Assembly: GCF_031880315.1 (NCBI RefSeq) | Contig: NZ_CP134771.1 | Span: 1,612,001-1,676,000, forward strand | Source: Pseudomonas baltica | GTDB lineage: Bacteria; Pseudomonadota; Gammaproteobacteria; Pseudomonadales; Pseudomonadaceae | DNA: 64,000 nucleotides | Direction of reading: 5' to 3' | Part shown: positions 1-64,000 of the stretch, in pieces | How positions within the stretch are numbered: position 1 is the first letter of the stretch | Layout: every line of letters begins with the position of its first letter | The notes under the pieces: model-generated | The model's input: only the letters and a program-made list of their open reading frames with translations | Database searches by the model: none | What the model was told of the DNA's origin: nothing | Made by a program: the position numbers and the translations under genes

Positions 1-290
1 AAGGAAGCCAAGGTCACTGCCTTGCAGATGGCAATCAAAGCATCATTGCCGAAATAGCGCATGACCGCGCGGTACATGCCAACTCGGATGAAAATGGGCA
101 ACGATACCAAAGGCGCGGCGACGAACAGCCAGCTATGCCGGACCATTGGATTGTGGGCGTCCTCGAAGCCCAGGCGAACCACAAAGGCCAGGTACAAGGA
201 CAGCCATAGCACCAATACGTCCACACCCAGTTGCAGTGTGCGTTTGGTACGGCGTGACAGGCCCAACAGTTTCATTTTGAAGGCGTTCAT
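1..290 (-). CDS. wbpM: WbpM-family nucleotide-sugar 4,6-dehydratase, N-terminus only
   Basis: Partial gene; only the first 96 codons are inside the window and the gene runs off its left edge. The visible part begins MNAFKMKLLGLSRR and has hydrophobic stretches (VLVLWLSLYLAFVVRLG, then WLFVAAPLVSLPIFIRVGMY) followed by RAVMRYFGNDALIAICKA. This matches the membrane N-terminus of the large WbpM/PglF/CapD proteins, which convert UDP-GlcNAc to UDP-4-keto-6-deoxy sugars for QuiNAc or FucNAc. It is the conserved distal gene of Pseudomonas O-antigen loci that start near ihfB. It is separated from the operon upstream by two hairpins, so it may have its own promoter. The catalytic domain is not visible. 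Confidence 0.88.
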   Translation of the reverse strand, partial: MNAFKMKLLGLSRRTKRTLQLGVDVLVLWLSLYLAFVVRLGFEDAHNPMVRHSWLFVAAPLVSLPIFIRVGMYRAVMRYFGNDALIAICKAVTLAS

Positions 291-351
291 CGGTACTCGA
301 CCTCGCCACCTTTGATGGGACTGGCGGTCACCTTGCGAACGTTCGCAAGAT

Positions 352-421
352 TGAAAAATGAGGCCGCGAGACTAGCTCGCGGCGGGTGTTTCAATGATCG
401 ACCCGGCAGGGTGCCGGGTCG
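352..421 (-). terminator. Two tandem hairpins, the second a likely Rho-independent terminator
   Basis: Directly after the stop of the thiamine-diphosphate gene, read on the minus strand, there is first a strong stem GACCCGGCA / TGCCGGGTC (about 399-421). A second stem, CCGCGAG / CTCGCGG (about 364-382), is followed by CCTCATTTTTC. The second has the GC stem plus T-run of an intrinsic terminator. Together they would end the O-antigen operon before wbpM. Confidence 0.7.
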
Positions 422-429
422 TTCAGTTA

Positions 430-2214
430 TTACAGATAACGTGCAACCTTCCCGACCACCGCTTCAGGCAAGTCCGGAGACATCTGATGCAGCGGATTGG
501 AAGCCATACCGGTCGGTGTGACACGGCTGGTAATTTTCGGGAAGTAGGTCTGCTCTGGGTCGACCTTGACGATAAAGGCACCCGGGCCATCACTCTCGAG
601 CAGCGCGGCAAAGTCAGTCGAGCTCTCGAAGCCCGGCTCTACACGCACTACTGGGATACCGTAGGCCGCGAACAGCGCTGCCCAGTTCGGCAGGCCGAGG
701 CCAGTCTCGATATCGCAACCCACATAGCGGCCACCGAAGTAGCTGCGCTGGGTGGAGCGGATGGACGCGTAACCCGAGTCGTCGAAGATGAAGATCTTCA
801 AATTCAGGCGATTGACGCCCACAGTACCGATTTCCTGCAGGTTCTGGGCGAAACCGCCGTCACCTTCAACCAGGATGACCCGCTGCTCAGGGTTGGCAAA
901 CGCGGCGCCGATGGCTCCGCTAAGGCCGTAACCCATGGACGCCAAACCCTTGTTGGTAACCACGCGCTGCCCAGCCTTTTGGGCGAACACTTGCATCATC
1001 ACGGTAAAAGCCCCACCGCTGCTGCATGGCACGACCACGTCGTCGGCCTTGAGCAAGGTGGACAGGTGCTCGACCAGCTTGAAAGGCGACTGGTAGCCGT
1101 CGTGAGTGACGTTATCTTCGATCAGTGGCACGGATGCTTGCACTTCACGGCAGTAGCCATGCCACTCGCTCCACTGGCCCTCGATCTTGCCAGCCAGGGT
1201 CTTGAGCCAAGGATTGACGTCAGCGCAGATCGGCACATCGACGGTAGGATGGCCCTTGGTCAGCTCGGCAACGTCAACATCGACTTGCACGACTTTGCCG
1301 CCACGGCCAAATTCCTGCCAGTTGAAGCCTGTCTGTTGCAGACCCAGGCGCGTACCCAAAGCCAGCACCACATCTGCCTGTTGCAGCAACAGGTTGGCGT
1401 AACGCTGGCCCCAGGTGTTCGGCCTGCCGAAATAGCACGGGTGATCGGCAGGGATGCGATCCAGGCCGTTCCAGGTAGTGAACAGCGGCAGCGAGTGCTG
1501 TTCGGCGACTGCGGTCAGCGCCGCGGCAGCTTCGCGGCTGACGCCGCCACCGATCAGTACCGCCGGGCGCTGGGCGCTACGCAGTAATGCCAGGACTTCC
1601 TCCAGGGAGTTGTCAGCGGTACGCACGCCAGCAGGTATTGGAAGCGCTTTGCCGGTGATAGCAGCGGCTGGCGTAGTCGGCAGCTCTTCGGCGCTCATCA
1701 GGCGGCCTTGTACGTCCAGCGGCAGCTCGATGAACACCGGGCCTGGGCGACCACGCTCGGTGGCAGCGCAAAGGGCCAGGAAAGCTTCGCGGGACACCTG
1801 AGTGTCCAGGCGCTCTGCGGCCACTGTGATCGGGCGAGCAATGGCAATGCCGTCGATTTCCTGGATGCCGCGCTGGCGCAGCTGGCCATGGCTGAGGTCA
1901 GCGGTCTTGACCTGACCACCAATCACCAGCAACTCACGGCTTTCGAGGAACGCGCCACTCAGGGCGGTCACGATGTTGGTAAGGCCAGGGCCGGCCGTGA
2001 CCAGCGCCAGGGCCTTGCTGCCGTCCGCCGAGGTAGCATTGAAGTATTCGGCGGCGATGCCCGCTGCCACTTCGTGCACCACGGGGATGCAGGTCAGGTT
2101 GTGACTGAGGCTTTCCAGCAGGTGCATGATGTTGCCGCCGGCCACAAAGAAACAGTGCGTATAGCCTGCTTCTGCCAGCCAGCTGCTGATCCAGTCACTG
2201 TACTTTTTCTGCAT
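430..2214 (-). CDS. Thiamine-diphosphate-dependent, acetolactate-synthase-like enzyme (YerE-like)
   Basis: About 594 residues with the three-part layout of the acetolactate synthase / pyruvate decarboxylase superfamily. An N-terminal pyrimidine-binding domain carries the activating Glu in VVHEVAAG, and a C-terminal domain carries GDGGF followed by DDSGY, where NN is usual. It lies in one operon with rfbF, rfbG and rfbH. In yersiniose A synthesis the related enzyme YerE transfers a two-carbon unit from pyruvate onto C4 of CDP-3,6-dideoxy-4-ketohexose, and that is the inferred role here. The ATG at 2214 is chosen because GGGAG lies about 6 bases upstream; a GTG at 2220 is also in frame. The gene overlaps the end of wzt by 20 bases. 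An ordinary housekeeping acetolactate synthase is unlikely in this context. Confidence 0.72.
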   Translation of the reverse strand: MQKKYSDWISSWLAEAGYTHCFFVAGGNIMHLLESLSHNLTCIPVVHEVAAGIAAEYFNATSADGSKALALVTAGPGLTNIVTALSGAFLESRELLVIGGQVKTADLSHGQLRQRGIQEIDGIAIARPITVAAERLDTQVSREAFLALCAATERGRPGPVFIELPLDVQGRLMSAEELPTTPAAAITGKALPIPAGVRTADNSLEEVLALLRSAQRPAVLIGGGVSREAAAALTAVAEQHSLPLFTTWNGLDRIPADHPCYFGRPNTWGQRYANLLLQQADVVLALGTRLGLQQTGFNWQEFGRGGKVVQVDVDVAELTKGHPTVDVPICADVNPWLKTLAGKIEGQWSEWHGYCREVQASVPLIEDNVTHDGYQSPFKLVEHLSTLLKADDVVVPCSSGGAFTVMMQVFAQKAGQRVVTNKGLASMGYGLSGAIGAAFANPEQRVILVEGDGGFAQNLQEIGTVGVNRLNLKIFIFDDSGYASIRSTQRSYFGGRYVGCDIETGLGLPNWAALFAAYGIPVVRVEPGFESSTDFAALLESDGPGAFIVKVDPEQTYFPKITSRVTPTGMASNPLHQMSPDLPEAVVGKVARYL

Positions 2215-2944
2215 GATCACTCCCGGTGAGCTCTTGAACGGATTCTTCGCGAACGATCTTGCCGTGTTCCACGTGCAAGATTCGCGTACAGGTGCGCGCT
2301 AGCAGCGCCGTATCGTGCGAAGCGATCACGACGATCGCCGCACGGTTGATCAAATGGGTGAGTCGCTCCGCGGCCCGCTCCTTGAAATCCTCGTCGCCTA
2401 CGCTCAGCCATTCGTCCATCAGCAGGATATCAGCCCCTACCGAGGTTGAAATCGCGAACGCCAAGCGCATCATCATACCGCTTGAATAGGTACGAACCGG
2501 AAGTTTCAGGTAATCGCCAAGCCCGGAGAAATCGCAGATGTCGTCGATATGCGGCTTGATGCGCTTCGGCGAGATCCCCATGGTGATAGCACGCAGGGTA
2601 ATGTTCTCGATGCCGCTGGAATCGAAATCGAACCCCTGGCCGATATCCAGCAGCGAGGTCACCGAGCCAGCCATATCCAGAATCCCGCTGGCCGGCTCAT
2701 AGACACCACTGAGTGCGCGAAGCAAAGTCGTCTTGCCGGACCCGTTGTGCCCCAGCAGTCCAACGCGCTCGCCATCGTTGATGGTGAAACTTGAACCGTC
2801 GACCGCACGGACTGTAACCCGTGAGTCCGTCCCAGCCAATTTGCCGCCAGTGGCGGCCTTGAGGAACGTCTTGCGCATCGACCGCTGCGCGCCTTGGTAG
2901 ATCGGAAACTCGACGACCAGGTCCTTCGCAATAATATGGGCCAT
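2195..2944 (-). CDS. wzt: ABC transporter ATP-binding protein for polysaccharide export (Wzt, short form)
   Basis: 249-residue ATPase with Walker A GHNGSGKTT, ABC signature YSSGMMMRLAF and Walker B DILLMDEW, in the order seen in Wzt/KpsT/TagH proteins. It would energise export of undecaprenyl-linked glycan with the permease three bases upstream. It ends shortly after the nucleotide-binding domain, so it lacks the C-terminal carbohydrate-binding domain of the roughly 400-residue Wzt proteins that recognise capped chains. It is more like the short Wzt of uncapped O-antigens such as Klebsiella O2a. Its end overlaps the next gene, which suggests coupled translation. Confidence 0.9.
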   Translation of the reverse strand: MAHIIAKDLVVEFPIYQGAQRSMRKTFLKAATGGKLAGTDSRVTVRAVDGSSFTINDGERVGLLGHNGSGKTTLLRALSGVYEPASGILDMAGSVTSLLDIGQGFDFDSSGIENITLRAITMGISPKRIKPHIDDICDFSGLGDYLKLPVRTYSSGMMMRLAFAISTSVGADILLMDEWLSVGDEDFKERAAERLTHLINRAAIVVIASHDTALLARTCTRILHVEHGKIVREESVQELTGSDHAEKVQ

Positions 2945-2947
2945 GGG

Positions 2948-3751
2948 CTACAACCAATAAACGATGCGCGTACGAAACCGCGCAAACAAAAGAAACGAGA
3001 CCGCTGCGGTCCCCAGCAGAATCAAGCCCACATGACCCCAGAGGGCTGGGGTCAGTGGTTGGCCCAGCAGCGGGTTACGTACCAGTTCGAGCAAGTAGTA
3101 GAACGGGTTGATTTCCGCGATCCACATACGAGTGTTAAGGACATCCGCCTTCCACATGATGGGCGTCATGAAGAACACCACCTGCAGAATGTTGGCAACG
3201 ATCTGCGGAATGTCACGGAAGCGCGCGCTGAGCAATCCGACAGCCAGTGCCAGCCAGAACAGAAAGACTCCTATCACCGCCAACCCGACCACTGCCAGCA
3301 ATAGGCCCATTGGATTGAACGGCAGGAACCACAGCACCACCCCGATCAGCACCACAGCGTTGTGAAGAAATACCAGGATGTTGCGCCATACCAGGCGCAA
3401 CACATAGGACGACAGGGGTATCCGCGCCGCCTTGATACCGCCCTCAGCACCGGTGAACACCGAACAGCTTTCGTTGATCACGATGGACATGAAGTTCCAG
3501 GTGATCATGCCTGCGGCCAGGTACGGAATGTAGTCGTGCACGTCCATCTTGAACAACCCGGCGTACATCACCCCCAGGCCGCCGATCAATACGGCAGTAC
3601 TGAGAGTAATCCACAAAGGCCCTAATACCGACCGGCGATAACGCTGGCGAATATCGTGGCTGCCAAGGAATGCCCATGTTTCAGTTGCGGTCAACGCCCC
3701 GACCAGATCTCTCCAGGCCTCGGCCATTCGTATAGAAAAGCGCTTGCTCAA
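2948..3751 (-). CDS. wzm: ABC transporter permease for polysaccharide export (Wzm)
   Basis: 267 residues with about six membrane segments, such as LWITLSTAVLIGGLGVMYAG and LLLAVVGLAVIGVFLFWLAL. The cytoplasmic start contains DIRQRYRRSVLGPLW, typical of ABC-2 polysaccharide permeases (Wzm/KpsM/TagG). With Wzt it moves the finished lipid-linked chain across the inner membrane. The start is taken as a TTG at 3751 with AGGG upstream, 12 bases after the rfbH stop. The first in-frame ATG is at 3727 and has a poorer ribosome-binding site. No Wzx, Wzy or Wzz gene is in the window, which agrees with ABC-dependent export. Confidence 0.9.
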   Translation of the reverse strand: MSKRFSIRMAEAWRDLVGALTATETWAFLGSHDIRQRYRRSVLGPLWITLSTAVLIGGLGVMYAGLFKMDVHDYIPYLAAGMITWNFMSIVINESCSVFTGAEGGIKAARIPLSSYVLRLVWRNILVFLHNAVVLIGVVLWFLPFNPMGLLLAVVGLAVIGVFLFWLALAVGLLSARFRDIPQIVANILQVVFFMTPIMWKADVLNTRMWIAEINPFYYLLELVRNPLLGQPLTPALWGHVGLILLGTAAVSFLLFARFRTRIVYWL

Positions 3752-3763
3752 AGGGTGCCCTAT

Positions 3764-5083
3764 TTATTTTTGATTGATGCCGAAGAAGGTTTCGATGCGA
3801 TCCACGACATAGTCGAGCATCTCAGGGGTCAGGCCTGGCCACACGCCGATCCAGAACGTCTGGTTCATGATCCGGTCAGTGTTTTCCAAGGTGCCCGAAA
3901 CGCGATATTCACGGCCAATCATGTATGGCTGGCGCAGCAGGTTGCCGGCGAACAGCAGGCGCGTGCCGACCTTGTGGTCGTCCAGGTAAGTCAGCAGGTC
4001 GAGACGGGTGAACGCAGTCCCTTCCTTGAGGCTGATCGGGAAACCGAACCAGGAGGGATCGCTGCCTTCGGTAGGCTCTGGCAGCACCAGGAACTCCTGG
4101 CAGCGGGCGAGCTTTTCTTTCAGATAAGCGAAGTTGCGTTTGCGTGCCTCGATGAAGGACGGCAGCTTGTCCATCTGCGCCAGCGCGCAAGCGGCTTGCA
4201 TGTCCGAGATCTTGAGGTTGTAGCCTAGGTGCGAGTAGGTGTACTTGTGGTCGTAACCGTAGGGCAGATCGCCCAGCTGCCAGCAGAAACGCTTTTTGCA
4301 AGTGTTGTCTTCGCCCGGCGGGCAGAAGCACGAGCGGCCCCAGTCACGGATCGATTCAACGGCCAGGCGCAGCTTGGACTTGTTGGTGAACACCGCACCG
4401 CCTTCACCCATGGTGATGTGGTGGGCCGGGTAGAAGCTGAGGGTGCCGATGTCGCCGAAGTTGCCGACCATCTTGCCGTCGTAGGTAGAACCCAGTGCAT
4501 CGCAGCAGTCTTCGACCAGCCAGAGCTTGTACTTGTCGCACAGCTCACGGATCTTGCGCAGATTGAACGGGTTACCCAGAGTGTGGGCCAGCATGATCGC
4601 TTTGGTTTTCGGCGAAATGGCGGCTTCGATCAAATCCGGGTCGATGTTGTAAGTGGTCGGATCGACGTCGACGAACACCGGGATCGCGCCGTTCTGGATG
4701 ATCGGGTTGACGGAGGTCGGGAAGCCCGCAGCCACACCGATCACTTCGTCACCGGGCTTGATGGCACGGGCGCCCAAAGTCGGCGAGGTCAGTGCGGTGA
4801 ACGCCAGCAGGTTGGCCGAAGAGCCCGAGTTGGTAGTCAGTACGTGCTTGACGCCGAGGAACTTGCTCAGGCGTTTTTCGAATTCGGCGTTGAAGCGGCC
4901 GGTGGTCAGCCAGCCATCCAGCGAGGCCTGGATCATCAGGCCGACTTCGGCACCATCGATGACCTTGCCAGACGGCGGAATTGCGGTCACGCCGGGCACG
5001 AATTCGCGGCGCGCGAAAGCGGTCTTGGAGTATTGCTGGGCCAGATCGTCGATCTGTTTTCTGAGGTCGTCTTGGGTGTTCAT
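3764..5083 (-). CDS. rfbH: CDP-4-keto-6-deoxyglucose 3-dehydratase (E1)
   Basis: About 439 residues, the usual size for RfbH/DdhC. It is a PMP-dependent iron-sulfur enzyme that removes the C3 hydroxyl of CDP-4-keto-6-deoxyglucose. The PLP lysine is replaced by His in [12 protein letters not shown], as expected. The [2Fe-2S] motif C-X57-C-X1-C-X7-C is fully preserved: the second Cys of EDCC, then SCFC, then the Cys of DNTC. The ATG at 5083 gives the family's usual N-terminus ([11 protein letters not shown]); a GTG at 5110 overlapping the rfbG stop would add nine residues. The E3 reductase that normally re-reduces this enzyme is not encoded nearby. Confidence 0.95.
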
Positions 5084-5106
5084 CAGGTAATCCGCGTTCG
5101 TTGTGG

Positions 5107-6183
5107 TCACGCTTGCGAGAAGCGTGAAATTTGATCAATACAAACTTGTCGCATGTCGCTGCCGGCCAGGAATTCCCGGTGCCATCCAACGACTTCATCC
5201 AACGCTCGGGCGAGGGACCAGCGTGGTGTCCAGGACAGGTCGGCACGGGCTTTGGAGCAGTCGAGCTTCAGGTAATGGGCTTCGTGGGGCGCCGAGGCAT
5301 TGGCCTCGATGCGGAACTGCGAGCCATCGGCCCAGCACTGAGTCATGCGCTCGGCAATCCAGCTGACCGGTTGCGCGTCGGCATCCGCAGGGCCGAAGTT
5401 CCAGCCCTCGGCGAATTGTGCCCCATCTTCATACAAGCGCTGGGCTAGCACCAAGTAACCAGACAGCGGCTCAAGCACGTGCTGCCACGGGCGAATCGCC
5501 CCTGGGTTGCGGATGATAGCGACTTCCTTGCGCTCAAAGGCGCCCAGCAAGTCAGGGATCAGACGGTCGGCCGCCCAATCACCACCACCGATCACATTAC
5601 CCGCACGGCCACTGCCCAACGCGAGGCCGTGCTCGGCATGACGCGCGGGGTTGAAATAGGAGTTCCGATAGGCTGAGGTGACCAACTCCGTGCAGCCCTT
5701 ACTGGCGCTATAAGGATCGTAGCCGCCCATGGCTTCGTTCTCGCGATAGCCCCAGGCCCACTCGCGGTTCTCGTAGCACTTGTCGGAGCTGACAACCACG
5801 CAGGCCTTGATGCCACCGCATGAGCGCATGGCTTCGAGCAGGTGCACGGTGCCCATGACGTTGGTGGCGAAGGTTTCTACCGGCGCGTCATAGGAGTAGC
5901 GAACCAGCGGCTGCGCGGCCAGGTGCAGGACGATGTCCGGCTTGGCCTGCGCCATTGCCGCGGTCAACGCTGCCTGGTCGCGGATGTCGCCGATAAGGGA
6001 AGTCATGCCCTCCCCCACTGCAGCGACCTCGAACAGGCTCGGTGTGGTCGACGGAGCCAGAGCGAAACCGGTGACAGTCGCGCCCATTTCCTGCAGCCAC
6101 AGCGCCAGCCAGCCGCCTTTGAAGCCCGTGTGACCGGTCAGGAAGACCTTTTTGCCCTGCCAGAATCCGCGATCTATCACCAT
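5107..6183 (-). CDS. rfbG: CDP-glucose 4,6-dehydratase
   Basis: About 358 residues, an extended short-chain dehydrogenase fold. The NAD-binding motif is [14 protein letters not shown] near residue 12, and the YDPYSASKG segment supplies the catalytic Tyr-X3-Lys. It converts CDP-glucose to CDP-4-keto-6-deoxyglucose, the second step of CDP-3,6-dideoxyhexose synthesis. The ATG at 6183 is chosen because GGAAAG lies just upstream and the resulting start ([12 protein letters not shown]) matches the family; a longer frame to 6213 is open but lacks support. The start overlaps the rfbF stop by seven bases, and the end touches rfbH. Confidence 0.95.
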
Positions 6184-6947
6184 ACTTTCCACGGCGCGAC
6201 CTTGCGTTCCCACAGGTCTTCCAGCTGTTGTTTCTCGCGCAGGGTGTCCATCGGCTGCCAGAAGCCGCCGTGCTCATAGGCCAACAGGTTGCCGGTGCTG
6301 GCGAGCGCTTCGAGTGGCTCGCGCTCCCAGATGGTTTCGTCTTCTGCGATGAGGTCGATCACTTCGGGCTTGAGCACGAAGTAGCCACCGTTGATCCAGG
6401 AGTCGTCACCGTGGGGCTTCTCGCGGAAGCTCTCGACGAAATGGTTGTTGATGTTCAGGGCACCAAAGCGGCCTGGCGGCTGGGTGGCCGTGACCGTCGC
6501 CTTTTTACCGTGCGCCTTGTGGAAGGCCACCAACTTGCCGATATCGACATCGGCCACGCCGTCACCGTACGTGAAGCAGAAGTCTTCACCTGGCTCAAGG
6601 TACTCGCGCACACGGCGCAGGCGGCCGCCGGTCTGAGAGTCGGCACCGGTATCCACCAGCGTCACACGCCAAGGCTCGGCGTTGTTCTGGTGGACTTCCA
6701 TCTGGTTCTTGGCCATGTCGAAGGTTACGTCCGACATGTGCAGGAAGTAGTTGGCGAAGTACTCTTTGATCACGTAACCCTTGTAGCCCAGGCAAATCAC
6801 GAAATCGTTCACGCCGTAGTGGGAGTAGGTTTTCATGATGTGCCAGAGGATCGGTCGGCCACCTATTTCAACCATAGGTTTCGGGCGAGTGCTCGTCTCT
6901 TCACTCAGACGACTACCCAGCCCGCCTGCCAAAATTACTGCTTTCAT
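6177..6947 (-). CDS. rfbF: Glucose-1-phosphate cytidylyltransferase
   Basis: 256 residues. The N-terminus MKAVILAGGLGSRL carries the nucleotidyltransferase signature, followed by TRPKPMVEIGGRPILWHIM and the acidic FTYGDGVADVD. It makes CDP-glucose from CTP and glucose-1-phosphate, the entry step for rfbG and rfbH downstream. The ATG at 6947 is supported by an AGGAG about seven bases upstream; the frame is open to 6965. The first gene of the contiguous rfbF-rfbG-rfbH set. Confidence 0.95.
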   Translation of the reverse strand: MKAVILAGGLGSRLSEETSTRPKPMVEIGGRPILWHIMKTYSHYGVNDFVICLGYKGYVIKEYFANYFLHMSDVTFDMAKNQMEVHQNNAEPWRVTLVDTGADSQTGGRLRRVREYLEPGEDFCFTYGDGVADVDIGKLVAFHKAHGKKATVTATQPPGRFGALNINNHFVESFREKPHGDDSWINGGYFVLKPEVIDLIAEDETIWEREPLEALASTGNLLAYEHGGFWQPMDTLREKQQLEDLWERKVAPWKVW

Positions 6948-7020
6948 CGTTTGCTCCTGCGTCATCTCTAATAAGTTTCAACGGGGTTGGATCACGAAGC
7001 AACCCCAGCTAAGGAACGGA

Positions 7021-8658
7021 TCATCTAGCCAACAGCCGCTTGCCTAAACGTACGCATTTCCCTATGGGATAGGTAAACAGGTAGGTAAATTTACGCACCC
7101 ACAATGTGGCTTGGCGATAAATCTGGACGGACCCGGAGTACTCATGCGCTACGCGGTGCATCACGCTGATGTGCTGCTCACCGAGATGATGCAAATCGGC
7201 CACCGCCCGGGTGGCAAGGTGGTGCATATCAACCATGGCCCGGTTGCCGGCTGTGACAGCTTGCCGATGCACTTCGACTGAACTCGTATATTCGCTTAGA
7301 AAGCGCTGCATCAGATCCACTGGCCGTCTTCGCGACGCACGGGCCAAGCCCATTTTGGCCTGATCAGCGGCCTTGGCCACCAAGGAATCCAGATTGTCAG
7401 CTAGCAGCAGCGCCGGCGCGTGTTCTTCAAGATCAATTACAGAAAGAGCGGCGATCACCCCACCATCGATCTGCGGCTGCACTGCGACCCAATGGCACGC
7501 CATACGGTAAATGTGATAACCGTACCGATCCCCTTGCCAATTATTGCGGTAAACATCAGCATCATGAAGCCGATGAATACGATCAAAAGTCGCTTGCAGC
7601 TCCTCCAACTCTTCCCGTGAGCGCTGCCCGGTTGCTATTTGGTGCAGCTGTAAAATAGGCTCGAACAAGTCATAGGTGAAGAGATCACAGGACACGAAGA
7701 AATTTCGGATCTCCGCCAACACCTCGGCGTCGACTTGAAACCTTTCCTCCGAGAAGTGGATAGACGCCACAACCTGCGTATAAACCTTGTGAATACATTC
7801 ATTCAAGAGCTTAAACCGTGATCCATCGCGGCGACTTTCGAAAATCCTCGGTAAACTTCCGCCTGTGATGACACCCCTATCAACCAACCACTTGAACTGC
7901 AAGGCCATGCCAACGCCCCAGAAATGGTGATCTGCGACATTTAGGCGCTCGGCTACCTTTTTGAAGTGCGCGACCTGTTTAAGGCCGTCAGAATTCCGGT
8001 AATACACAAGTGGCATATTGACAATGCGACTCCTACGATGCGCGAAGCAAGCTAGGAACCAGCAAACATGGGAATACAACGGCTGAATAGCTTGAGCTTC
8101 CCAAGCGATTTCAATATCAGCATATTCACGCCGAAAAATCACATTAGAAATACCTGCCAGCATAAACCCGAAACCAGCTGTTTCGATCAGTTGGTCTGCA
8201 GATACATCCATATAAGCGTTGCGCATGGAGACCATCTTCGGGCACAACACCTGGCCGTCGTCGTCAATGACCGGCGAATTGAAGACATAAAGATCCGCAG
8301 CATTCTCCCTGATCATGGAAATCAGGTATAGAATAGTACCTACGGTAGGTATATCATCGTCACCGTGATACCAAACAAACTCCCCAGCGCACAACTCCAG
8401 AGAGTGAAACATATTCAGCTCCGCAGTCTCGAGAAACTCTTTGCGATTGTAGAGCTTGATGCCTCCCCCGATGAGAGGCTCAATGAGTTCGCGGGTGCTG
8501 TCATTGGAGCAATTATTGACAACCACTATCTCGATGTCGTCGGTCAGCGGCATAAGGTTCTGCTTCAGAAACAACACTAAAGCATGCACACGCTTACCAC
8601 GATTATAAGTGGGAATACAGATTGTAAGCGCTGGCTTTCTGGGCAATACCATTTCCAT
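7021..8658 (-). CDS. Family-2 glycosyltransferase with a long helical C-terminal extension
   Basis: 545 residues. The GT-A domain is at about residues 9-250: ALTICIPTYNRG at the start, VVVNNCSND, and the metal-binding HGDDD at about residue 100. The acceptor and linkage cannot be told from sequence. The last 100 residues are unusual. A motif EYTSSVEVHRQA (about 456-467) returns as EYSGSVQIYRQA (about 506-517), with eleven-residue repeats built on MHHL / LHHL / MHRV between, which suggests an amphipathic helix. Base composition is visibly richer in A+T than the housekeeping genes, consistent with acquired O-antigen DNA. The start at 8658 lacks a strong ribosome-binding site; an ATG two codons later is equally possible. 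Confidence 0.82.
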   Translation of the reverse strand: MEMVLPRKPALTICIPTYNRGKRVHALVLFLKQNLMPLTDDIEIVVVNNCSNDSTRELIEPLIGGGIKLYNRKEFLETAELNMFHSLELCAGEFVWYHGDDDIPTVGTILYLISMIRENAADLYVFNSPVIDDDGQVLCPKMVSMRNAYMDVSADQLIETAGFGFMLAGISNVIFRREYADIEIAWEAQAIQPLYSHVCWFLACFAHRRSRIVNMPLVYYRNSDGLKQVAHFKKVAERLNVADHHFWGVGMALQFKWLVDRGVITGGSLPRIFESRRDGSRFKLLNECIHKVYTQVVASIHFSEERFQVDAEVLAEIRNFFVSCDLFTYDLFEPILQLHQIATGQRSREELEELQATFDRIHRLHDADVYRNNWQGDRYGYHIYRMACHWVAVQPQIDGGVIAALSVIDLEEHAPALLLADNLDSLVAKAADQAKMGLARASRRRPVDLMQRFLSEYTSSVEVHRQAVTAGNRAMVDMHHLATRAVADLHHLGEQHISVMHRVAHEYSGSVQIYRQATLWVRKFTYLFTYPIGKCVRLGKRLLAR

Positions 8659-8679
8659 ATTTAGAATCCGACCTTATTA

Positions 8680-9765
8680 TCAAGCATCGCTCAGTCGAGT
8701 ACGACCAGTTTTAACCCGAGCCACTATCAAACGGGTCGTATAACCAATCCCTCGCTCACGAATCATCAGCACAATGGTTTTGATGATACCAATGTAGCGC
8801 GACGGCTTGGTCATTTTCTCGACATAGGTGTCCACCATCTGAACATTATAAGGCGTGACATCAGCCAATGCCTGGGTAGAGACAACAAAGTCGGCCAGCG
8901 CTTGCTCTGCCCGCAGAAAAAGACTCAAGTAGCGCTCGCGGGCGAGTGCTACAGTGTTTTTCGCCCGTACAAAGCCTTCAGGATCATCGGCGCCCCATAC
9001 ATAGCCTTCCGTACCGTGCTCGTCCTTACCGATCAAATCGGTAAAGAACTCATTCGGCAAAAATACTACCGGGCAACCACACAACATCGCTTCAATAGCC
9101 AGTGCCGAATTCTCATAGCAGTAGAACCGCTCGCACTGCTGAAACAGATCACGAATCTGCTCTGGCGTCTGCTCGTCATCGCGATCCCGAACTATTTCGG
9201 CCAAACCCTCGGTGATTGGGAACGTCTTGCCACCGTGGTAATTTTTATATTTACCTGCGTAGAAGCATGCGCCCTTGCGCTGAGTACCCGGAGCAGGCGG
9301 TACGAAGAAGTTTGGATCCGAAGCAGGAATAAAGATCGTCTGCTTGGAAGTCGGCACTGTCGCCGCAATCGCCCCGCTGTAGGAAATGCAATATTCCGAT
9401 ACCGGAAATTGGGAATCGCCACCCAACAATCCCGCATAGTTCAGCACGTACCTGACGATGAACGGAGCGTTCATCGGGTCGCCCTTGATGCTCTCGGGGT
9501 AAATGGTGATCGGCGTCAGCCCTTGAGCACGGTGGTAATCCATGGTGCGCTTGGTCAACAGCGGGGTGTTAAGGGCCGGATGCGTCGACAGGTAAGGCGG
9601 AAAGTGCGGATGAATGATCAGGAAAGCCTGCTCACCCATCCGATTCAAGGCATGACAAAGAAAATGCAGCGCCTTGATCCCGGCTGAAGTCCTGACATAT
9701 CGAGCAGCAACGATGTAGTAAGGGTTACGCCGTACAGGCATGAATAGAGATCGAGTTTCGGTCAT
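8680..9765 (-). CDS. Probable GT-B-type glycosyltransferase, family not certain
   Basis: 361 residues, no signal peptide, no membrane segments. The C-terminal half has FYCYENSALAIEAMLCGCPVVFLP, the E-X7-E / G-X-P-V pattern by which GT-B (GT4-like) transferases bind nucleotide sugars. An N-terminal ALHFLCHALNRMG segment fits the acceptor domain. It starts with an ATGA overlap on the preceding epimerase gene, so it is translated as part of the sugar operon. The family cannot be named with confidence and the substrate is unknown. Confidence 0.65.
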   Translation of the reverse strand: MTETRSLFMPVRRNPYYIVAARYVRTSAGIKALHFLCHALNRMGEQAFLIIHPHFPPYLSTHPALNTPLLTKRTMDYHRAQGLTPITIYPESIKGDPMNAPFIVRYVLNYAGLLGGDSQFPVSEYCISYSGAIAATVPTSKQTIFIPASDPNFFVPPAPGTQRKGACFYAGKYKNYHGGKTFPITEGLAEIVRDRDDEQTPEQIRDLFQQCERFYCYENSALAIEAMLCGCPVVFLPNEFFTDLIGKDEHGTEGYVWGADDPEGFVRAKNTVALARERYLSLFLRAEQALADFVVSTQALADVTPYNVQMVDTYVEKMTKPSRYIGIIKTIVLMIRERGIGYTTRLIVARVKTGRTRLSDA

Positions 9766-10712
9766 GACCTGCCACTTTGCAGCAAAGCGTTCATGTAGTC
9801 GGCGGTCAGCTTGATTTGCTGATCCAGCCCGAGCGGAGAAATTTCGAACGCGCGTTCGAATTCACGAATGGCATTGGCATCGCCAACGTAGCGGTCTGCC
9901 GCAGTGCCGCTCATCGGCGCACGCTCGATGACCAGGTGCGGCGCAAGCAGTTGCTGGCAGCGCTGTGCCAACTCGCCCACTTCGACCGCTTCGGTGCCAG
10001 CCGTATCGAATGCGTGGAACGCTGCCCCCTGATCGCGCCCCGCCAGCATCAGCCGGCAGCACAATTCGATCAGGTCCGTGACACTGTAGTAGGAGCGGAT
10101 CACGGGATGAGTCGCGCGTACGCTGATTGGCTCGTTGCGCAGACACGACGCGATGATCGAGGCTAGCGCATACAGATTGTGCTTGTTGATGTAAGGCCCA
10201 CTGACGTTGAATACCCGAGGGCTCACGACCGGAAAGCCATACTGCTTGCCCATGGCTTCGAAAGCGCGCTCGTCATCGAGCTTGCAGCGACCGTAGATCG
10301 CCCCATCGCTTTGATTGGTTTCATCAAGCCCCGCATAAGCCGCGCCACTGGACGGCACAAACAACCCGGCAATCGCATTGGCGTCCACAAACTGCGCCAG
10401 AGCGTCGCGAATACTGCGGTTGAGGAGTATGTAGTCCTCAAGCGTATTGGCGCCTACGCGATCCTTGGTCTGGAAGGCATAGTGGAACACCAGGGCTGGC
10501 CGCGATGTGCGCAGCGCCGGCAAGGACGACAGTGCCTGAACCTGTACGGCTGAGCCATCACGTAGCATCAGGACCCGAGCACTTGATGCGAAGGCATGCA
10601 CCTGGGGCCACTGCGCCGGAGGTAGCTGGCGGAACAAGTATTCCAGGGTGGCCTGACCCAACCAACCGCTGGCCCCGATGACGACGAAATCGACCTGGTC
10701 AAAACCTTCCAT
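9762..10712 (-). CDS. NAD(P)-dependent epimerase/dehydratase/reductase of the extended SDR type
   Basis: 316 residues with a nucleotide-binding start VIGASGWLGQATLEYL and a catalytic set SSGAAYAG then YGRCK (Ser, Tyr-X3-Lys). The FNVSGPYI segment is typical of nucleotide-sugar epimerases and reductases. It could be the 4-keto reductase that finishes the CDP-3,6-dideoxy sugar (RfbJ-, RfbS- or YerF-like), or act on the product of the cyclase. The sequence does not decide between these. It overlaps the cyclase stop as TGATG, so the two are probably translated together. Confidence 0.8.
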   Translation of the reverse strand: MEGFDQVDFVVIGASGWLGQATLEYLFRQLPPAQWPQVHAFASSARVLMLRDGSAVQVQALSSLPALRTSRPALVFHYAFQTKDRVGANTLEDYILLNRSIRDALAQFVDANAIAGLFVPSSGAAYAGLDETNQSDGAIYGRCKLDDERAFEAMGKQYGFPVVSPRVFNVSGPYINKHNLYALASIIASCLRNEPISVRATHPVIRSYYSVTDLIELCCRLMLAGRDQGAAFHAFDTAGTEAVEVGELAQRCQQLLAPHLVIERAPMSGTAADRYVGDANAIREFERAFEISPLGLDQQIKLTADYMNALLQSGRS

Positions 10713-11803
10713 CAGGCACCGCCGTTCACAGCGAGGTCCGCGCCTTGGGCGAAGGCGTTACGGATCAGCGCCTGAATCAATGGAGAACGTTCCACCGACA
10801 GGCGCTGCAGATCACCATCACCGACCGGTACAATGACGCGGTAGTGGCTTTGGGAGTGCTTTTTGTCGCTACCGAAATGCTTGAGCAGCACCTCCGCGTC
10901 GATACCTACCAGCGGCGCCAAGGTGTGGCGCATGGGTTGCAGCAATGCCTGCACGTGAGCGACCAAGCGGCCAGCACGCTCCAGACCTGCGGGAGTCAGA
11001 ATCGAGGCCACCTCTGCATACCGGTAGGCCATCAGGATGCCAACGCCGACGGCGATACCATGAGGGATCGCAAAATGCGTGGCCGACTCGACGGCATGGC
11101 CGAAGGTGTGGCCGAAATTCAGCAACAAGCGCTCGGCTTGGTCGAACTCGTCGATTTCTATAAACCACTTTTTGGTTGTCAGGCTTTGCTCGATGATGGC
11201 AAAAGCGGTTTCGGTTTTCAGTGGTGCGGTCGGTTGCAGAGCGAGGTATGCATCGAATGCTTCGCCGCCCCGTGCGTAGCAGATCTTCACCGACTCCATC
11301 AGCCCGCTGGTTTGTTGCTCGGCGCTGAGGCTATGCACGAAAGCGAGGTCGATCAGAATACTGGCCGGCGGGTGGAAATTACCTACGAGGTTCTTGAGCG
11401 CGCCGACGTTGATCGACGATTTGCCGCCGATGCAGGAGTCGACCATGCCCAGCAGAGTGGTTGGGCAATAATGCCAACGCAGGCCTCGCATATAGATCGA
11501 TGCCACGAAGGTAGCGATGTCCTGGATGATGCCACCGCCTACCGCCACAATCTCGGTTTCCCGAGTGGCGCCATGGCCCTTGAGGGCTTCGATGATCGGG
11601 GCGATACGCTCCAGCGATTTGTTTTCTTCGGTCGCATCCACGGCAATGATTGGATCGGTGACGAACGCCACCTGAGCCAGCAAATTGGTGTCCACGATAA
11701 AAATTCGGTGAGCTTGACTGGCCACCACGTTCTTGACCAGCCCCTCGCCCAACGACACACGGTACACGCCCGTCGAGCTGTTTATATCAAACGATGCGTG
11801 CAT
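10712..11803 (-). CDS. Sugar-phosphate cyclase, dehydroquinate-synthase-like
   Basis: 363 residues aligned by eye with 3-dehydroquinate synthase: GGGIIQDIATFVASIYMRG, PTTLLGMVDSCIGGKSSIN, then KNLVGNFHPP. The metal-ligand positions look complete: the Glu of GLMESVK, the His of NFGHTFGHAVE, and the His of PHGIAVGVG. The NAD site and catalytic lysines are therefore kept. The housekeeping aroB normally lies with aroK elsewhere, and this copy sits among nucleotide-sugar genes. The family also includes 2-epi-5-epi-valiolone and 2-deoxy-scyllo-inosose synthases. Inferred role: making a carbocyclic or chain-modified sugar precursor; the product cannot be predicted. It overlaps the SDR upstream by 17 bases. 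Confidence 0.82.
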   Translation of the reverse strand: MHASFDINSSTGVYRVSLGEGLVKNVVASQAHRIFIVDTNLLAQVAFVTDPIIAVDATEENKSLERIAPIIEALKGHGATRETEIVAVGGGIIQDIATFVASIYMRGLRWHYCPTTLLGMVDSCIGGKSSINVGALKNLVGNFHPPASILIDLAFVHSLSAEQQTSGLMESVKICYARGGEAFDAYLALQPTAPLKTETAFAIIEQSLTTKKWFIEIDEFDQAERLLLNFGHTFGHAVESATHFAIPHGIAVGVGILMAYRYAEVASILTPAGLERAGRLVAHVQALLQPMRHTLAPLVGIDAEVLLKHFGSDKKHSQSHYRVIVPVGDGDLQRLSVERSPLIQALIRNAFAQGADLAVNGGA

Positions 11804-12512
11804 GTGTGAAACCCTTGTCGACGGTCAGGAATTGGCCAGTAATGGCACTGTGTGCTGGCGAACAGCAAAACTCCACCACCGCGGCCACATCGGTCACACC
11901 CGCCAGCCTGGAGCCCGGTGTCGCGGCTTCCAGGCGGCCGATCTGCTCGGCCGAGAGGTTGGCACGGGTCATCGGGGTATCCAGCGCGCCAGGCAGTACC
12001 GCGTTGATCACGTGGCCTTCTGCGGCCAGATCGAGGGATACCGAACGCACCAACCCCTGCAAGGCAGCTTTGGTGACGCAGTAGGAGAGTTTGTTTTGCC
12101 GGGCAATGTTTTGCCAGATAGAGCTGATGACGCACAACCGTGCACCACCCTTGGCCAGCGCGCCAGCGGTCAGCAAAGCGTTCAGCGACACCAGCACCAG
12201 GCCTACGTTGGCCTCGTACATCCGCATGTGCCGCTGGTAGTCGAGGTCAGTGATGTTATCGGTGCAGTTGTCACCCTGCGCCCAGACCACGGCGTCGAAC
12301 TGGCCCAGCGCGGCCGGCACTGGCTCTTCGGCAAGAGGGTTCCACACCAGGGTGGTCACCTGTGGATGCGCCGAAGCCGTCGAAGTTACCTGCCGTACGA
12401 TCGCAGTGACATCCCAGTGGCGGGTGGCGAACCACTCCACCAGCCCGGAACCAATGGCGCCCGAGGCGCCAAAGATCGCTATGCGCGGTCGCGCAGTCGT
12501 TGCCACGACCAT
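11787..12512 (-). CDS. Short-chain dehydrogenase/reductase
   Basis: 241 residues, classical SDR. The cofactor motif is GASGAIGSG at about residue 15, and the active-site Tyr-X3-Lys lies in LSYCVTKAALQG with the Ser in VISSIW. A ...PGALDTPM segment follows. It lies between the aldolase (gap of three bases) and the cyclase (overlap of 17 bases), so the three are co-expressed and probably act in sequence. The substrate is unknown; an oxidation or reduction of the aldol or cyclised product is a guess from position only. Confidence 0.88.
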   Translation of the reverse strand: MVVATTARPRIAIFGASGAIGSGLVEWFATRHWDVTAIVRQVTSTASAHPQVTTLVWNPLAEEPVPAALGQFDAVVWAQGDNCTDNITDLDYQRHMRMYEANVGLVLVSLNALLTAGALAKGGARLCVISSIWQNIARQNKLSYCVTKAALQGLVRSVSLDLAAEGHVINAVLPGALDTPMTRANLSAEQIGRLEAATPGSRLAGVTDVAAVVEFCCSPAHSAITGQFLTVDKGFTHARIV

Positions 12513-12515
12513 GCC

Positions 12516-13316
12516 TTATTGGCCGCCCAGCAGTTTCCAGCGGGCATCGAGCATGGCGATGCGCTTATCATCTTCCTTCTCGATCAGACCGTAGTACTCG
12601 CGTTTGTTTTCCAGCCACAGCAGTTCGAAATGCACTGCGTTGAGCAGACCTTTTTCGATGTCGCGAGTGCGCACCGAGTCAGCTGCGTAAACGACCTTAC
12701 GGGTTTCGAAGCGAGCCAAATGATTGGCTTCGAGCTTCTTCAATTCTTCGATCGCATCGCTGGAAACACCGCCGCCAACGACCAGTTCCAGGCCGGCAGC
12801 CTTGGCTGCAGTACCGGTCTTGAGCGCGTACTCGGTGACTTTCGGATGGTTGATGTCATCGCGGCTGTAGCCGTTGGACAGGGAGAAATCGACACGACCG
12901 AACACCACGCCGTCCAGACCATCAGAGACGCTGGCAGCTTCTATCAGCGCATCCAGGTTGTTGAACCCGGTAATGGTCTCGAGGTTGAACAGGAACTTGG
13001 TGTCCTCTTGCTCTTCCTTGGTGTATATCTTGTTCTTCGCTTCGATGAACTTTTTCACCGCGTAAGCGGATTCGATCATCGGCGCGATGATGTACTCGAC
13101 GCCGATCTGCTTGCTTTCGAGCAGGTCACGAATGGCTTCGCAGCCGCCGATCTTCAGGGCGATGCCCAAGTCGGCACGCCGGGCAAGCTCGATCAGACGC
13201 AGCAGTTCGTCTACACGAGTGCCTTCGGCTTCGAACTCGGCCTTGACGGCCAGGTAGCCGTACTCCTCTTTACCGCGTTTGAGAAGCTCCAGCATCTTGC
13301 GTTCACGACTGTTCAT
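12516..13316 (-). CDS. HpcH/HpaI (citrate-lyase-beta-like) aldolase family protein
   Basis: 266 residues in the TIM-barrel pattern of the HpcH/HpaI family: [40 protein letters not shown] with a metal-type Glu, and [15 protein letters not shown] with the second acidic ligand. Members join or split pyruvate- or acetyl-type units and an aldehyde. It is the first gene of the compact sugar operon and has a clear AAGGAG ribosome-binding site. With the cyclase and SDR it points to a carbon-carbon bond-forming step in an unusual sugar. The acceptor is unknown. Confidence 0.78.
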
Positions 13317-13913
13317 TTAGCACTCCTTACTCAAATATTTTCAGACGAGCTGACTTGGCGAGCTCGCTTCAGTTAAAACGCCACGACGCAACAGGATACA
13401 GCCTGCCTGAACTCCGCGCTGGGAACTCAAGATCTTGGTCGGGAATAGAAACGCCTCAGACATGATGGCACTTAGCCAAAAGCATGCTGGCATTTCAGAA
13501 GCACACAAAAGCGGTACATTGTGCACCGGATAAGGTGAAAAAATTGATGGCGAAGCGGTACTAGCAGTTAACAAATTTTGACCTACAGTAGCAAGGTACT
13601 CGCGTATCAAGGTATTCCATCCCAAGCCAACTGCTGGTTTCGGCATCCTGAGCCGTTCACAAAAACGTGGCAACGCATCTTGTCGGAACCTGGAGGGAAA
13701 TTCACCTATTTTTTTTCAGCGTCTGCCGCCAATTTGTAACGCCTGACTGCGAGAAGTGAAACTCAGGCCGCATAGAAACCTCAGTGGCTAGACTCGCTAT
13801 AGCTGTAATCACCATCCCAAAGCACTCTGCACTTGATGAGCCCGCTTTAGCAGCACCTCTCCTTCACCGCAACGGCAATAGGACACCACTGACGGACGCA
13901 GCACAGCTTTAGC
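13317..13913. other. 597-base region without a supported gene
   Basis: It separates the two halves of the glycan locus. It must contain the promoter of the aldolase operon (minus strand) and the 3' end of the sulfotransferase-glycosyltransferase transcript. An open frame of 110 codons at 13341-13673 has no recognisable protein and no ribosome-binding site. No JUMPstart/ops element and no clear T-run terminator were found. Confidence 0.6.
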
Positions 13914-16109
13914 TCACCCAGGCTCTGATAAATCGCGCAGCCGCTGTGTCTCCTCCACGAGGTGGTCGAGCAACGCCTCAAATACCGGGATGTCAACAGC
14001 TCGGATACTGCGATTCTGCTCTCGCAAATTGTCCAGCCAGGCTAGGGTCGCCGAGAAATCCTTGGCGGGTCCTTGCAAAGTGCGAGCGGGAACCAGCGTG
14101 ATTCCACAGTGCAAGGCAAGCTGCTCTTCGGTGAATGTAAAACCATATCGTTCCAGAATAGCTCTTTTCAGACAATTAGTTTCTTGATCGATCTCCGCGA
14201 GATGCAAGCTACCATCACTCTCCCAATGAATCCTCGTCGCTGACAGCTCTTCCTGCACATTGCCGTAGCGCAATCTATCGATATTAAGCGCAGTGACCCA
14301 ATAGTCATTGGCAAACGAATAAGAATTATGAAAGCGCAAGTCAACCGCGAGTGCTTTTTCCCGATCAAAGCATAGCGTGGGCGCGTGCATAACCCACCAG
14401 AACAACAACCCTGCCCTGATCTGCTCGTGGCTTTGCGGTTTCCCATGGATATGATGCCCCTCGTTCTCGGTGGCATGGCTGCGAACGTGCCAAAACGACC
14501 GATACATGGCGCTATTGACGCCTAGCTCCGGGTCCTCGAGGAAGGCATCAATCTGCCGTTCAAGTCGGTGCGTATAACTGACATCATCTGAATGTTGTAT
14601 CGCAATCCAGCGTGATTGGGTGGTACGAAAAAAATCGTCGACGCGCAACGTAGGATGCACACCAGGGTAAATTCGAATCGAAACTCGTGGATCCCTAACG
14701 GCGTAGGCTTTAGCGATATCCACCGTGGCATCGGTTGAGCCGCCATCGAGTACCGCCAGCTCCAAATCTTGCCAAGACTGTTCTAAAACACTTTCGATTG
14801 CCTCGGCGACATACCTTGCGGAGTTGAACGTTGGCAGGATCACTACCACTGCAGCTGGGCCATCCGTCAATGTGGGCTCATGCAAAATGTAGGGAACCGA
14901 TTCAGGCTCTTCAGATTTTTCCGGAACTTCGACTGCCGTGGCCGTCGGGACCGATGAAGCGAAGATATTCTTTATGGCTCTTAACGGGGCCGTGATGCGC
15001 CATGAAGTGGATTTCTGTAATCGTTCGATGTGATTCTGGGCAGTCCACAGTTCTGCGCCGGCCAACGCCGCATCTTTCTTGCAGACTGACAGATCGCCCT
15101 TAAGCCCGAGCAACTGATGCTCCAGCCCCTTCGCCCTTTTTGTTGACTCGCGCTTCGCTTCCGCCATGGCAAATTCTGCGTGCCGTAATGCCCCGTCCGT
15201 AGCGCGCTGCATTCGCTGTACAGACTCGACCAATAATTTTTGCTTTTGTTGAACCTCACCAGCACGCTCCAGACCGGCAACGACTGAATTGGGCGTTTTA
15301 AACATGGCGAGCAAGCGATACTCGTCCTGATTTGCCACGCGAAGCTTTTCCAACGTTTCGCGACGCAGATCAGGCTTGCTACTGGCAGCATGGGTCTTGA
15401 AAAAATCAACCCCAGGATCCAACGGCACGCCGAGTAAAAAACTGATAGAGGAGATCGCCTGTTTCAACTGCGGATAGATACCGATGAAGGCAAATCGCTG
15501 ATGGACGGCTCCCAACAACTCAAGCCTCGCCTGATCATCTATGACTCCGCTAAAGTATTCAGGCACCTCGCCTATCGCAGGACTTATCAGTAGAGACCAG
15601 AAAGCGTTGAAATAAAAATTCTCATAATACGGGCAGCGAGATGCCTCAAGTACCAGTTCATCGAGATCTGCATCTGGCTGTATGAAGAGCGCATAGAGCG
15701 ACTCGCCAAACACCTTTCTATACCAGGAAATTTCAGCTTGCGAACGCAACGAGGCTGCGGGCAGATCGGCGCATTCGCCCATGAGTTTACGAACATGGAA
15801 AACATCCGAGAGGAAACGCTCCACGGGGTCACGCAAGAGCGTCACGTAATTACGGGCCTCCGACGGCAGCGCGGCCTCGATGTTTTGACGGGTACGGTGA
15901 TGCAAAAAAGGCGATTCATTCCCCCATTTCAGACTTGGCGCTTCTAGCTGAGCCTTGCGCACTGCTTGTTGCGCAAGAAAAGGCGTATCGAAGTCACTCA
16001 GCGATTGCTCATAGAGATCAATTACCCGGACTGCGTGCTTGGTCGCCAGAGGGGCGAGGACATTCCAGACGGCCGATCCACCGGTACGGCCCATATTAAA
16101 AAAAATCAT
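13914..16109 (-). CDS. Sulfotransferase-glycosyltransferase fusion protein
   Basis: 731 residues in three parts. Residues 1 to about 260 resemble sulfotransferases: the phosphosulfate-binding start MGRTGGSAVW near residue 6 and the 3'-phosphate motif LLRDPVERFLS near 91-101. Residues about 270-365 are a charged coiled coil ending in SWRITAPLR (369-377). Residues about 419-700 are a family-2 glycosyltransferase: VVVILPTFNSARYV, then VLDGGSTD and HSDDVS. A single protein could therefore add and sulfate a sugar in the glycan, using PAPS. The usual Lys of the P-loop-like motif is Arg here, so activity is uncertain. A+T is higher than in flanking housekeeping genes. It is the last gene of its group. 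Confidence 0.75.
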   Translation of the reverse strand: MIFFNMGRTGGSAVWNVLAPLATKHAVRVIDLYEQSLSDFDTPFLAQQAVRKAQLEAPSLKWGNESPFLHHRTRQNIEAALPSEARNYVTLLRDPVERFLSDVFHVRKLMGECADLPAASLRSQAEISWYRKVFGESLYALFIQPDADLDELVLEASRCPYYENFYFNAFWSLLISPAIGEVPEYFSGVIDDQARLELLGAVHQRFAFIGIYPQLKQAISSISFLLGVPLDPGVDFFKTHAASSKPDLRRETLEKLRVANQDEYRLLAMFKTPNSVVAGLERAGEVQQKQKLLVESVQRMQRATDGALRHAEFAMAEAKRESTKRAKGLEHQLLGLKGDLSVCKKDAALAGAELWTAQNHIERLQKSTSWRITAPLRAIKNIFASSVPTATAVEVPEKSEEPESVPYILHEPTLTDGPAAVVVILPTFNSARYVAEAIESVLEQSWQDLELAVLDGGSTDATVDIAKAYAVRDPRVSIRIYPGVHPTLRVDDFFRTTQSRWIAIQHSDDVSYTHRLERQIDAFLEDPELGVNSAMYRSFWHVRSHATENEGHHIHGKPQSHEQIRAGLLFWWVMHAPTLCFDREKALAVDLRFHNSYSFANDYWVTALNIDRLRYGNVQEELSATRIHWESDGSLHLAEIDQETNCLKRAILERYGFTFTEEQLALHCGITLVPARTLQGPAKDFSATLAWLDNLREQNRSIRAVDIPVFEALLDHLVEETQRLRDLSEPG

Positions 16110-16429
16110 CCCGCCCGCTTGCTCCCCTATTGATCACCGAATGCCATTACATCAGCCCCTCAAGGCAGCTTATATCAACATTTGTATCGTCGCGGCAGTC
16201 GACAACAAAAGTCAGGGCTCCGTTCCCGTCTCATCCAAATTGACGGCGTCCGTCAGCGCCAATTCCAATTCTGGAAGCATGCAGTGGAGCTTTTCGCAAT
16301 AAAACGCCCAAAAACGAAAGCTTACAAATCAGGATGATACCTACAATCGTCCTAGGACCTCCCCGTCAAGCCAGCAGAAAACCGCTGATCTTCACCACAT
16401 TCGCTAAATAAAATCACACCCGCCTAGAT
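16110..16429. other. 320-base gap between two same-strand genes
   Basis: It lies between the pyruvyl-transferase-like gene and the sulfotransferase fusion, both read leftward. No gene, repeat or convincing terminator was seen. It is long for a within-operon spacing in this locus, so an internal promoter is possible. Confidence 0.5.
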
Positions 16430-17860
16430 TTACCAATGCAGTCTTCTCAGACACGCCCCGATTCGCCGCAGCGGCGCAGTAATACGCCAGCTTCGGCTTT
16501 GCTGCATGGCATTCAGTTTCACTTGGCCTCCTTCGTGCTGGGATTGCACTGTAACTAGCTCGGAAAGCACCGCTTGATAGCTTTGCCGTAACGCAGCCAA
16601 CTGATCCTGCGCCTCAGCTTTTTGCTTCTCGCACTGCTCCAGATCAAATTGGAATTGACCAACCTTAGCCTTGGCAGCAGTGGCCGCCCCGCGGATACGC
16701 TCCGCTACGATGGGTCCGGGAAGCATCTTGACCTGGTGAATATCCCAAGCCAAGGTAGCAAGGGGCTCAGGAGGCACTGGCAGGTGACAGGTATCGATGA
16801 GCCACGATCTGAAATTCTCGTACAGTTCCCCATAGGCGAAATTCAAGTCACTCGGATCTGCCATCTCCGCAAGCTCACCCGGCGAAGCATTGGAAAGATT
16901 CACGCCTGGATAAAGTGGAATTTTGAAAAGCGCGCACATTTCGGCGGCCCGCACATCCGGGTTAGTGACAATCGTAGGTCGGCATCGGTTGATCGACACT
17001 ATTCCGCCGTGCATCCGGGTTCCCACGGTCAGCGCCACTGAATCATCAAAAAAATCGGCCCATTCAAGTGGATTTGTATAAAATCTGACCCGATCGACTT
17101 CTAATGCTTCCAAGGTTTTTTCCGGGAGATTCGGCCACGCCGTCTCCATGAAAGCGATCGCATCAGCCTGCGGATAAGGCGCGAGGTCGATGAGCGCTCT
17201 CAACAGCTCAATTTCACTTTGAAGCACGTAGTGCACGTTGTTCAAAGTGTTAGACACGAACCAACCATTCGCGACCACCTTAGAGTCCGCAGTCACCTTC
17301 GGCGTGACTACCCACCTACCCGGTCCAGCTTCAAAGTAGGTGGGGCACCCGACCACTTGATAATTACTGGCCCCTAAAATATCCAGCACTTTTGCACTGG
17401 TCTTCCCCCGAACCCCCATAGAAACGGCACGACCGGACAAGTATCGAAAAAAATTCCGAGCCTCTTCACAAATCTCACATGCTATCTGCTCAGGGGTTTT
17501 ATGGAACCCACAGCTCCCTAGACTGAACACAATGAGTGGCAGATCGATTTTTTCGAGGATGGCCTGCATCCGTGACCATTCGAGAAAATTCCATTGCCCC
17601 CCTAAATGGTCCTCCAGCACCAATAAGGCATGGGAGTAGCTTGAATTGACGTACTCAAAATCGACACTGGCTTCGCGACAGGTAAAGAAGTTCTGTATGC
17701 CGCCAGGGAACTCGCTCAACCCCAGAATTTTCGCCAAACTGGTGGTGATCAATCCATTTCCTGAATTTGTGTTCAGCCCTGAATAGAGATCATCAAAACC
17801 TTTCGGCCGATCGGACTCAAAAAAAAGGTTGTGATCAATAAAATATGGAGAAAAATTCAT
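16430..17860 (-). CDS. Polysaccharide pyruvyl transferase family protein with C-terminal coiled coil
   Basis: 476 residues. The family signature is GTRMHGGIVSINRCRPTIV in the second half, with the earlier SLGSCGF and GCPTYFEAG segments fitting the two-domain GT-B-like fold of the WcaK/CsaB group. Members place pyruvate ketals on sugars, but some act as transferases of other kinds. After about residue 380 comes a charged coiled coil (LEQCEKQKAEAQDQLAALRQ) that ends in SRSWRITAPLRRIG, the same motif as in the sulfotransferase fusion. It starts in an ATGA overlap with wbpL, so it is translationally coupled to it. Confidence 0.75.
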   Translation of the reverse strand: MNFSPYFIDHNLFFESDRPKGFDDLYSGLNTNSGNGLITTSLAKILGLSEFPGGIQNFFTCREASVDFEYVNSSYSHALLVLEDHLGGQWNFLEWSRMQAILEKIDLPLIVFSLGSCGFHKTPEQIACEICEEARNFFRYLSGRAVSMGVRGKTSAKVLDILGASNYQVVGCPTYFEAGPGRWVVTPKVTADSKVVANGWFVSNTLNNVHYVLQSEIELLRALIDLAPYPQADAIAFMETAWPNLPEKTLEALEVDRVRFYTNPLEWADFFDDSVALTVGTRMHGGIVSINRCRPTIVTNPDVRAAEMCALFKIPLYPGVNLSNASPGELAEMADPSDLNFAYGELYENFRSWLIDTCHLPVPPEPLATLAWDIHQVKMLPGPIVAERIRGAATAAKAKVGQFQFDLEQCEKQKAEAQDQLAALRQSYQAVLSELVTVQSQHEGGQVKLNAMQQSRSWRITAPLRRIGACLRRLHW

Positions 17861-18867
17861 GCTGAATCTATGTCTCCGGCGCGCAAGCCATACGCTATGA
17901 CCAAAATAGGGATGTAGGCTACCAGCAGCGCGAACCCATATTCACGGTGTGCCGTACCAACGTACGCACACACCGATAGCCACGCTAGGTTGATTCCAAC
18001 CACACCCAATACCACCTTCAGATGACTGCCCGACTTCGCCGCTGCATGCTGGTACCCGTGACTCCGATGGGCCTGATACACCTTCTCTCCCCGCAGTAAT
18101 CGCCGCAACAACGTCCAGGTCGCATCGCAGATGAACACTGCCATCAAAATCGCCCACACCCAAAGGTACCCCGGCACTTCATGCCCCGCCTGCAACGCCA
18201 TACCGCCGATCATCAAACCGACAAAACCACTCCCCACATCGCCCATGAAGATCCGCGCCGGCGGCCAGTTCCAGCCGAGGAATCCGGCAGCCGCGCCAGC
18301 CATGCACAACGGAGCCAACAACAGTGAGCCATGCCCACCGACCAGGTAAATCACACAGGCAACACCGCACACAGAGACCGCCTGAGACCCAGCGATGCCG
18401 TCGATGCCATCCATGAAATTATATAGATTGAGCAACCACACCAGGCCTATCACACCCAGCGGCCAGCCCCAGACACCCAAGTCCCATCGTCCGCCGCCCA
18501 GCTCCAGCACCGGCAGCCCTCCCAACCAATACATCAACCAGCTGGCGGCAATGAAGTGCCCAAGCAGGCGCCAGCGGGCGGCTACATGACCGTGATCATC
18601 GAGAAACCCCAGCAGCGCCACCATCGTCCCCGCACCGAGATACCCCAGCAGCTGTGCGCCACCGAGCCAGCCGCAACCATAACCGACCAGCAGGCCAACA
18701 AACATGGCCCCAGCGATCGCCGCCCCGCCGCCCCGCGGTGTAGGCGCGGTGTGCGAGCTGCGCTCGTTCGGATGATCCATCAGATGATGAGCCAAGGCAT
18801 AACGCCTGACACCGGCAGTGCCGAGCCAGGAAAGAATAGCGACGACGACAGCAAGCAACACGATCAT
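17857..18867 (-). CDS. wbpL: Undecaprenyl-phosphate sugar-1-phosphate transferase (WbpL-like)
   Basis: 336 residues and about ten membrane segments, in the MraY/WecA superfamily. Diagnostic motifs are HPNERSSHTAPTPRGGG near residue 38, LLGFLDDHG, NLYNFMDGIDGIAGSQA (catalytic Asp pair) and GDVGSGFVG. It transfers a GlcNAc-, QuiNAc- or FucNAc-1-phosphate to undecaprenyl phosphate at the inner membrane, the first step of O-antigen assembly. wbpV immediately upstream (ATGA overlap) and wbpM at the far end supply a 6-deoxy-HexNAc donor. Confidence 0.92.
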   Translation of the reverse strand: MIVLLAVVVAILSWLGTAGVRRYALAHHLMDHPNERSSHTAPTPRGGGAAIAGAMFVGLLVGYGCGWLGGAQLLGYLGAGTMVALLGFLDDHGHVAARWRLLGHFIAASWLMYWLGGLPVLELGGGRWDLGVWGWPLGVIGLVWLLNLYNFMDGIDGIAGSQAVSVCGVACVIYLVGGHGSLLLAPLCMAGAAAGFLGWNWPPARIFMGDVGSGFVGLMIGGMALQAGHEVPGYLWVWAILMAVFICDATWTLLRRLLRGEKVYQAHRSHGYQHAAAKSGSHLKVVLGVVGINLAWLSVCAYVGTAHREYGFALLVAYIPILVIAYGLRAGDIDSA

Positions 18868-19817
18868 GAAACTGAATTCCTGACGGACGGATCTACAGTA
18901 ATTTTAATGCCAGCCTCAAAACTTTGCGGCGGTGACCAGCCCAGAAGACTGGCGTTCTTGCTGATATCGACCACTAGCGAGCCATATAGCCGCTCAGCCC
19001 AGCCGCGCTTGCCCACCGCCGCCGCGAGGCCACGCAGCAGTGCTTCTGGCACCCAGAACAAGCGCGGCCCGCGACCTAAACCACGTGCCAGTGCCGACAG
19101 CAATCGAGGCGTGGATACAGACTCTTCATCGCTGACCAAGAACACCTCCCCCACCGCCGCCGAATGACTGACGCACAGCGCGAGGAAGTCCACCAGATTA
19201 TGCAGGCTGACAAACGAGCGACGGTTGTTGATGCCAGCCAAGGGCAAAGGCACGCCGCGGCGCAACCATTTGAGCATCTGCTGCACGTTGCCGGCCGCGC
19301 CAGGACCATAGACAAGTGTCGGACGCACGATCACCACTTCCATGGCGGTTCGCTCGGCCAAGTCCTGAAGCGCTAGCTCGGCTTCGAATTTGGACACGCC
19401 ATAAGGGTCGTGAGGGGCGGGATTGTCGCTGGCGGTGAAAGGCCGATCAATAGGGGTTGCATTGCCATTGACCGCAATCGAGCTGACGAACACAAAGCGC
19501 CGCACACCCGACGCTGCGGCCGCTTCGGCGAGGCGCAGCGTGCCCTCGACATTGGCGGCGCGAAAGGCAGGCAGCGGATCACACTCGGCGTGCATCACGT
19601 GTACGCGCGCGGCGGCATGCACGATCACGTCGATGCCTTGCAGCGATGGTACTGGGGTCTTGCCCAACAGGTCGTAGACGAAATCGTCGGGGCCGGCGTC
19701 GCCGTCGCGTACACAGCGCAGTACGTCAACACCTGCTTGGCCACGCAGGTATTCGACCAGCGCACCGCCAACAAATCCGCCCGCTCCGGTTACCATGACT
19801 TTCAACGCAAGGCTCAT
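18864..19817 (-). CDS. wbpV: NAD-dependent epimerase/reductase, WbpV-like
   Basis: 317 residues starting MSLALKVMVTGAGGFVG, with SSIAVNG and YGVSKFEAE (Ser, Tyr-X3-Lys) of the extended SDR family. In P. aeruginosa the WbpV/WbpL/WbpM trio makes and transfers UDP-QuiNAc; WbpV reduces the 4-keto sugar produced by WbpM. The frame is open to 20054, but that extension is a shadow of the glycosyltransferase gene. The ATG at 19817 has a perfect AGGAGG and forms a TCAT overlap with the preceding stop. UDP-GlcNAc/Glc 4-epimerase activity is the alternative. Confidence 0.88.
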   Translation of the reverse strand: MSLALKVMVTGAGGFVGGALVEYLRGQAGVDVLRCVRDGDAGPDDFVYDLLGKTPVPSLQGIDVIVHAAARVHVMHAECDPLPAFRAANVEGTLRLAEAAAASGVRRFVFVSSIAVNGNATPIDRPFTASDNPAPHDPYGVSKFEAELALQDLAERTAMEVVIVRPTLVYGPGAAGNVQQMLKWLRRGVPLPLAGINNRRSFVSLHNLVDFLALCVSHSAAVGEVFLVSDEESVSTPRLLSALARGLGRGPRLFWVPEALLRGLAAAVGKRGWAERLYGSLVVDISKNASLLGWSPPQSFEAGIKITVDPSVRNSVS

Positions 19818-20740
19818 TTGGCGCCTCCTGTGATCCAGGCAACAGCGCACAGTGCTGCAAACAGCAGTTGATCTCGTGGACGCCGCCGACATTGCCGGGC
19901 GTTGACCAGCATTCGCGCCAGTTGCCGACGATCGACGGCAGCGCCGGTGACGGGCGCAGCGGCATCGACGCCAACCAGCCGGGCGATCAGGCTGACCTGC
20001 TCGAACCACCACCCTTGGCGAATACGCTTGAGGCGGTGAAACATCGACCGCCAACTGGTGTTGGCACCAAACTCGTTATTACCGTGCTGGCGATAGAGCA
20101 ACCCCGGCTGCTGGTCGATAAACCACACCCAGCCGTTCTGCCGCGCATAGGCGTAGGCCAACCAGTCGTGCAATGCCACGTTTTGCAACGCATGCCGGTG
20201 CTGACGAACGAAGCCCTGCAGGGCTTGAGCGAACGCTGGAGCGAATACATAGGAACAACCGGGGCCGGCCGCCTCGAAATGGTGATCCCAGTGCACTTGT
20301 GGCTGGGCCTTGTCGAGCAGTTGACGACGACCATCCGCCCAAAACGCAAGCACATTGCTGGAGTAGGCACTGGCGCGGTGCGCAGAGAGCTGCTCAATGG
20401 CCCGCAGCAATTTGCCGGGTAGCCAGATATCGTCCTGATCGGCGAATGCGACATGATCGAGCTCGCCCAGGCTGACATCCCGCAACAATCGGAAAAAATT
20501 GCCAGCGGCACTGCCCGATCGACCTGAGGGCAACAACGTGACGTTGGCATGCGCGGCTGCATAGGCCTCGCACCAACCCCAAGTGTTATCGAGGCTTTCA
20601 TCGACACTGATATGCAGATGAACAGCAACGCGCTGTTGGGCCTGAATTGACTGTACCTGCTCATCCAGCCAGCGCTCGCCGTTACAGGCGGCCAGCAGGA
20701 CAGCTACGCGCGGTGGAACCGAGGGAGCGGATGCCGTCAT
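19814..20740 (-). CDS. Family-2 glycosyltransferase, rhamnosyltransferase-like
   Basis: About 308 residues. The start VAVLLAACNGERWLDEQVQSI and the DDIWLP motif in FADQDDIWLPGKL are typical of the RgpB/WbbL-type GT2 group, many of which transfer rhamnose; the LF/HRL C-terminal part also fits. An in-frame rmlD two genes upstream gives some support for a rhamnose donor. The start is uncertain: the ATG at 20740 removes 21 unconvincing residues from the open frame, which runs to 20803, but neither has a strong ribosome-binding site. Linkage unknown. Confidence 0.83.
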   Translation of the reverse strand: MTASAPSVPPRVAVLLAACNGERWLDEQVQSIQAQQRVAVHLHISVDESLDNTWGWCEAYAAAHANVTLLPSGRSGSAAGNFFRLLRDVSLGELDHVAFADQDDIWLPGKLLRAIEQLSAHRASAYSSNVLAFWADGRRQLLDKAQPQVHWDHHFEAAGPGCSYVFAPAFAQALQGFVRQHRHALQNVALHDWLAYAYARQNGWVWFIDQQPGLLYRQHGNNEFGANTSWRSMFHRLKRIRQGWWFEQVSLIARLVGVDAAAPVTGAAVDRRQLARMLVNARQCRRRPRDQLLFAALCAVAWITGGAK

Positions 20741-20915
20741 GAAGCGAGGACACCCGAGATCTGCAGGATGGCATGAACTATCAACGCAACACTCCGTGTA
20801 CAAGGCGATGCGAGGGTGTTCAAGTGCTGCACGATCCGCCCCTGCCCCCCACTGGACGGCGTGAGGTTAGCTCGGTTCAAGTGCGATAGCCATCCTTGGC
20901 AATACCACGAAGCAA

Positions 20916-22292
20916 TCAATGGCTCGCCGCTTTACCGCCGATCAGGCTTTCGATTTCCGCCACCTTGTCGTTCACCAGGCTTTGCTGGCCACGACTCTCG
21001 ACGTTCAGGCGCAGCAACGGCTCCGTGTTGGAACCGCGCAGACTGAAGCGCCACTCCTTGAACTCCACGCTAATACCATCGGTGCGGTCCACGTGTGGGC
21101 TTTGCGGCAAATAGTGGGCGAGGATCTTCTCGATCGAACCTTTGACGTCCTCCACCTGATAGTTGATCTCGCCGCTGCATGGGAATGCTTCGATCCGCTC
21201 ATCTACCAGCTGGGCCAGGGATTTACCGCTCACACTCATCAGCTCAGCCACCAGCAACCACGGAATATTGCCGCTGTCGCAGTAGGCGAAATCGCGGAAA
21301 TAATGGTGAGCGCTCATCTCGCCGCCATACACGGCATCTTCCAACCGCATGCGCTCCTTGATGAAGGCATGGCCGGTCTTGCTCTGAATGGCTACACCAC
21401 CGGCAGCTTCGACCTGCTCGATAGTGTTCCAGGTCAGGCGTGGGTCGTGGATGATCTTGCTGCCTGGGTGCTTTTTGAGCAGCATTTCAGCCAGCAGCCC
21501 AACCAGGTAATAGCCTTCGATAAAACGGCCAGTGCCGTCGAAGAAGAAGCAACGGTCGAAGTCGCCATCCCAGGCGATCCCCAGGTCAGCACCGTGCTCG
21601 AGCAGCGCGCTGCGAGTCAGTTCGCGGTTTTCCGGCAACAGCGGGTTGGGCACGCCATTGGGGAAATTGCCGTCCGGCTCCCCGTTGATGACGATGATGT
21701 CCAGTGGCAGCTTTTTCTTCAGCAGTTCGATGGTTGGGCCGACGGCGCCGTTGCCGGGGTCAGCCAGGACCTTCAAAGGCTTGAGGGTCTTGACGTCGAT
21801 ATAGGTCAGCAGGTGATCGATGTAGGCGGTTTTGTCGAAGGCTTCGATGACTTTGCCCGCAGTAGCGGTTTTGTCGGCAAAGTCCCCGGCTTCGACGCGC
21901 GTGCGAATGGCTTCCAGGCCCGTGTCGCCGCTGATGGGCTTGGAGTGCTCGCGCACCAGCTTCATACCGTTATAGCCCTTAGGGTTATGACTGGCAGTGA
22001 TCATGATGCCGCCATCGGCCTTGAGGTGGCTGGTGCCGAAATACACTTCTTCGGTACCGCACAGGCCAAGGTCGAGCACATCGGCGCCCGCCTCGGTCAG
22101 GCCCTTTATCAAAGCCGCTGCGAGGCCCGGACTCTCCAGGCGCATGTCGCGCCCTACCACGTAGGTCTTGCCGTGCAGTTCGGAAACCAGCGCGCGGCCA
22201 ATCCGGTAGGCAATGTCGTCGTTGAGATCGGCCGGGACTTGACCGCGGATGTCGTAGGCCTTGAAGCAACGGGTCTGGATAGGAGAATGCAT
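20916..22292 (-). CDS. cpsG: Phosphomannomutase of the CpsG/ManB type
   Basis: 458 residues starting MHSPIQTRCFKAYDIRGQVP. The phosphoserine loop ITASHNPKGYNGMKLV, the metal-binding DGDFDRCFFFD and the sugar-binding GGEMSAHHYF (Glu-Met-Ser-Ala-His) are complete, as is the phosphate-contacting RGSNTEP near the end. It interconverts mannose-6- and mannose-1-phosphate for GDP-mannose, and perhaps the glucose phosphates. The N-terminal pattern is that of ManB/CpsG, distinct from the AlgC proteins that pseudomonads also carry. The frame is open to 22481, but the upstream part has no family match. Confidence 0.92.
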   Translation of the reverse strand: MHSPIQTRCFKAYDIRGQVPADLNDDIAYRIGRALVSELHGKTYVVGRDMRLESPGLAAALIKGLTEAGADVLDLGLCGTEEVYFGTSHLKADGGIMITASHNPKGYNGMKLVREHSKPISGDTGLEAIRTRVEAGDFADKTATAGKVIEAFDKTAYIDHLLTYIDVKTLKPLKVLADPGNGAVGPTIELLKKKLPLDIIVINGEPDGNFPNGVPNPLLPENRELTRSALLEHGADLGIAWDGDFDRCFFFDGTGRFIEGYYLVGLLAEMLLKKHPGSKIIHDPRLTWNTIEQVEAAGGVAIQSKTGHAFIKERMRLEDAVYGGEMSAHHYFRDFAYCDSGNIPWLLVAELMSVSGKSLAQLVDERIEAFPCSGEINYQVEDVKGSIEKILAHYLPQSPHVDRTDGISVEFKEWRFSLRGSNTEPLLRLNVESRGQQSLVNDKVAEIESLIGGKAASH

Positions 22293-22514
22293 AGCGTTCA
22301 CTCGCTCTGTTGGCCGAAAATACGGGTTGGAGGTCCCTCGATGAAGGGCGCTGACAATAGCTGATGCAGGTAGCCTGTCAGATCGACATGACGATCCCGG
22401 TTGTGCAGCACCAGCGATATGACAGCGAAAAACGGGATCGGTGCTCGGCCCAGTCGAGAAAAAATCTCGAATACTCGTCACCTCCTCCCATTCATATGCC
22501 GAATACGTTGCCCA

Positions 22515-23399
22515 CTAGGACAGCTCGGCGAGCATGCGTTCGACACCGCCCTGCCACTGCGGTAGATGCAAGCCGAATGCCTGCTGCAGCTTTTGATTGC
22601 TCAGACGTGAATTCAGCGGTCGGGCGGCTGGTGTAGGGTAGGCGCTGGTGGGTATAGGGGTAACGGTGGCTGTCTTCAAGGGCTTGCCCTGCGCGCGAGC
22701 GAAATCCAGGACGAACTGCGCATAGGCATGCCAGCTGGTTTCACCGCTGGGGACCAAGTGGTAAAGGCCGCTTAGTGCCGGCTGCCGCAGCGTGGCAGTG
22801 ATCGCATGGGCGGTGACGTCGGCCAGAAGCTCAGCGCTGGTCGGGGCGCCATGCTGGTCGGCGATCACGTTCAAGGTGTCGCGTTCGGCAGCTAATCGCA
22901 GCATGGTCTTGGCGAAGTTGCTACCCCGGGCGCCATAGACCCAACTGGTGCGCAAAATCAAATGCTGGCAGCCGCTGGCAAGTATCGCCTGCTCCCCGGC
23001 AAGCTTGGTCTGGCCATAGTAATTGACCGGGGAAGCCACCGCGCTTTCTGCCCATGGGTCGACACCGCGACCGTCGAAGACGTAGTCCGTGGAGTAATGG
23101 ACCAGCAGCGCGCCCGAGCGCTGCGCCTCTTGTGCCATGACTTGCGGGGCAAGGCCATTGATGAGCATTGCCGTATCACGATCGGTTTCAGCTTTGTCGA
23201 CCGCGGTGTAGGCCGCAGCGTTGACGATTACATCAGGCTTGAGGGTTTGCAGAGTGTGCCGCAAGCCGTCACGATCAGCCAGGTTGCCGCAGTAATCCGT
23301 GCTGTGGCGATCAAGGGATACCAGTTCGCCCAAAGGCGTGAGGGAACGCTGCAGCTCCCAACCGACTTGGCCATTTTTGCCTAAAAGAAGAATTTTCAT
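22515..23399 (-). CDS. rmlD: dTDP-4-dehydrorhamnose reductase
   Basis: 294 residues. The start MKILLLGKNGQVGWELQRSL is the NAD(P)-binding motif of RmlD; VNAAAYTAVDKAETD, HYSTDYVFDG and the YGQTKLAGE catalytic segment follow. It makes dTDP-L-rhamnose, the last step of the pathway. The usual partners rmlB, rmlA and rmlC are not next to it, so in this strain they lie elsewhere or the gene is a relocated extra copy. It is the first gene of the glycan locus after ihfB/lapA. Confidence 0.93.
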   Translation of the reverse strand: MKILLLGKNGQVGWELQRSLTPLGELVSLDRHSTDYCGNLADRDGLRHTLQTLKPDVIVNAAAYTAVDKAETDRDTAMLINGLAPQVMAQEAQRSGALLVHYSTDYVFDGRGVDPWAESAVASPVNYYGQTKLAGEQAILASGCQHLILRTSWVYGARGSNFAKTMLRLAAERDTLNVIADQHGAPTSAELLADVTAHAITATLRQPALSGLYHLVPSGETSWHAYAQFVLDFARAQGKPLKTATVTPIPTSAYPTPAARPLNSRLSNQKLQQAFGLHLPQWQGGVERMLAELS

Positions 23400-23500
23400 G
23401 CGGCCCGACTGTACTTCATCCGGTTATGGGAAACCTGCAACCAGGCGCTTTGGAGCACTGGATTGCAAGCTGCTGGATGAAAGAATACAGGAATAGGCGA

Positions 23501-23764
23501 TCAGGGCGTTGCCACACGCTGGCGTTTGAGTTCACGCCGAAATTTACGCTTGCTGCGATGGGCCACATAAGTACCGAGCAGCGGGCCGATGATCAGGCCC
23601 AGAAGGAACGCCAATATGACGAGTACCGACACTGGCAACTGCGGACCAGCCCAGCCAAGGAAGGCCAAAGCTACCGCCTGCTGGTTCTCCAGCACGAATA
23701 GAAGTGTCACTGCGACGACGGCCAGCACGATCAGTACCAGCAGTAGTTTTCTTACATTGCGCAT
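23501..23764 (-). CDS. LapA-domain (DUF1049) small membrane protein
   Basis: 87 residues with two membrane helices (LLLVLIVLAVVAVTLLFVLE and LPVSVLVILAFLLGLIIGPL) and a basic tail HRSKRKFRRELKRQR. The NQQAV segment between helices is typical of the LapA/YciS family, which works with LapB in controlling lipopolysaccharide synthesis through LpxC in E. coli. It follows ihfB on the same strand, as in other pseudomonads. GAGGAG lies upstream of the ATG. Confidence 0.88.
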   Translation of the reverse strand: MRNVRKLLLVLIVLAVVAVTLLFVLENQQAVALAFLGWAGPQLPVSVLVILAFLLGLIIGPLLGTYVAHRSKRKFRRELKRQRVATP

Positions 23765-23802
23765 ATTGCTCTCCTCAGTATTGAAGCCTGAAGAGGCAGC
23801 GC

Positions 23803-24096
23803 TTAGGCGAGCTCTTCATCCTCATTGACGCGATCGCGGAGCTCCTTGCCCGGCTTGAAATGCGGAACGAATTTGCCATCGAGGCTGACCGATTGGCCAG
23901 TCTTGGGGTTACGCCCCACTCGCGGCGCGCGGTAGTGCAGCGAGAAGCTGCCGAAGCCGCGAATCTCGATCCGGTCACCGGTGGCCAGGCACTGGGACAT
24001 CTGTTCAAGCATGGTCTTGATGGCCAGCTCCACATCCTTGGATGAGAGTAGACCTTGATGGGTGACAATACGTTCGATCAGTTCCGACTTCGTCAT
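23803..24096 (-). CDS. ihfB: Integration host factor subunit beta
   Basis: 97 residues beginning [15 protein letters not shown]. The DNA-binding arm contains [10 protein letters not shown] and the HU/IHF family core [21 protein letters not shown]... is complete. It pairs with IhfA to bend DNA at promoters and recombination sites. An AAGGG ribosome-binding site precedes the start. Its position between rpsA and the O-antigen locus is conserved in pseudomonads. Confidence 0.98.
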
Positions 24097-24518
24097 ATTT
24101 TTCCCTTCTGTATCAAGCAGCTAGATAACCGCTGTGAAGGTTTTAGCATGACCCGACGGATTTGAACAGCCTGAGTCTTGACTTCTGTGGAAAAGTTTTA
24201 GTGGCCCAGAGTTTTTTTGCAGGAATATGGCAGGTAGGGGGGCGTTTTATGGCGGATGCACTATGGCAGGGCTGCGCAGTGCACGGTTTTGGTGGGTTTA
24301 TCAACGACCTGGAGCGAAGAGCTTGGCCGCAAAAAATTTCTTCCGGGACATTTGCAAGGCCTCAAATATCATTCCGAGGCGAGCCGCCTCGCTACAAGGG
24401 CAACACCGCACCCTGGCCAATCAGCACACCACGTGTATCTACCGGGGTACCAAATGGGGAGGATCGGGCCGCGCGGAGTTTGTAGGATTGTGCCGATCTG
24501 AGGTCTTGGGAATACGCA
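24097..24518. other. 422-base intergenic region upstream of ihfB
   Basis: Divergent region between ihfB (minus) and the small membrane protein gene (plus). It holds a perfect 7-bp hairpin CGAGGCG-AGC-CGCCTCG near 24375-24391 without a T-run, and a TTGACT near 24178 without an obvious partner -10 element. Several overlapping short frames are open on the plus strand but none resembles a protein. Confidence 0.5.
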
Positions 24519-24764
24519 ATGTACTGGTTGATCGCTTTGGGCTGTTTTGGGGCGGCGGTGGCGTCGCAGTTCAATCTCACACGCAGTGCGACGTTGGCGA
24601 AGGCGAGCAGGTTTCGGGCGCTGGGCGTATCGGATGATCGGGCTCGGCAGTTCTATCAGGATACCGCGCTGGCGGCCTTCAAGCAGCGTTGGCCGGCCAT
24701 GTTGCTGCATGGCAGCCTGCTCTCTTTATTCAGTCTGTCGGTGTGCTGGTTCGTCCTGAACTGA
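24519..24764 (+). CDS. Small membrane protein of unknown function
   Basis: 81 residues with two hydrophobic segments, one at each end (MYWLIALGCFGAAVASQF and LLHGSLLSLFSLSVCWFVL), and a charged middle (RALGVSDDRARQFYQDTALAAFK). The family is not recognised, but the predicted topology and balanced amino-acid use support a real gene. It stands alone on the plus strand and ends 10 bases before the convergent phosphatase gene. Confidence 0.65.
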   Translation: MYWLIALGCFGAAVASQFNLTRSATLAKASRFRALGVSDDRARQFYQDTALAAFKQRWPAMLLHGSLLSLFSLSVCWFVLN

Positions 24765-24774
24765 GCACCACCCG

Positions 24775-25515
24775 TCAGGCCGCGCCGTATTCGAGGGTGA
24801 TCACTTTGCCGGTGGCGACTTCGATCGCGCTGAGATGGCCGTCTGGCCACGAGCAACCGGTGTCGAGATACACCACGTTGCCCAGACGGGTGGGGGATGG
24901 GACGCTGGTATGACCGACGTAGACAGTATCGACACCGGTGATCGGGGTCTTGTCGCGGTTGTTGATGCGGTTGCGCGAGTAGAGTACCTGGCGCTGGGTC
25001 AGTTGCTGGACGTCGCCGCCCTGCTCGCCTGCCAGGTTCATGAGGATTTCTTCCCAGTGATGCTGGCCCGGCAGCAATGGCGGCTCGGCATGGACGACAC
25101 CGAAGCGGCCGCGGGCCGTTTCCACATCGAGGGCGAAGGGCAACTGCTGCAGGCGCAGGGCGATGGCCTGGCGCAACTCGGTCTCGGCATCGTGGTACCA
25201 GGCACCGCCGTTGTTGCGGTGTTTTTCCACGGAGCCGGTGCCCAGGTCGTGGTCGAGGATCATTTGTTCGTGGTTGCCACGTACCGAATAAAACCAGGCG
25301 TGCTCGAGCCATTGCAGCACCTGATGAGACGCCGGGCCGCGGTCGACCAGGTCGCCGACTGCCAATAAACGGTCGGCGTCGGTATCGAAATCGACTGTAC
25401 GCATAAAGGCTTCGAGCAGTTCAAAGTGACCGTGCACATCGCCCACGACGAAGTCGCGGCCAAGGGTGTTGGGCGCCAAGCGCAAGCAGGTGGCAGGGGC
25501 AGTACAAGGGGTCAT
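24775..25515 (-). CDS. Metallophosphoesterase, PrpA/PPP-type serine/threonine phosphatase-like
   Basis: 246 residues with the phosphoesterase signature in order: GDVHGHFE, GDLVDRGP and GNHEQM, then a distal HAEPP. These hold the two metal ions. The size and motif spacing match the bacteriophage-lambda-phosphatase / PrpA group rather than the symmetrical Ap4A hydrolase ApaH. Targets are unknown. The ATG at 25515 has no good ribosome-binding site, so the true start may be slightly downstream, before the FVVGDVHG segment. Confidence 0.82.
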   Translation of the reverse strand: MTPCTAPATCLRLAPNTLGRDFVVGDVHGHFELLEAFMRTVDFDTDADRLLAVGDLVDRGPASHQVLQWLEHAWFYSVRGNHEQMILDHDLGTGSVEKHRNNGGAWYHDAETELRQAIALRLQQLPFALDVETARGRFGVVHAEPPLLPGQHHWEEILMNLAGEQGGDVQQLTQRQVLYSRNRINNRDKTPITGVDTVYVGHTSVPSPTRLGNVVYLDTGCSWPDGHLSAIEVATGKVITLEYGAA

Positions 25516-25617
25516 AATGCGGCCGCTTTACTCGAGTGGAAGGTGGTCGTGCACGCAGCGAGGCGTCTGGGTGGCGGAATTCAGTCACATCGACGTCGCA
25601 CCCTGCCTTGCATGCAT

Positions 25618-25827
25618 TCAGCTTGCCAACACTTGCACTTTGCACGCTTGCGGACCGTTAGGCCCAGCTTCGATCTCGAAGGCGACCCGCTGGCCTTCCC
25701 TGAGCGTCTTGTAGCCGTCGCCCTGGATGGCCTGGACATGCACGAAGATGTCCACGCCGCCATCCTGCTGGATGAAGCCGTAGCCGGTCTCGGCGCGAAA
25801 CCATTTGACGATGCCCGTGGTTTTCAT
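25618..25827 (-). CDS. Cold-shock-domain protein
   Basis: 69 residues beginning [19 protein letters not shown], which contains RNP1, with RNP2 in DIFVHVQAI. This is a complete single cold-shock domain that binds single-stranded RNA or DNA. Residues such as FRAETG in place of FNAEKG show it is a divergent CspA-family copy. The open frame reaches 25899, but the first 24 codons are not part of the domain. Confidence 0.9.
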
Positions 25828-25991
25828 CCTGCTGCCCCCGGAACGCTCTAGTACGAGGTTCATCAAAGACAACAGGAGTGGGACCGTCAATGGTGGCACT
25901 GACTGGCGGTCGAGTGCGGGCTTGCGCGTACAGCGGCGAAGCCTTCGAAGACTTCGCCAAGCCCGCTCTCACATTGGAATTAGGGACACTA

Positions 25992-26297
25992 TTACGTATC
26001 GGTTGGGACTTTGCAGGCGATGACCATCGTGCGGCTATAACGACCCGGGCTGAAACCCATAAAACTGTCGCCCTCTTCTTCCTTGACGTCCGTGGTCTTG
26101 GACATTGTTTTATAGCCATGAGTGCAGACACTCTGCGCCTTGGTGTAACAGGACTCCCAATCCGTCGTCATGCCAGAGCAATTGACGACAAAGCCCCGGA
26201 CGTTACCCACCGAATGAGCCTTGACCGATGCAGTGCTGCATCCTGAAAGCACAGCGAACGCCGTCAAACCGATGAGCATGGGAACTGCAGTCTTCAT
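25992..26297 (-). CDS. Small putative lipoprotein
   Basis: 101 residues. A signal peptide MKTAVPMLIGLTAFAVLSGC ends in a lipobox (LSGC), so the mature protein should be lipid-anchored. The mature part has four more cysteines (VVNCSG, ESCYTK, SVCTHG, IACKV), probably two disulfides in the periplasm. The family is not recognised with certainty. It lies downstream of rpsA on the same strand, behind the rpsA terminator. Confidence 0.72.
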   Translation of the reverse strand: MKTAVPMLIGLTAFAVLSGCSTASVKAHSVGNVRGFVVNCSGMTTDWESCYTKAQSVCTHGYKTMSKTTDVKEEEGDSFMGFSPGRYSRTMVIACKVPTDT

Positions 26298-26388
26298 GTT
26301 GCTGCCTTATACCGAATACACAAATTCTTAGTGAGCCATCATGAGTTTACCTAGAAGAGCTTCTCATTAACGGTGTAAAAAATTTGCG

Positions 26389-26420
26389 AAAAAAAGGGCG
26401 ACCGAAGTCGCCCCTTTTTG
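26389..26420 (-). terminator. Rho-independent terminator of rpsA
   Basis: Read on the minus strand: GGGGCGAC-TTCG-GTCGCCC followed by TTTTTTT, beginning 17 bases after the rpsA stop. A UUCG tetraloop on a GC stem and a long T-run make this a textbook intrinsic terminator. A T-run on the other strand too means it may work in both directions. Confidence 0.9.
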
Positions 26421-26436
26421 AATGGTAAATCAGAAC

Positions 26437-28131
26437 TTAGTTCTGTTTTTCCATTTGAGCACGCAGCAGGTCACCCAGAGTGGTTGGGCCTGCAGCGATA
26501 TCCGAAGCAGCTGGCTTGTCGCGCAGGCTCTGGATTGCTTCTTTCTCGTCTTCAACGTCTTTCGACTTGACCGACAGCTGGATCACGCGCGACTTGCGGT
26601 CTACGGAGATGATCTTGGCTTCTACTTCTTCGCCTTCTTTCAGAACGTTACGCGCGTCTTCAACGCGGTCACGGCTGATTTCAGAAGCTTTCAGAGTAGC
26701 TTCGACGTCTTCGGCCAGGGTGATGATAGCGCCCTTGGCGTCAACTTCTTTAACGATACCTTTGACGATAGCGCCTTTGTCATTGACAGCAACGTAGTTG
26801 GAGAACAGGTCGTCTTCCAGTTGCTTGATACCCAGGGAGATACGCTCACGCTCTGGATCTACCGACAGGATGACGGTGTCAAGCTCGTCGCCCTTCTTGA
26901 AGCGACGTACGGCTTCTTCGCCCACTTCGGTCCAGGAAATGTCGGACAGGTGAACCAGACCGTCGATGCCGCCGTCCAGACCAATGAAGATACCGAAATC
27001 GGTGATCGACTTGATGGTGCCGGAGATCTTGTCGCCCTTGTTGAACTGGCCAGAGAAGTCTTCCCATGGGTTCGACTTGCACTGCTTGATGCCCAGGGAG
27101 ATACGACGACGCTCTTCGTCGATGTCCAGAACCATGACTTCCACTTCGTCGCCGACTTGTACGACTTTCGAAGGGTGGATGTTCTTGTTGGTCCAGTCCA
27201 TTTCGGAAACGTGTACCAGGCCTTCAACGCCTTCTTCCAGCTCAGCGAAGCAGCCGTAGTCGGTCAGGTTGGTAACACGGGCCATTACGCGAGTGCTTTC
27301 TGGGTAACGGGCTTTGATAGCGACCCATGGATCTTCGCCCAGTTGCTTCAGGCCCAGGGAGACGCGGTTACGCTCGCGATCGTATTTCAGAACCTTGACA
27401 TCGATCTCGTCGCCAACGTTGACGATTTCCGATGGGTGCTTGATACGCTTCCAGGCCATGTCGGTGATGTGCAGCAGGCCATCGACGCCACCCAGATCGA
27501 CGAATGCGCCGTAATCGGTGAGGTTCTTGACGATACCTTTGACTTGCTGACCTTCCTGCAGGGATTCCAGCAGAGCTTCGCGCTCGGCGGAGTTCTCGGC
27601 TTCCAGGACACTGCGACGAGAAACGACAACGTTGTTGCGCTTCTGGTCGAGTTTGATGACCTTGAATTCGAGCTCTTTACCTTCCAGGTGGGTGGTGTCG
27701 CGCACTGGGCGGACATCAACCAGGGAACCAGGCAGGAACGCACGGATGCCGTTAACGTCGACAGTGAAGCCGCCTTTAACCTTACCGTTGATAACGCCCT
27801 TGACCACTTCCTCAGCGGCGAAAGCTGCTTCCAGAACAATCCAGCACTCGGCGCGCTTGGCTTTTTCACGGGACAGTTTGGTTTCGCCAAAGCCATCTTC
27901 GACTGCGTCCAGCGCCACGTGAACTTCGTCACCGACGTTGATGGTCAGTTCGCCAGCGTCGTTGTGGAACTGTTCCAGCGGGATCAGACCTTCGGACTTC
28001 AGACCAGCGTGGACGGTTACCCAGCCAGCTTGGTAGTCGATGTCGACGATGATCGCGGTGATGATCGCGCCAGCCTGAAGATTCAGTGTCTTTAGGCTTT
28101 CTTCAAAGAGTTCTGCAAAGCTTTCGCTCAT
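26437..28131 (-). CDS. rpsA: 30S ribosomal protein S1
   Basis: 564 residues beginning [18 protein letters not shown], with six S1 (OB-fold) repeats, seen in recurring patterns such as [41 protein letters not shown] and [19 protein letters not shown]. It binds mRNA on the small subunit and is needed to initiate on structured leaders. An AGGAAT precedes the ATG; the longer frame to 28284 runs into the leader and cmk. The 121-base leader is highly structured. It follows cmk, as in most proteobacteria. Confidence 0.98.
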
Positions 28132-28252
28132 TTTAATTCCTGGTAGATGTGGGCGAAGGAGACGCCCATCTGCCACGTTCCAGCCAACGTGGGTTTCGTT
28201 CAAGTAAAAGAAAGCCTGCAGGACTCGACTGGTCTCCCGCACGCTTTCTTGG
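28132..28252 (-). promoter_or_regulatory. Structured rpsA leader with three hairpins
   Basis: On the minus strand, between the cmk stop and the rpsA start, three stems occur in a row. The first is AAGAAAGC...GCUUUCUU (28208-28250, extended inward by seven more pairs). The second is CCACGUU-GGCUGG-AACGUGG. The third is UGGGCG-UCUCCUU-CGCCCA, just before the ribosome-binding site. In E. coli a comparable series of rpsA leader hairpins drives efficient initiation and autogenous repression by S1; the same role is inferred here. Confidence 0.6.
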
Positions 28253-28942
28253 TCATCCGGCGATATCGCGGAGTGCGATTTCACTCAAGATGCGTTCCAG
28301 CACCTGATCGATGGATAATTCCGTGGAATCCAGCTGTATGGCATCGGCCGCCGGTTTGAGCGGGGCCACTGCGCGCTGGGTGTCTCGCTCATCGCGAGCA
28401 CGTATCTCATCTAGCAGACTCGACAGACTAACATCATCGCCCTTGGCCTTCAACTGCAAGTAACGTCGACGGGCACGCTCCTCGGCACTGGCGGTGAGAA
28501 ATATTTTCAGCGGTGAGTCAGGGAACACCACGGTGCCCATGTCGCGACCATCGGCGACCAGACCCGGCGCCTCCTGAAAAGCGCGCTGGCGCTGCAGCAG
28601 GGCTTCGCGTACCGCCGGCAGCGCGGCAACTGCGGAAGCACCCGCGGCGACTGCTTCGTTGCGAATCGCCTGGCTGACGTCATCGCCTTCAAGGATGATC
28701 GTTTGCGCCTTGCCACCGGTCGCGGCAATGAACTGCACGTCCAGATGAGCGGCCAGCAGCTTCAACGAGGCTTCGTTGCTCAAGTCGACACCGTGGTTGC
28801 CGGCGGCGAACGCCAGCAGCCGATACAGTGCGCCGCTGTCGAGCAGGTTCCAGCCCAGGCGCTTGGCCAGCAGGCCGGCAATGGTGCCTTTGCCAGAGCC
28901 GCTCGGGCCGTCGATGGTGATGACTGGTGCTTGAAAGTTCAC
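28253..28942 (-). CDS. cmk: Cytidylate kinase
   Basis: 229 residues from a GTG start (28942) preceded by GAGGAA. The P-loop [12 protein letters not shown] is near the N-terminus, followed by [12 protein letters not shown] and [12 protein letters not shown], the CMP-binding part. It phosphorylates CMP and dCMP. An open frame to 29176 exists, but the upstream part has no family match. In most pseudomonads the preceding gene is the fused tyrA-aroA; here it is tyrA alone with a REP pair between. Confidence 0.95.
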
Positions 28943-29260
28943 ACGTATTCCTCGTGAGCCACACGGATTTCGACCTGGCCGTTGAGTGCCAGGAAACTCG
29001 AAATTGGAGACGATCCGTGGGCTTGTTTCTGAAAAGTGAAAGGTCGCGCCCAGAAGAGACTCCAGGCACCCACCCAAACAGCACGCGACATGATAATGCT
29101 CAAAGGTGACAACTGACAGTGCTGTGCAGGATTGCCGCGATATATGGAGCGTTGGTTCCGGCCTTTTCGCGGGCAAGCCTTGCTCCCACAGTGCTAACCA
29201 AAGTTGAGTAGTACACCTGTGGGAGCACAGCTTGCTGGCGAAGGGGCCAGCACCGTCGAA
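28943..29260. other. Gap between tyrA and cmk where the AroA domain is expected
   Basis: 318 bases without a gene. It holds a REP pair (29158-29248) and about 200 bases next to cmk in which no AroA-like peptide was recognised in any frame. See the finding on the missing EPSP synthase domain. Confidence 0.6.
29158..29248. repeat. REP pair, type A
   Basis: Two facing copies of the Pseudomonas palindromic repeat: CTTTTCGCGGGCAAGCCT... with TGCTCCCACAG, and the inverse CTGTGGGAGCACAGCTTGC...GAAGGGGCC. Typical intergenic REP/BIME. Confidence 0.85.
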
Positions 29261-30175
29261 TCACTTCCCCGGCGCTGGCGCCCGCTGCGCCAGGATGCGG
29301 CCAAAGTGCTCGCGCGCCGCCTGGGCACGGGTGAACACGTCCAGCAATTGCTTGCCATCGCCCGCTTCCACCGCTGTGCGCAAGGTATCCAGATCGCCGC
29401 GATAGATATCCAGGGCGCGCAACACGGCATCCCGGTTGGCCAAGAAGATGTCATGCCACATCACCGGATCACTCCCGGCAATCCGCGTGAAATCGCGAAA
29501 ACCACCCGCAGCATAGCGAAAGATTTCCAGGCTTTCGTCGCGCTTGGCCATGGAATCGACCATGTTGAAAGCCAGCAGGTGAGGCAAATGACTGGTGGCG
29601 GCCAGCACTTCGTCGTGACGCTGGACCGCCATGTGCTCGACATCGGCACCCAGTTCACGCCACAGCCGATCCACCAGGTATAGCGCGCTGGGGTCGGTCT
29701 CTTCGAGCGGCGTGAGGATCACCTTGTAGCGCTGAAACATCTCGCCATTGGACGCCTCTACCCCGCTCTGCTCGGAGCCGGCAATCGGATGGCCGGGCAC
29801 GAAGCGCGCCATCCGCTGGCGACCGAACACATCCCGCGCGGCACGCACCACGTTGCCCTTGGCACTGCCGACGTCGGTGATCACCGCGTCGCCCAGCTCC
29901 AACCGCGACAGCCTGGCCAGGACCTTTTCCATCGCCAGAATCGGCACCGCGAGCTGGATCACGTCGGCGCCGACACAGGCTGCGGCCAAGTCGGCCTCGC
30001 AGCGATCAGTCACGCCCAGCTCCACGGCGCGCTCACGGGAATGGGCATCCAGATCGACACCCACCACCTCACCACACAGACCACGAGCCTTGAGGCCCTT
30101 GGCAAACGAACCACCGATCAGCCCCAGACCGACCACCACCAAGCGACCGATCAGCGGTTTTTGCTGTTCAACCAC
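29261..30175 (-). CDS. tyrA: Prephenate (arogenate) dehydrogenase, free-standing
   Basis: 304 residues. The NAD-binding start GRLVVVGLGLIGGSFAKGLK, the GHPIAGSEQSGVEAS substrate segment and SHLPHLLAFNMVDS are typical of TyrA of pseudomonads. It oxidises prephenate or arogenate towards tyrosine. In this genus the protein normally continues without a stop into AroA (about 740 residues). Here it ends just after AREHFGRILAQRA, the junction point, with PAPGK and a stop. The start overlaps hisC by eight bases. Confidence 0.93.
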   Translation of the reverse strand: MVEQQKPLIGRLVVVGLGLIGGSFAKGLKARGLCGEVVGVDLDAHSRERAVELGVTDRCEADLAAACVGADVIQLAVPILAMEKVLARLSRLELGDAVITDVGSAKGNVVRAARDVFGRQRMARFVPGHPIAGSEQSGVEASNGEMFQRYKVILTPLEETDPSALYLVDRLWRELGADVEHMAVQRHDEVLAATSHLPHLLAFNMVDSMAKRDESLEIFRYAAGGFRDFTRIAGSDPVMWHDIFLANRDAVLRALDIYRGDLDTLRTAVEAGDGKQLLDVFTRAQAAREHFGRILAQRAPAPGK

Positions 30176-31277
30176 GACCCAAGACCTTGCCCAGCGCTTC
30201 GAGGAAACGGCTGTTTTCAGCCGCCGTACCCACGGTTACCCGCAGATGCCGGGGCATGCCGTAGTTGGCGACCGGGCGCACGATCACACCTTCGCGCAGC
30301 AACGCCTGATTGATCGGCGCCGCGTCCTGGCCCATGTCGACGGCCAGGAAATTGCCCTTGGACGGGATCCAGCCCAGCCCCAGCGCGAGCAGACCGTCCT
30401 GCAACTGCAGCAGGCCAGCGTTGTTGAGCGAGCGGCTATGGGCCAGGTAATCGACATCGTCCAGCGCCGCACAGGCCGCCGCCAGCGCCAGGCTGTTGAC
30501 GTTGAACGGCTGGCGTATACGGTTGAGCACATCGGCAATCACGGCCGACGAAATCCCGTAGCCGACCCGAAGCGCCGCCAGGCCATAGGCCTTGGAGAAG
30601 GTGCGCGACACCAGCAGGTTGTCGTGGGCCGTCAGGTAATCCAGGCCGTCCGGCAGTTCGCTGCCGGAGGCGTACTCGATATAGGCCTCGTCCAGCACCA
30701 CCAGGACGTGCGCCGGCACCGCAGCAAGGAAGTCGCTCAGCGCCTGCGGGCCGAACCAGGTGCCGGTCGGGTTATTGGGGTTGGCGATGAACACCACGCG
30801 GGTGTTGGCATCGATAGCCGCCAGCATCGCTGGCAGGTCATGCCCCCACTCCTTGGCCGGGACCACGCGAGCCTCGGCGCCGACGGCCTGAGTGACGATC
30901 GGATACACCGCGAAGGCGTGCTGGCTGAACACTGCGTTGACGCCCGGTGCCAGGTAGGCACGGGCCACCAGCTCGAGAATATCGTTGGAACCGTTGCCCA
31001 GCGTGACCTGGTCGATCCCCACCTTGGCGCGCTCGGCCAATTTGACCTTGAGGTTGTAACCGTTGCCGTCAGGGTAGCGGGTCAGCTCGGCGAGTTCCGC
31101 GGCGATGGCCGCCAGCGCCTTGGGGCTGGCACCCAGCGGATTCTCGTTACTGGCCAACTTGACGATCTTGGCGGGGTCGAGGTTCAGCTCGCGTGCCAGT
31201 TCGTCCACCGGCTTGCCAGGGATGTAGGGCGAGAGCTGCTGCACGCTGGATTGCGCCAGGGCAAGGAAATCAGTCAT
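30168..31277 (-). CDS. hisC: Histidinol-phosphate / aromatic aminotransferase
   Basis: 369 residues, fold type I PLP aminotransferase. Motifs: LASNENPLGASP, NPNNPTGTW, VLDEAYIEY and the PLP lysine in SRTFSKAYGLAALRVGYG. Its place between pheA and tyrA matches hisHb of the Pseudomonas aromatic supraoperon, whose product aminates prephenate, phenylpyruvate or imidazole-acetol phosphate. It begins 10 bases after the pheA stop. Confidence 0.95.
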   Translation of the reverse strand: MTDFLALAQSSVQQLSPYIPGKPVDELARELNLDPAKIVKLASNENPLGASPKALAAIAAELAELTRYPDGNGYNLKVKLAERAKVGIDQVTLGNGSNDILELVARAYLAPGVNAVFSQHAFAVYPIVTQAVGAEARVVPAKEWGHDLPAMLAAIDANTRVVFIANPNNPTGTWFGPQALSDFLAAVPAHVLVVLDEAYIEYASGSELPDGLDYLTAHDNLLVSRTFSKAYGLAALRVGYGISSAVIADVLNRIRQPFNVNSLALAAACAALDDVDYLAHSRSLNNAGLLQLQDGLLALGLGWIPSKGNFLAVDMGQDAAPINQALLREGVIVRPVANYGMPRHLRVTVGTAAENSRFLEALGKVLGRG

Positions 31278-31286
31278 GTCGGGGCC

Positions 31287-32381
31287 TCAGAGCACAGCTT
31301 TGGGGTAGGAGCCCAGCACTTTCAGCGCCACGGCTTCCTGACGTATACGTTCGAGCACGCCTTTGATCAACGGATCGCGGTGATGACCGACGAAATCGAT
31401 GAAGAACACATAGGTCCACTTGCCGCTGCGCGAGGGCCGCGTTTCGATGCGAGTGAGGTCAATGTTGTTCTCGTGGAACGGCACCAGCAACTCGTGCAGC
31501 GCGCCCGGCTTGTTACTCATGGAGACGATGATCGAGGTCTTGTCGTCGCCAGTGGGCGGTACTTCCTGGTTGCCGATGATCAGGAACCGGGTCGAGTTGT
31601 CGGGGCGGTCTTCGATCTTTTCTGCCAGGCGCTGCAGGTCGTAGAGGCTGGCCGCCATGTCACCGGCGATCGCTGCCGAATTCCACTCGCTCTTGACCCG
31701 CTTGGCCGCTTCGGCATTGCTGGCCACGGCGATGCGCTCGACGTTGGGATAATGTGCGTCCAGCCACTTGCGGCACTGGGCCAGCGACTGGGCGTGGGAA
31801 TAGATGCGGCTGATGTTGGCGGACTTGGTGTTTTCGCCGATCAGCAAGTGATGGTGAATACGCAGTTCGACTTCGCCGCAGATGACCATGTCGTGTTCGA
31901 GAAAACTGTCGAGGGTGTGGTTGACTGCACCCTCGGTGGAGTTTTCTACAGGCACGACGCCAAAGTTGACCGAGCCGGCCACCACTTCGCGGAACACTTC
32001 GTCGATGGCGGCCATAGGCGCGCTGATGACGGCGTGGCCGAAGTGCTTCATGGCCGCAGCCTGGGTGAAGGTCCCCTCCGGGCCCAGATAGGCAACCCTG
32101 AGCGGGTTCTCCAGCGCCAGGCACGAGGACATCACTTCGCGGAACAAGCGGGCCATTTCCTCATTGCTGAGGGGCCCCTTGTTGCGCTCCATGACGCGCT
32201 TGAGCACCTGCGCCTCACGCTCCGGACGATAGAACACCGGCACTTCGCCTTCCTTGAGTGCGGCCATTTTCACGCGGGCGACTTCTTCGGCGCAGCGTGC
32301 GCGATCGCTGATCAGCTCGATGATTTTCTCGTCGAGGCTGTCGATGCGCACGCGCAGTGCCTGGAGTTCGTGTTCGGACAT
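31287..32381 (-). CDS. pheA: Bifunctional chorismate mutase / prephenate dehydratase (P-protein)
   Basis: 364 residues. The AroQ chorismate mutase is at about 1-90 (ALRVRIDSLDEKIIELISDRA), the prephenate dehydratase at about 95-275 (VAYLGPEGTFTQAA, FGVVPVENSTEGAVN) and the ACT regulatory domain at about 285-360 (NKPGALHELL and the ETRPSR motif for phenylalanine binding). It makes phenylpyruvate from chorismate and is probably inhibited by phenylalanine. It overlaps the serC stop by one base (TGATG). Confidence 0.97.
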   Translation of the reverse strand: MSEHELQALRVRIDSLDEKIIELISDRARCAEEVARVKMAALKEGEVPVFYRPEREAQVLKRVMERNKGPLSNEEMARLFREVMSSCLALENPLRVAYLGPEGTFTQAAAMKHFGHAVISAPMAAIDEVFREVVAGSVNFGVVPVENSTEGAVNHTLDSFLEHDMVICGEVELRIHHHLLIGENTKSANISRIYSHAQSLAQCRKWLDAHYPNVERIAVASNAEAAKRVKSEWNSAAIAGDMAASLYDLQRLAEKIEDRPDNSTRFLIIGNQEVPPTGDDKTSIIVSMSNKPGALHELLVPFHENNIDLTRIETRPSRSGKWTYVFFIDFVGHHRDPLIKGVLERIRQEAVALKVLGSYPKAVL

Positions 32382-33466
32382 CAGGCGTGTTCCTTCTCGA
32401 ACTCGGCCATGTAGGCGATCAGCGCTTCAACCGCATCCAGGCCCAGGGCATTGTAGATAGAGGCGCGCATGCCGCCGACCGAGCGGTGGCCACGCAGGTT
32501 GAGCAGACGGCGCTCGTCGGCACCGGCCAGGAAGGCCTTGTCGAGGCGCTCGTCCGCCAAGCGGAACGGCACGTTCATCCACGAGCGGACGTTGATGGCG
32601 ATCGGGTTGCTGTAGAACGCGCTCTTGTCGATGAAGCCGTAGAGCAGGTCTTTTTTCGCCCTGTTGCGTTTTTCCATGGCGTCGACGCCGCCCTGCTCCT
32701 TGAGCCACTCGAACACCAGGCCCGAGAGGTACCAGGAGTAGCTGGCCGGGGTGTTGTACATCGAGCCGTTGTCGGCGGCGACCTTGTAGTTGAGCATGGT
32801 CGGGCAGACACTGCGGGCCTTGCCGAGCAGGTCTTCGCGGATGATCACCACCACCAGGCCGCTGGGGCCGATGTTCTTTTGCGCACCGGCGTAGATCATG
32901 CCGAACTGCGAGACATCGACAGGGCGCGAGAGGATGTCCGAGGACATGTCCACGACCAGCGGGACGTCGCCGGTCTGCGGAACCCAGTCGAATTCCAGGC
33001 CGCCGATGGTTTCGTTCGAGGCGTAATGAATGTAGGCCGCGCCGGGAGTGAGGTTCCACTCATTCTGGCCGGGGATGTTCAGGTAGTCGTAGGGCTTGGC
33101 GCTGGCGGCGACGTTGATGTTGCCGTAGCGACGCCCCTCTTCGATGGCCTTTTTCGACCAGATGCCGGTCTCGATGTAGTCGGCGGTGCCGTTTTCGGGC
33201 AGCAGGTTGAGCGGGATCTCCGCGAACTGCTGGCTGGCGCCGCCTTGCAGAAACAGCACCTTGTAGTTGTTGGGCACGGACAGCAGGTCACGCAGGTCCT
33301 GCTCGGCCTTCTCGGCGATGGCCACGTACTCGTCGCTGCGGTGGCTCATTTCCATGACCGACAAGCCCTTGCCATGCCAGTCGAGCATCTCGCCCTGGGC
33401 GCGGCGCAGTACGGCTTCAGGAAGCGCAGCTGGGCCTGCGCAGAAGTTAAAGGCTCGATTGCTCAC
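32381..33466 (-). CDS. serC: Phosphoserine aminotransferase
   Basis: 361 residues from a GTG at 33466, the usual length. The start SNRAFNFCAGPAALPEAVL, the GGASQQFAEIPLNLL segment and the PLP lysine in YAGAQKNIGPSGLVVV are typical of SerC. It serves serine and pyridoxal phosphate synthesis. The frame is open to 33622, but that part crosses a REP pair. It is the second gene of the gyrA-to-rpsA supraoperon. Confidence 0.96.
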   Translation of the reverse strand: MSNRAFNFCAGPAALPEAVLRRAQGEMLDWHGKGLSVMEMSHRSDEYVAIAEKAEQDLRDLLSVPNNYKVLFLQGGASQQFAEIPLNLLPENGTADYIETGIWSKKAIEEGRRYGNINVAASAKPYDYLNIPGQNEWNLTPGAAYIHYASNETIGGLEFDWVPQTGDVPLVVDMSSDILSRPVDVSQFGMIYAGAQKNIGPSGLVVVIIREDLLGKARSVCPTMLNYKVAADNGSMYNTPASYSWYLSGLVFEWLKEQGGVDAMEKRNRAKKDLLYGFIDKSAFYSNPIAINVRSWMNVPFRLADERLDKAFLAGADERRLLNLRGHRSVGGMRASIYNALGLDAVEALIAYMAEFEKEHA

Positions 33467-33520
33467 GTCTGGTTCTCGCTTTGGCCTGAGAAAATTTGAG
33501 AGTGTTGCACAAGGCTTGGG

Positions 33521-33609
33521 GACCCCTTCGCGGGCAAGCCTTGCTCCTACAGGTGTGTGCCGCAGGGCCTGTTGGTACTGCAGGAGCAAGCTTGCTCGCG
33601 AAGAGGTCG
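33521..33609. repeat. REP pair, type A
   Basis: CCCCTTCGCGGGCAAGCCTTGCTCCTACAGG and the facing CTGCAGGAGCAAGCTTGCTCGCGAAGAGG between gyrA and serC. Confidence 0.85.
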
Positions 33610-33666
33610 GCAAGACCACCATCGCTCAAAAGCCAGCCCCCAACAGCCCGACATCACCTGCTTATA

Positions 33667-36324
33667 TTAGTCCTGGATCACATCGCCATCGGCATCGCCT
33701 TCGGCCACGTCACCGTCCAACCCATCACCGTCGATCGCTGCAGGGGCTTCATAGCCCTCCTCGCCTTCGAGCAATTCCTCGCCCTCGACTTCGGATGGCT
33801 CCTGCACGCGCTCAAGGCCCACCAGCTTCTCGTCGCTGGCCAGCTTGATCAGGGTCACACCCTGAGTGTTGCGGCCCAGGCTGGAGACTTCGCCGACGCG
33901 GGTGCGCACCAGGGTGCCCTGATCGGAGATCAGCATGATCTCTTCACCATCGAGTACTTGCACCGCACCGACCAGACGGCCGTTGCGATCGTTGCTGACC
34001 ATGGCGATAACGCCCTGACCGCCACGCTTGTACTCGGGGAACTCGGTGATCGCGGTACGCTTGCCGTAGCCACGTTCGGAAGCGGTAAGGATCTGGCTGC
34101 CCTCTTCAGGGATGATCATGGAGATCAGCTTCTGGTCTTCAGGCAGGCGCATGCCGCGCACACCGCGGGCGGTACGGCCCATGGCGCGGACGTCGGACTC
34201 CTTGAAGCGGGTGACCTTGCCACCGTCGGAGAACAGCATCACTTCACGCTCGCCATCAGTGATCGAGGCGCTGATGAGGATGTCGCCTTCGTCCAGCTCC
34301 AGGGCGATCAGACCAACGCTGCGCTGACGGCTGAATTGCTCCAGCGGGGTCTTCTTGACGGTACCGTTGGCGGTCGCCATGAAGATGAAGTGGCCTTCGG
34401 TGTATTCCTCGACCGGCAGCATGGTGGTGATGTACTCACCCTCACCAAGCGGCAGCAGGTTGACCAGCGGACGACCACGGGCGGCGCGGGACGCTTCGGG
34501 GATTTCGTAGGTCTTGAGCCAGTACACCTTGCCCTTGCTGGAGAACAGCAGCAGCGTGGTGTGGCTGTTGGCGACCAGCAGGTGCGAGATGTAGTCCTCG
34601 TCCTTGACGCCGGTGGCGGATTTGCCTTTGCCGCCGCGACGCTGAGCCTGATAGGCAGCCAGCGGTTGGGTCTTGGCGTAACCGGTGTGGGAAATGGTCA
34701 CCACGCGCTCTTCTTCCGGGATCATGTCACCCAGGGTCAGGTCGAGGCGCGCGTCGAGGATCTCGGTGCGGCGCACGTCGCCGTATTCGGCGCGGATCAG
34801 TTCGAGCTCTTCGCGGATCACTTCCATCAGGCGCGTGGCGCTGCTGAGGATGCGGATCAGCTCGCCGATCTGGTTGAGGATCTCCTGGTATTCGGCCAGC
34901 AGCTTCTCGTGTTCCAGGCCGGTCAGACGGTGCAGACGCAGGTCCAGAATGGCCTGGGCTTGCTCGGGCGACAGGAAGTACTTGCCGTCGCGCATGCCGT
35001 ATTGCGGATCAAGGTTCTCGGGGCGGCACGAATCGGCGCCAGCGCGCTCGACCATGGTCGCCACGGCTTCGGATTCCCACGGCATCTTGATCAGCGCTTC
35101 CTTGGCTTCCGACGGCGTTGGCGAGGCCTTGATCAGGGCGATGACCGGATCGATGTTGGACAGCGCGACCGCTTGACCTTCCAGGATATGGCCACGTTCA
35201 CGGGCCTTGCGCAGCTCGAACACGGTACGACGCGTGACCACTTCACGGCGGTGACGGACGAAGGCTTCGAGCAGGTCCTTGAGGTTGAGGATGCGCGGAC
35301 GGCCATCGATCAGGGCAACGACGTTGATCCCGAACACGGCCTGCATCTGGGTCTGGGCGAACAGGTTGTTGAGGATCACCTCAGGCACTTCGCCGCGACG
35401 CAGCTCGATGACGATGCGCATGCCGTCCTTGTCGGACTCGTCACGCAACTCGGTGATGCCTTCGAGTTTTTTCTCTTTGACCAGTTCGGCGATCTTCTCG
35501 ATCAGACGGGCCTTGTTGAGCTGATACGGCAGCTCGGTGACCACGATCTGCTGGCGGCCACCAACCTTGTCGATGTCTTCGATGTGCGAGCGGGCGCGCA
35601 TATAGATGCGGCCACGGCCGGTACGGTAAGCCTCGATGATGCCGGCGCGACCGTTGATGATACCGGCAGTGGGGAAGTCCGGGCCGGGGATGAACTGCAT
35701 CAGTTCATCGACAGTGATCTCGGCGTTGTCGATCAGCGCCAGGCAGCCGTCGATGACTTCACCGAGGTTGTGCGGCGGAATGTTGGTGGCCATGCCCACT
35801 GCGATACCGCTCGAGCCGTTGACCAGCAGGTTGGGAATGCGCGTCGGCATGACCGCCGGGATCTGCTCGGTGCCGTCGTAGTTGGGCACCCAGTCGACGG
35901 TCTCCTTGTGCAAGTCGGCCAGCAGCTCGTGGGCCAGCTTGGTCATGCGCACTTCGGTGTATCGCATGGCCGCAGCGTTGTCGCCGTCCACCGAACCGAA
36001 GTTGCCCTGGCCATCGACCAGCAGGTAACGCAGCGAGAACGGCTGCGCCATGCGGACGATGGTGTCGTACACCGCGGTATCACCGTGCGGGTGATACTTA
36101 CCGATCACGTCACCGACCACACGGGCGGATTTCTTGTACGGCTTGTTCCAGTCGTTGCCCAGCTCGCTCATTGCGAAGAGTACGCGGCGGTGCACGGGCT
36201 TCAAGCCATCGCGTGCATCGGGCAGTGCCCGCCCGACAATCACGCTCATCGCGTAGTCGAGGTAGGACTGTTTCAGCTCGTCTTCGATATTGACCGGGAG
36301 GATTTCTTTGGCCAGTTCGCCCAT
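33667..36324 (-). CDS. gyrA: DNA gyrase subunit A
   Basis: 885 residues beginning [18 protein letters not shown]. The catalytic Tyr lies in [10 protein letters not shown] (about 120); the GyrA box is QRRGGKGK near residue 560 and the six-bladed C-terminal wrapping domain ends in an acidic tail. The quinolone-resistance region reads [14 protein letters not shown]: Thr at position 83 and Asp at 87, the wild-type state of pseudomonads. The first gene of the supraoperon. The frame runs to 36369, but the family start is at 36324. Confidence 0.98.
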
Positions 36325-36702
36325 GAGAAGCCTGATTCCTTTTTCTGGTGAAACCCGCGCTGACCTCATGGGACGCGCAAGGCTTGCCGCTGCAGACCGG
36401 TGCCATGCAACGACTTACGACAAATCAATACGTTATGCCCTGCAACTGGGCACGCGACACGGCTCGTTGGAGCGGTCCCGTAAACCGCCGGATGGTATCA
36501 CAATCGCCGCCAGGCACCTATCCCCCAGAGGGCTTGGTTTCCCATTAATCGATGGGGCAATCAGCCTGAGGCGGCTCTGAGGGGCTTTGGTGCTGTTTTG
36601 GCCTGCGCTTAATATGTATTTACGCGCGGCTAAATAGAAAAGCTGCACAACCCACCTGTTGGAGCAGGCTGTGCCGCGAAGCTTTTGGCGGTTTCAGCAG
36701 TA
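36325..36702. other. gyrA upstream region
   Basis: 378 bases between the mtnA stop and the gyrA start, both on the minus strand. It should contain the gyrA promoter, which could not be placed with confidence. One REP-like half site (GGAGCAGGCTGTGCCGCGAAGC, about 36660-36681) lies next to mtnA. No gene seen. Confidence 0.5.
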
Positions 36703-37773
36703 TCAATGCAACCGCTTGCGACACATCAACTGCGTCAACTTTGCCGTATCCGGCCGTTCGACGATCCCTTTCTCGGTAACGATGACATCGATCAAATCCG
36801 CTGGGGTCACGTCGAACACCGGGTTGATGGCGTCCAGGTCAAGAGTTTGCCCGCCGATATCCAGCAACTCGCGGGTATCGCGCTCTTCGAGCAAAATATC
36901 CTCGCCACTGGCCAGGCTCATGTCGATGCTCGAACTCGGCGCGACCACCATGAACCGCACGCCGTGGTGCATCGCCGCGACCGCCAGGTGGTAGGTGCCG
37001 ATCTTGCTGGCCACGTCGCCATTGGCGGTAATGCGGTCGGCACCGACGATCACCCAGGTGATGCCCTTGGTTTTCATCAGGTGCGCCGCCGCGGAGTCGG
37101 CATTGATGGTCACCGGGATGCCCTCGTTGGCGAGCTCCCAGGCCGTCAGCCGCGAGCCCTGCAGCCAGGGTCGGGTCTCGCCGGCGTACACGCGTTCGAC
37201 CATGCCTTCCAGCCAGGCGCCACGAATCACACCCAGCGCCGTACCGAAACCGCCCGTGGCCAAAGCGCCGGTATTGCCGTGGGTCAGCAATGCCTGCACA
37301 TTGCCCTGATGGCGGCGAATCAGGTCGACGCCCAATTGGGCCATGGTCAGGTTGGCTTCGCGGTCGCTCTCATGGAGGGTGATGGCTTCGGCCTCGAGCA
37401 CGGCCAGCGGATCTTCCTGAGGGCGCAAGCGCTCCAGGCGTTCACGCAGGCGATTAAGGGCCCACGACAGATTGGCGCCAGTCGGGCGCGCACGCAAAAG
37501 TACGGCGAAATCCTGCTTCAGCGCTGCCTGCCAGTCGCCGCCGGCAGCCAGGTGCCGACGGGCACTGAGGACCAGGCCATAGGCCGCGCTGATGGCGATC
37601 GCCGGGGCGCCGCGCACCACCATCGAGCGAATTGCCTCGGCCACGGCCCGGGCGTCGTCGTAGCGCAGCCAGGTCTGCTGGAACGGCAAGACCCGTTGAT
37701 CGAGCAGGTACAAGGCGCCGTCCCGCCAATCGATGGCTTTTACTTTCTCTGCAGCCAACAGTCGATCGCGCAT
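36703..37773 (-). CDS. mtnA: S-methyl-5-thioribose-1-phosphate isomerase
   Basis: 356 residues, eIF2B-like fold. Motifs: [29 protein letters not shown] (catalytic region) and [18 protein letters not shown] near the end, including the conserved Cys/Asp environment. It isomerises methylthioribose-1-phosphate in the methionine salvage route. It is divergent from the MTA deaminase gene (108 bases between), which works upstream in the same salvage route. Confidence 0.95.
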
Positions 37774-37881
37774 GCCACACCCCGTACTCGGACATCAAAA
37801 GCGGTCGATTATAGCGAGCCCCCGTCGCAGACGCTCGGGTATACTTCGCCATCATCGATCAAAAGCCTCGGAAACCTGACC

Positions 37882-39222
37882 ATGCCCAACCGCGCCGCCC
37901 CTCTCGACTTGTTGCTCCTGCCAAGCTGGCTGGTGCCCGTCGAGCCGGCCGGGGTCGTGCTGCATGATCACGGCCTGGGCATCCGCGATGGCCGCATCGC
38001 GTTTATCGGCCCCCGCGAAGAAGCCCTGCGGCAAACGGCTGCCGAGGTTCGCGAACTGCCCGGCATGCTGCTCAGCCCCGGCCTGATCAACGCCCACGGC
38101 CACGCGGCGATGACGCTGTTTCGCGGCATGGCCGACGACCTGCCGCTGATGACCTGGCTCGAACACCACATCTGGCCCGCTGAAGGCCGCTGGGTCGACG
38201 AAAGCTTCGTCGCCGACGGTACCGACCTGGCCATCGCCGAGCAGTTGCAGGGCGGTATCACCTGCTTCTCGGACATGTACTTCTATCCGTGGGTGGCTTG
38301 CGAACGGGTCAACCTCAGCGGCATGCGCGCGCAGATCACCGTGCCGGTGCTCGACTTCGAGATCCCGGGCGCGCGCACCACGGACGAAGCATTGCACCAG
38401 GGCGTCGAGCTTTTTGGCGAGATGCGCCATCACCCGCGCATCAGCATTGCCTTCGGCCCCCATGCGCCCTACACCGTCAACGACGAGAATCTGCAGAAGA
38501 TCCGCGTGCTGGCCGACGAAATGGACGCGGCCATTCATATGCATGTGCACGAGACCGCCTTCGAAGTGCAACAGGGCGTGGAGCAGACCGGCGAACGCCC
38601 CCTGGCTCGTCTTGCCCGCGCGGGCTTGCTGGGCCCACGCTTCCAGGCCGTGCACATGACTCAGATCACCGATGCGGACATCGCCCTGCTGGTCGAACAC
38701 AATTGCAGCGTGGTGCATTGCCCCGAGTCCAATCTCAAGCTGGCCAGCGGCTTCTGCCCGGTAGAGCGGCTCTGGCAGGCCGGCGTCAATGTGGCGATCG
38801 GCACCGATGGCGCGGCCAGCAACAACGACCTCGACCTGCTCGGCGAAACCCGCACCGCCGCGCTGCTGGCCAAGGCCGTGGCCGGCTCCGCCACTGCATT
38901 GGATGCCCACCGCGCCTTGCGCATGGCTACGCTCAATGGGGCCCGGGCCATGGGCCTGGAAGAACACATCGGCTCGCTGGAATTGGGCAAGGCTGCAGAC
39001 ATCACCGCTTTCGACCTGTCTGGCCTGGCGCAGCAGCCGATCTACGACCCGGTTTCGCAACTGATTTATGCCAGTGGCCGCCACTGCGTGCGCCACGTTT
39101 GGGTGGAGGGCCGGCAATTGCTCGATGATCGGCGCCTGACCAGCCTGGACGAAGGCCGCCTGCACGCCTGCGCGGTGCAATGGGGGAAACGCATCAAAGA
39201 TTCATCACGGCCGCCCCAGTAA
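37882..39222 (+). CDS. mtaD: 5'-methylthioadenosine / S-adenosylhomocysteine deaminase
   Basis: 446 residues of the TRZ/ATZ amidohydrolase family. Metal ligands are in [16 protein letters not shown] (His-X-His), [11 protein letters not shown] and [14 protein letters not shown]. The P. aeruginosa gene in the same position deaminates methylthioadenosine to methylthioinosine, which is then phosphorolysed and passed to MtnA; the same job is inferred. The start [16 protein letters not shown] at 37882 fits the family; the frame is open much further upstream only as a shadow of mtnA. Confidence 0.88.
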
Positions 39223-39270
39223 CGAGGGCGCGCGTTCCGCCACGAATTTTCAAGCTTTAGAGGAATACAC

Positions 39271-39969
39271 ATGAGCAACGTCGACACCGCAGAAATCGCC
39301 AAATTCGAGGCCCTGGCCCATCGCTGGTGGGACCGCGAGAGCGAGTTCAAGCCGCTGCACGATATCAACCCGTTGCGCGTCAACTGGATCGACGAACGGG
39401 TCAAGCTGGCCGGCAAGAAGGTCCTGGATGTGGGCTGCGGCGGCGGTATCCTCAGTGAAGCCATGGCCCTGCGCGGTGCCACGGTCATGGGCATCGACAT
39501 GGGCGAAGCGCCGCTGGCCGTAGCCCAGCTGCATCAGCTGGAGTCGGGTGTGACCGTCGAATACCGACAGATCACCGCCGAAGCCCTGGCCGAAGAGATG
39601 CCGGCGCAGTTCGATGTGGTCACCTGCCTCGAAATGCTCGAGCACGTGCCCGACCCTTCCTCGGTGATCCGCGCCTGCTGCGCTATGGTCAAGCCCGGCG
39701 GCCAGGTGTTCTTCTCCACCATCAACCGCAATCCCAAGGCCTACGCGCTGATGATCCTCGGCGCTGAATATGTCCTCAAGCTGCTGCCGCGCGGCACCCA
39801 CGACTTCAAGAAATTCATCCGCCCTTCGGAGCTGGGTGCCTGGAGCCGTCAAGCCGGCCTGCAGGTCAAGGACATCATCGGCCTGACCTACAATCCCCTG
39901 ACCAAGCATTACAAGCTGGCGTCCGATGTCGACGTCAACTACATGATCCAGACTCTGCGCGAGGAGTAA
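39271..39969 (+). CDS. ubiG: Ubiquinone biosynthesis O-methyltransferase
   Basis: 232 residues. SAM-binding motif [17 protein letters not shown], then [12 protein letters not shown] and the long helix typical of Ubi[21 protein letters not shown] near the N-terminus is diagnostic. It does both O-methylations in ubiquinone synthesis. GAGGAAT lies upstream of the ATG. mupP follows at five bases. Confidence 0.97.
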
Positions 39970-39974
39970 GCGGC

Positions 39975-40646
39975 ATGCGGTTACGAGCGGTTTTATTCGA
40001 CATGGACGGCACGCTGCTCGACACCGCGCCGGATTTCATCGCCATCTGCCAGGCCATGCGTGCCGAGCGCGGGCTGGCGCCGATCGCCGATAAACTGATC
40101 CGCGATGTGGTCTCGGGCGGGGCCAAGGCAATGGTCTGCGCCAGCTTCGAGATCAGCGCTGATGCGCCCGAGTTCGAAGCCTTGCGCCTGGAGTTCCTGG
40201 AACGCTATCAGGTGGGCTGCGCAGTGCACAGCCACCTGTATGACGGTATGGCCGAATTGCTCGCCGACATCGAAAAAGGCGGGCTGATCTGGGGCGTGGT
40301 GACCAACAAGCCGGTGCGCTTCGCCGAGCCGATCATGCAGCAACTGGGCCTGGCCGAACGCTCTGCGGTGCTGATCTGCCCGGATCATGTGACCCGCAGC
40401 AAGCCGGACCCAGAGCCCCTGCTGCTGGCCTGCAAGCAGCTGAACCTGGACCCGGCCGCCGTGCTGTTCGTGGGCGATGATCTGCGCGATATCGAGTCGG
40501 GCCGCGATGCCGGGACCAAGACCGTGGCCGTGCGCTACGGCTACATCCATCCGGACGACAACCCCAACCACTGGGGGGCCGATGCGGTGGTGGATCACCC
40601 GCTGGAGCTGCGCGCGTTGCTGGATCAGGCGGTGTGTGGCTGTTGA
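39975..40646 (+). CDS. mupP: N-acetylmuramic acid 6-phosphate phosphatase
   Basis: 223 residues, HAD superfamily. Motif I is [14 protein letters not shown], motif II VVTNKP and the motif III/IV region [11 protein letters not shown]...FVGDDLRD. In Pseudomonas the gene downstream of ubiG is MupP, which dephosphorylates MurNAc-6-phosphate in the AmgK/MurU cell-wall recycling route that bypasses MurA (and so gives fosfomycin tolerance). Phosphoglycolate phosphatase is the older annotation. The GAGGAG ribosome-binding site lies in the end of ubiG, so translation is coupled. Confidence 0.9.
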
Positions 40647-40667
40647 TAACGCCGTCTGGTAGGCCGC

Positions 40668-40753
40668 TGCCCCTATGGGACTGGGCTCTGCCCAGGAAGA
40701 GGCCCGCAATGACGCCACAAGAACCTGGGGGCAGAGCCTGCTCTCGCAGGGAT
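40668..40753. repeat. REP pair, type B
   Basis: CCCCTATGGGACTGGGCTCTGCCCAGGAAG facing CTGGGGGCAGAGCCTGCTCTCGCAGGG, between mupP and the yciK-like gene. The GGGCTCTGCCC core sets it apart from the type A repeats. Confidence 0.8.
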
Positions 40754-40796
40754 TTTGTGGACGCGCTTGGCGGGCGTAATCACTAGAGGAATCCCC

Positions 40797-41537
40797 ATGT
40801 TCGACTACACCCCCCGCCCCCACCTGCTCAAAGGCCGCATCATCCTGGTCACCGGTGCCGGGCGCGGTATCGGCGCAGCAGCGGCGTTGAGCTTTGCAGC
40901 CCATGGCGCCACAGTGCTGTTGCTGGGCAAGACCGAATCGCGTCTGAGCGCTGTGTACGATCAGATCGAAGCCGCTGGCTATCCGCGCCCGGCGGTGATC
41001 CCGTTCGACCTGGCCACGGCGCAGCCCGACCAGTACCAGGCCCTGGCATCGATGCTTGAAACCGAATTCGGCCACCTCGACGGCTTGCTGCACAACGCCT
41101 CGATAATTGGCCCGCGCACACCGCTCGAGCAGTTGGGTGGTGCACAATTCATGGAGGTGATGCAGGTCAACGTCAATGCCATGTTCATGCTCACCAGCGC
41201 GCTGCTGCCCTTGCTCAAGCGCTCGCAGGACGGCTCGGTGGTGTTCACTTCCAGCAGCGTCGGCCGCAAAGGGCGGGCCTACTGGGGCGCGTATGGAGTA
41301 TCGAAGTTTGCCACCGAGGGCCTGATGCAGACCCTCGCCGACGAATTGCAGGGTGTCGCGCCGGTACGCGCCAACAGCATCAACCCGGGCGCGACCCGGA
41401 CCGATATGCGCGCGCAGGCTTATCCCGCGGAGGACCCGAGCAACAACCCGAGCCCGGAAGCGATCATGCCGGTGTATCTGTACCTGCTGGGGCCCGACAG
41501 CGCCGGGGTGTCCGGCCAGGCTTTCAATGCGCAGTAG
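40797..41537 (+). CDS. yciK: YciK-like short-chain dehydrogenase
   Basis: 246 residues starting MFDYTPRPHLLKGRIILVTGAGRGIG, the cofactor site; ASIIG, SSSVGRKG and YGVSKFATEG give the catalytic set. In pseudomonads and enterics this oxidoreductase of unknown substrate sits by ubiG/mupP or topA/cob genes. AGAGGAA lies upstream of the start. A REP pair separates it from mupP. Confidence 0.92.
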   Translation: MFDYTPRPHLLKGRIILVTGAGRGIGAAAALSFAAHGATVLLLGKTESRLSAVYDQIEAAGYPRPAVIPFDLATAQPDQYQALASMLETEFGHLDGLLHNASIIGPRTPLEQLGGAQFMEVMQVNVNAMFMLTSALLPLLKRSQDGSVVFTSSSVGRKGRAYWGAYGVSKFATEGLMQTLADELQGVAPVRANSINPGATRTDMRAQAYPAEDPSNNPSPEAIMPVYLYLLGPDSAGVSGQAFNAQ

Positions 41538-41559
41538 TTCAGTCAGTCATGGGTGATCT

Positions 41560-41651
41560 GGCGGGCCTCTTCGCGCGCAAGCTTCGCTTCCACAGTGTTG
41601 GCAGATTCTGCGATGAACACCCGTGGGAGCAAGGTTGCGCTTTCGGCGGCG
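41560..41651. repeat. REP pair, type A
   Basis: GGGCCTCTTCGCGCGCAAGCTTCGCTTCCACAG facing CCGTGGGAGCAAGGTTGCGCTTTCGGCGG. It lies in the space where the yciK-like and TenA-like genes converge. Confidence 0.8.
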
Positions 41652-41680
41652 CATAAGCCGAGCCTGCAGACCACGGGATT

Positions 41681-42481
41681 TCAGGCATAACTAGGCTGAA
41701 GCTGCGCCGCAGCCTCCTTCGTGCCGCCGCGCTCGATCTCCATGCAGTGCTCCAGAAACAAAAACATGTAGTCATAGCTCTTGCACACAGCTTTGCGGAT
41801 ATCCGCCTGGATGATCCGCGACGGGTTGGGGCCCGCCAGGGTGCAGACGATTTCCAGGGCTTCCCACGGGTGGGCATCGTCGTACTGGGCGTGCATCTTA
41901 AGCCACTTCATGGCGCGCTTGCGGCCCTCTTCCGGGAAGGCATTGGCATAGGTGTCCTGGCTACAGACGATCGCCGCCCACTCTCCGGTCGCCCCTTCGA
42001 TAGCGTAGTTGGTGGCGGCCATGGCGATCATCAACGGATCGGTCGAACAGCTCTGCCAGCACCAGTGACTCAGCGCATGCAGTTGCGGCGAGACCTTCTG
42101 CGCCTGCAGATCCTCAAGGCTGACCCCGTGGGCGTTGGCCCAATGCACCCAGTAATCGGCGTGATTGAGTTCGACGCGGATGTTGCGCATGAGCCAGCGA
42201 CGCGCCATGTCCTCACCCTGATGACGGGCAAAGCGCGTCTTGGTCAGGTTTTGCGCCATATACAAGGCGAATTGCTCGACTACCGGCCAGCCACCGATCA
42301 GGTACTGGCGCATCGTTCTGGGGCTCAGGGTGTTATCGCGCATGCGCCTGTACAGCTCATGCTCGACCACCCGGCGCTTGCTCGGTGCGCAATCGCTGAT
42401 CAGCTGCTGCGCCCACACCGGGTAGCTCGCGGCTTCCATGAGTGGGCCGGTTCTGGTGAAACCTTCAAAGACCTCGTTCAT
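41681..42481 (-). CDS. TenA/PqqC-like haem-oxygenase-fold protein
   Basis: 266 residues, all-helical, with VEHELYRRM, LNHADYWVHWANAHG, NYAIEGATGEW and HAQYDDAHPWEALEIV, the spaced Glu/His/Asp helices of the TenA-PqqC superfamily. Some members are diiron oxidases, others thiaminases; the His/Glu/Asp pattern makes a metal site plausible but not proven. No thiamine or PQQ genes are nearby. The ATG at 42481 with AAGGAAA upstream is preferred to a GTG at 42487. It follows the GGDEF-EAL gene on the same strand at 46 bases, so the two may be co-transcribed. Confidence 0.75.
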   Translation of the reverse strand: MNEVFEGFTRTGPLMEAASYPVWAQQLISDCAPSKRRVVEHELYRRMRDNTLSPRTMRQYLIGGWPVVEQFALYMAQNLTKTRFARHQGEDMARRWLMRNIRVELNHADYWVHWANAHGVSLEDLQAQKVSPQLHALSHWCWQSCSTDPLMIAMAATNYAIEGATGEWAAIVCSQDTYANAFPEEGRKRAMKWLKMHAQYDDAHPWEALEIVCTLAGPNPSRIIQADIRKAVCKSYDYMFLFLEHCMEIERGGTKEAAAQLQPSYA

Positions 42482-42526
42482 CGACACTTTCCTTTCCGTT
42501 GGTAAAAAACCGCGCAGTGGCAGTCT

Positions 42527-44995
42527 TCAACGGAAAGTACCCGGTGCCTTGAAAAGTAAGGGCCTGAGGCGTTCATCGATCCGTCGCAAACTGTCACAGG
42601 TAAAAGGCTGAGGCCTCTCGATGAGGTACCCCTGCGCATAATCGACCCCGATCTCCATCAGGGCCTGTTCAATCAGTGGTGTCTCGACGAATTCGGCGAT
42701 GGTGCGTTTACCCATCACGTGCCCGATATGGTTGATCACCTCGACCATGGCGCGGTTGATCGGGTCGTCGAGCATGTCCTTGACGAAGCTCCCGTCGATC
42801 TTCAGGTAATCCACCGGCAAGTGCTTGAGATACGCAAAAGACGACATGCCAGCGCAGAAATCGTCGAGTGAAAACTGGCACCCCAGCGCCTTGAGCTCAT
42901 TGATGAAACGAATGGCGCTGCCCAGGTTGGCGATGGCGCTGGTTTCGGTGATCTCGAAGCAAATCATGTTCGGTGGTATCGAAAAGCGGTGGAACTGTTC
43001 CTGCAAGTAATCAAGGAATTCGTCATCGCCGATGCTGCTGCCCGACAGATTGATCGCACACAGCGCCAACGGCGTCGCCGAGTCGACGGGTGTTTCGCTG
43101 ATGCATTGGGCAATGACCTTGAAGACGTTTTGCACCACCCAGCGGTCCAGCGTGGTCATCAGCCCGTAGCGCTCGGCAGCCGGGATGAAGCTGTCCGGGA
43201 GGATGATTCGACCGTTTTCGTCCTGCAGGCGCAACAGTACCTCGATGTGCCCGCCACGCTGCGCTGAGGGGTCAAGACCGGCGATCTCCTGACTGTAGAG
43301 GCAAAAACGGTTCTCTTCCAGTGCCATGTGCAGGCGTTGCACCCAGGCCATTTCACCGAAGCGCACCGACAGCTCGGTATCATCGGCGTGGTAGACCTGC
43401 ACCCGATTACGGCCCTTTTCCTTGGCCATGTAACATGCCATGTCGGCGGCCCGCAGCGAAGCCTCCAGGCTGGTCGGCATTTGCGTGATGTGCACCAGGC
43501 CAATACTGACCGAAGTCATGAACGGCCGGGTCTTCCACACGAAGTGCAGGTTCTGCACGGTTTCGCGCAGGCCTTCGGCGATCTTTTCGGCGGTCTCTGG
43601 CGGGCAGTTCTCCAGGAGAATGCCGAACTCGTCGCCACCCAGTCGCGCCAGGGTATCCCCTTCACGCAGGCCCGATTGCAGCAAGGCGCAAATGTGTCGC
43701 AGCAGTTCGTCGCCAGCGGCGTGGCCACTGGTGTCGTTGACCAGCTTGAACTGATCGAGATCGAGGAACATCAACGAGTGGCGGCTTGGCTGGCGCATCA
43801 GCCCGTTCAGGGCCAGCTCCAGGCGGTATTCGAATTCGCGACGGTTAGCCAGCCCGGTGAGGGCGTCGTGGGTGGCCTGCCAGGACAGGTTGGCGATGTA
43901 TTGGCGCTCTTGCGTCATGTCGTGCAGCACCAGCACCGTGCCGCCGATCTTGCCCTCGGTCATGATCGGTGCGCCCACCAAGGTCACCGACACCGTACTG
44001 CCGTCCAGGCGCTGGATCAGCTTGGCATGCTCGCTGCCGCCATTGAGCTGCCCGCCATAAATGCGTTCGATGAGGGTATAAGCGTCTTTCTCCGCGTTTT
44101 CGTCCAGTAGATTGAACAGCGCCGCCAAAGGCAATCCGCTGGCCTGACCAGCGTTCCAGTGGGTCAAGTGCTCGGCGGCCGGGTTCATGTAGACGATCGA
44201 GCCATCGACGTCGGTAGCGATCACTCCGTCGCCGATCGATGCCAGGGTAATCTGCGCCCGGTCCTTTTCAGCCTGCAACGCCACCGCGAACGCCTGGCGC
44301 TGGGTCAGCAACTTGCTGGTACGCCACAACGCCAGGGCGATCAACACCAGTGCGGTACCGAGATTGACTGCCACCAGCAACTTGAGCATGAACCGCGAGC
44401 CCTGGCCCAGCGCCTCGCTGAAGGCCACGGCGGCAGGTGTCACGCCGTCGTTGATCTCGAGGATCTGCTGCTTCCAGCGGCCCAGGTCCTGCACGGTCGC
44501 GTCCCCCGCCTGCAGGCTGGCGTGCATCTGCTGCGCCACGCGATCGAGTTGCACCAGATAACCGTCACCAATGGTCCACAGATCGATGGCCTGGGCGAAG
44601 TAGCTGAAATGACGGAAATTGAGAAAGAACCAGATCACCCCGTCAAAATCATCGGGATGATTGCCGCCCTGCGCCAGACCGCGACGCGCCTTTTCGATGT
44701 CGGGCACCGGCTGGTCGAGGGCGACACGCAGATCGTGGCTGCCCTGAGGGATGGCGATCGCCTGCTGGTACTTGGCGAAGATCTGTTCGTCGGGGTGGTC
44801 GGCGTACAGGCTCAGATAGTAGATGGCATCTTTCTGGCCCTTGGACCACAGGCTCTCGCCAGCAACGTAGCCGCGTACCGCCGACAAGGCATACAAGCTT
44901 ACGCACCCCAGCAGAGCCAAGAGGATGACGACGGCGATAAACGGCCAGACGATACCCAACAGGCGCGGCTTTTCGAGTGTCCGATTTTGCTTCAT
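42527..44995 (-). CDS. Membrane PAS-GGDEF-EAL cyclic-di-GMP protein
   Basis: 822 residues. An N-terminal membrane helix (LLGIVWPFIAVVILLALLGC) and a second near 205 (LLVAVNLGTALVLIALALW) flank a periplasmic sensor of about 160 residues. A PAS domain (IGDGVIATDVDGSIVYMNPA) comes next, then a GGDEF domain with an intact LARLGGDEFGILLE, and an EAL domain with EVLLRL in place of EALLRW, ITETSAIANL and DDFCAGMSSFAYLKHLPVDY. Both synthesis and breakdown of c-di-GMP look possible. The signal is unknown. AAGGGA lies upstream of the start. Confidence 0.9.
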   Translation of the reverse strand: MKQNRTLEKPRLLGIVWPFIAVVILLALLGCVSLYALSAVRGYVAGESLWSKGQKDAIYYLSLYADHPDEQIFAKYQQAIAIPQGSHDLRVALDQPVPDIEKARRGLAQGGNHPDDFDGVIWFFLNFRHFSYFAQAIDLWTIGDGYLVQLDRVAQQMHASLQAGDATVQDLGRWKQQILEINDGVTPAAVAFSEALGQGSRFMLKLLVAVNLGTALVLIALALWRTSKLLTQRQAFAVALQAEKDRAQITLASIGDGVIATDVDGSIVYMNPAAEHLTHWNAGQASGLPLAALFNLLDENAEKDAYTLIERIYGGQLNGGSEHAKLIQRLDGSTVSVTLVGAPIMTEGKIGGTVLVLHDMTQERQYIANLSWQATHDALTGLANRREFEYRLELALNGLMRQPSRHSLMFLDLDQFKLVNDTSGHAAGDELLRHICALLQSGLREGDTLARLGGDEFGILLENCPPETAEKIAEGLRETVQNLHFVWKTRPFMTSVSIGLVHITQMPTSLEASLRAADMACYMAKEKGRNRVQVYHADDTELSVRFGEMAWVQRLHMALEENRFCLYSQEIAGLDPSAQRGGHIEVLLRLQDENGRIILPDSFIPAAERYGLMTTLDRWVVQNVFKVIAQCISETPVDSATPLALCAINLSGSSIGDDEFLDYLQEQFHRFSIPPNMICFEITETSAIANLGSAIRFINELKALGCQFSLDDFCAGMSSFAYLKHLPVDYLKIDGSFVKDMLDDPINRAMVEVINHIGHVMGKRTIAEFVETPLIEQALMEIGVDYAQGYLIERPQPFTCDSLRRIDERLRPLLFKAPGTFR

Positions 44996-45121
44996 GAGGT
45001 CCCTTGCATCAGCACAGTCAGACAGCGTCAGGTAAAACTTCGCTCACATCAGCACAGCGTAGGCCATGAGTCAAAGCACATAGCCATCTTATTGCTATCG
45101 GCTTGAAATGTTTCACAATTA

Positions 45122-45211
45122 TCCGTGGGAGCGGGCTTTGCGCGCGAAAGCGCTGGCTGCCTTGCCGCCTATGCCATCAGCGCCTTCGCAGGCTGTGCGC
45201 GTTCCCGCACG
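45122..45211. repeat. REP-like pair
   Basis: CCGTGGGAGCGGGCTTTGCGCGCGAAAGCG facing GCGCCTTCGCAGGCTGTGCGCGTTCCCGCACG between the ABC exporter stop and the GGDEF-EAL start. The two arms are less alike than in the other pairs. Confidence 0.65.
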
Positions 45212-45232
45212 ATGGACCACGCTCCACAATTA

Positions 45233-47110
45233 TCACACCTGCTGCAAATGTCCATACAGCTTCGCATAGAGGCCGCCATCGGCAATCAGTTGCTGATGAT
45301 CGCCATCCTCGGCGACGTGCCCGCCGTCGAACACCACCACACGATCGGCCTGCTTCACCGCCGACAGTCGGTGAGCGATGATCAAGGTGGTGCGCCCCTG
45401 CAGGAAGTGGGTCATGGCCCTATGCAGGTTGTACTCGGTGGCGGCGTCCAGAGCCGAGGTGGCCTCGTCGAGGATGACCACCTTTGGGTTGGCAAGGATC
45501 ATCCGCGCAATGGCCAGACGCTGGCGCTGACCACCGGACAACCGCACCCCGGAGCGGCCCACCACGCTGTCCAGCCCTTGGGGCAGTGCACGCACGGTGG
45601 CGTCCAGCTGGGCGATCTGCAGAGCGTTCCAACAGGCGTCGTCAGTGCGCTCGCGGCCCATGGTCAGGTTGGCGCGGATGCTGTCGTTGAACAGCGACGG
45701 ATGCTGCAACACCACCGCCACGTGCTCACGCAGCGTATCCAGGCCGATCTCCTGCATCGTCGCGCCACCAAAGCGGATGGTCCCCGCGCTGGGGGTATAA
45801 AGTCCCAGCAGCAGTTGCACCAGAGTGCTTTTGCCGCCGCCGCTGGCACCCACAATGGCGACTTTCTCGCCCGGCAGAATCGACAGATCGAGTTGGTCGA
45901 GCACCCGTTCGTCGCCGTAGCCGAAGCACAGCCCACGCACATCGATACCGACCGTCTGGCGCTGCTGGAACGGGTCGACGCCACCGGCATACTGCGGCTC
46001 ATCGGCGCGCGCGAGCAGCTCGTTGATGCGAGTCATCGCGCCGCCGGCGGCGTAATAGGCGTATTGCAGGTTCAGCAGCTGCTCGACCGGCGTAATCATG
46101 AACCACAGGTAGCTGAACACCGCCAGCATCTGCCCGATCGACAGATCGGAGAACAGCACGGTGAGCATGGCCGCCGCGCGAAAAATATCGATACCAAACT
46201 GAAACAGCAAGCCACTGGCGCGCCCCGAGGCATCGCTCTTCCATTGCGAGGCGATCGCGTAATCCCGTACTTCTCGCGCTCGCAGGCCCAGGCGCCCAAG
46301 GAAAAAACCCTGGCGGTTGCCGCCACGGATCTCCTGAATGGCATCGAGGGTCTCGGTGAGCGCCTGGGTGAAGCGAGAGGTGCTGTCGTTTTCGAGTTTC
46401 TTCAGCGATTTGACTCGCTTGCCCATTTGCACCGTGGCGTAGATCACCAACGGGTTGAACAGCAGAATCAACAGCGCCAGCTGCCAGTGCATCCACATCA
46501 GGATGGAAGCGGTACCGGCCAGGGTGAGCACGGCGACCAGAAACTTGCTCAGGGTCTCGCCGATGAATTTGTCCAGGGTGTCGAGATCGGTGACCAGGTG
46601 AGTGGTCACGGTGCCGCTGCCCAGGCTTTCGTACTCGCTCAAGGAGATGCGCTTGAGCCGTTCGATCAGGCGCAATCGCACGCGGTAGACGATGTCCTTG
46701 GACAACCGCGCGAACTGCCGGGCCTGAATGACGTTGAACACCAGCGAGCACAGGCGCAGGCACAGGGTGAACGTCAGCATCAGGGCAATGTAGCCGACCG
46801 GCTTCTGCATGCTGGCGGGCAGCAGATGATTCATCCATTGCAGGGCCGCGTTGCCATGGCCGAGCAGCACCTCATCGACCAGCAATGGCAGCAGCAGCGG
46901 TACCGGCACGGTGCACAGCGTCGCCAGTACTGCGACGCCGTTGGCCAACCACAGGGATCGGCGATGGCGCAGGGCCAGGCGGCGGATTTCAGCCCATGTC
47001 AGGCGATCGGAGCGCGCCACCTGATCCCCTGTGGGAGGGGGCTCTGCCCGCGAAGCTACGTGGGCAGAGCCCAGTCCCACAGGGGATTGCGGTGGTTGCG
47101 GTTTACGCAT
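45233..47110 (-). CDS. ABC exporter, fused membrane and ATPase domains (MsbA-like family)
   Basis: About 625 residues from the ATG at 47110. Six membrane helices (about 50-330) are followed by an ATPase with Walker A GASGGGKST, signature LSGGQRQRLAIAR and Walker B VVILDEATSAL plus the H-loop IAHRLS. Such half-exporters move lipids, peptides or drugs; the substrate is unknown. The start is doubtful: the first 30 codons cross a REP palindrome. The ATG overlaps the stop of the DsbA-like gene, which favours it. A GTG at 47020, just inside the REP, has a good AGGGG and gives 595 residues, which may be the true start. Confidence 0.88.
   Translation of the reverse strand: MRKPQPPQSPVGLGSAHVASRAEPPPTGDQVARSDRLTWAEIRRLALRHRRSLWLANGVAVLATLCTVPVPLLLPLLVDEVLLGHGNAALQWMNHLLPASMQKPVGYIALMLTFTLCLRLCSLVFNVIQARQFARLSKDIVYRVRLRLIERLKRISLSEYESLGSGTVTTHLVTDLDTLDKFIGETLSKFLVAVLTLAGTASILMWMHWQLALLILLFNPLVIYATVQMGKRVKSLKKLENDSTSRFTQALTETLDAIQEIRGGNRQGFFLGRLGLRAREVRDYAIASQWKSDASGRASGLLFQFGIDIFRAAAMLTVLFSDLSIGQMLAVFSYLWFMITPVEQLLNLQYAYYAAGGAMTRINELLARADEPQYAGGVDPFQQRQTVGIDVRGLCFGYGDERVLDQLDLSILPGEKVAIVGASGGGKSTLVQLLLGLYTPSAGTIRFGGATMQEIGLDTLREHVAVVLQHPSLFNDSIRANLTMGRERTDDACWNALQIAQLDATVRALPQGLDSVVGRSGVRLSGGQRQRLAIARMILANPKVVILDEATSALDAATEYNLHRAMTHFLQGRTTLIIAHRLSAVKQADRVVVFDGGHVAEDGDHQQLIADGGLYAKLYGHLQQV
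47025..47088. repeat. REP palindrome, type B, at the 5' end of the ABC exporter gene
   Basis: A near-perfect inverted repeat: ATCCCCTGTGGGA...GGGCTCTGCCCGCG facing TGGGCAGAGCCCAGTCCCACAGGGGAT. It lies within the exporter reading frame if the ATG at 47110 is used, or between two genes if the GTG at 47020 is used. Confidence 0.85.
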
Positions 47111-47738
47111 CCTGGCCGCGCTCCAGCCAACGGCCGAGCAGCGCAGCGAGGGGCTCCAGGGGTTGATAACCATTGGTCAGCAGGGCCATCTGGCCATCGC
47201 GTTCCACCAGCAGGGTCGGGAAGCCGGCGATGCCCAGATCCTGCACCCAGGTAAAATCCTGCGCCGTGGCAGCGTGCATCGGTTTAGTGTCGAACGCCCC
47301 GGCAAACTCGATCCGCGGCACACCGGCCGCCTCGGCCAGTTCCACCAGCACGTCGGCGCGGGTGGTGTCGCGGCCTTCGGCGTAAAACGCCTGCTGAATC
47401 CGCTGCACCATCGGCCAGGCGCTGTCGGCGTCCAGTTCGCGCACCGTGGCCACCGCCCGGCACGCCGGCTCGGTATCGTAGACAAAGCCTTCCGGCAGTG
47501 GATCATCGAGGTTGAACGGCTGGCCGGTGGCCTCCTTGACCGCCTGCCAGTGTTCCAGAATATAGGCGCGCTTGGTCGGGTCCAGCGCTGCGCCGGCCCC
47601 CGTGCGCAATCCGCCGACCACCAGGTGGGTCTTGACGCCCGCAGCCTCGGCCTGCTCGATCAACGCCTGCGCTACGGGGGCGAACCCCCAACACCATGAG
47701 CACATGGGGTCCATCACGTAGAGCAGGCGGCTGGGCAT
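47103..47738 (-). CDS. DsbA-family thiol oxidoreductase, cytoplasmic
   Basis: 211 residues, no signal peptide. The active site is CSWCWGF near residue 13 and the cis-Pro motif IAGFPTLLV near 180, in a thioredoxin fold with a helical insertion of the FrnE/HCCA type. A cytoplasmic disulfide isomerase or glutathione-dependent reductase is likely; the substrate is unknown. It starts two bases before the trhO stop region and ends overlapping the exporter start, so the three genes form an operon. Confidence 0.85.
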   Translation of the reverse strand: MPSRLLYVMDPMCSWCWGFAPVAQALIEQAEAAGVKTHLVVGGLRTGAGAALDPTKRAYILEHWQAVKEATGQPFNLDDPLPEGFVYDTEPACRAVATVRELDADSAWPMVQRIQQAFYAEGRDTTRADVLVELAEAAGVPRIEFAGAFDTKPMHAATAQDFTWVQDLGIAGFPTLLVERDGQMALLTNGYQPLEPLAALLGRWLERGQDA

Positions 47739-47739
47739 G

Positions 47740-48678
47740 TCAGACCTCGGAGGCTTTGCGGTAGTTGTGACCGATCGGATGGGGCTGGTTACGCGCCTTG
47801 GCCAGTTCGATCTGCTTTTGCCGATCGACTGCGCTGCGGCGCGTCTTGTCGCTCAGGGTATCCCAGCAATGCGGGCAGCTGATACCGGGGGCGTAGTGCT
47901 CCGACATACGATCCTCGACACTGATCGGCGTGCGGCAGGCATGACATTGATCATAGTCGCCTTCGGTCAGATCGTGACGAACGGTCACGCGGTTGTCGAA
48001 CACAAAGCAGTCGCCCTGCCACTTGCTCTGCTCCTGAGGCACTTGCTCGAGGTATTTGAGGATGCCGCCCTTGAGGTGATAGACCTCGCCGAAGCCCTCG
48101 CCGAGCATGTAGCTGGAGGCTTTCTCGCAGCGGATGCCACCGGTGCAGAACATCGCCACCTTCTTGTGCACGGCGGGGTCGAAATTGGCCTTGATGTAGT
48201 CCGGAAATTCGCGGAACGAGGTGGTCTTGGGATCGATGGCGCCTTCGAAGGTGCCGATCGACACTTCGTAATCGTTACGGGTATCGATCAACAGTACTTC
48301 AGGGTCATCGATCAGCGCGTTCCAGTCCTGGGGCTCGACGTAGGTCCCGACCTTGCGGTTGGGATCGACGCCGGGCACGCCGAGGGTGACGATCTCTTTT
48401 TTCAGCTTGACCTTGGTGCGGTAGAACGGCTGTTCGTCGCAGTACGATTCCTTGTGATCGATGTCGATCATGCGCGGGTCGCTCCGCAGCCAGGCCAGCA
48501 GACCGTCGATGCCTTCACGGCTGCCGGAGACGGTGCCGTTGATGCCTTCTTCGGCAATCAGCAGGGTGCCTTTGACGCCATTGGCGGTCATGGCTTGCAA
48601 CAGCGGCTCGCGCAGTTGCACGTAATCTTCGAGGGTGACGAACTTGTACAAGGCCGCCACGACTATAGGTTGAGCCAT
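47740..48678 (-). CDS. trhO: tRNA uridine(34) hydroxylase, rhodanese-domain (TrhO/YceA)
   Basis: 312 residues beginning [20 protein letters not shown]. An N-terminal ferredoxin-like part precedes a rhodanese domain with the active-site loop [17 protein letters not shown]; a C-terminal zinc-finger-like part has CHACRTP and CPHCW. TrhO makes 5-hydroxyuridine at the tRNA wobble base using oxygen. AGGAGC lies upstream of the ATG. The open frame runs on to 48849 only through a REP pair in the leader. Confidence 0.94.
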
Positions 48679-48742
48679 GGGTATAACGCTCCTGGTGGTC
48701 ACCCTCGCAAAGGGCGGACCGGGTAATGATGTGGCAGAAATC

Positions 48743-48841
48743 ACTGTGGGAGTGGGCGCTGCCCACGAAGGCGTCATCCGGAACCGTGCAGGACACGACC
48801 ACCGAACTGAATGCTTCGCGGGCAGAGCCCACTCCCACAGG
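48743..48841. repeat. REP pair, type B
   Basis: CTGTGGGAGTGGGCGCTGCCCACGAAGG facing GCTTCGCGGGCAGAGCCCACTCCCACAGG, in the trhO leader between bolA and trhO. This is the clearest type B example in the window. Confidence 0.87.
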
Positions 48842-48901
48842 TTGTGCATTCGGCGCCACCTTCAAGGTGAAAATGGCGGCCGATATTCTAGCGCATTTGG
48901 A

Positions 48902-49198
48902 TCAATGCCCACCACCGGCGCAGGTCGGGGAAGCCGGCGCGGCGCCGGTCTGCTCCCACTCCTGAGGGGTGTAGGTGTGCAAGGCCAGGGCGTGGAACTC
49001 GCCCATCAGCTCGCCCAGCGTGCCGTACACCAACTGGTGGCGCTTGACGCTATTGAGCCCGGCAAAGCGCTCACTGACCACCACCGCCTTGTAGTGCGTC
49101 TGCGTGCCCCGGCTGTGCATGTGGCTCTCGTCGAGCACCTGCAAGTGGCTGGGCTGCAGCAAGGCAAGGGTCTGTTCGATCCGTTGGTGCATGGACAT
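48902..49198 (-). CDS. bolA: BolA family protein
   Basis: 98 residues. HLQVLDESHMHSRGTQTHYKAVVVSERFAG and the conserved His in FHALALHTYTPQEW match BolA, which works with monothiol glutaredoxins in iron-sulfur handling and can act on gene expression. It follows the DUF2059 gene at 11 bases and precedes trhO. Confidence 0.93.
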   Translation of the reverse strand: MSMHQRIEQTLALLQPSHLQVLDESHMHSRGTQTHYKAVVVSERFAGLNSVKRHQLVYGTLGELMGEFHALALHTYTPQEWEQTGAAPASPTCAGGGH

Positions 49199-49209
49199 GA
49201 CCGGCTCCG

Positions 49210-49746
49210 TTACGGCTTTTTAGCCGGTGCTGCAGGTGCGGGTGCAGCCGCTTTGGCCGGGGTGATTTCGGTAGTCATGTCCTGCAGCAGCTTGTTGACC
49301 ACAGGCACGGCGCTTTCGAGCTTGGCCTGAGTCAGCTGAGCCGACTGCTGGGTGACTTGCGGCATTTTTTCCAGGACTTTCTTGCCCAGTGGCGACTGGT
49401 AGAACTTGACCAGGTCCTTGAGCTCGGTTTCGGTGAAGTTGTCGGTGTACAGCTTGACCATGTCGGGCTTGAGTTTCGGCCAGCCGATGGCTTGGTCCAG
49501 GGCGGCATTGGCCTTGGCCTGGTAGCTTTCAAGTACGGCTTTCTTGGAGTCAGGCGCGTTGGCCTGCTCGAAGCGCTGGGCGAACATTTGCTGGACCTGC
49601 ATGTACACCGGGGTACCGAGTTTGTCGGCGTGCGCCATCATCAGGAACGATTCAGCACTGGCGTTGTGGCTGGCGGTATCAGCGAGCACCTGGCCGCTGG
49701 CGCAGACAAAAAAGGCCGCGGTACAGAGGGCGCGAAGACGTGTCAT
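49210..49746 (-). CDS. DUF2059 periplasmic protein
   Basis: 178 residues. The first 22 form a signal peptide (MTRLRALCTAAFFVCASGQVLA). The mature part is helical (ALDQAIGWPKLKPDMVKLYT, ETELKDLVKFYQSPLGKKVLEK), the DUF2059 pattern, and ends in an Ala/Pro/Lys-rich tail (PAKAAAPAPAAPAKKP). Function unknown. It is the first gene of the DUF2059-bolA-trhO-DsbA-exporter group and is divergent from fumC. Confidence 0.87.
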   Translation of the reverse strand: MTRLRALCTAAFFVCASGQVLADTASHNASAESFLMMAHADKLGTPVYMQVQQMFAQRFEQANAPDSKKAVLESYQAKANAALDQAIGWPKLKPDMVKLYTDNFTETELKDLVKFYQSPLGKKVLEKMPQVTQQSAQLTQAKLESAVPVVNKLLQDMTTEITPAKAAAPAPAAPAKKP

Positions 49747-49997
49747 CGAGTTTCCTTAAATTAGCAGCTGAGGCAGAGGCCCCGGAATCGACCATTCTGC
49801 GCCCAACCCGGCATGTGGCTCAAGCCCGGAGGGTACAGAACGTATGGACGGCTCATCGGCAGGGATGGAACCCAGGTCGTCAATGAGCACCTAAACTGCT
49901 CAACCTCGGCATTTGGCAAAAGCCAGTGCGAGACCTTGAAAAGGACAATGCACGTCTCGGGCCTTGGCCACGAGTACGTCGACAGGAGAAGAGCAGC

Positions 49998-51377
49998 ATG
50001 AGCCGCACGGAAACAGACAGCATCGGCCCGGTTGAAGTTCCGGAACAGGCCTACTGGGGGGCGCAGACTCAACGCTCGCTGGTCAACTTCGCCATCGGCG
50101 ATCAGCGCATGCCGCTGGCGGTGGTGCACGCCCTGGCACTGATCAAAAAGGCAGCCGCCAGGGTCAATGACCGTAACGGCGACCTGCCTGCGGATATCGC
50201 CCGGCTGATCGAACAGGCCAGCAACGAGGTGCTGGCCGGTGAACACGACGACCAGTTCCCGCTGGTGGTGTGGCAGACCGGCAGCGGCACGCAGAGCAAC
50301 ATGAACGTCAACGAAGTCATCGCCGGGCGCGCCAACGAGCTGGCCGGCAAAGGCCGCGGCGGCAAATCGCCGGTGCACCCCAACGATCACGTCAACTGCT
50401 CGCAAAGCTCCAACGACTGCTTCCCCACGGCCATGCACATCGCCACCGTGCAAGCAGTCCAGGGTGACCTGCTGCCGGCGATCAAGGAGCTGAGCGACGG
50501 CCTGGCCGAGCTGTCGGCCAAGCACATGCACCTGGTCAAGACCGGCCGCACCCATATGATGGACGCCACCCCGATCACCTTCGGCCAGGAAATCTCGGCG
50601 TTCGTGGCCCAGCTCGAACATGCCCAGCGCGCCATTCGTGCCGCCCTGCCAGCCGTGTGCGAGCTGGCTCAAGGCGGCACGGCGGTGGGCACCGGGCTCA
50701 ACGCGCCCCATGGTTTTGGCGAGGCGATCGCCGGTGAACTGGCGGCGTTGTCGGGGTTACCGTTCGTGACCGCGCCCAACAAGTTCGCCGCGTTGGCGGG
50801 CCATGAGCCTTTGACCACCCTCGCCGGCGCCTTGAAAACCCTGGCGCTGAGCTTGATGAAATTGGCCAACGACTTGCGCCTGCTGGGCTCTGGGCCACGC
50901 GGCGGCATCGCCGAAGTGCGCTTGCCGGCGAATGAACCAGGCAGCTCGATCATGCCCGGCAAGGTCAATCCGACTCAGTGCGAAGCGTTGTCGATGCTCG
51001 CCTGCCAGGTGCTGGGCAACGACCTCGCGATCAGCATGGCAGCGAGTCATGGGCACCTGCAGTTGAATGTGTTCAAGCCGGTGATCATCCATAACCTGCT
51101 GCAATCGGTGCGACTGCTGGCCGATGGCTGCAGCAACTTCCAGACCCACTGCATCGCTGGTCTGGAACCGGATACGGCGAAGATGGCCGAGCATCTGGAG
51201 CGTGGCCTGATGCTGGTCACCGCGTTGAACCCGCATATCGGCTACGACAAGGCCGCGCAGATCGCCAAGAAAGCGTACGGCGAAGGCAAGACCTTGCGCG
51301 AAGCCGCGTTGGAGTTGGGATTCCTGACCGAAGCCGAGTTCGATGAGTGGGTGCGGCCGGAGAATATGCTGGGCTGA
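49998..51377 (+). CDS. fumC: Fumarate hydratase class II
   Basis: 459 residues beginning [21 protein letters not shown]. The family signature [13 protein letters not shown] is complete, with [12 protein letters not shown] and [11 protein letters not shown] earlier. It is the iron-free, oxygen-stable fumarase, made in pseudomonads under iron or oxidative stress. CAGGAGAAG lies before the ATG. A longer frame from 49926 lacks family support. It is divergent from the DUF2059 gene. Confidence 0.97.
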
Positions 51378-51397
51378 ATTCAATGCCAGCAGAACTG

Positions 51398-51490
51398 GCC
51401 CCTGGCCCCGGATCGAGCACCCTTGCTCTCACAGCGCTGGTCAGCGCTTGAGCCATCGCCGTGTGAGAGCAAGGCCTGCCCGCGCAAGCG
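51398..51490. repeat. REP-like pair
   Basis: ACCCTTGCTCTCACAGCG facing CCGTGTGAGAGCAAGGCCTGCCCGCGCAAG where fumC and the EamA transporter gene converge. Confidence 0.75.
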
Positions 51491-51526
51491 ATCACTCATA
51501 CGTAGCAGAACTGCGAGCCAACGATG

Positions 51527-52495
51527 TCAGGAGGGCTGCGGCGCATTCGCCCCAGCCTGACGCGCTCGCCAGCTCGCCATCAACGTTGGGCCGAGCGCGA
51601 CCACCGCCGACCCGGCAACCACCACCACAGCCCCGAAATACGCCAGCCCATTGGCGTCTTCGCTGTGCACCAGATCTGGCCACAGACTGGACCCCAGGGC
51701 CGCCGACGCAAAGGTCACCAGCGGGGTCAATGCCAAGGTTGCGCTGACTCGCGACGCTTGCCAGTGCGCCAGCGCCTCGGCAAAGGCGCCATAGGCAATC
51801 AGTGTATTCAAGCAGCATCCCAGCAACAGCCAGCCCTGCAGGGGGCTTAGGTTCAAGGCTTGTAGCGGATGCGCCCAAGGCGTCACTACCAGCGCGCAGC
51901 CCAGGTAGATCACCATCATCACCTGCAGCGAATTCCATTGATTGAGCAGTTGCTTCTGGCTCATCGCATAGAAGGTCCACACCGCCGAGGCCAGCAACAC
52001 CAGGAGCACCCCGGTGGTGTAAGTACCCATGGAGCCCAGCAGCTCGCCGATACGCTGATTGAAAAACAACCCGAACCCGCCAAGCAGCACGACCATTCCA
52101 ATGCACTGAGCCCGATTGAAACGCTCCTTGAACACATAGAGGCTGCACAGGATCAAGAAGATCGGCCCTACCTGGATCATCAACTGCGCGGTACCCGCGC
52201 TGATCAATCGCAGCGCGAACAGGTACAGCACGTAGTTGGCCACCAGCCCGAGCACCGCCAGCGTCACCAGGCCGAAGCCTTTGCGTCCTAGGGGGCGAAA
52301 AGCCGGCAAGCGCTTCGTCAGGCCAAGGTAGATGAACAGCACTCCCCCGGCGCCCACCAGGCGAAACCAGGTCACCGTGATCGGATCCATGGCCTGCAGG
52401 ACTATCTTGAGTTTGATCGGCAGAACGCCCCAAAGCAGAGCGGTGAGCAACGCCAGGAACAGCCCGTAAGCCCAGCGTCCGGAAGTGATATGCAT
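51527..52495 (-). CDS. EamA-family (DMT) transporter
   Basis: About 322 residues with ten membrane helices in two EamA repeats, for example LFLALLTALLWGVLPIKLKI at the start and GVLLVLLASAVWTFYAMSQK in the middle. Members export amino acids or small metabolites; the substrate is unknown. The ATG at 52495 with GAGG upstream is preferred; an ATG at 52507 is also in frame. It ends close to the fumC stop and converges with it across a REP pair. Confidence 0.88.
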   Translation of the reverse strand: MHITSGRWAYGLFLALLTALLWGVLPIKLKIVLQAMDPITVTWFRLVGAGGVLFIYLGLTKRLPAFRPLGRKGFGLVTLAVLGLVANYVLYLFALRLISAGTAQLMIQVGPIFLILCSLYVFKERFNRAQCIGMVVLLGGFGLFFNQRIGELLGSMGTYTTGVLLVLLASAVWTFYAMSQKQLLNQWNSLQVMMVIYLGCALVVTPWAHPLQALNLSPLQGWLLLGCCLNTLIAYGAFAEALAHWQASRVSATLALTPLVTFASAALGSSLWPDLVHSEDANGLAYFGAVVVVAGSAVVALGPTLMASWRARQAGANAPQPS

Positions 52496-52683
52496 GTAGA
52501 GCCTCATGCCCTATGGCGGGGGGAGCGTGCAGTGTAGTCGCCCATCGAGCGCACAGACAGACACAATCGTGCACTACATCAGCGCGTGACTGTATGACGA
52601 TGACCATTGGTCGGATGGCAGGCACGGACAATGGGGATGGCTAGTCTGATGCACAAGTCAGTCAACCTCACCAGGGAGTTGTC

Positions 52684-52869
52684 ATGTTTGGTAAACGCAC
52701 CCAAGACGCCGATGAAGCAACGCACTTTCGTGCAGGGCGTTTCAGCCTGGTCAATGGCCAGTTCTACTTCAGTACTCGGGAGAACACCCTCGAGGGGCCC
52801 TTCGCCACTCGCGCAGATGCCGAGCGGGAAATGGCCGCTTATGTGGAGCGTATTCAGCGCCGGCATTGA
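52684..52869 (+). CDS. Small DUF6316-like protein
   Basis: 61 residues. The pattern HFRAGRFSLVNGQFYFSTRE then GPFATRADAEREMAAYVER is that of a short pseudomonad family with no known role. A GGGAG precedes the ATG. It is divergent from the EamA transporter and stands alone; about 230 bases with no gene follow. Confidence 0.72.
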   Translation: MFGKRTQDADEATHFRAGRFSLVNGQFYFSTRENTLEGPFATRADAEREMAAYVERIQRRH

Positions 52870-53097
52870 GGGTACAGCGCGCGACAGCCGCGCTTGTGCG
52901 CACTAGCGAAACGCCAGGCCTGACACCGGCCAAGCGGGCGCCAGCAAGTGCAACCTTGGCACTGGCCACCGCCACTTGGCCCTGCAACCGAAACAACTAC
53001 TGCAGCGCACTCTACGTTCTGCTCTGACCCGCCCTCCTGTCACCCTCCCGGAGGGCCGGTCCATGTCGCTTACAAGTGATGGCAATACTTTCTATGA

Positions 53098-54600
53098 TCA
53101 GCCCTTCCCGCCCTTTTTATCCTTCTTGATCGCCGCCTCGATCGCGTCGTTGATGGTACGCAGCACCTGCACCCGCGCCGAGCGTTTGTCATTGGCCGCC
53201 ACCAGCGTCCACGGGGCGATCTCGGTACTGGTGCGATCGACCATGTCCCCCACCGCATCCCGATAGAGGCCCCACTTGTCGCGGTTGCGCCAGTCGTCTT
53301 CAGTGATCTTGTAGCGCTTGAAAGGGATCTTCTCTCGGGCCTTGAAACGCTCCAGCTGGGTCTTCTCGTCAATGGCCAGCCAGAACTTGACGACGATGAT
53401 GCCGGCCTCGCTCAACTGCTCTTCGAAGTCGTTGATCTCGCTGTAAGCGCGCATCCAGTCGGTTTCCGAACAGAAGCCCTCGACCCGCTCCACCAGCACG
53501 CGGCCATACCAGGAACGATCGAACACGGTGAATTTGCCGCGCGCCGGTATATGCCGCCAGAAGCGCCACAGATACGGCTGGGCCAATTCATCCTGAGTCG
53601 GCGCGGCCACCGGCACGATGGCGTATTGGCGCGGGTCCAGCGCGGCCGCCACCCGCCGGATCGCACCGCCCTTGCCGGCCGCATCGTTGCCCTCGAACAC
53701 CGCGACCAGCGCGTGGGCCTTCATGCGCTTGTGCCGCAGCAGGGTGGCCAGGCGCGCCTGTTCTTCGATCAACTGCTGGTGATAGTCGTCCTTTTCCAGC
53801 CGCTGGCTGAGGTCAAGGCTGCCCAACAGGCTACGGCCATCGATACTCTCACCCAGCGGCGCGATGGGCTGGCGTACCGGTTCGATCGGCGCCTTGAGCG
53901 CCGCCTGCAGCCCTTCGAGCAGGATATTGCCCACCACCAGGCTGCGGTAGTTCGGGTCCACGCCCTCGATCACATGCCACGGCGCATAGTCGCGGCTGGT
54001 GCGGCGCAACACGCGCTCGCCAAAACGCACGAAACGGTCGTAGGTGTCGGTCTGCTTCCAGTCCAGCGGGCTCAGGCGCCAGCTGTGCAGCGGGTCGTCC
54101 TGCAGTGCCTTGAGCCGCGCCTTCATCTGCTTCTTGGACAGGTGAAACCAGAACTTGAAAATCAGCGCGCCTTCGTCGACCAGCATCTGCTCCAGGCGTT
54201 CGGCATCACCGATGGCCTGGTCGAGCACAGCGTCGTTGAAGTCGCCATGCACCCGCCCCTGAATCATCTGGCTGTACCAGTTGCCGAAAAACACGCCCAT
54301 GCGGCCCTTGGCCGGCAACTGCCGCCAATAACGCCAGGCCGGCGGGCGGGCCAGCTCCTCGTCGGTCTGCTTGTCGAAGGTGCGTACCTCGATCAGCCGC
54401 GGGTCCATCCACTCGTTGAGCAGCTTGACCGTCTCGCCCTTGCCGGCGCCTTCGATGCCGTTGATCAGGATGATGACCGGGAAGCGCGACTGCTGCTTGA
54501 GCTCGTACTGGACGTCGAGCAACGCCTCGCGCAGGGCCGGCAGCTGTTTTTCATAGGTGTCGTCGTCGATGGCGTGGCCGATCTCGGCGGATTCGAACAT
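53098..54600 (-). CDS. pap: Polyphosphate:AMP phosphotransferase, two PPK2 domains
   Basis: 500 residues with two tandem PPK2-like P-loop domains. The first has GIEGAGKGE near residue 53, the second GNDAAGKGGAI near residue 305, followed by FDRSWYGRVLVERVEGF (lid/catalytic region). In two-domain class II PPK2 proteins the C-terminal half carries activity; they make ADP from AMP and polyphosphate. An AGGAGCAGGG precedes the ATG; a longer frame to 54717 overlaps the divergent mnmC start. Confidence 0.92.
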   Translation of the reverse strand: MFESAEIGHAIDDDTYEKQLPALREALLDVQYELKQQSRFPVIILINGIEGAGKGETVKLLNEWMDPRLIEVRTFDKQTDEELARPPAWRYWRQLPAKGRMGVFFGNWYSQMIQGRVHGDFNDAVLDQAIGDAERLEQMLVDEGALIFKFWFHLSKKQMKARLKALQDDPLHSWRLSPLDWKQTDTYDRFVRFGERVLRRTSRDYAPWHVIEGVDPNYRSLVVGNILLEGLQAALKAPIEPVRQPIAPLGESIDGRSLLGSLDLSQRLEKDDYHQQLIEEQARLATLLRHKRMKAHALVAVFEGNDAAGKGGAIRRVAAALDPRQYAIVPVAAPTQDELAQPYLWRFWRHIPARGKFTVFDRSWYGRVLVERVEGFCSETDWMRAYSEINDFEEQLSEAGIIVVKFWLAIDEKTQLERFKAREKIPFKRYKITEDDWRNRDKWGLYRDAVGDMVDRTSTEIAPWTLVAANDKRSARVQVLRTINDAIEAAIKKDKKGGKG

Positions 54601-54715
54601 TCCCTGCTCCTGTAGTTTGAATGAACAACACTCGCGGGCATCTGGACCCCGGTATCTGGCAAAATGTTGCGTCCGGTGTGCTTTGCACCGCAAGTCTTCA
54701 TGGAACCCTGCTGTC

Positions 54716-56854
54716 ATGCCAGCCGATCGGCCCCCTGCGCCCTCCTTGCCTCACGCCGCTGTTGCCCACGCCGATCTGGACTGGGACGATGAAGGTCGCC
54801 CACGCTCCAGAGCCTTCGACGACGTGTACTTTTCCCTCGCCTCGGGCCTGGATGAAACGCGCCACGTATTTATCGAACAGAACCGCCTGGGCGAACGATT
54901 CCGTCAACTGGCCCCCGGTGAGCGGCTGGTGATCGGCGAAACCGGCTTCGGCACCGGGCTGAATTTCCTGTGCGCCTGGCAGCTGTTCGAGGAATGCGCC
55001 GCAAGCACCGCCCGGCTGCATTTCGTCAGTGTCGAGAAATACCCCCTGACCGCCGCCGATCTGCAACGCGCCCTGGCGTTGTGGCCGCAACTGACGGCGC
55101 AGGCGCAACCGCTGCTGCAACAGTACGTGGCCATCCATCCGGGCTTCCAGCGCTTGGTATTCAGTGCCGGCCGGGTGACCCTCACGCTGTTGATCGGCGA
55201 TGCCATCGAGCAATTGACGTTACTCGACGCTGCCGTAGATGCCTGGTTCCTCGATGGCTTCGCGCCGGCGCGCAATCCTGAAATGTGGAGCCCAGAGCTG
55301 TTCGCGCAGCTGGCCAGACTATCGGCGCCACAGGCGACGCTGGGCACTTTCACCAGTACCGGCTGGGTGCGACGCAGCCTCAAGGCGGCAGGCTTCAAGA
55401 TGAAGCGGGTGCCTGGTATCGGGCATAAATGGGAGGTATTGCGGGGCGTGTTTGTGGGGCCAGAGCACCCCACCGAACCCTGTGCAACCGGGCTCTGCCC
55501 AGAAGGGGGCCAGGAGCCGCACTCGACTGGCAACGTCGACCCGGGAATGGCGCCGCCACGCGGCGACGCCGAAAGCGCCGCAGGTAGAGCCCACTCCCAT
55601 AGGGAGCAATGCAAGCCTTGGTACGCGCGGCCGCCCAGGCCCAGCGCCAAGCACGCCGTGGTCATCGGCGCCGGCCTGGCCGGGTGCGCCACAGCCGCCA
55701 GCCTGGCCACTCGTGGCTGGCAGGTCACCTTGCTGGAGCGCCACGCCGGCGTCGCCGAGGAAGCCTCGGGCAACCCCCAGGGCGTGCTTTACCTCAAGCT
55801 GTCGGCCCATGGCACCGCCCTGTCGCAACTGATCGTCGCTGGCTTCGGCTACACGCGGCGGTTGCTCGAGCAGCTGCAGCGCGGCGTCGACTGGGATGGC
55901 TGCGGTGTGCTGCAACTGGCCTTCGATGCCAAGGAGGCCGCCCGCCAGCAGCAACTGGCCGAGGCCTTCCCGAGGGACCTGCTGCAGTTACTGGATCAGC
56001 CAACGGCCGAAGCCCGCGCGGGCACCTCGCTGCCTTCGGGCGGGCTGTTTTTCCCTGAGGGCGGCTGGGTGCATCCTCCTGCGCTGTGCCAATGGCAGGC
56101 TCGCCACGCCAACATCACCCTGGTGCCCCATCGGCAAATCGTCACCCTGCAACGCTGCCCCGACAGCGGCCAATGGCAAGCCTGGGACGCCGATCGATGC
56201 GTCGCCACGGCCCCGGTGGTGGTGCTGGCCGGTGCCGCCGAGGTCAAGGCCTTCGCCCCGGCAGCGGGCTTGCCGCTCAAGCGTATCCGCGGCCAGATCA
56301 CCTGTCTGCCGGCCACCGCCGCGAGCCGCTTGCTGAGTACCGTGGTGTGCGCTGAAGGCTACGTGGCCCCGGCGCGCCTGGGCGAGCACACCCTGGGCGC
56401 CAGCTTCGACTTCACCAACGACGACCTCACACCCACGGCCGCCGAACATCAAGGCAACCTGGCGCTGTTGAGTGAAATTTCCACCGCGCTGAGCGCCGCC
56501 TTGCACAGCGCCGACATCCCTGCGGCACAACTCCAGGGCCGTGCCGCTTTCCGCTGTACCAGCACGGACTACCTGCCCATCGTCGGGCCGCTGGCCGATG
56601 CCGAGGCGTTCGCCAGCACTTACGCGGCACTGGCCCGCGACGCTCGCCAGGTCCCCGACCTGCCCTGCCCTTGGCTCGATGGTTTGTACATCAACAGCGG
56701 CCATGGATCGCGGGGGCTGATCACCGCGCCGTTGTCGGGTGAACTGATCGCCGCGTGGCTGGAAGGCGAACCCCTGCCGGTGCCGCGCGCCATCGCCGAA
56801 GCCTGCCACCCGAATCGCTTCGCCTTGCGTCAGTTGATTCGCGGTAAAAAATGA
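54716..56854 (+). CDS. mnmC: Bifunctional tRNA 5-methylaminomethyl-2-thiouridine enzyme MnmC, with a REP-derived insert
   Basis: 712 residues. The N-terminal methyltransferase (about 1-245) has GETGFGTGLNFLCAW; the C-terminal FAD oxidase (about 305-712) has VIGAGLAGCATAASLA. They remove the carboxymethyl group from cmnm5U34 and then methylate the product in tRNA. The enzyme is normally about 655-665 residues. The extra length, about residues 250-300, is encoded by a complete REP pair that stays in frame and falls in the linker between domains. The two catalytic parts look intact. Confidence 0.95.
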   Translation: MPADRPPAPSLPHAAVAHADLDWDDEGRPRSRAFDDVYFSLASGLDETRHVFIEQNRLGERFRQLAPGERLVIGETGFGTGLNFLCAWQLFEECAASTARLHFVSVEKYPLTAADLQRALALWPQLTAQAQPLLQQYVAIHPGFQRLVFSAGRVTLTLLIGDAIEQLTLLDAAVDAWFLDGFAPARNPEMWSPELFAQLARLSAPQATLGTFTSTGWVRRSLKAAGFKMKRVPGIGHKWEVLRGVFVGPEHPTEPCATGLCPEGGQEPHSTGNVDPGMAPPRGDAESAAGRAHSHREQCKPWYARPPRPSAKHAVVIGAGLAGCATAASLATRGWQVTLLERHAGVAEEASGNPQGVLYLKLSAHGTALSQLIVAGFGYTRRLLEQLQRGVDWDGCGVLQLAFDAKEAARQQQLAEAFPRDLLQLLDQPTAEARAGTSLPSGGLFFPEGGWVHPPALCQWQARHANITLVPHRQIVTLQRCPDSGQWQAWDADRCVATAPVVVLAGAAEVKAFAPAAGLPLKRIRGQITCLPATAASRLLSTVVCAEGYVAPARLGEHTLGASFDFTNDDLTPTAAEHQGNLALLSEISTALSAALHSADIPAAQLQGRAAFRCTSTDYLPIVGPLADAEAFASTYAALARDARQVPDLPCPWLDGLYINSGHGSRGLITAPLSGELIAAWLEGEPLPVPRAIAEACHPNRFALRQLIRGKK
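55479..55608. repeat. REP pair, type B, inside the mnmC reading frame
   Basis: Left half CCTGTGCAACCGGGCTCTGCCC, right half GCAGGTAGAGCCCACTCCCATAGGG, facing each other as in the intergenic type B pairs. About 60 bases lie between. The reading frame of mnmC runs through it without a stop. Confidence 0.8.
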
Positions 56855-56927
56855 TCCGGCTACGCGCGCCGTTTGTAGCGAGGCGGTGTGTGCTACAAAG
56901 AACAGCCATCCCTTCGAGCCTGAGCAG

Positions 56928-57593
56928 ATGCTGAACGTCCACGACCTGCACAAAAGCTATCCCACCCCACAAGGTCCTCTACCGGTGCTGCAAGGCGTGG
57001 AACTGCAGGTCGAGCGCGGCGCCAGCCTGGCCTTGATGGGTGAATCGGGCAGTGGCAAAAGCACCCTGTTGCACCTTTTGGCCGGGCTTGATCGGGTTGA
57101 TCGGGGCAGCCTGGACATCGACGGCCACGCCCTGCATCGCCTCAGCGAAGCACAACTGGCCGACTGGCGACGTACCCACATCGGTCTGATCTTCCAGCAG
57201 TTCAACCTGATCGGCAGCCTGTCGGTGGCCGATAATCTGGCGTTCCAGGCGCGCCTGGCCGGGCGCCACGACACCCAGTGGCAGGCCGAACTGGTCCGGC
57301 GCCTGGGCCTGAGCGATTTGCTCCAGCGTTATCCCGAGCAACTCTCCGGTGGCCAGCAACAACGGGTAGCGCTGGGCCGAGCGCTGGCATCGCGCCCGGC
57401 CTTGCTGCTGGCGGACGAACCCACCGGTAACCTTGACGAAGCGACCGCTGCCGAAGTCCTCGACCTGCTGCTCGAACTGCAACGCAGCACCGGCTGCACG
57501 CTGCTGATGGTCACTCACAGCCCGCTGATCGCTGCCCGCTTGCAGCGCCGCGTGGTGTTGCGCGCCGGGCGTGTGGCAGATCCGACATGGTAA
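56928..57593 (+). CDS. ABC transporter ATP-binding protein, LolD/MacB type
   Basis: 221 residues. Walker A GESGSGKST near 39, Q-loop, signature LSGGQQQRVALGRAL and Walker B LLLADEPTGNLDEATA near the C-terminal third; the short size and the DEPTGNLD signature place it in the LolD/MacB/FtsE group. The permease overlaps its end by seven bases. AttE of the Agrobacterium att operon is a similar gene. The ribosome-binding site of the ATG at 56928 is weak. Confidence 0.9.
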   Translation: MLNVHDLHKSYPTPQGPLPVLQGVELQVERGASLALMGESGSGKSTLLHLLAGLDRVDRGSLDIDGHALHRLSEAQLADWRRTHIGLIFQQFNLIGSLSVADNLAFQARLAGRHDTQWQAELVRRLGLSDLLQRYPEQLSGGQQQRVALGRALASRPALLLADEPTGNLDEATAAEVLDLLLELQRSTGCTLLMVTHSPLIAARLQRRVVLRAGRVADPTW

Positions 57594-60067
57594 TGCGCTG
57601 GGCCCTGGTCGCCCTGCTCAGCCACTGGCGCAAGCATCCGGTTCAGCTGCTCAGCGTACTCACCGGGCTGTGGCTGGCCACCGCCTTGCTCACCGGCGTG
57701 CAGGCGCTCAACAGTCAGGCCCGCGAAAGCTATGCGCTGGCCAGTCAAACGCTGGGCAGCCAGGCCGCCACGCGCATCGAAGCGCGCAACGGCGGGCGCT
57801 TCGAGCAGCAAGCGTTCGTCGACCTGCGCCGCCAGGGCTGGCCCGTGTCGCCATTGCTCGAAGGCCGCGTGCAACTGCGCGACGCCGGCACCAGCAGCAA
57901 TGAACCGCGGCGCCTGCAGGTCCTGGGTCTGGAACCGATCACCCTGCCCCAGGACACCGCCGTGGCCGGGCAAGCCCTGCAAGCCGCCGACATCGGCGAC
58001 TTCATCGCCAGCCCAGGGCGCACCTGGATTGCCCTCAGCACCCTGCGCGAGCAGCACTGGCACGAGGGCGAGCGACCGCAACTGAGCAATGGCGAGCCCT
58101 TGCCACCCCTGCAGATCCAGCCGCGCATGGCCCCCGGCCTGCTGATTCTGGACATCGGCGCGGCGCAACGCGTGCTGCAAGCCGATCAACAGATCAGCGC
58201 GCTGGTGTTGCCCGGCGGCTTCGATCAAGCCCTGCCTGGGCCCTGGACCGAACGCCTGCACATCGTGCAACACACGGCAGACAGTGATCTGCAGCGCTTG
58301 ACCGCCAGCTTCCACCTCAACCTCGATGCCCTCGGGCTGCTGGCCTTTGCCGTCGGCCTGTTTATCGTCCACGCCGCCATCGGCCTGGCCCTGGAGCAGC
58401 GCCGCAGCCTGCTGCGCACTCTGCGCGCCTGCGGTGTCGGTGCCCGTACGCTAATCCTCACCCTGACCCTGGAACTGCTGGCCATGGCCTTGCTCGGCGG
58501 CCTCGCCGGCGTCGTCAGTGGTTACGGGCTGGCAAGCCTGCTGTTGCCCGATGTGGCCGCCAGCCTGCGCGGCCTTTATGGCGCCGAAGTCGCCGGGCAA
58601 TTGAGCCTGAGCCCAAGTTGGTGGCTGGCCGGGCTGGGCCTGAGCCTGGGCGGCGCCTTGCTGGCCGGTGCCAGCAGCCTTTGGCGGGCCGCGCGCCTGC
58701 CGTTGTTGGCCCTGGCAGGCAACGACAGCTGGTACCGCGCCCACCGCAACTGGCTGCGGCATCAGGCCTGGGTGGCGGGCGCAGCGGCGTTGATCGCGAG
58801 CGCCGCTGCGCTGTGGGGCAACAGCCTGGCAATCGGTTTCATCTTGATGGGCGCGCTGTTGCTGGCCGCTGCATTGGGCCTACCATTGCTGCTCAGTGGC
58901 TTGTTGACACTCGCTGCGAGAGGCGTGCGCTCGGCCCTGGGCCAGTGGTTTCTGGCGGACTGTCGGCAGCAATTGCCGGTCCTGAGCCTGGCGCTGATGG
59001 CCCTGTTGCTGGCGGTCGCCGCCAATATCGGCGCGGCGAGCATGACCGAGGGCTTTCGCCAGACCTTCCTGCAATGGCTCGACCAGCGCCTGTCTGCCGA
59101 GTTGTATGTACGGCCCAATTCGGCCAGCCAGGCAGACGCCATCGCCCAGTGGCTGAACACCCAGCCACAGGTTCGCGCTACCCTGCCGGTACGCGATGTC
59201 GAGCTGCGCCTGCAAGGCTGGCCGGCCAGCATCAGCGGTGTAGTCGACGATCCCCTGTACCGTCAGCACTGGCCTTTGCTGGAGCAAACCCAAGGTGCCT
59301 GGGACAGCCTGTTCACGAGCGACAGCCTGATGCTCAGCGAGCAACTGGCGCGACACCTGCAGGTCAAGCTCGGCGACCGCCTGACGCTGCCCGCCGACCA
59401 AGGGCCCTGGGCGCTGACCATCGTTGGCATCTACGCCGACTACGGCAATCCCAAGGGCCATCTGCTGGTGGCGGGCGATCGCCTGCATCGCCATTGGCCG
59501 AGTGCACCGATCGCGCGCCTCAATGTGCGCAGCGATCCCGCCCAGGTGTCGGCCCTCAAGACACGCTTGCAGCAATCATTCACGCTGGATGACGGGCGGC
59601 TGGTCGATCAGGCCCAGCTCAAGCAATGGGCCACTCAGGTGTTCGAACGCACCTTCACCGCCACGGCGGCCCTCAACAGTTTGACCCTCGGGGTGGCGGG
59701 CGTAGCGCTGTTCATCGCCCTGTTGACGCAAAGCCAGAGCCGCCTCGGACAACTGGCGCCGCTGTGGGCCCTGGGCGTCGGCCGCCGCCAACTGATGCTG
59801 CTCAACCTGGGGCAGACCTGGCTGTTGGCGGCCCTCACCCTGGTGTGCGCCGTGCCGCTGGGTTTGCTGCTGGCCTGGTGTCTGGTGGCGGTGATCAACG
59901 TCCAGGCTTTTGGCTGGCGCCTGCCGCTGCAGGTATTCCCGCTGCAGATACTGCGCTTGCTGGGGCTGGCGGCGCTGGCCACAGCCCTGGCGTCGGCCTG
60001 GCCGCTGTGGCGACTGCGCCAGAGCCAGCCTACGGATTTGCTGCGAGTATTTGCCGATGAGCGATAG
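57587..60067 (+). CDS. FtsX/MacB-type ABC permease
   Basis: 826 residues. A helix near the N-terminus (LSVLTGLWLATALLTGVQAL), a large periplasmic part, and helices about 250-400, 440-500 and 700-820, the double FtsX arrangement of YbbP/LolC-like permeases. With the ATPase it probably moves lipids or lipoproteins, or acts on the cell wall. It overlaps the ATPase gene (ATGGTAA) and the following lipoprotein gene (11 bases), so the three are one operon. Confidence 0.9.
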   Translation: MVMRWALVALLSHWRKHPVQLLSVLTGLWLATALLTGVQALNSQARESYALASQTLGSQAATRIEARNGGRFEQQAFVDLRRQGWPVSPLLEGRVQLRDAGTSSNEPRRLQVLGLEPITLPQDTAVAGQALQAADIGDFIASPGRTWIALSTLREQHWHEGERPQLSNGEPLPPLQIQPRMAPGLLILDIGAAQRVLQADQQISALVLPGGFDQALPGPWTERLHIVQHTADSDLQRLTASFHLNLDALGLLAFAVGLFIVHAAIGLALEQRRSLLRTLRACGVGARTLILTLTLELLAMALLGGLAGVVSGYGLASLLLPDVAASLRGLYGAEVAGQLSLSPSWWLAGLGLSLGGALLAGASSLWRAARLPLLALAGNDSWYRAHRNWLRHQAWVAGAAALIASAAALWGNSLAIGFILMGALLLAAALGLPLLLSGLLTLAARGVRSALGQWFLADCRQQLPVLSLALMALLLAVAANIGAASMTEGFRQTFLQWLDQRLSAELYVRPNSASQADAIAQWLNTQPQVRATLPVRDVELRLQGWPASISGVVDDPLYRQHWPLLEQTQGAWDSLFTSDSLMLSEQLARHLQVKLGDRLTLPADQGPWALTIVGIYADYGNPKGHLLVAGDRLHRHWPSAPIARLNVRSDPAQVSALKTRLQQSFTLDDGRLVDQAQLKQWATQVFERTFTATAALNSLTLGVAGVALFIALLTQSQSRLGQLAPLWALGVGRRQLMLLNLGQTWLLAALTLVCAVPLGLLLAWCLVAVINVQAFGWRLPLQVFPLQILRLLGLAALATALASAWPLWRLRQSQPTDLLRVFADER

Positions 60068-61163
60068 ATTTGTGCAAGCCAAGCTGACCCTGATCGGCCT
60101 CGTTTTATGCGCATTCAGCCTGCTGAGCGCCTGCGACAACAGCACACCACCGAACAGCGGCTTCGCCGGCCTGGCCAAGCCCAGCCAGGACTACGCCCAG
60201 GTCAGCCGCGGGCGGCCGTTCGTGTTCCCGCGCGATCACGCCGCGCACCCGGACTTTCGCATCGAATGGTGGTACGTGACCGCCAATCTCAAGGACGCCC
60301 AGGGCCAGTCGTTCGGCATCCAGTGGACGCTGTTTCGCAACGCTCTGCGTGCCCACAGCAGCGGCACCGGCTGGGCCGACAGCAATCTGTGGCTGGGTCA
60401 CATCGGCCTCACCAGCGCCAATCAACAACGCTCGGTGCAGTACGTCGGCCGCGGTGGCGTCGGCCAGGCGGGTGTCAGCCTGCAGCCTTTCGCGGCCTGG
60501 ATCGACAACAACTCGCTGCGCAGCCTGACGGCCCCGGACAGCCCCGACCCGCTGGCGCACATGGCCTTGGACGGCACCGGCAAGGACTTCAGCTACCACC
60601 TGCAATTGCGCACCAAACATGCACCTGTGCTGCAAGGCGACGCGGGTTACAGCCAGAAATCCACCCAAGGCCAAGCCTCGTATTACTACAGTCAGCCGTT
60701 CTTTCAAGCCAGTGGCGACATCGAGCTGGACGGCAAGCGCTATCAGGTTACCGGCACTGCCTGGCTGGACCGCGAATGGAGCAGCCAGCCCCTTGCTGAC
60801 GATCAGCCCGGCTGGGACTGGCTGGCGCTGCATCTGCAGGACGGCAGCCAATTGATGCTTTATCGCCTACGGCAAAACGACGGCAAACACTACCTGACGG
60901 CCAACTGGATCGACCCCGATGGCCACAACCAGTTGCTCGGTGCCGATGCCTTGCAACTGACGCCGCAGACCCACACTCAGGTGCAAGGCCACAGCGTGCC
61001 GACCCGCTGGACGTTGAGCATCCCGAGCAAGCAGTTGCAGATCGATATCGAAGCCCTCAACCCGAACGCCTGGATGGCACTCAGTACCGGTTACTGGGAA
61101 GGCCCCGTGCATTTCAGCGGCAGCCAGCAGGGCGTTGGCTATCTGGAAATGACCGGCTATTGA
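60057..61163 (+). CDS. AttH/CrtC-like lipoprotein
   Basis: 368 residues. The N-terminus is a lipoprotein signal (LIGLVLCAFSLLSAC). The mature part starts FPRDHAAHPDFRIEWWYVT, the mark of the AttH family, a double lipocalin-like fold related to carotenoid 1,2-hydratase. LDREWSSQPLADDQPGWDW is a second conserved block. In the att system it follows the ABC permease genes, as here. Probably a periplasmic lipid-handling partner of the transporter. The start overlaps the permease end. Confidence 0.85.
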   Translation: MSDRFVQAKLTLIGLVLCAFSLLSACDNSTPPNSGFAGLAKPSQDYAQVSRGRPFVFPRDHAAHPDFRIEWWYVTANLKDAQGQSFGIQWTLFRNALRAHSSGTGWADSNLWLGHIGLTSANQQRSVQYVGRGGVGQAGVSLQPFAAWIDNNSLRSLTAPDSPDPLAHMALDGTGKDFSYHLQLRTKHAPVLQGDAGYSQKSTQGQASYYYSQPFFQASGDIELDGKRYQVTGTAWLDREWSSQPLADDQPGWDWLALHLQDGSQLMLYRLRQNDGKHYLTANWIDPDGHNQLLGADALQLTPQTHTQVQGHSVPTRWTLSIPSKQLQIDIEALNPNAWMALSTGYWEGPVHFSGSQQGVGYLEMTGY

Positions 61164-61178
61164 TCGAGTCAGGCCCGA

Positions 61179-61931
61179 CTATCGATCCAGGTCTGGCAAA
61201 GGCCAATCGATATACCCCCGCAAGATCGCTTGGGCGACCAACGCTGTCTTGTTAGGCACCTGTAGCTTGGTGATCGCACTGGAAATATGAAACTGCACGG
61301 TGCGCTCGGCCAGCGACATGTCCGCCGCAATCTGCGCTGCGGTATGCCCTGTGGCGGTCTGTTCCAGTACGGTGATTTCGCGCTTGGTCAGCAACTTGTC
61401 CGTATAGCGAATGGGCAAGCCAATCGTCCCATCGTTGGCCACCGGCTCGACAGTGGCGACTGCCAGATGGCTGGTCAACGACAGCAGGGTGCTCGCTTTA
61501 TCCTGAAACTCATCGACCCCGAGCTCAGGGCGCGAGCGTCCAACGCACAACACGGCCGCCCATCCATTGGTGTGATGGCAGGCCTGACTCATCCCATGGT
61601 TCACACCGACATCGCGCATCATTTGCCACAACACAGGTGTTTGGTTGAACAAAGCGGGTTGCCAGTGCAAGGGTTGCAGCGATACCCGCCCGTGTTGATA
61701 GCAAGGATCCTCAACATAGAGCCGCTGCTCGACGTATCGATCACCGAATGAATCATCCAGCGTCGTCTTCATCAACAACGGCGGTCTCAAAGGATTGGGA
61801 TCAAGGACCGTGAATCGCCAAGAATCAAAGCCCAGATCACGTACAGTGGTAGACAGATTCTCGAACATCGGCTCGAGACGCTGCGCCTGGTCTACCAACG
61901 CCTTGCGTCTTGCTTCACTCCAGTGCGGCAT
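61179..61931 (-). CDS. LuxR-family regulator with autoinducer-binding domain
   Basis: 250 residues. Residues about 15-165 resemble the acyl-homoserine-lactone domain, 180-245 the LuxR helix-turn-helix (LTKREITVLEQTATGHTAAQ, IAADMSLAERTVQFHISSAI). Of the six ligand-domain residues in TraR numbering, Tyr61, Asp70, Pro71, Trp85 and (by eye) Gly113 are kept, but Trp57 is Phe. AAGGAG lies eight bases before the ATG at 61931; the frame is open to 61970. No luxI gene is in the window, so it is a candidate solo. Confidence 0.85.
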   Translation of the reverse strand: MPHWSEARRKALVDQAQRLEPMFENLSTTVRDLGFDSWRFTVLDPNPLRPPLLMKTTLDDSFGDRYVEQRLYVEDPCYQHGRVSLQPLHWQPALFNQTPVLWQMMRDVGVNHGMSQACHHTNGWAAVLCVGRSRPELGVDEFQDKASTLLSLTSHLAVATVEPVANDGTIGLPIRYTDKLLTKREITVLEQTATGHTAAQIAADMSLAERTVQFHISSAITKLQVPNKTALVAQAILRGYIDWPLPDLDR

Positions 61932-62555
61932 TAAATCAGCTCCTTTGAATAAAATGGCCATGCCAAGCAAATTACCCGATCCGCGTCTACTGCAAAGCGT
62001 GAGTAATTATAAGCATCCAAAATCGCTCAAGACATAAATAAAAAACATGAGCCTTCACGCATAGATAGAAAATAAAACCGAATCAATACAAAATGTTACG
62101 ATCGCCAAAGCGCCAGAAAATCACAGCCTATAGATTTTAAATCCTTATTTTTCAGTTGGTTATAGCGCACAGATAATATGCTTACCCATTTATGATACGC
62201 AGAGAGGTCAGCGGACAACAACATCACCAACATGAACTGCATTCAGGATAAAAATTCCGCTATCCCCCAACATACTTTCCTTAGTTACGTAATGTAAATC
62301 GGATTACAGTCTAAAATGTAAGAATTCATTAATTTCATACTGGCCAACCCAAACAGTATATAACTGGATGTCTACCGGCTATTGACTTCCTGCGCAGCGC
62401 TCATCCCGCAGCAAAGCACGCCGCCCGTCCTTATAACTTAATGATCTAAAACTCAGCCATCCTGCACCGGTCATCTCATAGGGTGCACAACGCACCTGAT
62501 GCCGCCTCAACCACGAGCGCAGGCCTCTCCCCAACGGAACAACCGGTAAGGACTT
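61932..62555. other. AT-rich divergent intergenic region
   Basis: 624 bases between the LuxR gene (minus) and the asnO-like gene (plus). About 61970-62400 is strikingly A+T-rich for this genome, with many AT tracts (ATAAATAAAAAAC, AAAATAAAACC). It must hold both promoters; no exact -35/-10 pair or hairpin was assigned. No gene seen. Confidence 0.6.
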
Positions 62556-64000
62556 ATGTGCGGATTAGCTGGAGAGTTACGCTTTGATCAACAACCCCCG
62601 GACCTCGCGGCGGTTGAACGAATCACCCATCATCTGGCCCCGCGCGGCCCGGATGCATGGGGGTTCCACAGCCAAGGGCCGATTGCCCTGGGTCATCGTC
62701 GACTGAAAATCATGGACCTGTCCGATGGCTCCGCGCAGCCGATGGTCGACAACCATCTAGGCCTGTCGCTGGCTTTCAATGGCGCCATCTACAACTTCCC
62801 GGAACTGCGCAGCGAGCTCGAAGCGCTGGGCTACAGCTTCTTTTCCGGCGGCGATACCGAGGTGTTGCTCAAGGGCTATCACGCCTGGGGCGCCGACCTT
62901 TTGCCCAAGCTCAACGGCATGTTCGCTTTTGCCATCTGGGAGCGCGACAGCCGCCGGCTGTTTCTGGCCCGCGACCGCCTCGGCGTCAAGCCGCTGTACC
63001 TGTCGCGCACCGGCAGCCGCCTGCGTTTCGCCTCGGCGTTGCCAGCGCTGCTCAAAGGCGGCGACATCAACCCGGTGCTCGACCCCGTCGCCCTCAATCA
63101 CTACCTCAATTTTCACGCGGTAGTGCCGGCTCCGCGCACCCTGCTGGCCAACATCGAAAAACTGCCGCCCGCGACCTGGATGCGCATCGACGCCGATGGC
63201 CGCACCGAGCAACAGACCTGGTGGACCCTGCCCTACGGTCCCAACCCGGATGAGCAGAACCTGGGCTTGGAAGACTGGGTCGACCGCGTCCTCGACAGCA
63301 CCCGCGAGGCGGTCGCCATTCGCCAGCGTGCCGCGGTGGATGTCGGCGTGCTGCTGTCCGGGGGCGTCGACTCGAGCATGCTCGTGGGCCTGCTGCGCGA
63401 AGTCGGGGTCGAGAACCTGTCGACGTTTTCCATCGGCTTTCAGGATGCCGGTGGCGAGCGTGGCGACGAGTTTCAGTACTCGGACCTGATCGCCAAACAC
63501 TACAACACGCAGCACCACCAACTGCGCATCGACGAACGCGAGATCATCGAGCAACTGCCCGCGGCGTTTCGCGCCATGAGCGAGCCGATGGTCAGCCACG
63601 ACTGTATCGCCTTCTACCTGCTGTCGCGGGAAGTGGCCAAGCACTGCAAGGTGGTGCAGAGCGGCCAAGGTGCCGACGAGCTGTTCGCTGGCTATCACTG
63701 GTATCCGCAAGTGGACGGTGCGGCCGATCCCTACGGCGCCTATCGCGATGCGTTTTTCGATCGCAGTTATGCCGATTACGCGGACACGGTCATGCCCAAG
63801 TGGATGACCGCCAATGACGCGGCGGGCGACTTTGTTCGCGAGCATTTCGCCCAACCTGGCGCCGACGCAGCAGTCGACAAGGCCCTGCGCCTGGACAGCA
63901 CCATCATGCTGGTCGACGACCCGGTCAAGCGCGTCGACAACATGACCATGGCCTGGGGCCTGGAAGCGCGCACGCCATTCCTTGATTACCGCCTGGTAGA
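62556..64000 (+). CDS. asnO: N-acetylglutaminylglutamine amidotransferase (asparagine-synthase family), 3' end missing
   Basis: Partial; 481 codons are visible and the gene leaves the window. The start MCGLAGEL has the catalytic Cys2 of class II glutamine amidotransferases. The synthetase domain has the ATP-binding LLSGGVDSSMLVGLL near residue 268 and SGQGADELFAGYHWYP. Together with a GNAT/ATP-grasp gene downstream in other pseudomonads (ngg), such genes make the osmoprotectant dipeptide NAGGN. A TAAGGA ribosome-binding site precedes the ATG. An ordinary asparagine synthetase B is the alternative. Confidence 0.85.
   Translation, partial: MCGLAGELRFDQQPPDLAAVERITHHLAPRGPDAWGFHSQGPIALGHRRLKIMDLSDGSAQPMVDNHLGLSLAFNGAIYNFPELRSELEALGYSFFSGGDTEVLLKGYHAWGADLLPKLNGMFAFAIWERDSRRLFLARDRLGVKPLYLSRTGSRLRFASALPALLKGGDINPVLDPVALNHYLNFHAVVPAPRTLLANIEKLPPATWMRIDADGRTEQQTWWTLPYGPNPDEQNLGLEDWVDRVLDSTREAVAIRQRAAVDVGVLLSGGVDSSMLVGLLREVGVENLSTFSIGFQDAGGERGDEFQYSDLIAKHYNTQHHQLRIDEREIIEQLPAAFRAMSEPMVSHDCIAFYLLSREVAKHCKVVQSGQGADELFAGYHWYPQVDGAADPYGAYRDAFFDRSYADYADTVMPKWMTANDAAGDFVREHFAQPGADAAVDKALRLDSTIMLVDDPVKRVDNMTMAWGLEARTPFLDYRLV

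Follow-up and report, generated by a model that had tools for sequence, protein, structure and literature searches.

A 12-gene Pseudomonas operon likely for a caryophyllan-type O-antigen, with an aldolase/AroB-like cassette predicted to build the caryophyllose side chain

The window analyzed here (64,000 nucleotides of the Pseudomonas baltica contig NZ_CP134771.1) contains an operon of 12 genes on the minus strand (positions 430–13316), and the first four of these constitute a cassette for an aldolase, a short-chain dehydrogenase (SDR), a dehydroquinate synthase (DHQS)-like enzyme, and an epimerase-family protein. The first gene (12516–13316) encodes a divergent HpcH/HpaI family aldolase of 266 aa (PF03328 HpcH_HpaI, 42.7 bits; cut-off 25), and is followed by those for the SDR of 241 aa (11787–12512; PF13561 adh_short_C2, 87.8 bits; cut-off 27), the AroB-related (DHQS-like) enzyme of 363 aa (10712–11803; DHQ_synthase, 125.3 bits, cut-off 24.2; DHQS_C, 88.7 bits, cut-off 27.6), and the epimerase-family NAD(P) enzyme of 316 aa (9762–10712; PF01370 Epimerase, 64.2 bits; cut-off 20.9). 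The sequence-only reading had described four overlapping or nearly touching genes, and the DNA bears this out: all four ORFs are intact and translationally coupled, with intergenic gaps of 3 (aldolase/SDR), −17 (SDR/DHQS-like), −1 (DHQS-like/epimerase), and −4 (epimerase/next gene).

The remaining genes, likewise on the minus strand, encode two putative glycosyltransferases, RfbF/G/H, an ABC exporter, and a YerE-like ThDP carboligase. The protein encoded next to the cassette (8680–9765) is conserved (69% identity to Trinickia caryophylli) and presumed to be a glycosyltransferase, while it matched no Pfam or NCBIfam family at E 0.001. It is followed by a glycosyltransferase of family 2 (7021–8658; PF00535, 56.4 bits; 48% to T. 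caryophylli), the glucose-1-phosphate cytidylyltransferase RfbF (6177–6965; TIGR02623, 466 bits; cut-off 300), the CDP-glucose 4,6-dehydratase RfbG (5107–6213; TIGR02622, 499 bits; cut-off 278), and RfbH, the 3-dehydrase yielding CDP-4-keto-3,6-dideoxyglucose (3764–5110; NF011936, 743 bits; cut-off 423). The operon ends with the permease (2948–3751; PF01061 ABC2_membrane, 56.8 bits; 73% to the T. caryophylli protein at this place in the gene order) and ATPase (2195–2944; PF00005 ABC_tran, 69.4 bits; 79%) of the exporter and the ThDP carboligase (430–2220; three TPP-enzyme Pfam domains; 74%). No E3 reductase partner for RfbH was recognized within the operon, and RfbF was the sole nucleotidyltransferase or kinase recognized among the families found there by Pfam and NCBIfam.

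All of the 12 genes were found in identical order in T. caryophylli with amino acid identities of 48–82%, and the same order was found in T. acidisoli. Within the cassette, the aldolase, SDR, and epimerase-family protein are 79, 67, and 55% identical to their T. caryophylli counterparts, respectively. The O-chains of T. caryophylli are described as homopolymers of caryophyllose (major) and caryose (minor) (PMC9026286); the structure of caryophyllan is thus taken from print, and the gene cluster was read in this study. As this bacterium makes both sugars, synteny alone cannot separate caryophyllose from caryose. Besides its additional production of caryose, T. caryophylli differs from the Pseudomonas operon most in the second glycosyltransferase (48%) and the epimerase (55%).

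The sequence-only reading had suggested a search for conserved co-occurrence of the cassette genes, and the aldolase–SDR–cyclase set was indeed found in dozens of loci spanning at least four phyla, by which a chance grouping is ruled out. Among the 64 related (core) loci, the SDR was found in 64, an aldolase or NeuB in 55, and a ThDP gene in 52, while none of the 8 outgroup loci showed this association (0/8). A ThDP gene plus at least one of RfbF/G/H accompanied the AroB-like gene in 45 of the 64. A NeuB-family protein replaced the aldolase in four of the core loci and in two of the 12 mycobacterial loci; the NeuB family likewise makes 3-deoxy-2-ulosonates. Neither aldolase nor NeuB was found in nine of the 64 core loci (L041, L055, and L056 with full flanks), and no ThDP gene was counted in 12 (L014, L019, L041, and L056 with full flanks), albeit L014 does possess one that is cut by the locus end. 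In L008, no ThDP gene followed RfbH up to the contig end, and L118 possesses the AroB-like and SDR genes with neither aldolase nor NeuB in reach. Conversely, three mycobacterial loci (L116, L117, and L120) possess the aldolase but no AroB-like gene. L117 showed neither the AroB-like nor the SDR gene; its aldolase gene adjoins one for a HAD-family hydrolase, which would fit plain removal of the phosphate.

Of the 54 models matched by the ThDP protein, the 25 listed were of the acetolactate-synthase type, and it reached the cut-off of none of these. It shares 53% identity over 599 columns with IlvB1_3 of Mycobacterium marinum M, taken here as MMAR_2332. Based on this similarity and the presence of RfbF/G/H in the same operon, we regard the protein as a YerE-like carboligase, for which carboligation onto a ketone is predicted. 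YerE-type ThDP coupling onto a CDP sugar has been demonstrated by others, and ErwE is described as preferring hydroxylated donors longer than C4, with MMAR_2332 said to be similar (PMC12247030, section 6). The routes to yersiniose A and erwiniose share with the Pseudomonas operon the CDP-4-keto-3,6-dideoxyglucose acceptor and the ThDP carboligase (PMC12247030). In contrast to the yersiniose route, in which pyruvate is used directly, the operon adds a cassette for a putative C7 donor; this likeness is drawn from the published descriptions of YerE and ErwE.

The relatives of the aldolase, SDR, AroB-like enzyme, ThDP enzyme, and RfbF/G/H were found together in six of the 12 mycobacterial loci read, including the caryophyllose locus of M. 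marinum, of which the ThDP protein is 98.7% identical to that of M. marinum M. The aldolase is 59% identical between the two systems, whereas the SDR (a weak match, 35% over 116 aa) and the AroB-like protein (42% over 206 aa) are distant, the gene order and strands differ, and the product in M. marinum is an actinobacterial glycolipid, not an O-antigen. The 20 kb examined around the M. marinum locus yielded no relative of either the epimerase-family protein or the ABC exporter. With MMAR_2333 (glycosyltransferase) and MMAR_2340 (polyketide synthase) as reference points (PMC4403928, Table 1), counting the genes by their ORFs and families assigns the aldolase to MMAR_2331. Deletion of MMAR_2331 is reported to halt caryophyllose synthesis or transfer, which of the two being left open (PMC5706390), and the mutants of MMAR_2331 to 2333 are described as accumulating a precursor and lacking caryophyllose.

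The AroB-like protein retains a complete DHQS active site, and is by sequence compatible with ring closure. Among the 16 AroB positions compared (metal, NAD, phosphate, and carboxylate sites; we assume the role of each residue and the Aspergillus nidulans numbering), 15 were identical, the exception being an E-to-D change at D221. The structural model (pLDDT 93.3) best matched DHQS folds, and PDB chain 4p53 (named Cyclase, and presumably an EEVS) matched the protein with 102.6 bits. This full catalytic set, together with the fact that most of the named matches are called 3-dehydroquinate synthase (or family protein), would suit a spare AroB that feeds the shikimate pathway and merely travels with the O-antigen genes. 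We regard this as highly improbable: a separate, genuine aroB is present elsewhere in the genome (C1:3988348; TIGR01357, 388 bits; cut-off 305), for which model the window protein scored only 247 bits, and its gene is linked to those of the SDR, aldolase, and ThDP enzyme. In the phylogeny, which was midpoint-rooted and included some long branches, 38 cassette and six mycobacterial sequences were separated from six AroB, one 2-deoxy-scyllo-inosose synthase (DOIS; itself on a long branch), and eight outgroup sequences with a support of 99/97. The initial view of the enzyme as distinct from ordinary AroB thus holds, despite the common fold and catalytic residues. The best-scoring family was TIGR04425 (AroB-related putative sugar phosphate phospholyase, cyclizing), which was also the top family for M. 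marinum and three other cassette cyclases scanned (276–311 bits), but the score of the window protein (293 bits) falls short of the curators' cut-off of 400. R225 and N229, presumably the AroB positions associated with the substrate carboxylate, are kept in the window protein, while they are A and E in the DOIS compared (Sodalis, annotated so). Comparison with AroB and this single DOIS points to a keto acid resembling DAHP, and not to an inosose-type compound, as the substrate, and, with this DOIS placed outside the cassette clade, assignment as a DOIS is not supported.

Altogether, gene content, order, conservation, and co-occurrence suggest, with a probability of about 0.72, that the operon makes an O-antigen of the caryophyllan type, built as a homopolymer from caryophyllose or one of its close stereoisomers and exported through the ABC transporter, with the cassette providing the side chain. 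The product of the cassette is most likely the side chain of this rare branched sugar with 12 carbons, and not a ring-shaped sugar. The sequence-only reading had proposed a carbocyclic or chain-extended sugar; an unusual higher-carbon sugar from an O-antigen operon agrees with the synteny to T. caryophylli, but the carbocycle is disfavored by the RfbF/G/H and ThDP genes beside the cassette, left unmentioned in that reading. If the AroB-like enzyme closed a ring, as its family membership and intact active site would allow, the product could be caryose, which T. caryophylli makes (PMC9026286), or a new carbocyclic sugar separate from the CDP-branched sugar. This is unlikely, since the ThDP and Rfb genes recur beside the AroB-like gene as counted above, M. 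marinum possesses relatives of the gene set and yet its LOS as described in PMC5706390 contains no carbocyclic sugar, and no nucleotidyltransferase or kinase besides RfbF was recognized among the families found in the operon. Furthermore, DHQS chemistry leaves a ring CH2 whereas caryose, in our reading of its name, has oxygen on every ring carbon, and a DHQS-type product is not an alpha-keto acid and would be unfit as a ThDP donor.

In the caryophyllose pathway proposed here, eight of the 12 genes would be devoted to a CDP sugar, with RfbF, RfbG, and RfbH supplying CDP-4-keto-3,6-dideoxyglucose. The aldolase would join pyruvate and D-erythrose 4-phosphate into 3-deoxy-D-ribo-heptulosonate 7-phosphate, the C4 epimer of DAHP. 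The window protein passes the PF03328 cut-off and possesses the barrel fold: its AlphaFold model (pLDDT 92.9) had HpcH/HpaI-type aldolases as the top three nearest solved folds (TM about 0.6), with pyruvate kinases likewise among the top-ranked. E113 and D143 are invariant in 35 of 35 rows of the family alignment (the window row counted), and the motifs are [10 protein letters not shown] and KIGGCEA. Against the models of characterized aldolases the protein scored only 19–25 bits, and the two catalytic residues of HpaI, which we take to be H45 and R70, seem not to be retained; judged by eye, the former motif stretch contains no His, and Lys55 lies near the place of the Arg. The AroB-like enzyme would then perform the first half of DHQS chemistry, in which C5 is oxidized, the C7 phosphate eliminated, and C5 reduced, after which the enol would be protonated with no ring closure, giving a ketone at C6 and a methyl group at C7. 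This NAD-dependent elimination probably leaves the ring open, and in this proposed outcome the enzyme differs from the cyclizing TIGR04425 family. The SDR would reduce the C6 ketone to give 3,7-dideoxy-D-ribo-heptulosonate, which the YerE-like enzyme would decarboxylate, transferring the C6 acyl unit onto the CDP sugar at its C4 ketone. Finally, the epimerase-family protein, a candidate YerF-like reductase, would reduce the new side-chain ketone. We infer all steps but the ThDP coupling, as well as the step order and exact product. The stereochemistry fits: by our own derivation, the three outer hydroxyls are D-ribo in both of the published names, which calls for erythrose 4-phosphate and a new center epimeric to that of DAHP. 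The order could be reversed, with the AroB-like enzyme and SDR converting a sugar phosphate into a 4-deoxytetrose-like aldehyde, to which the aldolase adds pyruvate. The final keto acid would be identical, and the three mycobacterial loci without an AroB-like gene suggest that the aldolase can act alone, but the retained R225 and N229 suggest a carboxylate-bearing substrate, that is, action after the aldol step, which makes the reversed order improbable.

YerE-like enzymes have been studied as catalysts for tertiary alcohols, and a review of them cites a study with over 200 candidates, of which the vast majority lack a known sugar structure; in its parts consulted, the source of the long hydroxylated keto-acid donors is not stated. 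The cassette is a candidate source of such donors, testable for each enzyme, and connects an operon in Pseudomonas with caryophyllose as made by T. caryophylli and M. marinum. The odds seem about even that an AroB-family enzyme acting as a non-cyclizing terminal deoxygenase (the enol becoming a methyl ketone, and the C7 keto acid a ThDP acyl donor), with NeuB swapped for the aldolase and a hydrolase for the AroB-like enzyme, represents a modular system, spread across several bacterial phyla, by which the length and terminal group of long-branched sugars are set. The sugar would then be predictable from gene content, namely aldolase or NeuB, with or without the AroB-like enzyme plus SDR, and with or without RfbH. 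If true, the non-cyclizing outcome would be a new reaction outcome for the dehydroquinate synthase family.

The four cassette genes lie on the minus strand at 9762-13316, exactly where the sequence-only reading had placed them, with gaps of 3, -17 and -1 bases. Their products were assigned by Pfam to the HpcH/HpaI aldolase, SDR, DHQ synthase and NAD-dependent epimerase families. The cassette opens a run of 12 consecutive genes, from base 13316 down to 430 with intergenic gaps of 55 bases or less, and is followed by two putative glycosyltransferases, RfbF, RfbG, RfbH, an ABC permease (PF01061), an ABC ATPase (PF00005) and a ThDP enzyme. RfbF, RfbG and RfbH act together to give CDP-4-keto-3,6-dideoxyglucose, and in the window operon each scored above its own curated NCBIfam cut-off. 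No RfbI/DdhD-like ferredoxin-type reductase partner for RfbH was recognised within the operon (430-13316). The ThDP protein is of the acetolactate-synthase type; it matched 54 models and passed the cut-off of none of the 25 listed. According to the part of PMC12247030 available, the acceptor of YerE-type carboligases is CDP-4-keto-3,6-dideoxyglucose. The scan upstream of the operon yielded no promoter site and one terminator-like site, the latter being near the shuffle mean.

Three other features were noted separately. In the protein encoded at 13914-16109, residues 419-547 form a family 2 glycosyltransferase domain, and the part before residue 419, with no Pfam match, appears sulfotransferase-like by eye. 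The gene at 16430-17860, upstream of the operon, encodes a polysaccharide pyruvyl transferase, and Pseudomonas viridiflava (L007) has a 57% relative that likewise precedes its cassette. A single ORF at L003:1460-2656, close to the O-antigen locus of the same genome, appears by eye to combine a part resembling adenylylsulfate kinase with a methyltransferase-like part after it.

We favour the reading that the cassette makes the side-chain donor of caryophyllose, 3,7-dideoxy-D-ribo-heptulosonate. Trinickia caryophylli was the first named non-Pseudomonas organism among the matches listed for the window cyclase (71%), and its LPS is described, in the part of PMC9026286 available, as bearing caryophyllose and caryose homopolymers. 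The cyclase of the Trinickia genome G687 is identical to the named T. caryophylli protein (100% over 387 residues), and its locus was used as that of T. caryophylli. All 12 window genes are present there in identical order, and the same is true of G635, taken as T. acidisoli. The identities between G687 and the window are 79, 67, 71 and 55% for the aldolase, SDR, cyclase and epimerase, 69 and 48% for the glycosyltransferases, 82, 74 and 82% for RfbF, RfbG and RfbH, 73 and 79% for the ABC proteins, and 74% for the ThDP enzyme. A carbocycle such as caryose, one of the two options of the sequence-only reading, is the less likely product: the caryose ring, judged from its name, bears oxygen on each carbon, whereas ring closure of the DHQS type leaves a ring CH2. 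In two further loci, L008 and L009, RfbF/G/H directly follow the cassette without polymer genes between. The ThDP gene comes next in L009 (Pseudomonas sp.), while L008 has a second epimerase-family gene at that place after RfbH (15308-16330; 38% to that of the window) and no ThDP gene was seen between RfbH and the contig end.

The ThDP enzyme was detected in 13 of 396 Mycobacterium genomes (E <= 1e-160), and 12 of the 13 loci were read. Six of them (L111, L112, L113, L114, L115 and L122) possess the aldolase, SDR, AroB-like, ThDP, RfbF, RfbG and RfbH genes altogether, and L118 has the same set except for the aldolase. In L116, L117 and L120 the aldolase is present, and the stretch read has no SDR or AroB-like gene. 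The gene after the aldolase in L117 (11082-12919) encodes a HAD-family hydrolase, as expected if the phosphate were removed by hydrolysis, leaving CH2OH. M. gastri, whose gastriose would bear on this hydrolase variant, was not identified among the genomes searched. A NeuB-family protein replaces the aldolase in L119 (M. shinjukuense; 7861-9003) and L121 (7887-8915), in which no AroB-like gene was found in the stretch. The ThDP gene of L122 (M. stomatepiae; 9214-10988) appears to be split into two parts that overlap and are read in different frames, owing to a sequencing error or because the gene is broken.

We regard L111 as the M. marinum locus because its ThDP protein shares 98.7% identity with M. 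marinum M IlvB1_3. One side of the ThDP gene is occupied by a family 2 glycosyltransferase matching MMAR_2333 and, farther along, by a polyketide synthase part (KR, zinc-dehydrogenase and PP-binding) matching MMAR_2340, both anchors being taken from Table 1 of PMC4403928. Counting genes from there, MMAR_2332 would be the ThDP gene, 2331 the aldolase, 2330 the SDR and 2329 the AroB-like gene. As far as the available part of PMC5706390 goes, deletion of MMAR_2331 gave LOS-II* without caryophyllose and the gene was tied to the synthesis or transfer of this sugar; the deletions of MMAR_2332 and 2333 had the same effect, complemented strains are mentioned, and no carbocycle is among the M. marinum LOS sugars named.

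The cyclase is rare, occurring in 2 of 298 Pseudomonas genomes (E <= 1e-60) and 2 of 299 from the phylum (E <= 1e-80), the strain's own included in both counts, and in 5 of 398 from the Pararobbsia family including Pararobbsia (T. caryophylli query, E <= 1e-60). The ThDP protein had no match among plasmids at E 1e-60. Scanning genome contigs, we obtained 72 loci, which were divided into 64 core loci with at least 39% cyclase identity to the window and 8 outgroup loci, the line being drawn post hoc once a gap between 36% and 39% was visible. The sequence-only reading had proposed a search for the cassette genes conserved together. In the core loci, the SDR is present in all 64, the aldolase in 51, a NeuB-family protein in 4 (either of the two in 55) and a ThDP gene in 52 (40 of the window's type and 12 of a second type), the last being a slight undercount as the L014 gene (70% identity), cut by the locus end, misses the 400-bit rule. 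A ThDP gene together with at least one rfb gene was found in 45 of the 64. Among the 36 core loci with full flanks, the corresponding numbers are 36 for SDR, 33 for aldolase, 32 for ThDP and 31 for ThDP plus rfb; every count is zero in the 8 outgroup loci.

Some core loci count against the favoured reading. L031 (2928-4722) and L041 (9271-11065), both of Sphingomonadaceae, have the SDR and cyclase with no aldolase, ThDP or rfb (CDP-hexose) genes detected. L019 possesses the aldolase, SDR and cyclase with no ThDP or rfb gene in reach, L056 is devoid of aldolase and ThDP, and L055 has a ThDP gene without aldolase or NeuB. By eye, the neighbours of the L031 and L041 pairs are a luciferase-like oxidoreductase and an alcohol dehydrogenase, an unrelated setting. 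Two other contigs are recorded here: a Prochlorococcus single-cell contig (L063:741-9668) with RfbF/G/H, SDR, AroB-like, ThDP, aldolase and a distant epimerase, and a Novosphingobium humi megaplasmid (L085:12037-14807) on which RfbF, RfbG and aldolase lie together with no adjoining cyclase detected. An Ilyobacter aldolase match (36%) was set aside for its catabolic setting.

No aldolase was found in L013, L036, L053 and L070, whose clusters include a NeuB-family protein (PF03102, 126-135 bits), encoded directly upstream of the SDR in three of the four. The L013 protein stays below both the N-acetylneuraminate synthase and the pseudaminic acid synthase cut-offs. NeuB-family enzymes also produce 3-deoxy-2-ulosonic acids. 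As two unrelated enzyme families occupy the same place, the gene arrangements point to a common product class for the putative aldolase and NeuB-family steps.

The AroB-like protein is distinct from canonical AroB. Its best NCBIfam model is TIGR04425, described there as an AroB-related putative sugar phosphate phospholyase (293 bits; cut-off 400), ahead of aroB (247 bits; cut-off 305), and a second DHQS gene of the genome (one contig of 6.63 Mb) codes for a normal AroB (388 bits). Of 16 positions compared with this and five other AroB proteins, all but one are unchanged in the window protein, the exception being D221, where E is replaced by D; the mycobacterial AroB-like proteins keep E there. 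R225 and N229 (A. nidulans R264 and N268) are conserved across the cassette proteins (one row being indeterminate at R225) and in 6 of 6 AroB rows, whereas A and E occupy these positions in the single DOIS compared; this comparison included 6 of the 8 outgroup rows. In the midpoint-rooted cyclase tree, 38 cassette rows (the window, two from Trinickia and 35 drawn from the 64 core loci) were split, along with 6 mycobacterial rows, from 6 AroB, 1 DOIS and 8 outgroup rows with a support of 99/97; DOIS and one AroB row formed long branches, and EEVS was left out. The possibility, weighed in the sequence-only reading, that the cyclase groups tightly with AroB in a strain with no other aroB is at odds with this split and with the strain's own aroB. 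The AlphaFold models (pLDDT 92.9 for the aldolase and 93.3 for the cyclase) had HpcH/HpaI aldolases, with pyruvate kinases also ranked high, and DHQS as their respective nearest solved folds, DOIS appearing for the cyclase only from rank 16 on.

M. marinum caryophyllose is given in the available part of PMC5706390 as 3,6-dideoxy-4-C-(D-altro-1,3,4,5-tetrahydroxyhexyl)-D-xylo-hexopyranose, and under both published names the three outer hydroxyls would be R,R,R in Fischer terms. Loss of CO2 from 3,7-dideoxy-D-ribo-hept-2-ulosonate would leave a six-carbon acyl unit with the R,R,R pattern. This ulosonate could arise from an aldol reaction between pyruvate and D-erythrose 4-phosphate, the new centre being opposite to that of DAHP and the terminal oxygen being removed later. 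The AroB-like protein would oxidise C5, eliminate the C7 phosphate and reduce, the enol being protonated with no attack on C2, and the SDR would then reset C6. All eight sugar genes would thereby have one step apiece.

A link to bradyrhizose was considered and rejected: no photosynthetic bradyrhizobium is among the named ones of the 120 best matches, and the available text on the 11-gene cluster names no such gene. Rhodopseudomonas palustris, whose O-antigen sugar is said to resemble caryophyllose, is likewise absent from the named ones of the 120. The available part of PMC12247030, which treats caryophyllose, connects neither an aldolase nor an AroB-like gene with the donor. Among the titles listed for dehydroquinate synthase and aldolase in relation to O-antigen branched-chain sugars, none treats this donor route; the Freiburg-group key papers and the M. 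marinum structure paper were outside this scope and may contain a prior mention.

RfbH was detected in 30 of the 40 loci with the first ThDP type versus 4 of the 12 with the second, and thus the sugar extended by second-type enzymes may often retain the 3-hydroxyl. Seven loci, namely L010, L012, L015, L016, L018, L022 and L032, carry the second type (34-36% to that of the window) with RfbF/RfbG and no RfbH detected; L018 and L022 are the Bradyrhizobium loci with the cassette. For these seven, the gene content predicts related branched sugars in which the 3-hydroxyl is retained.
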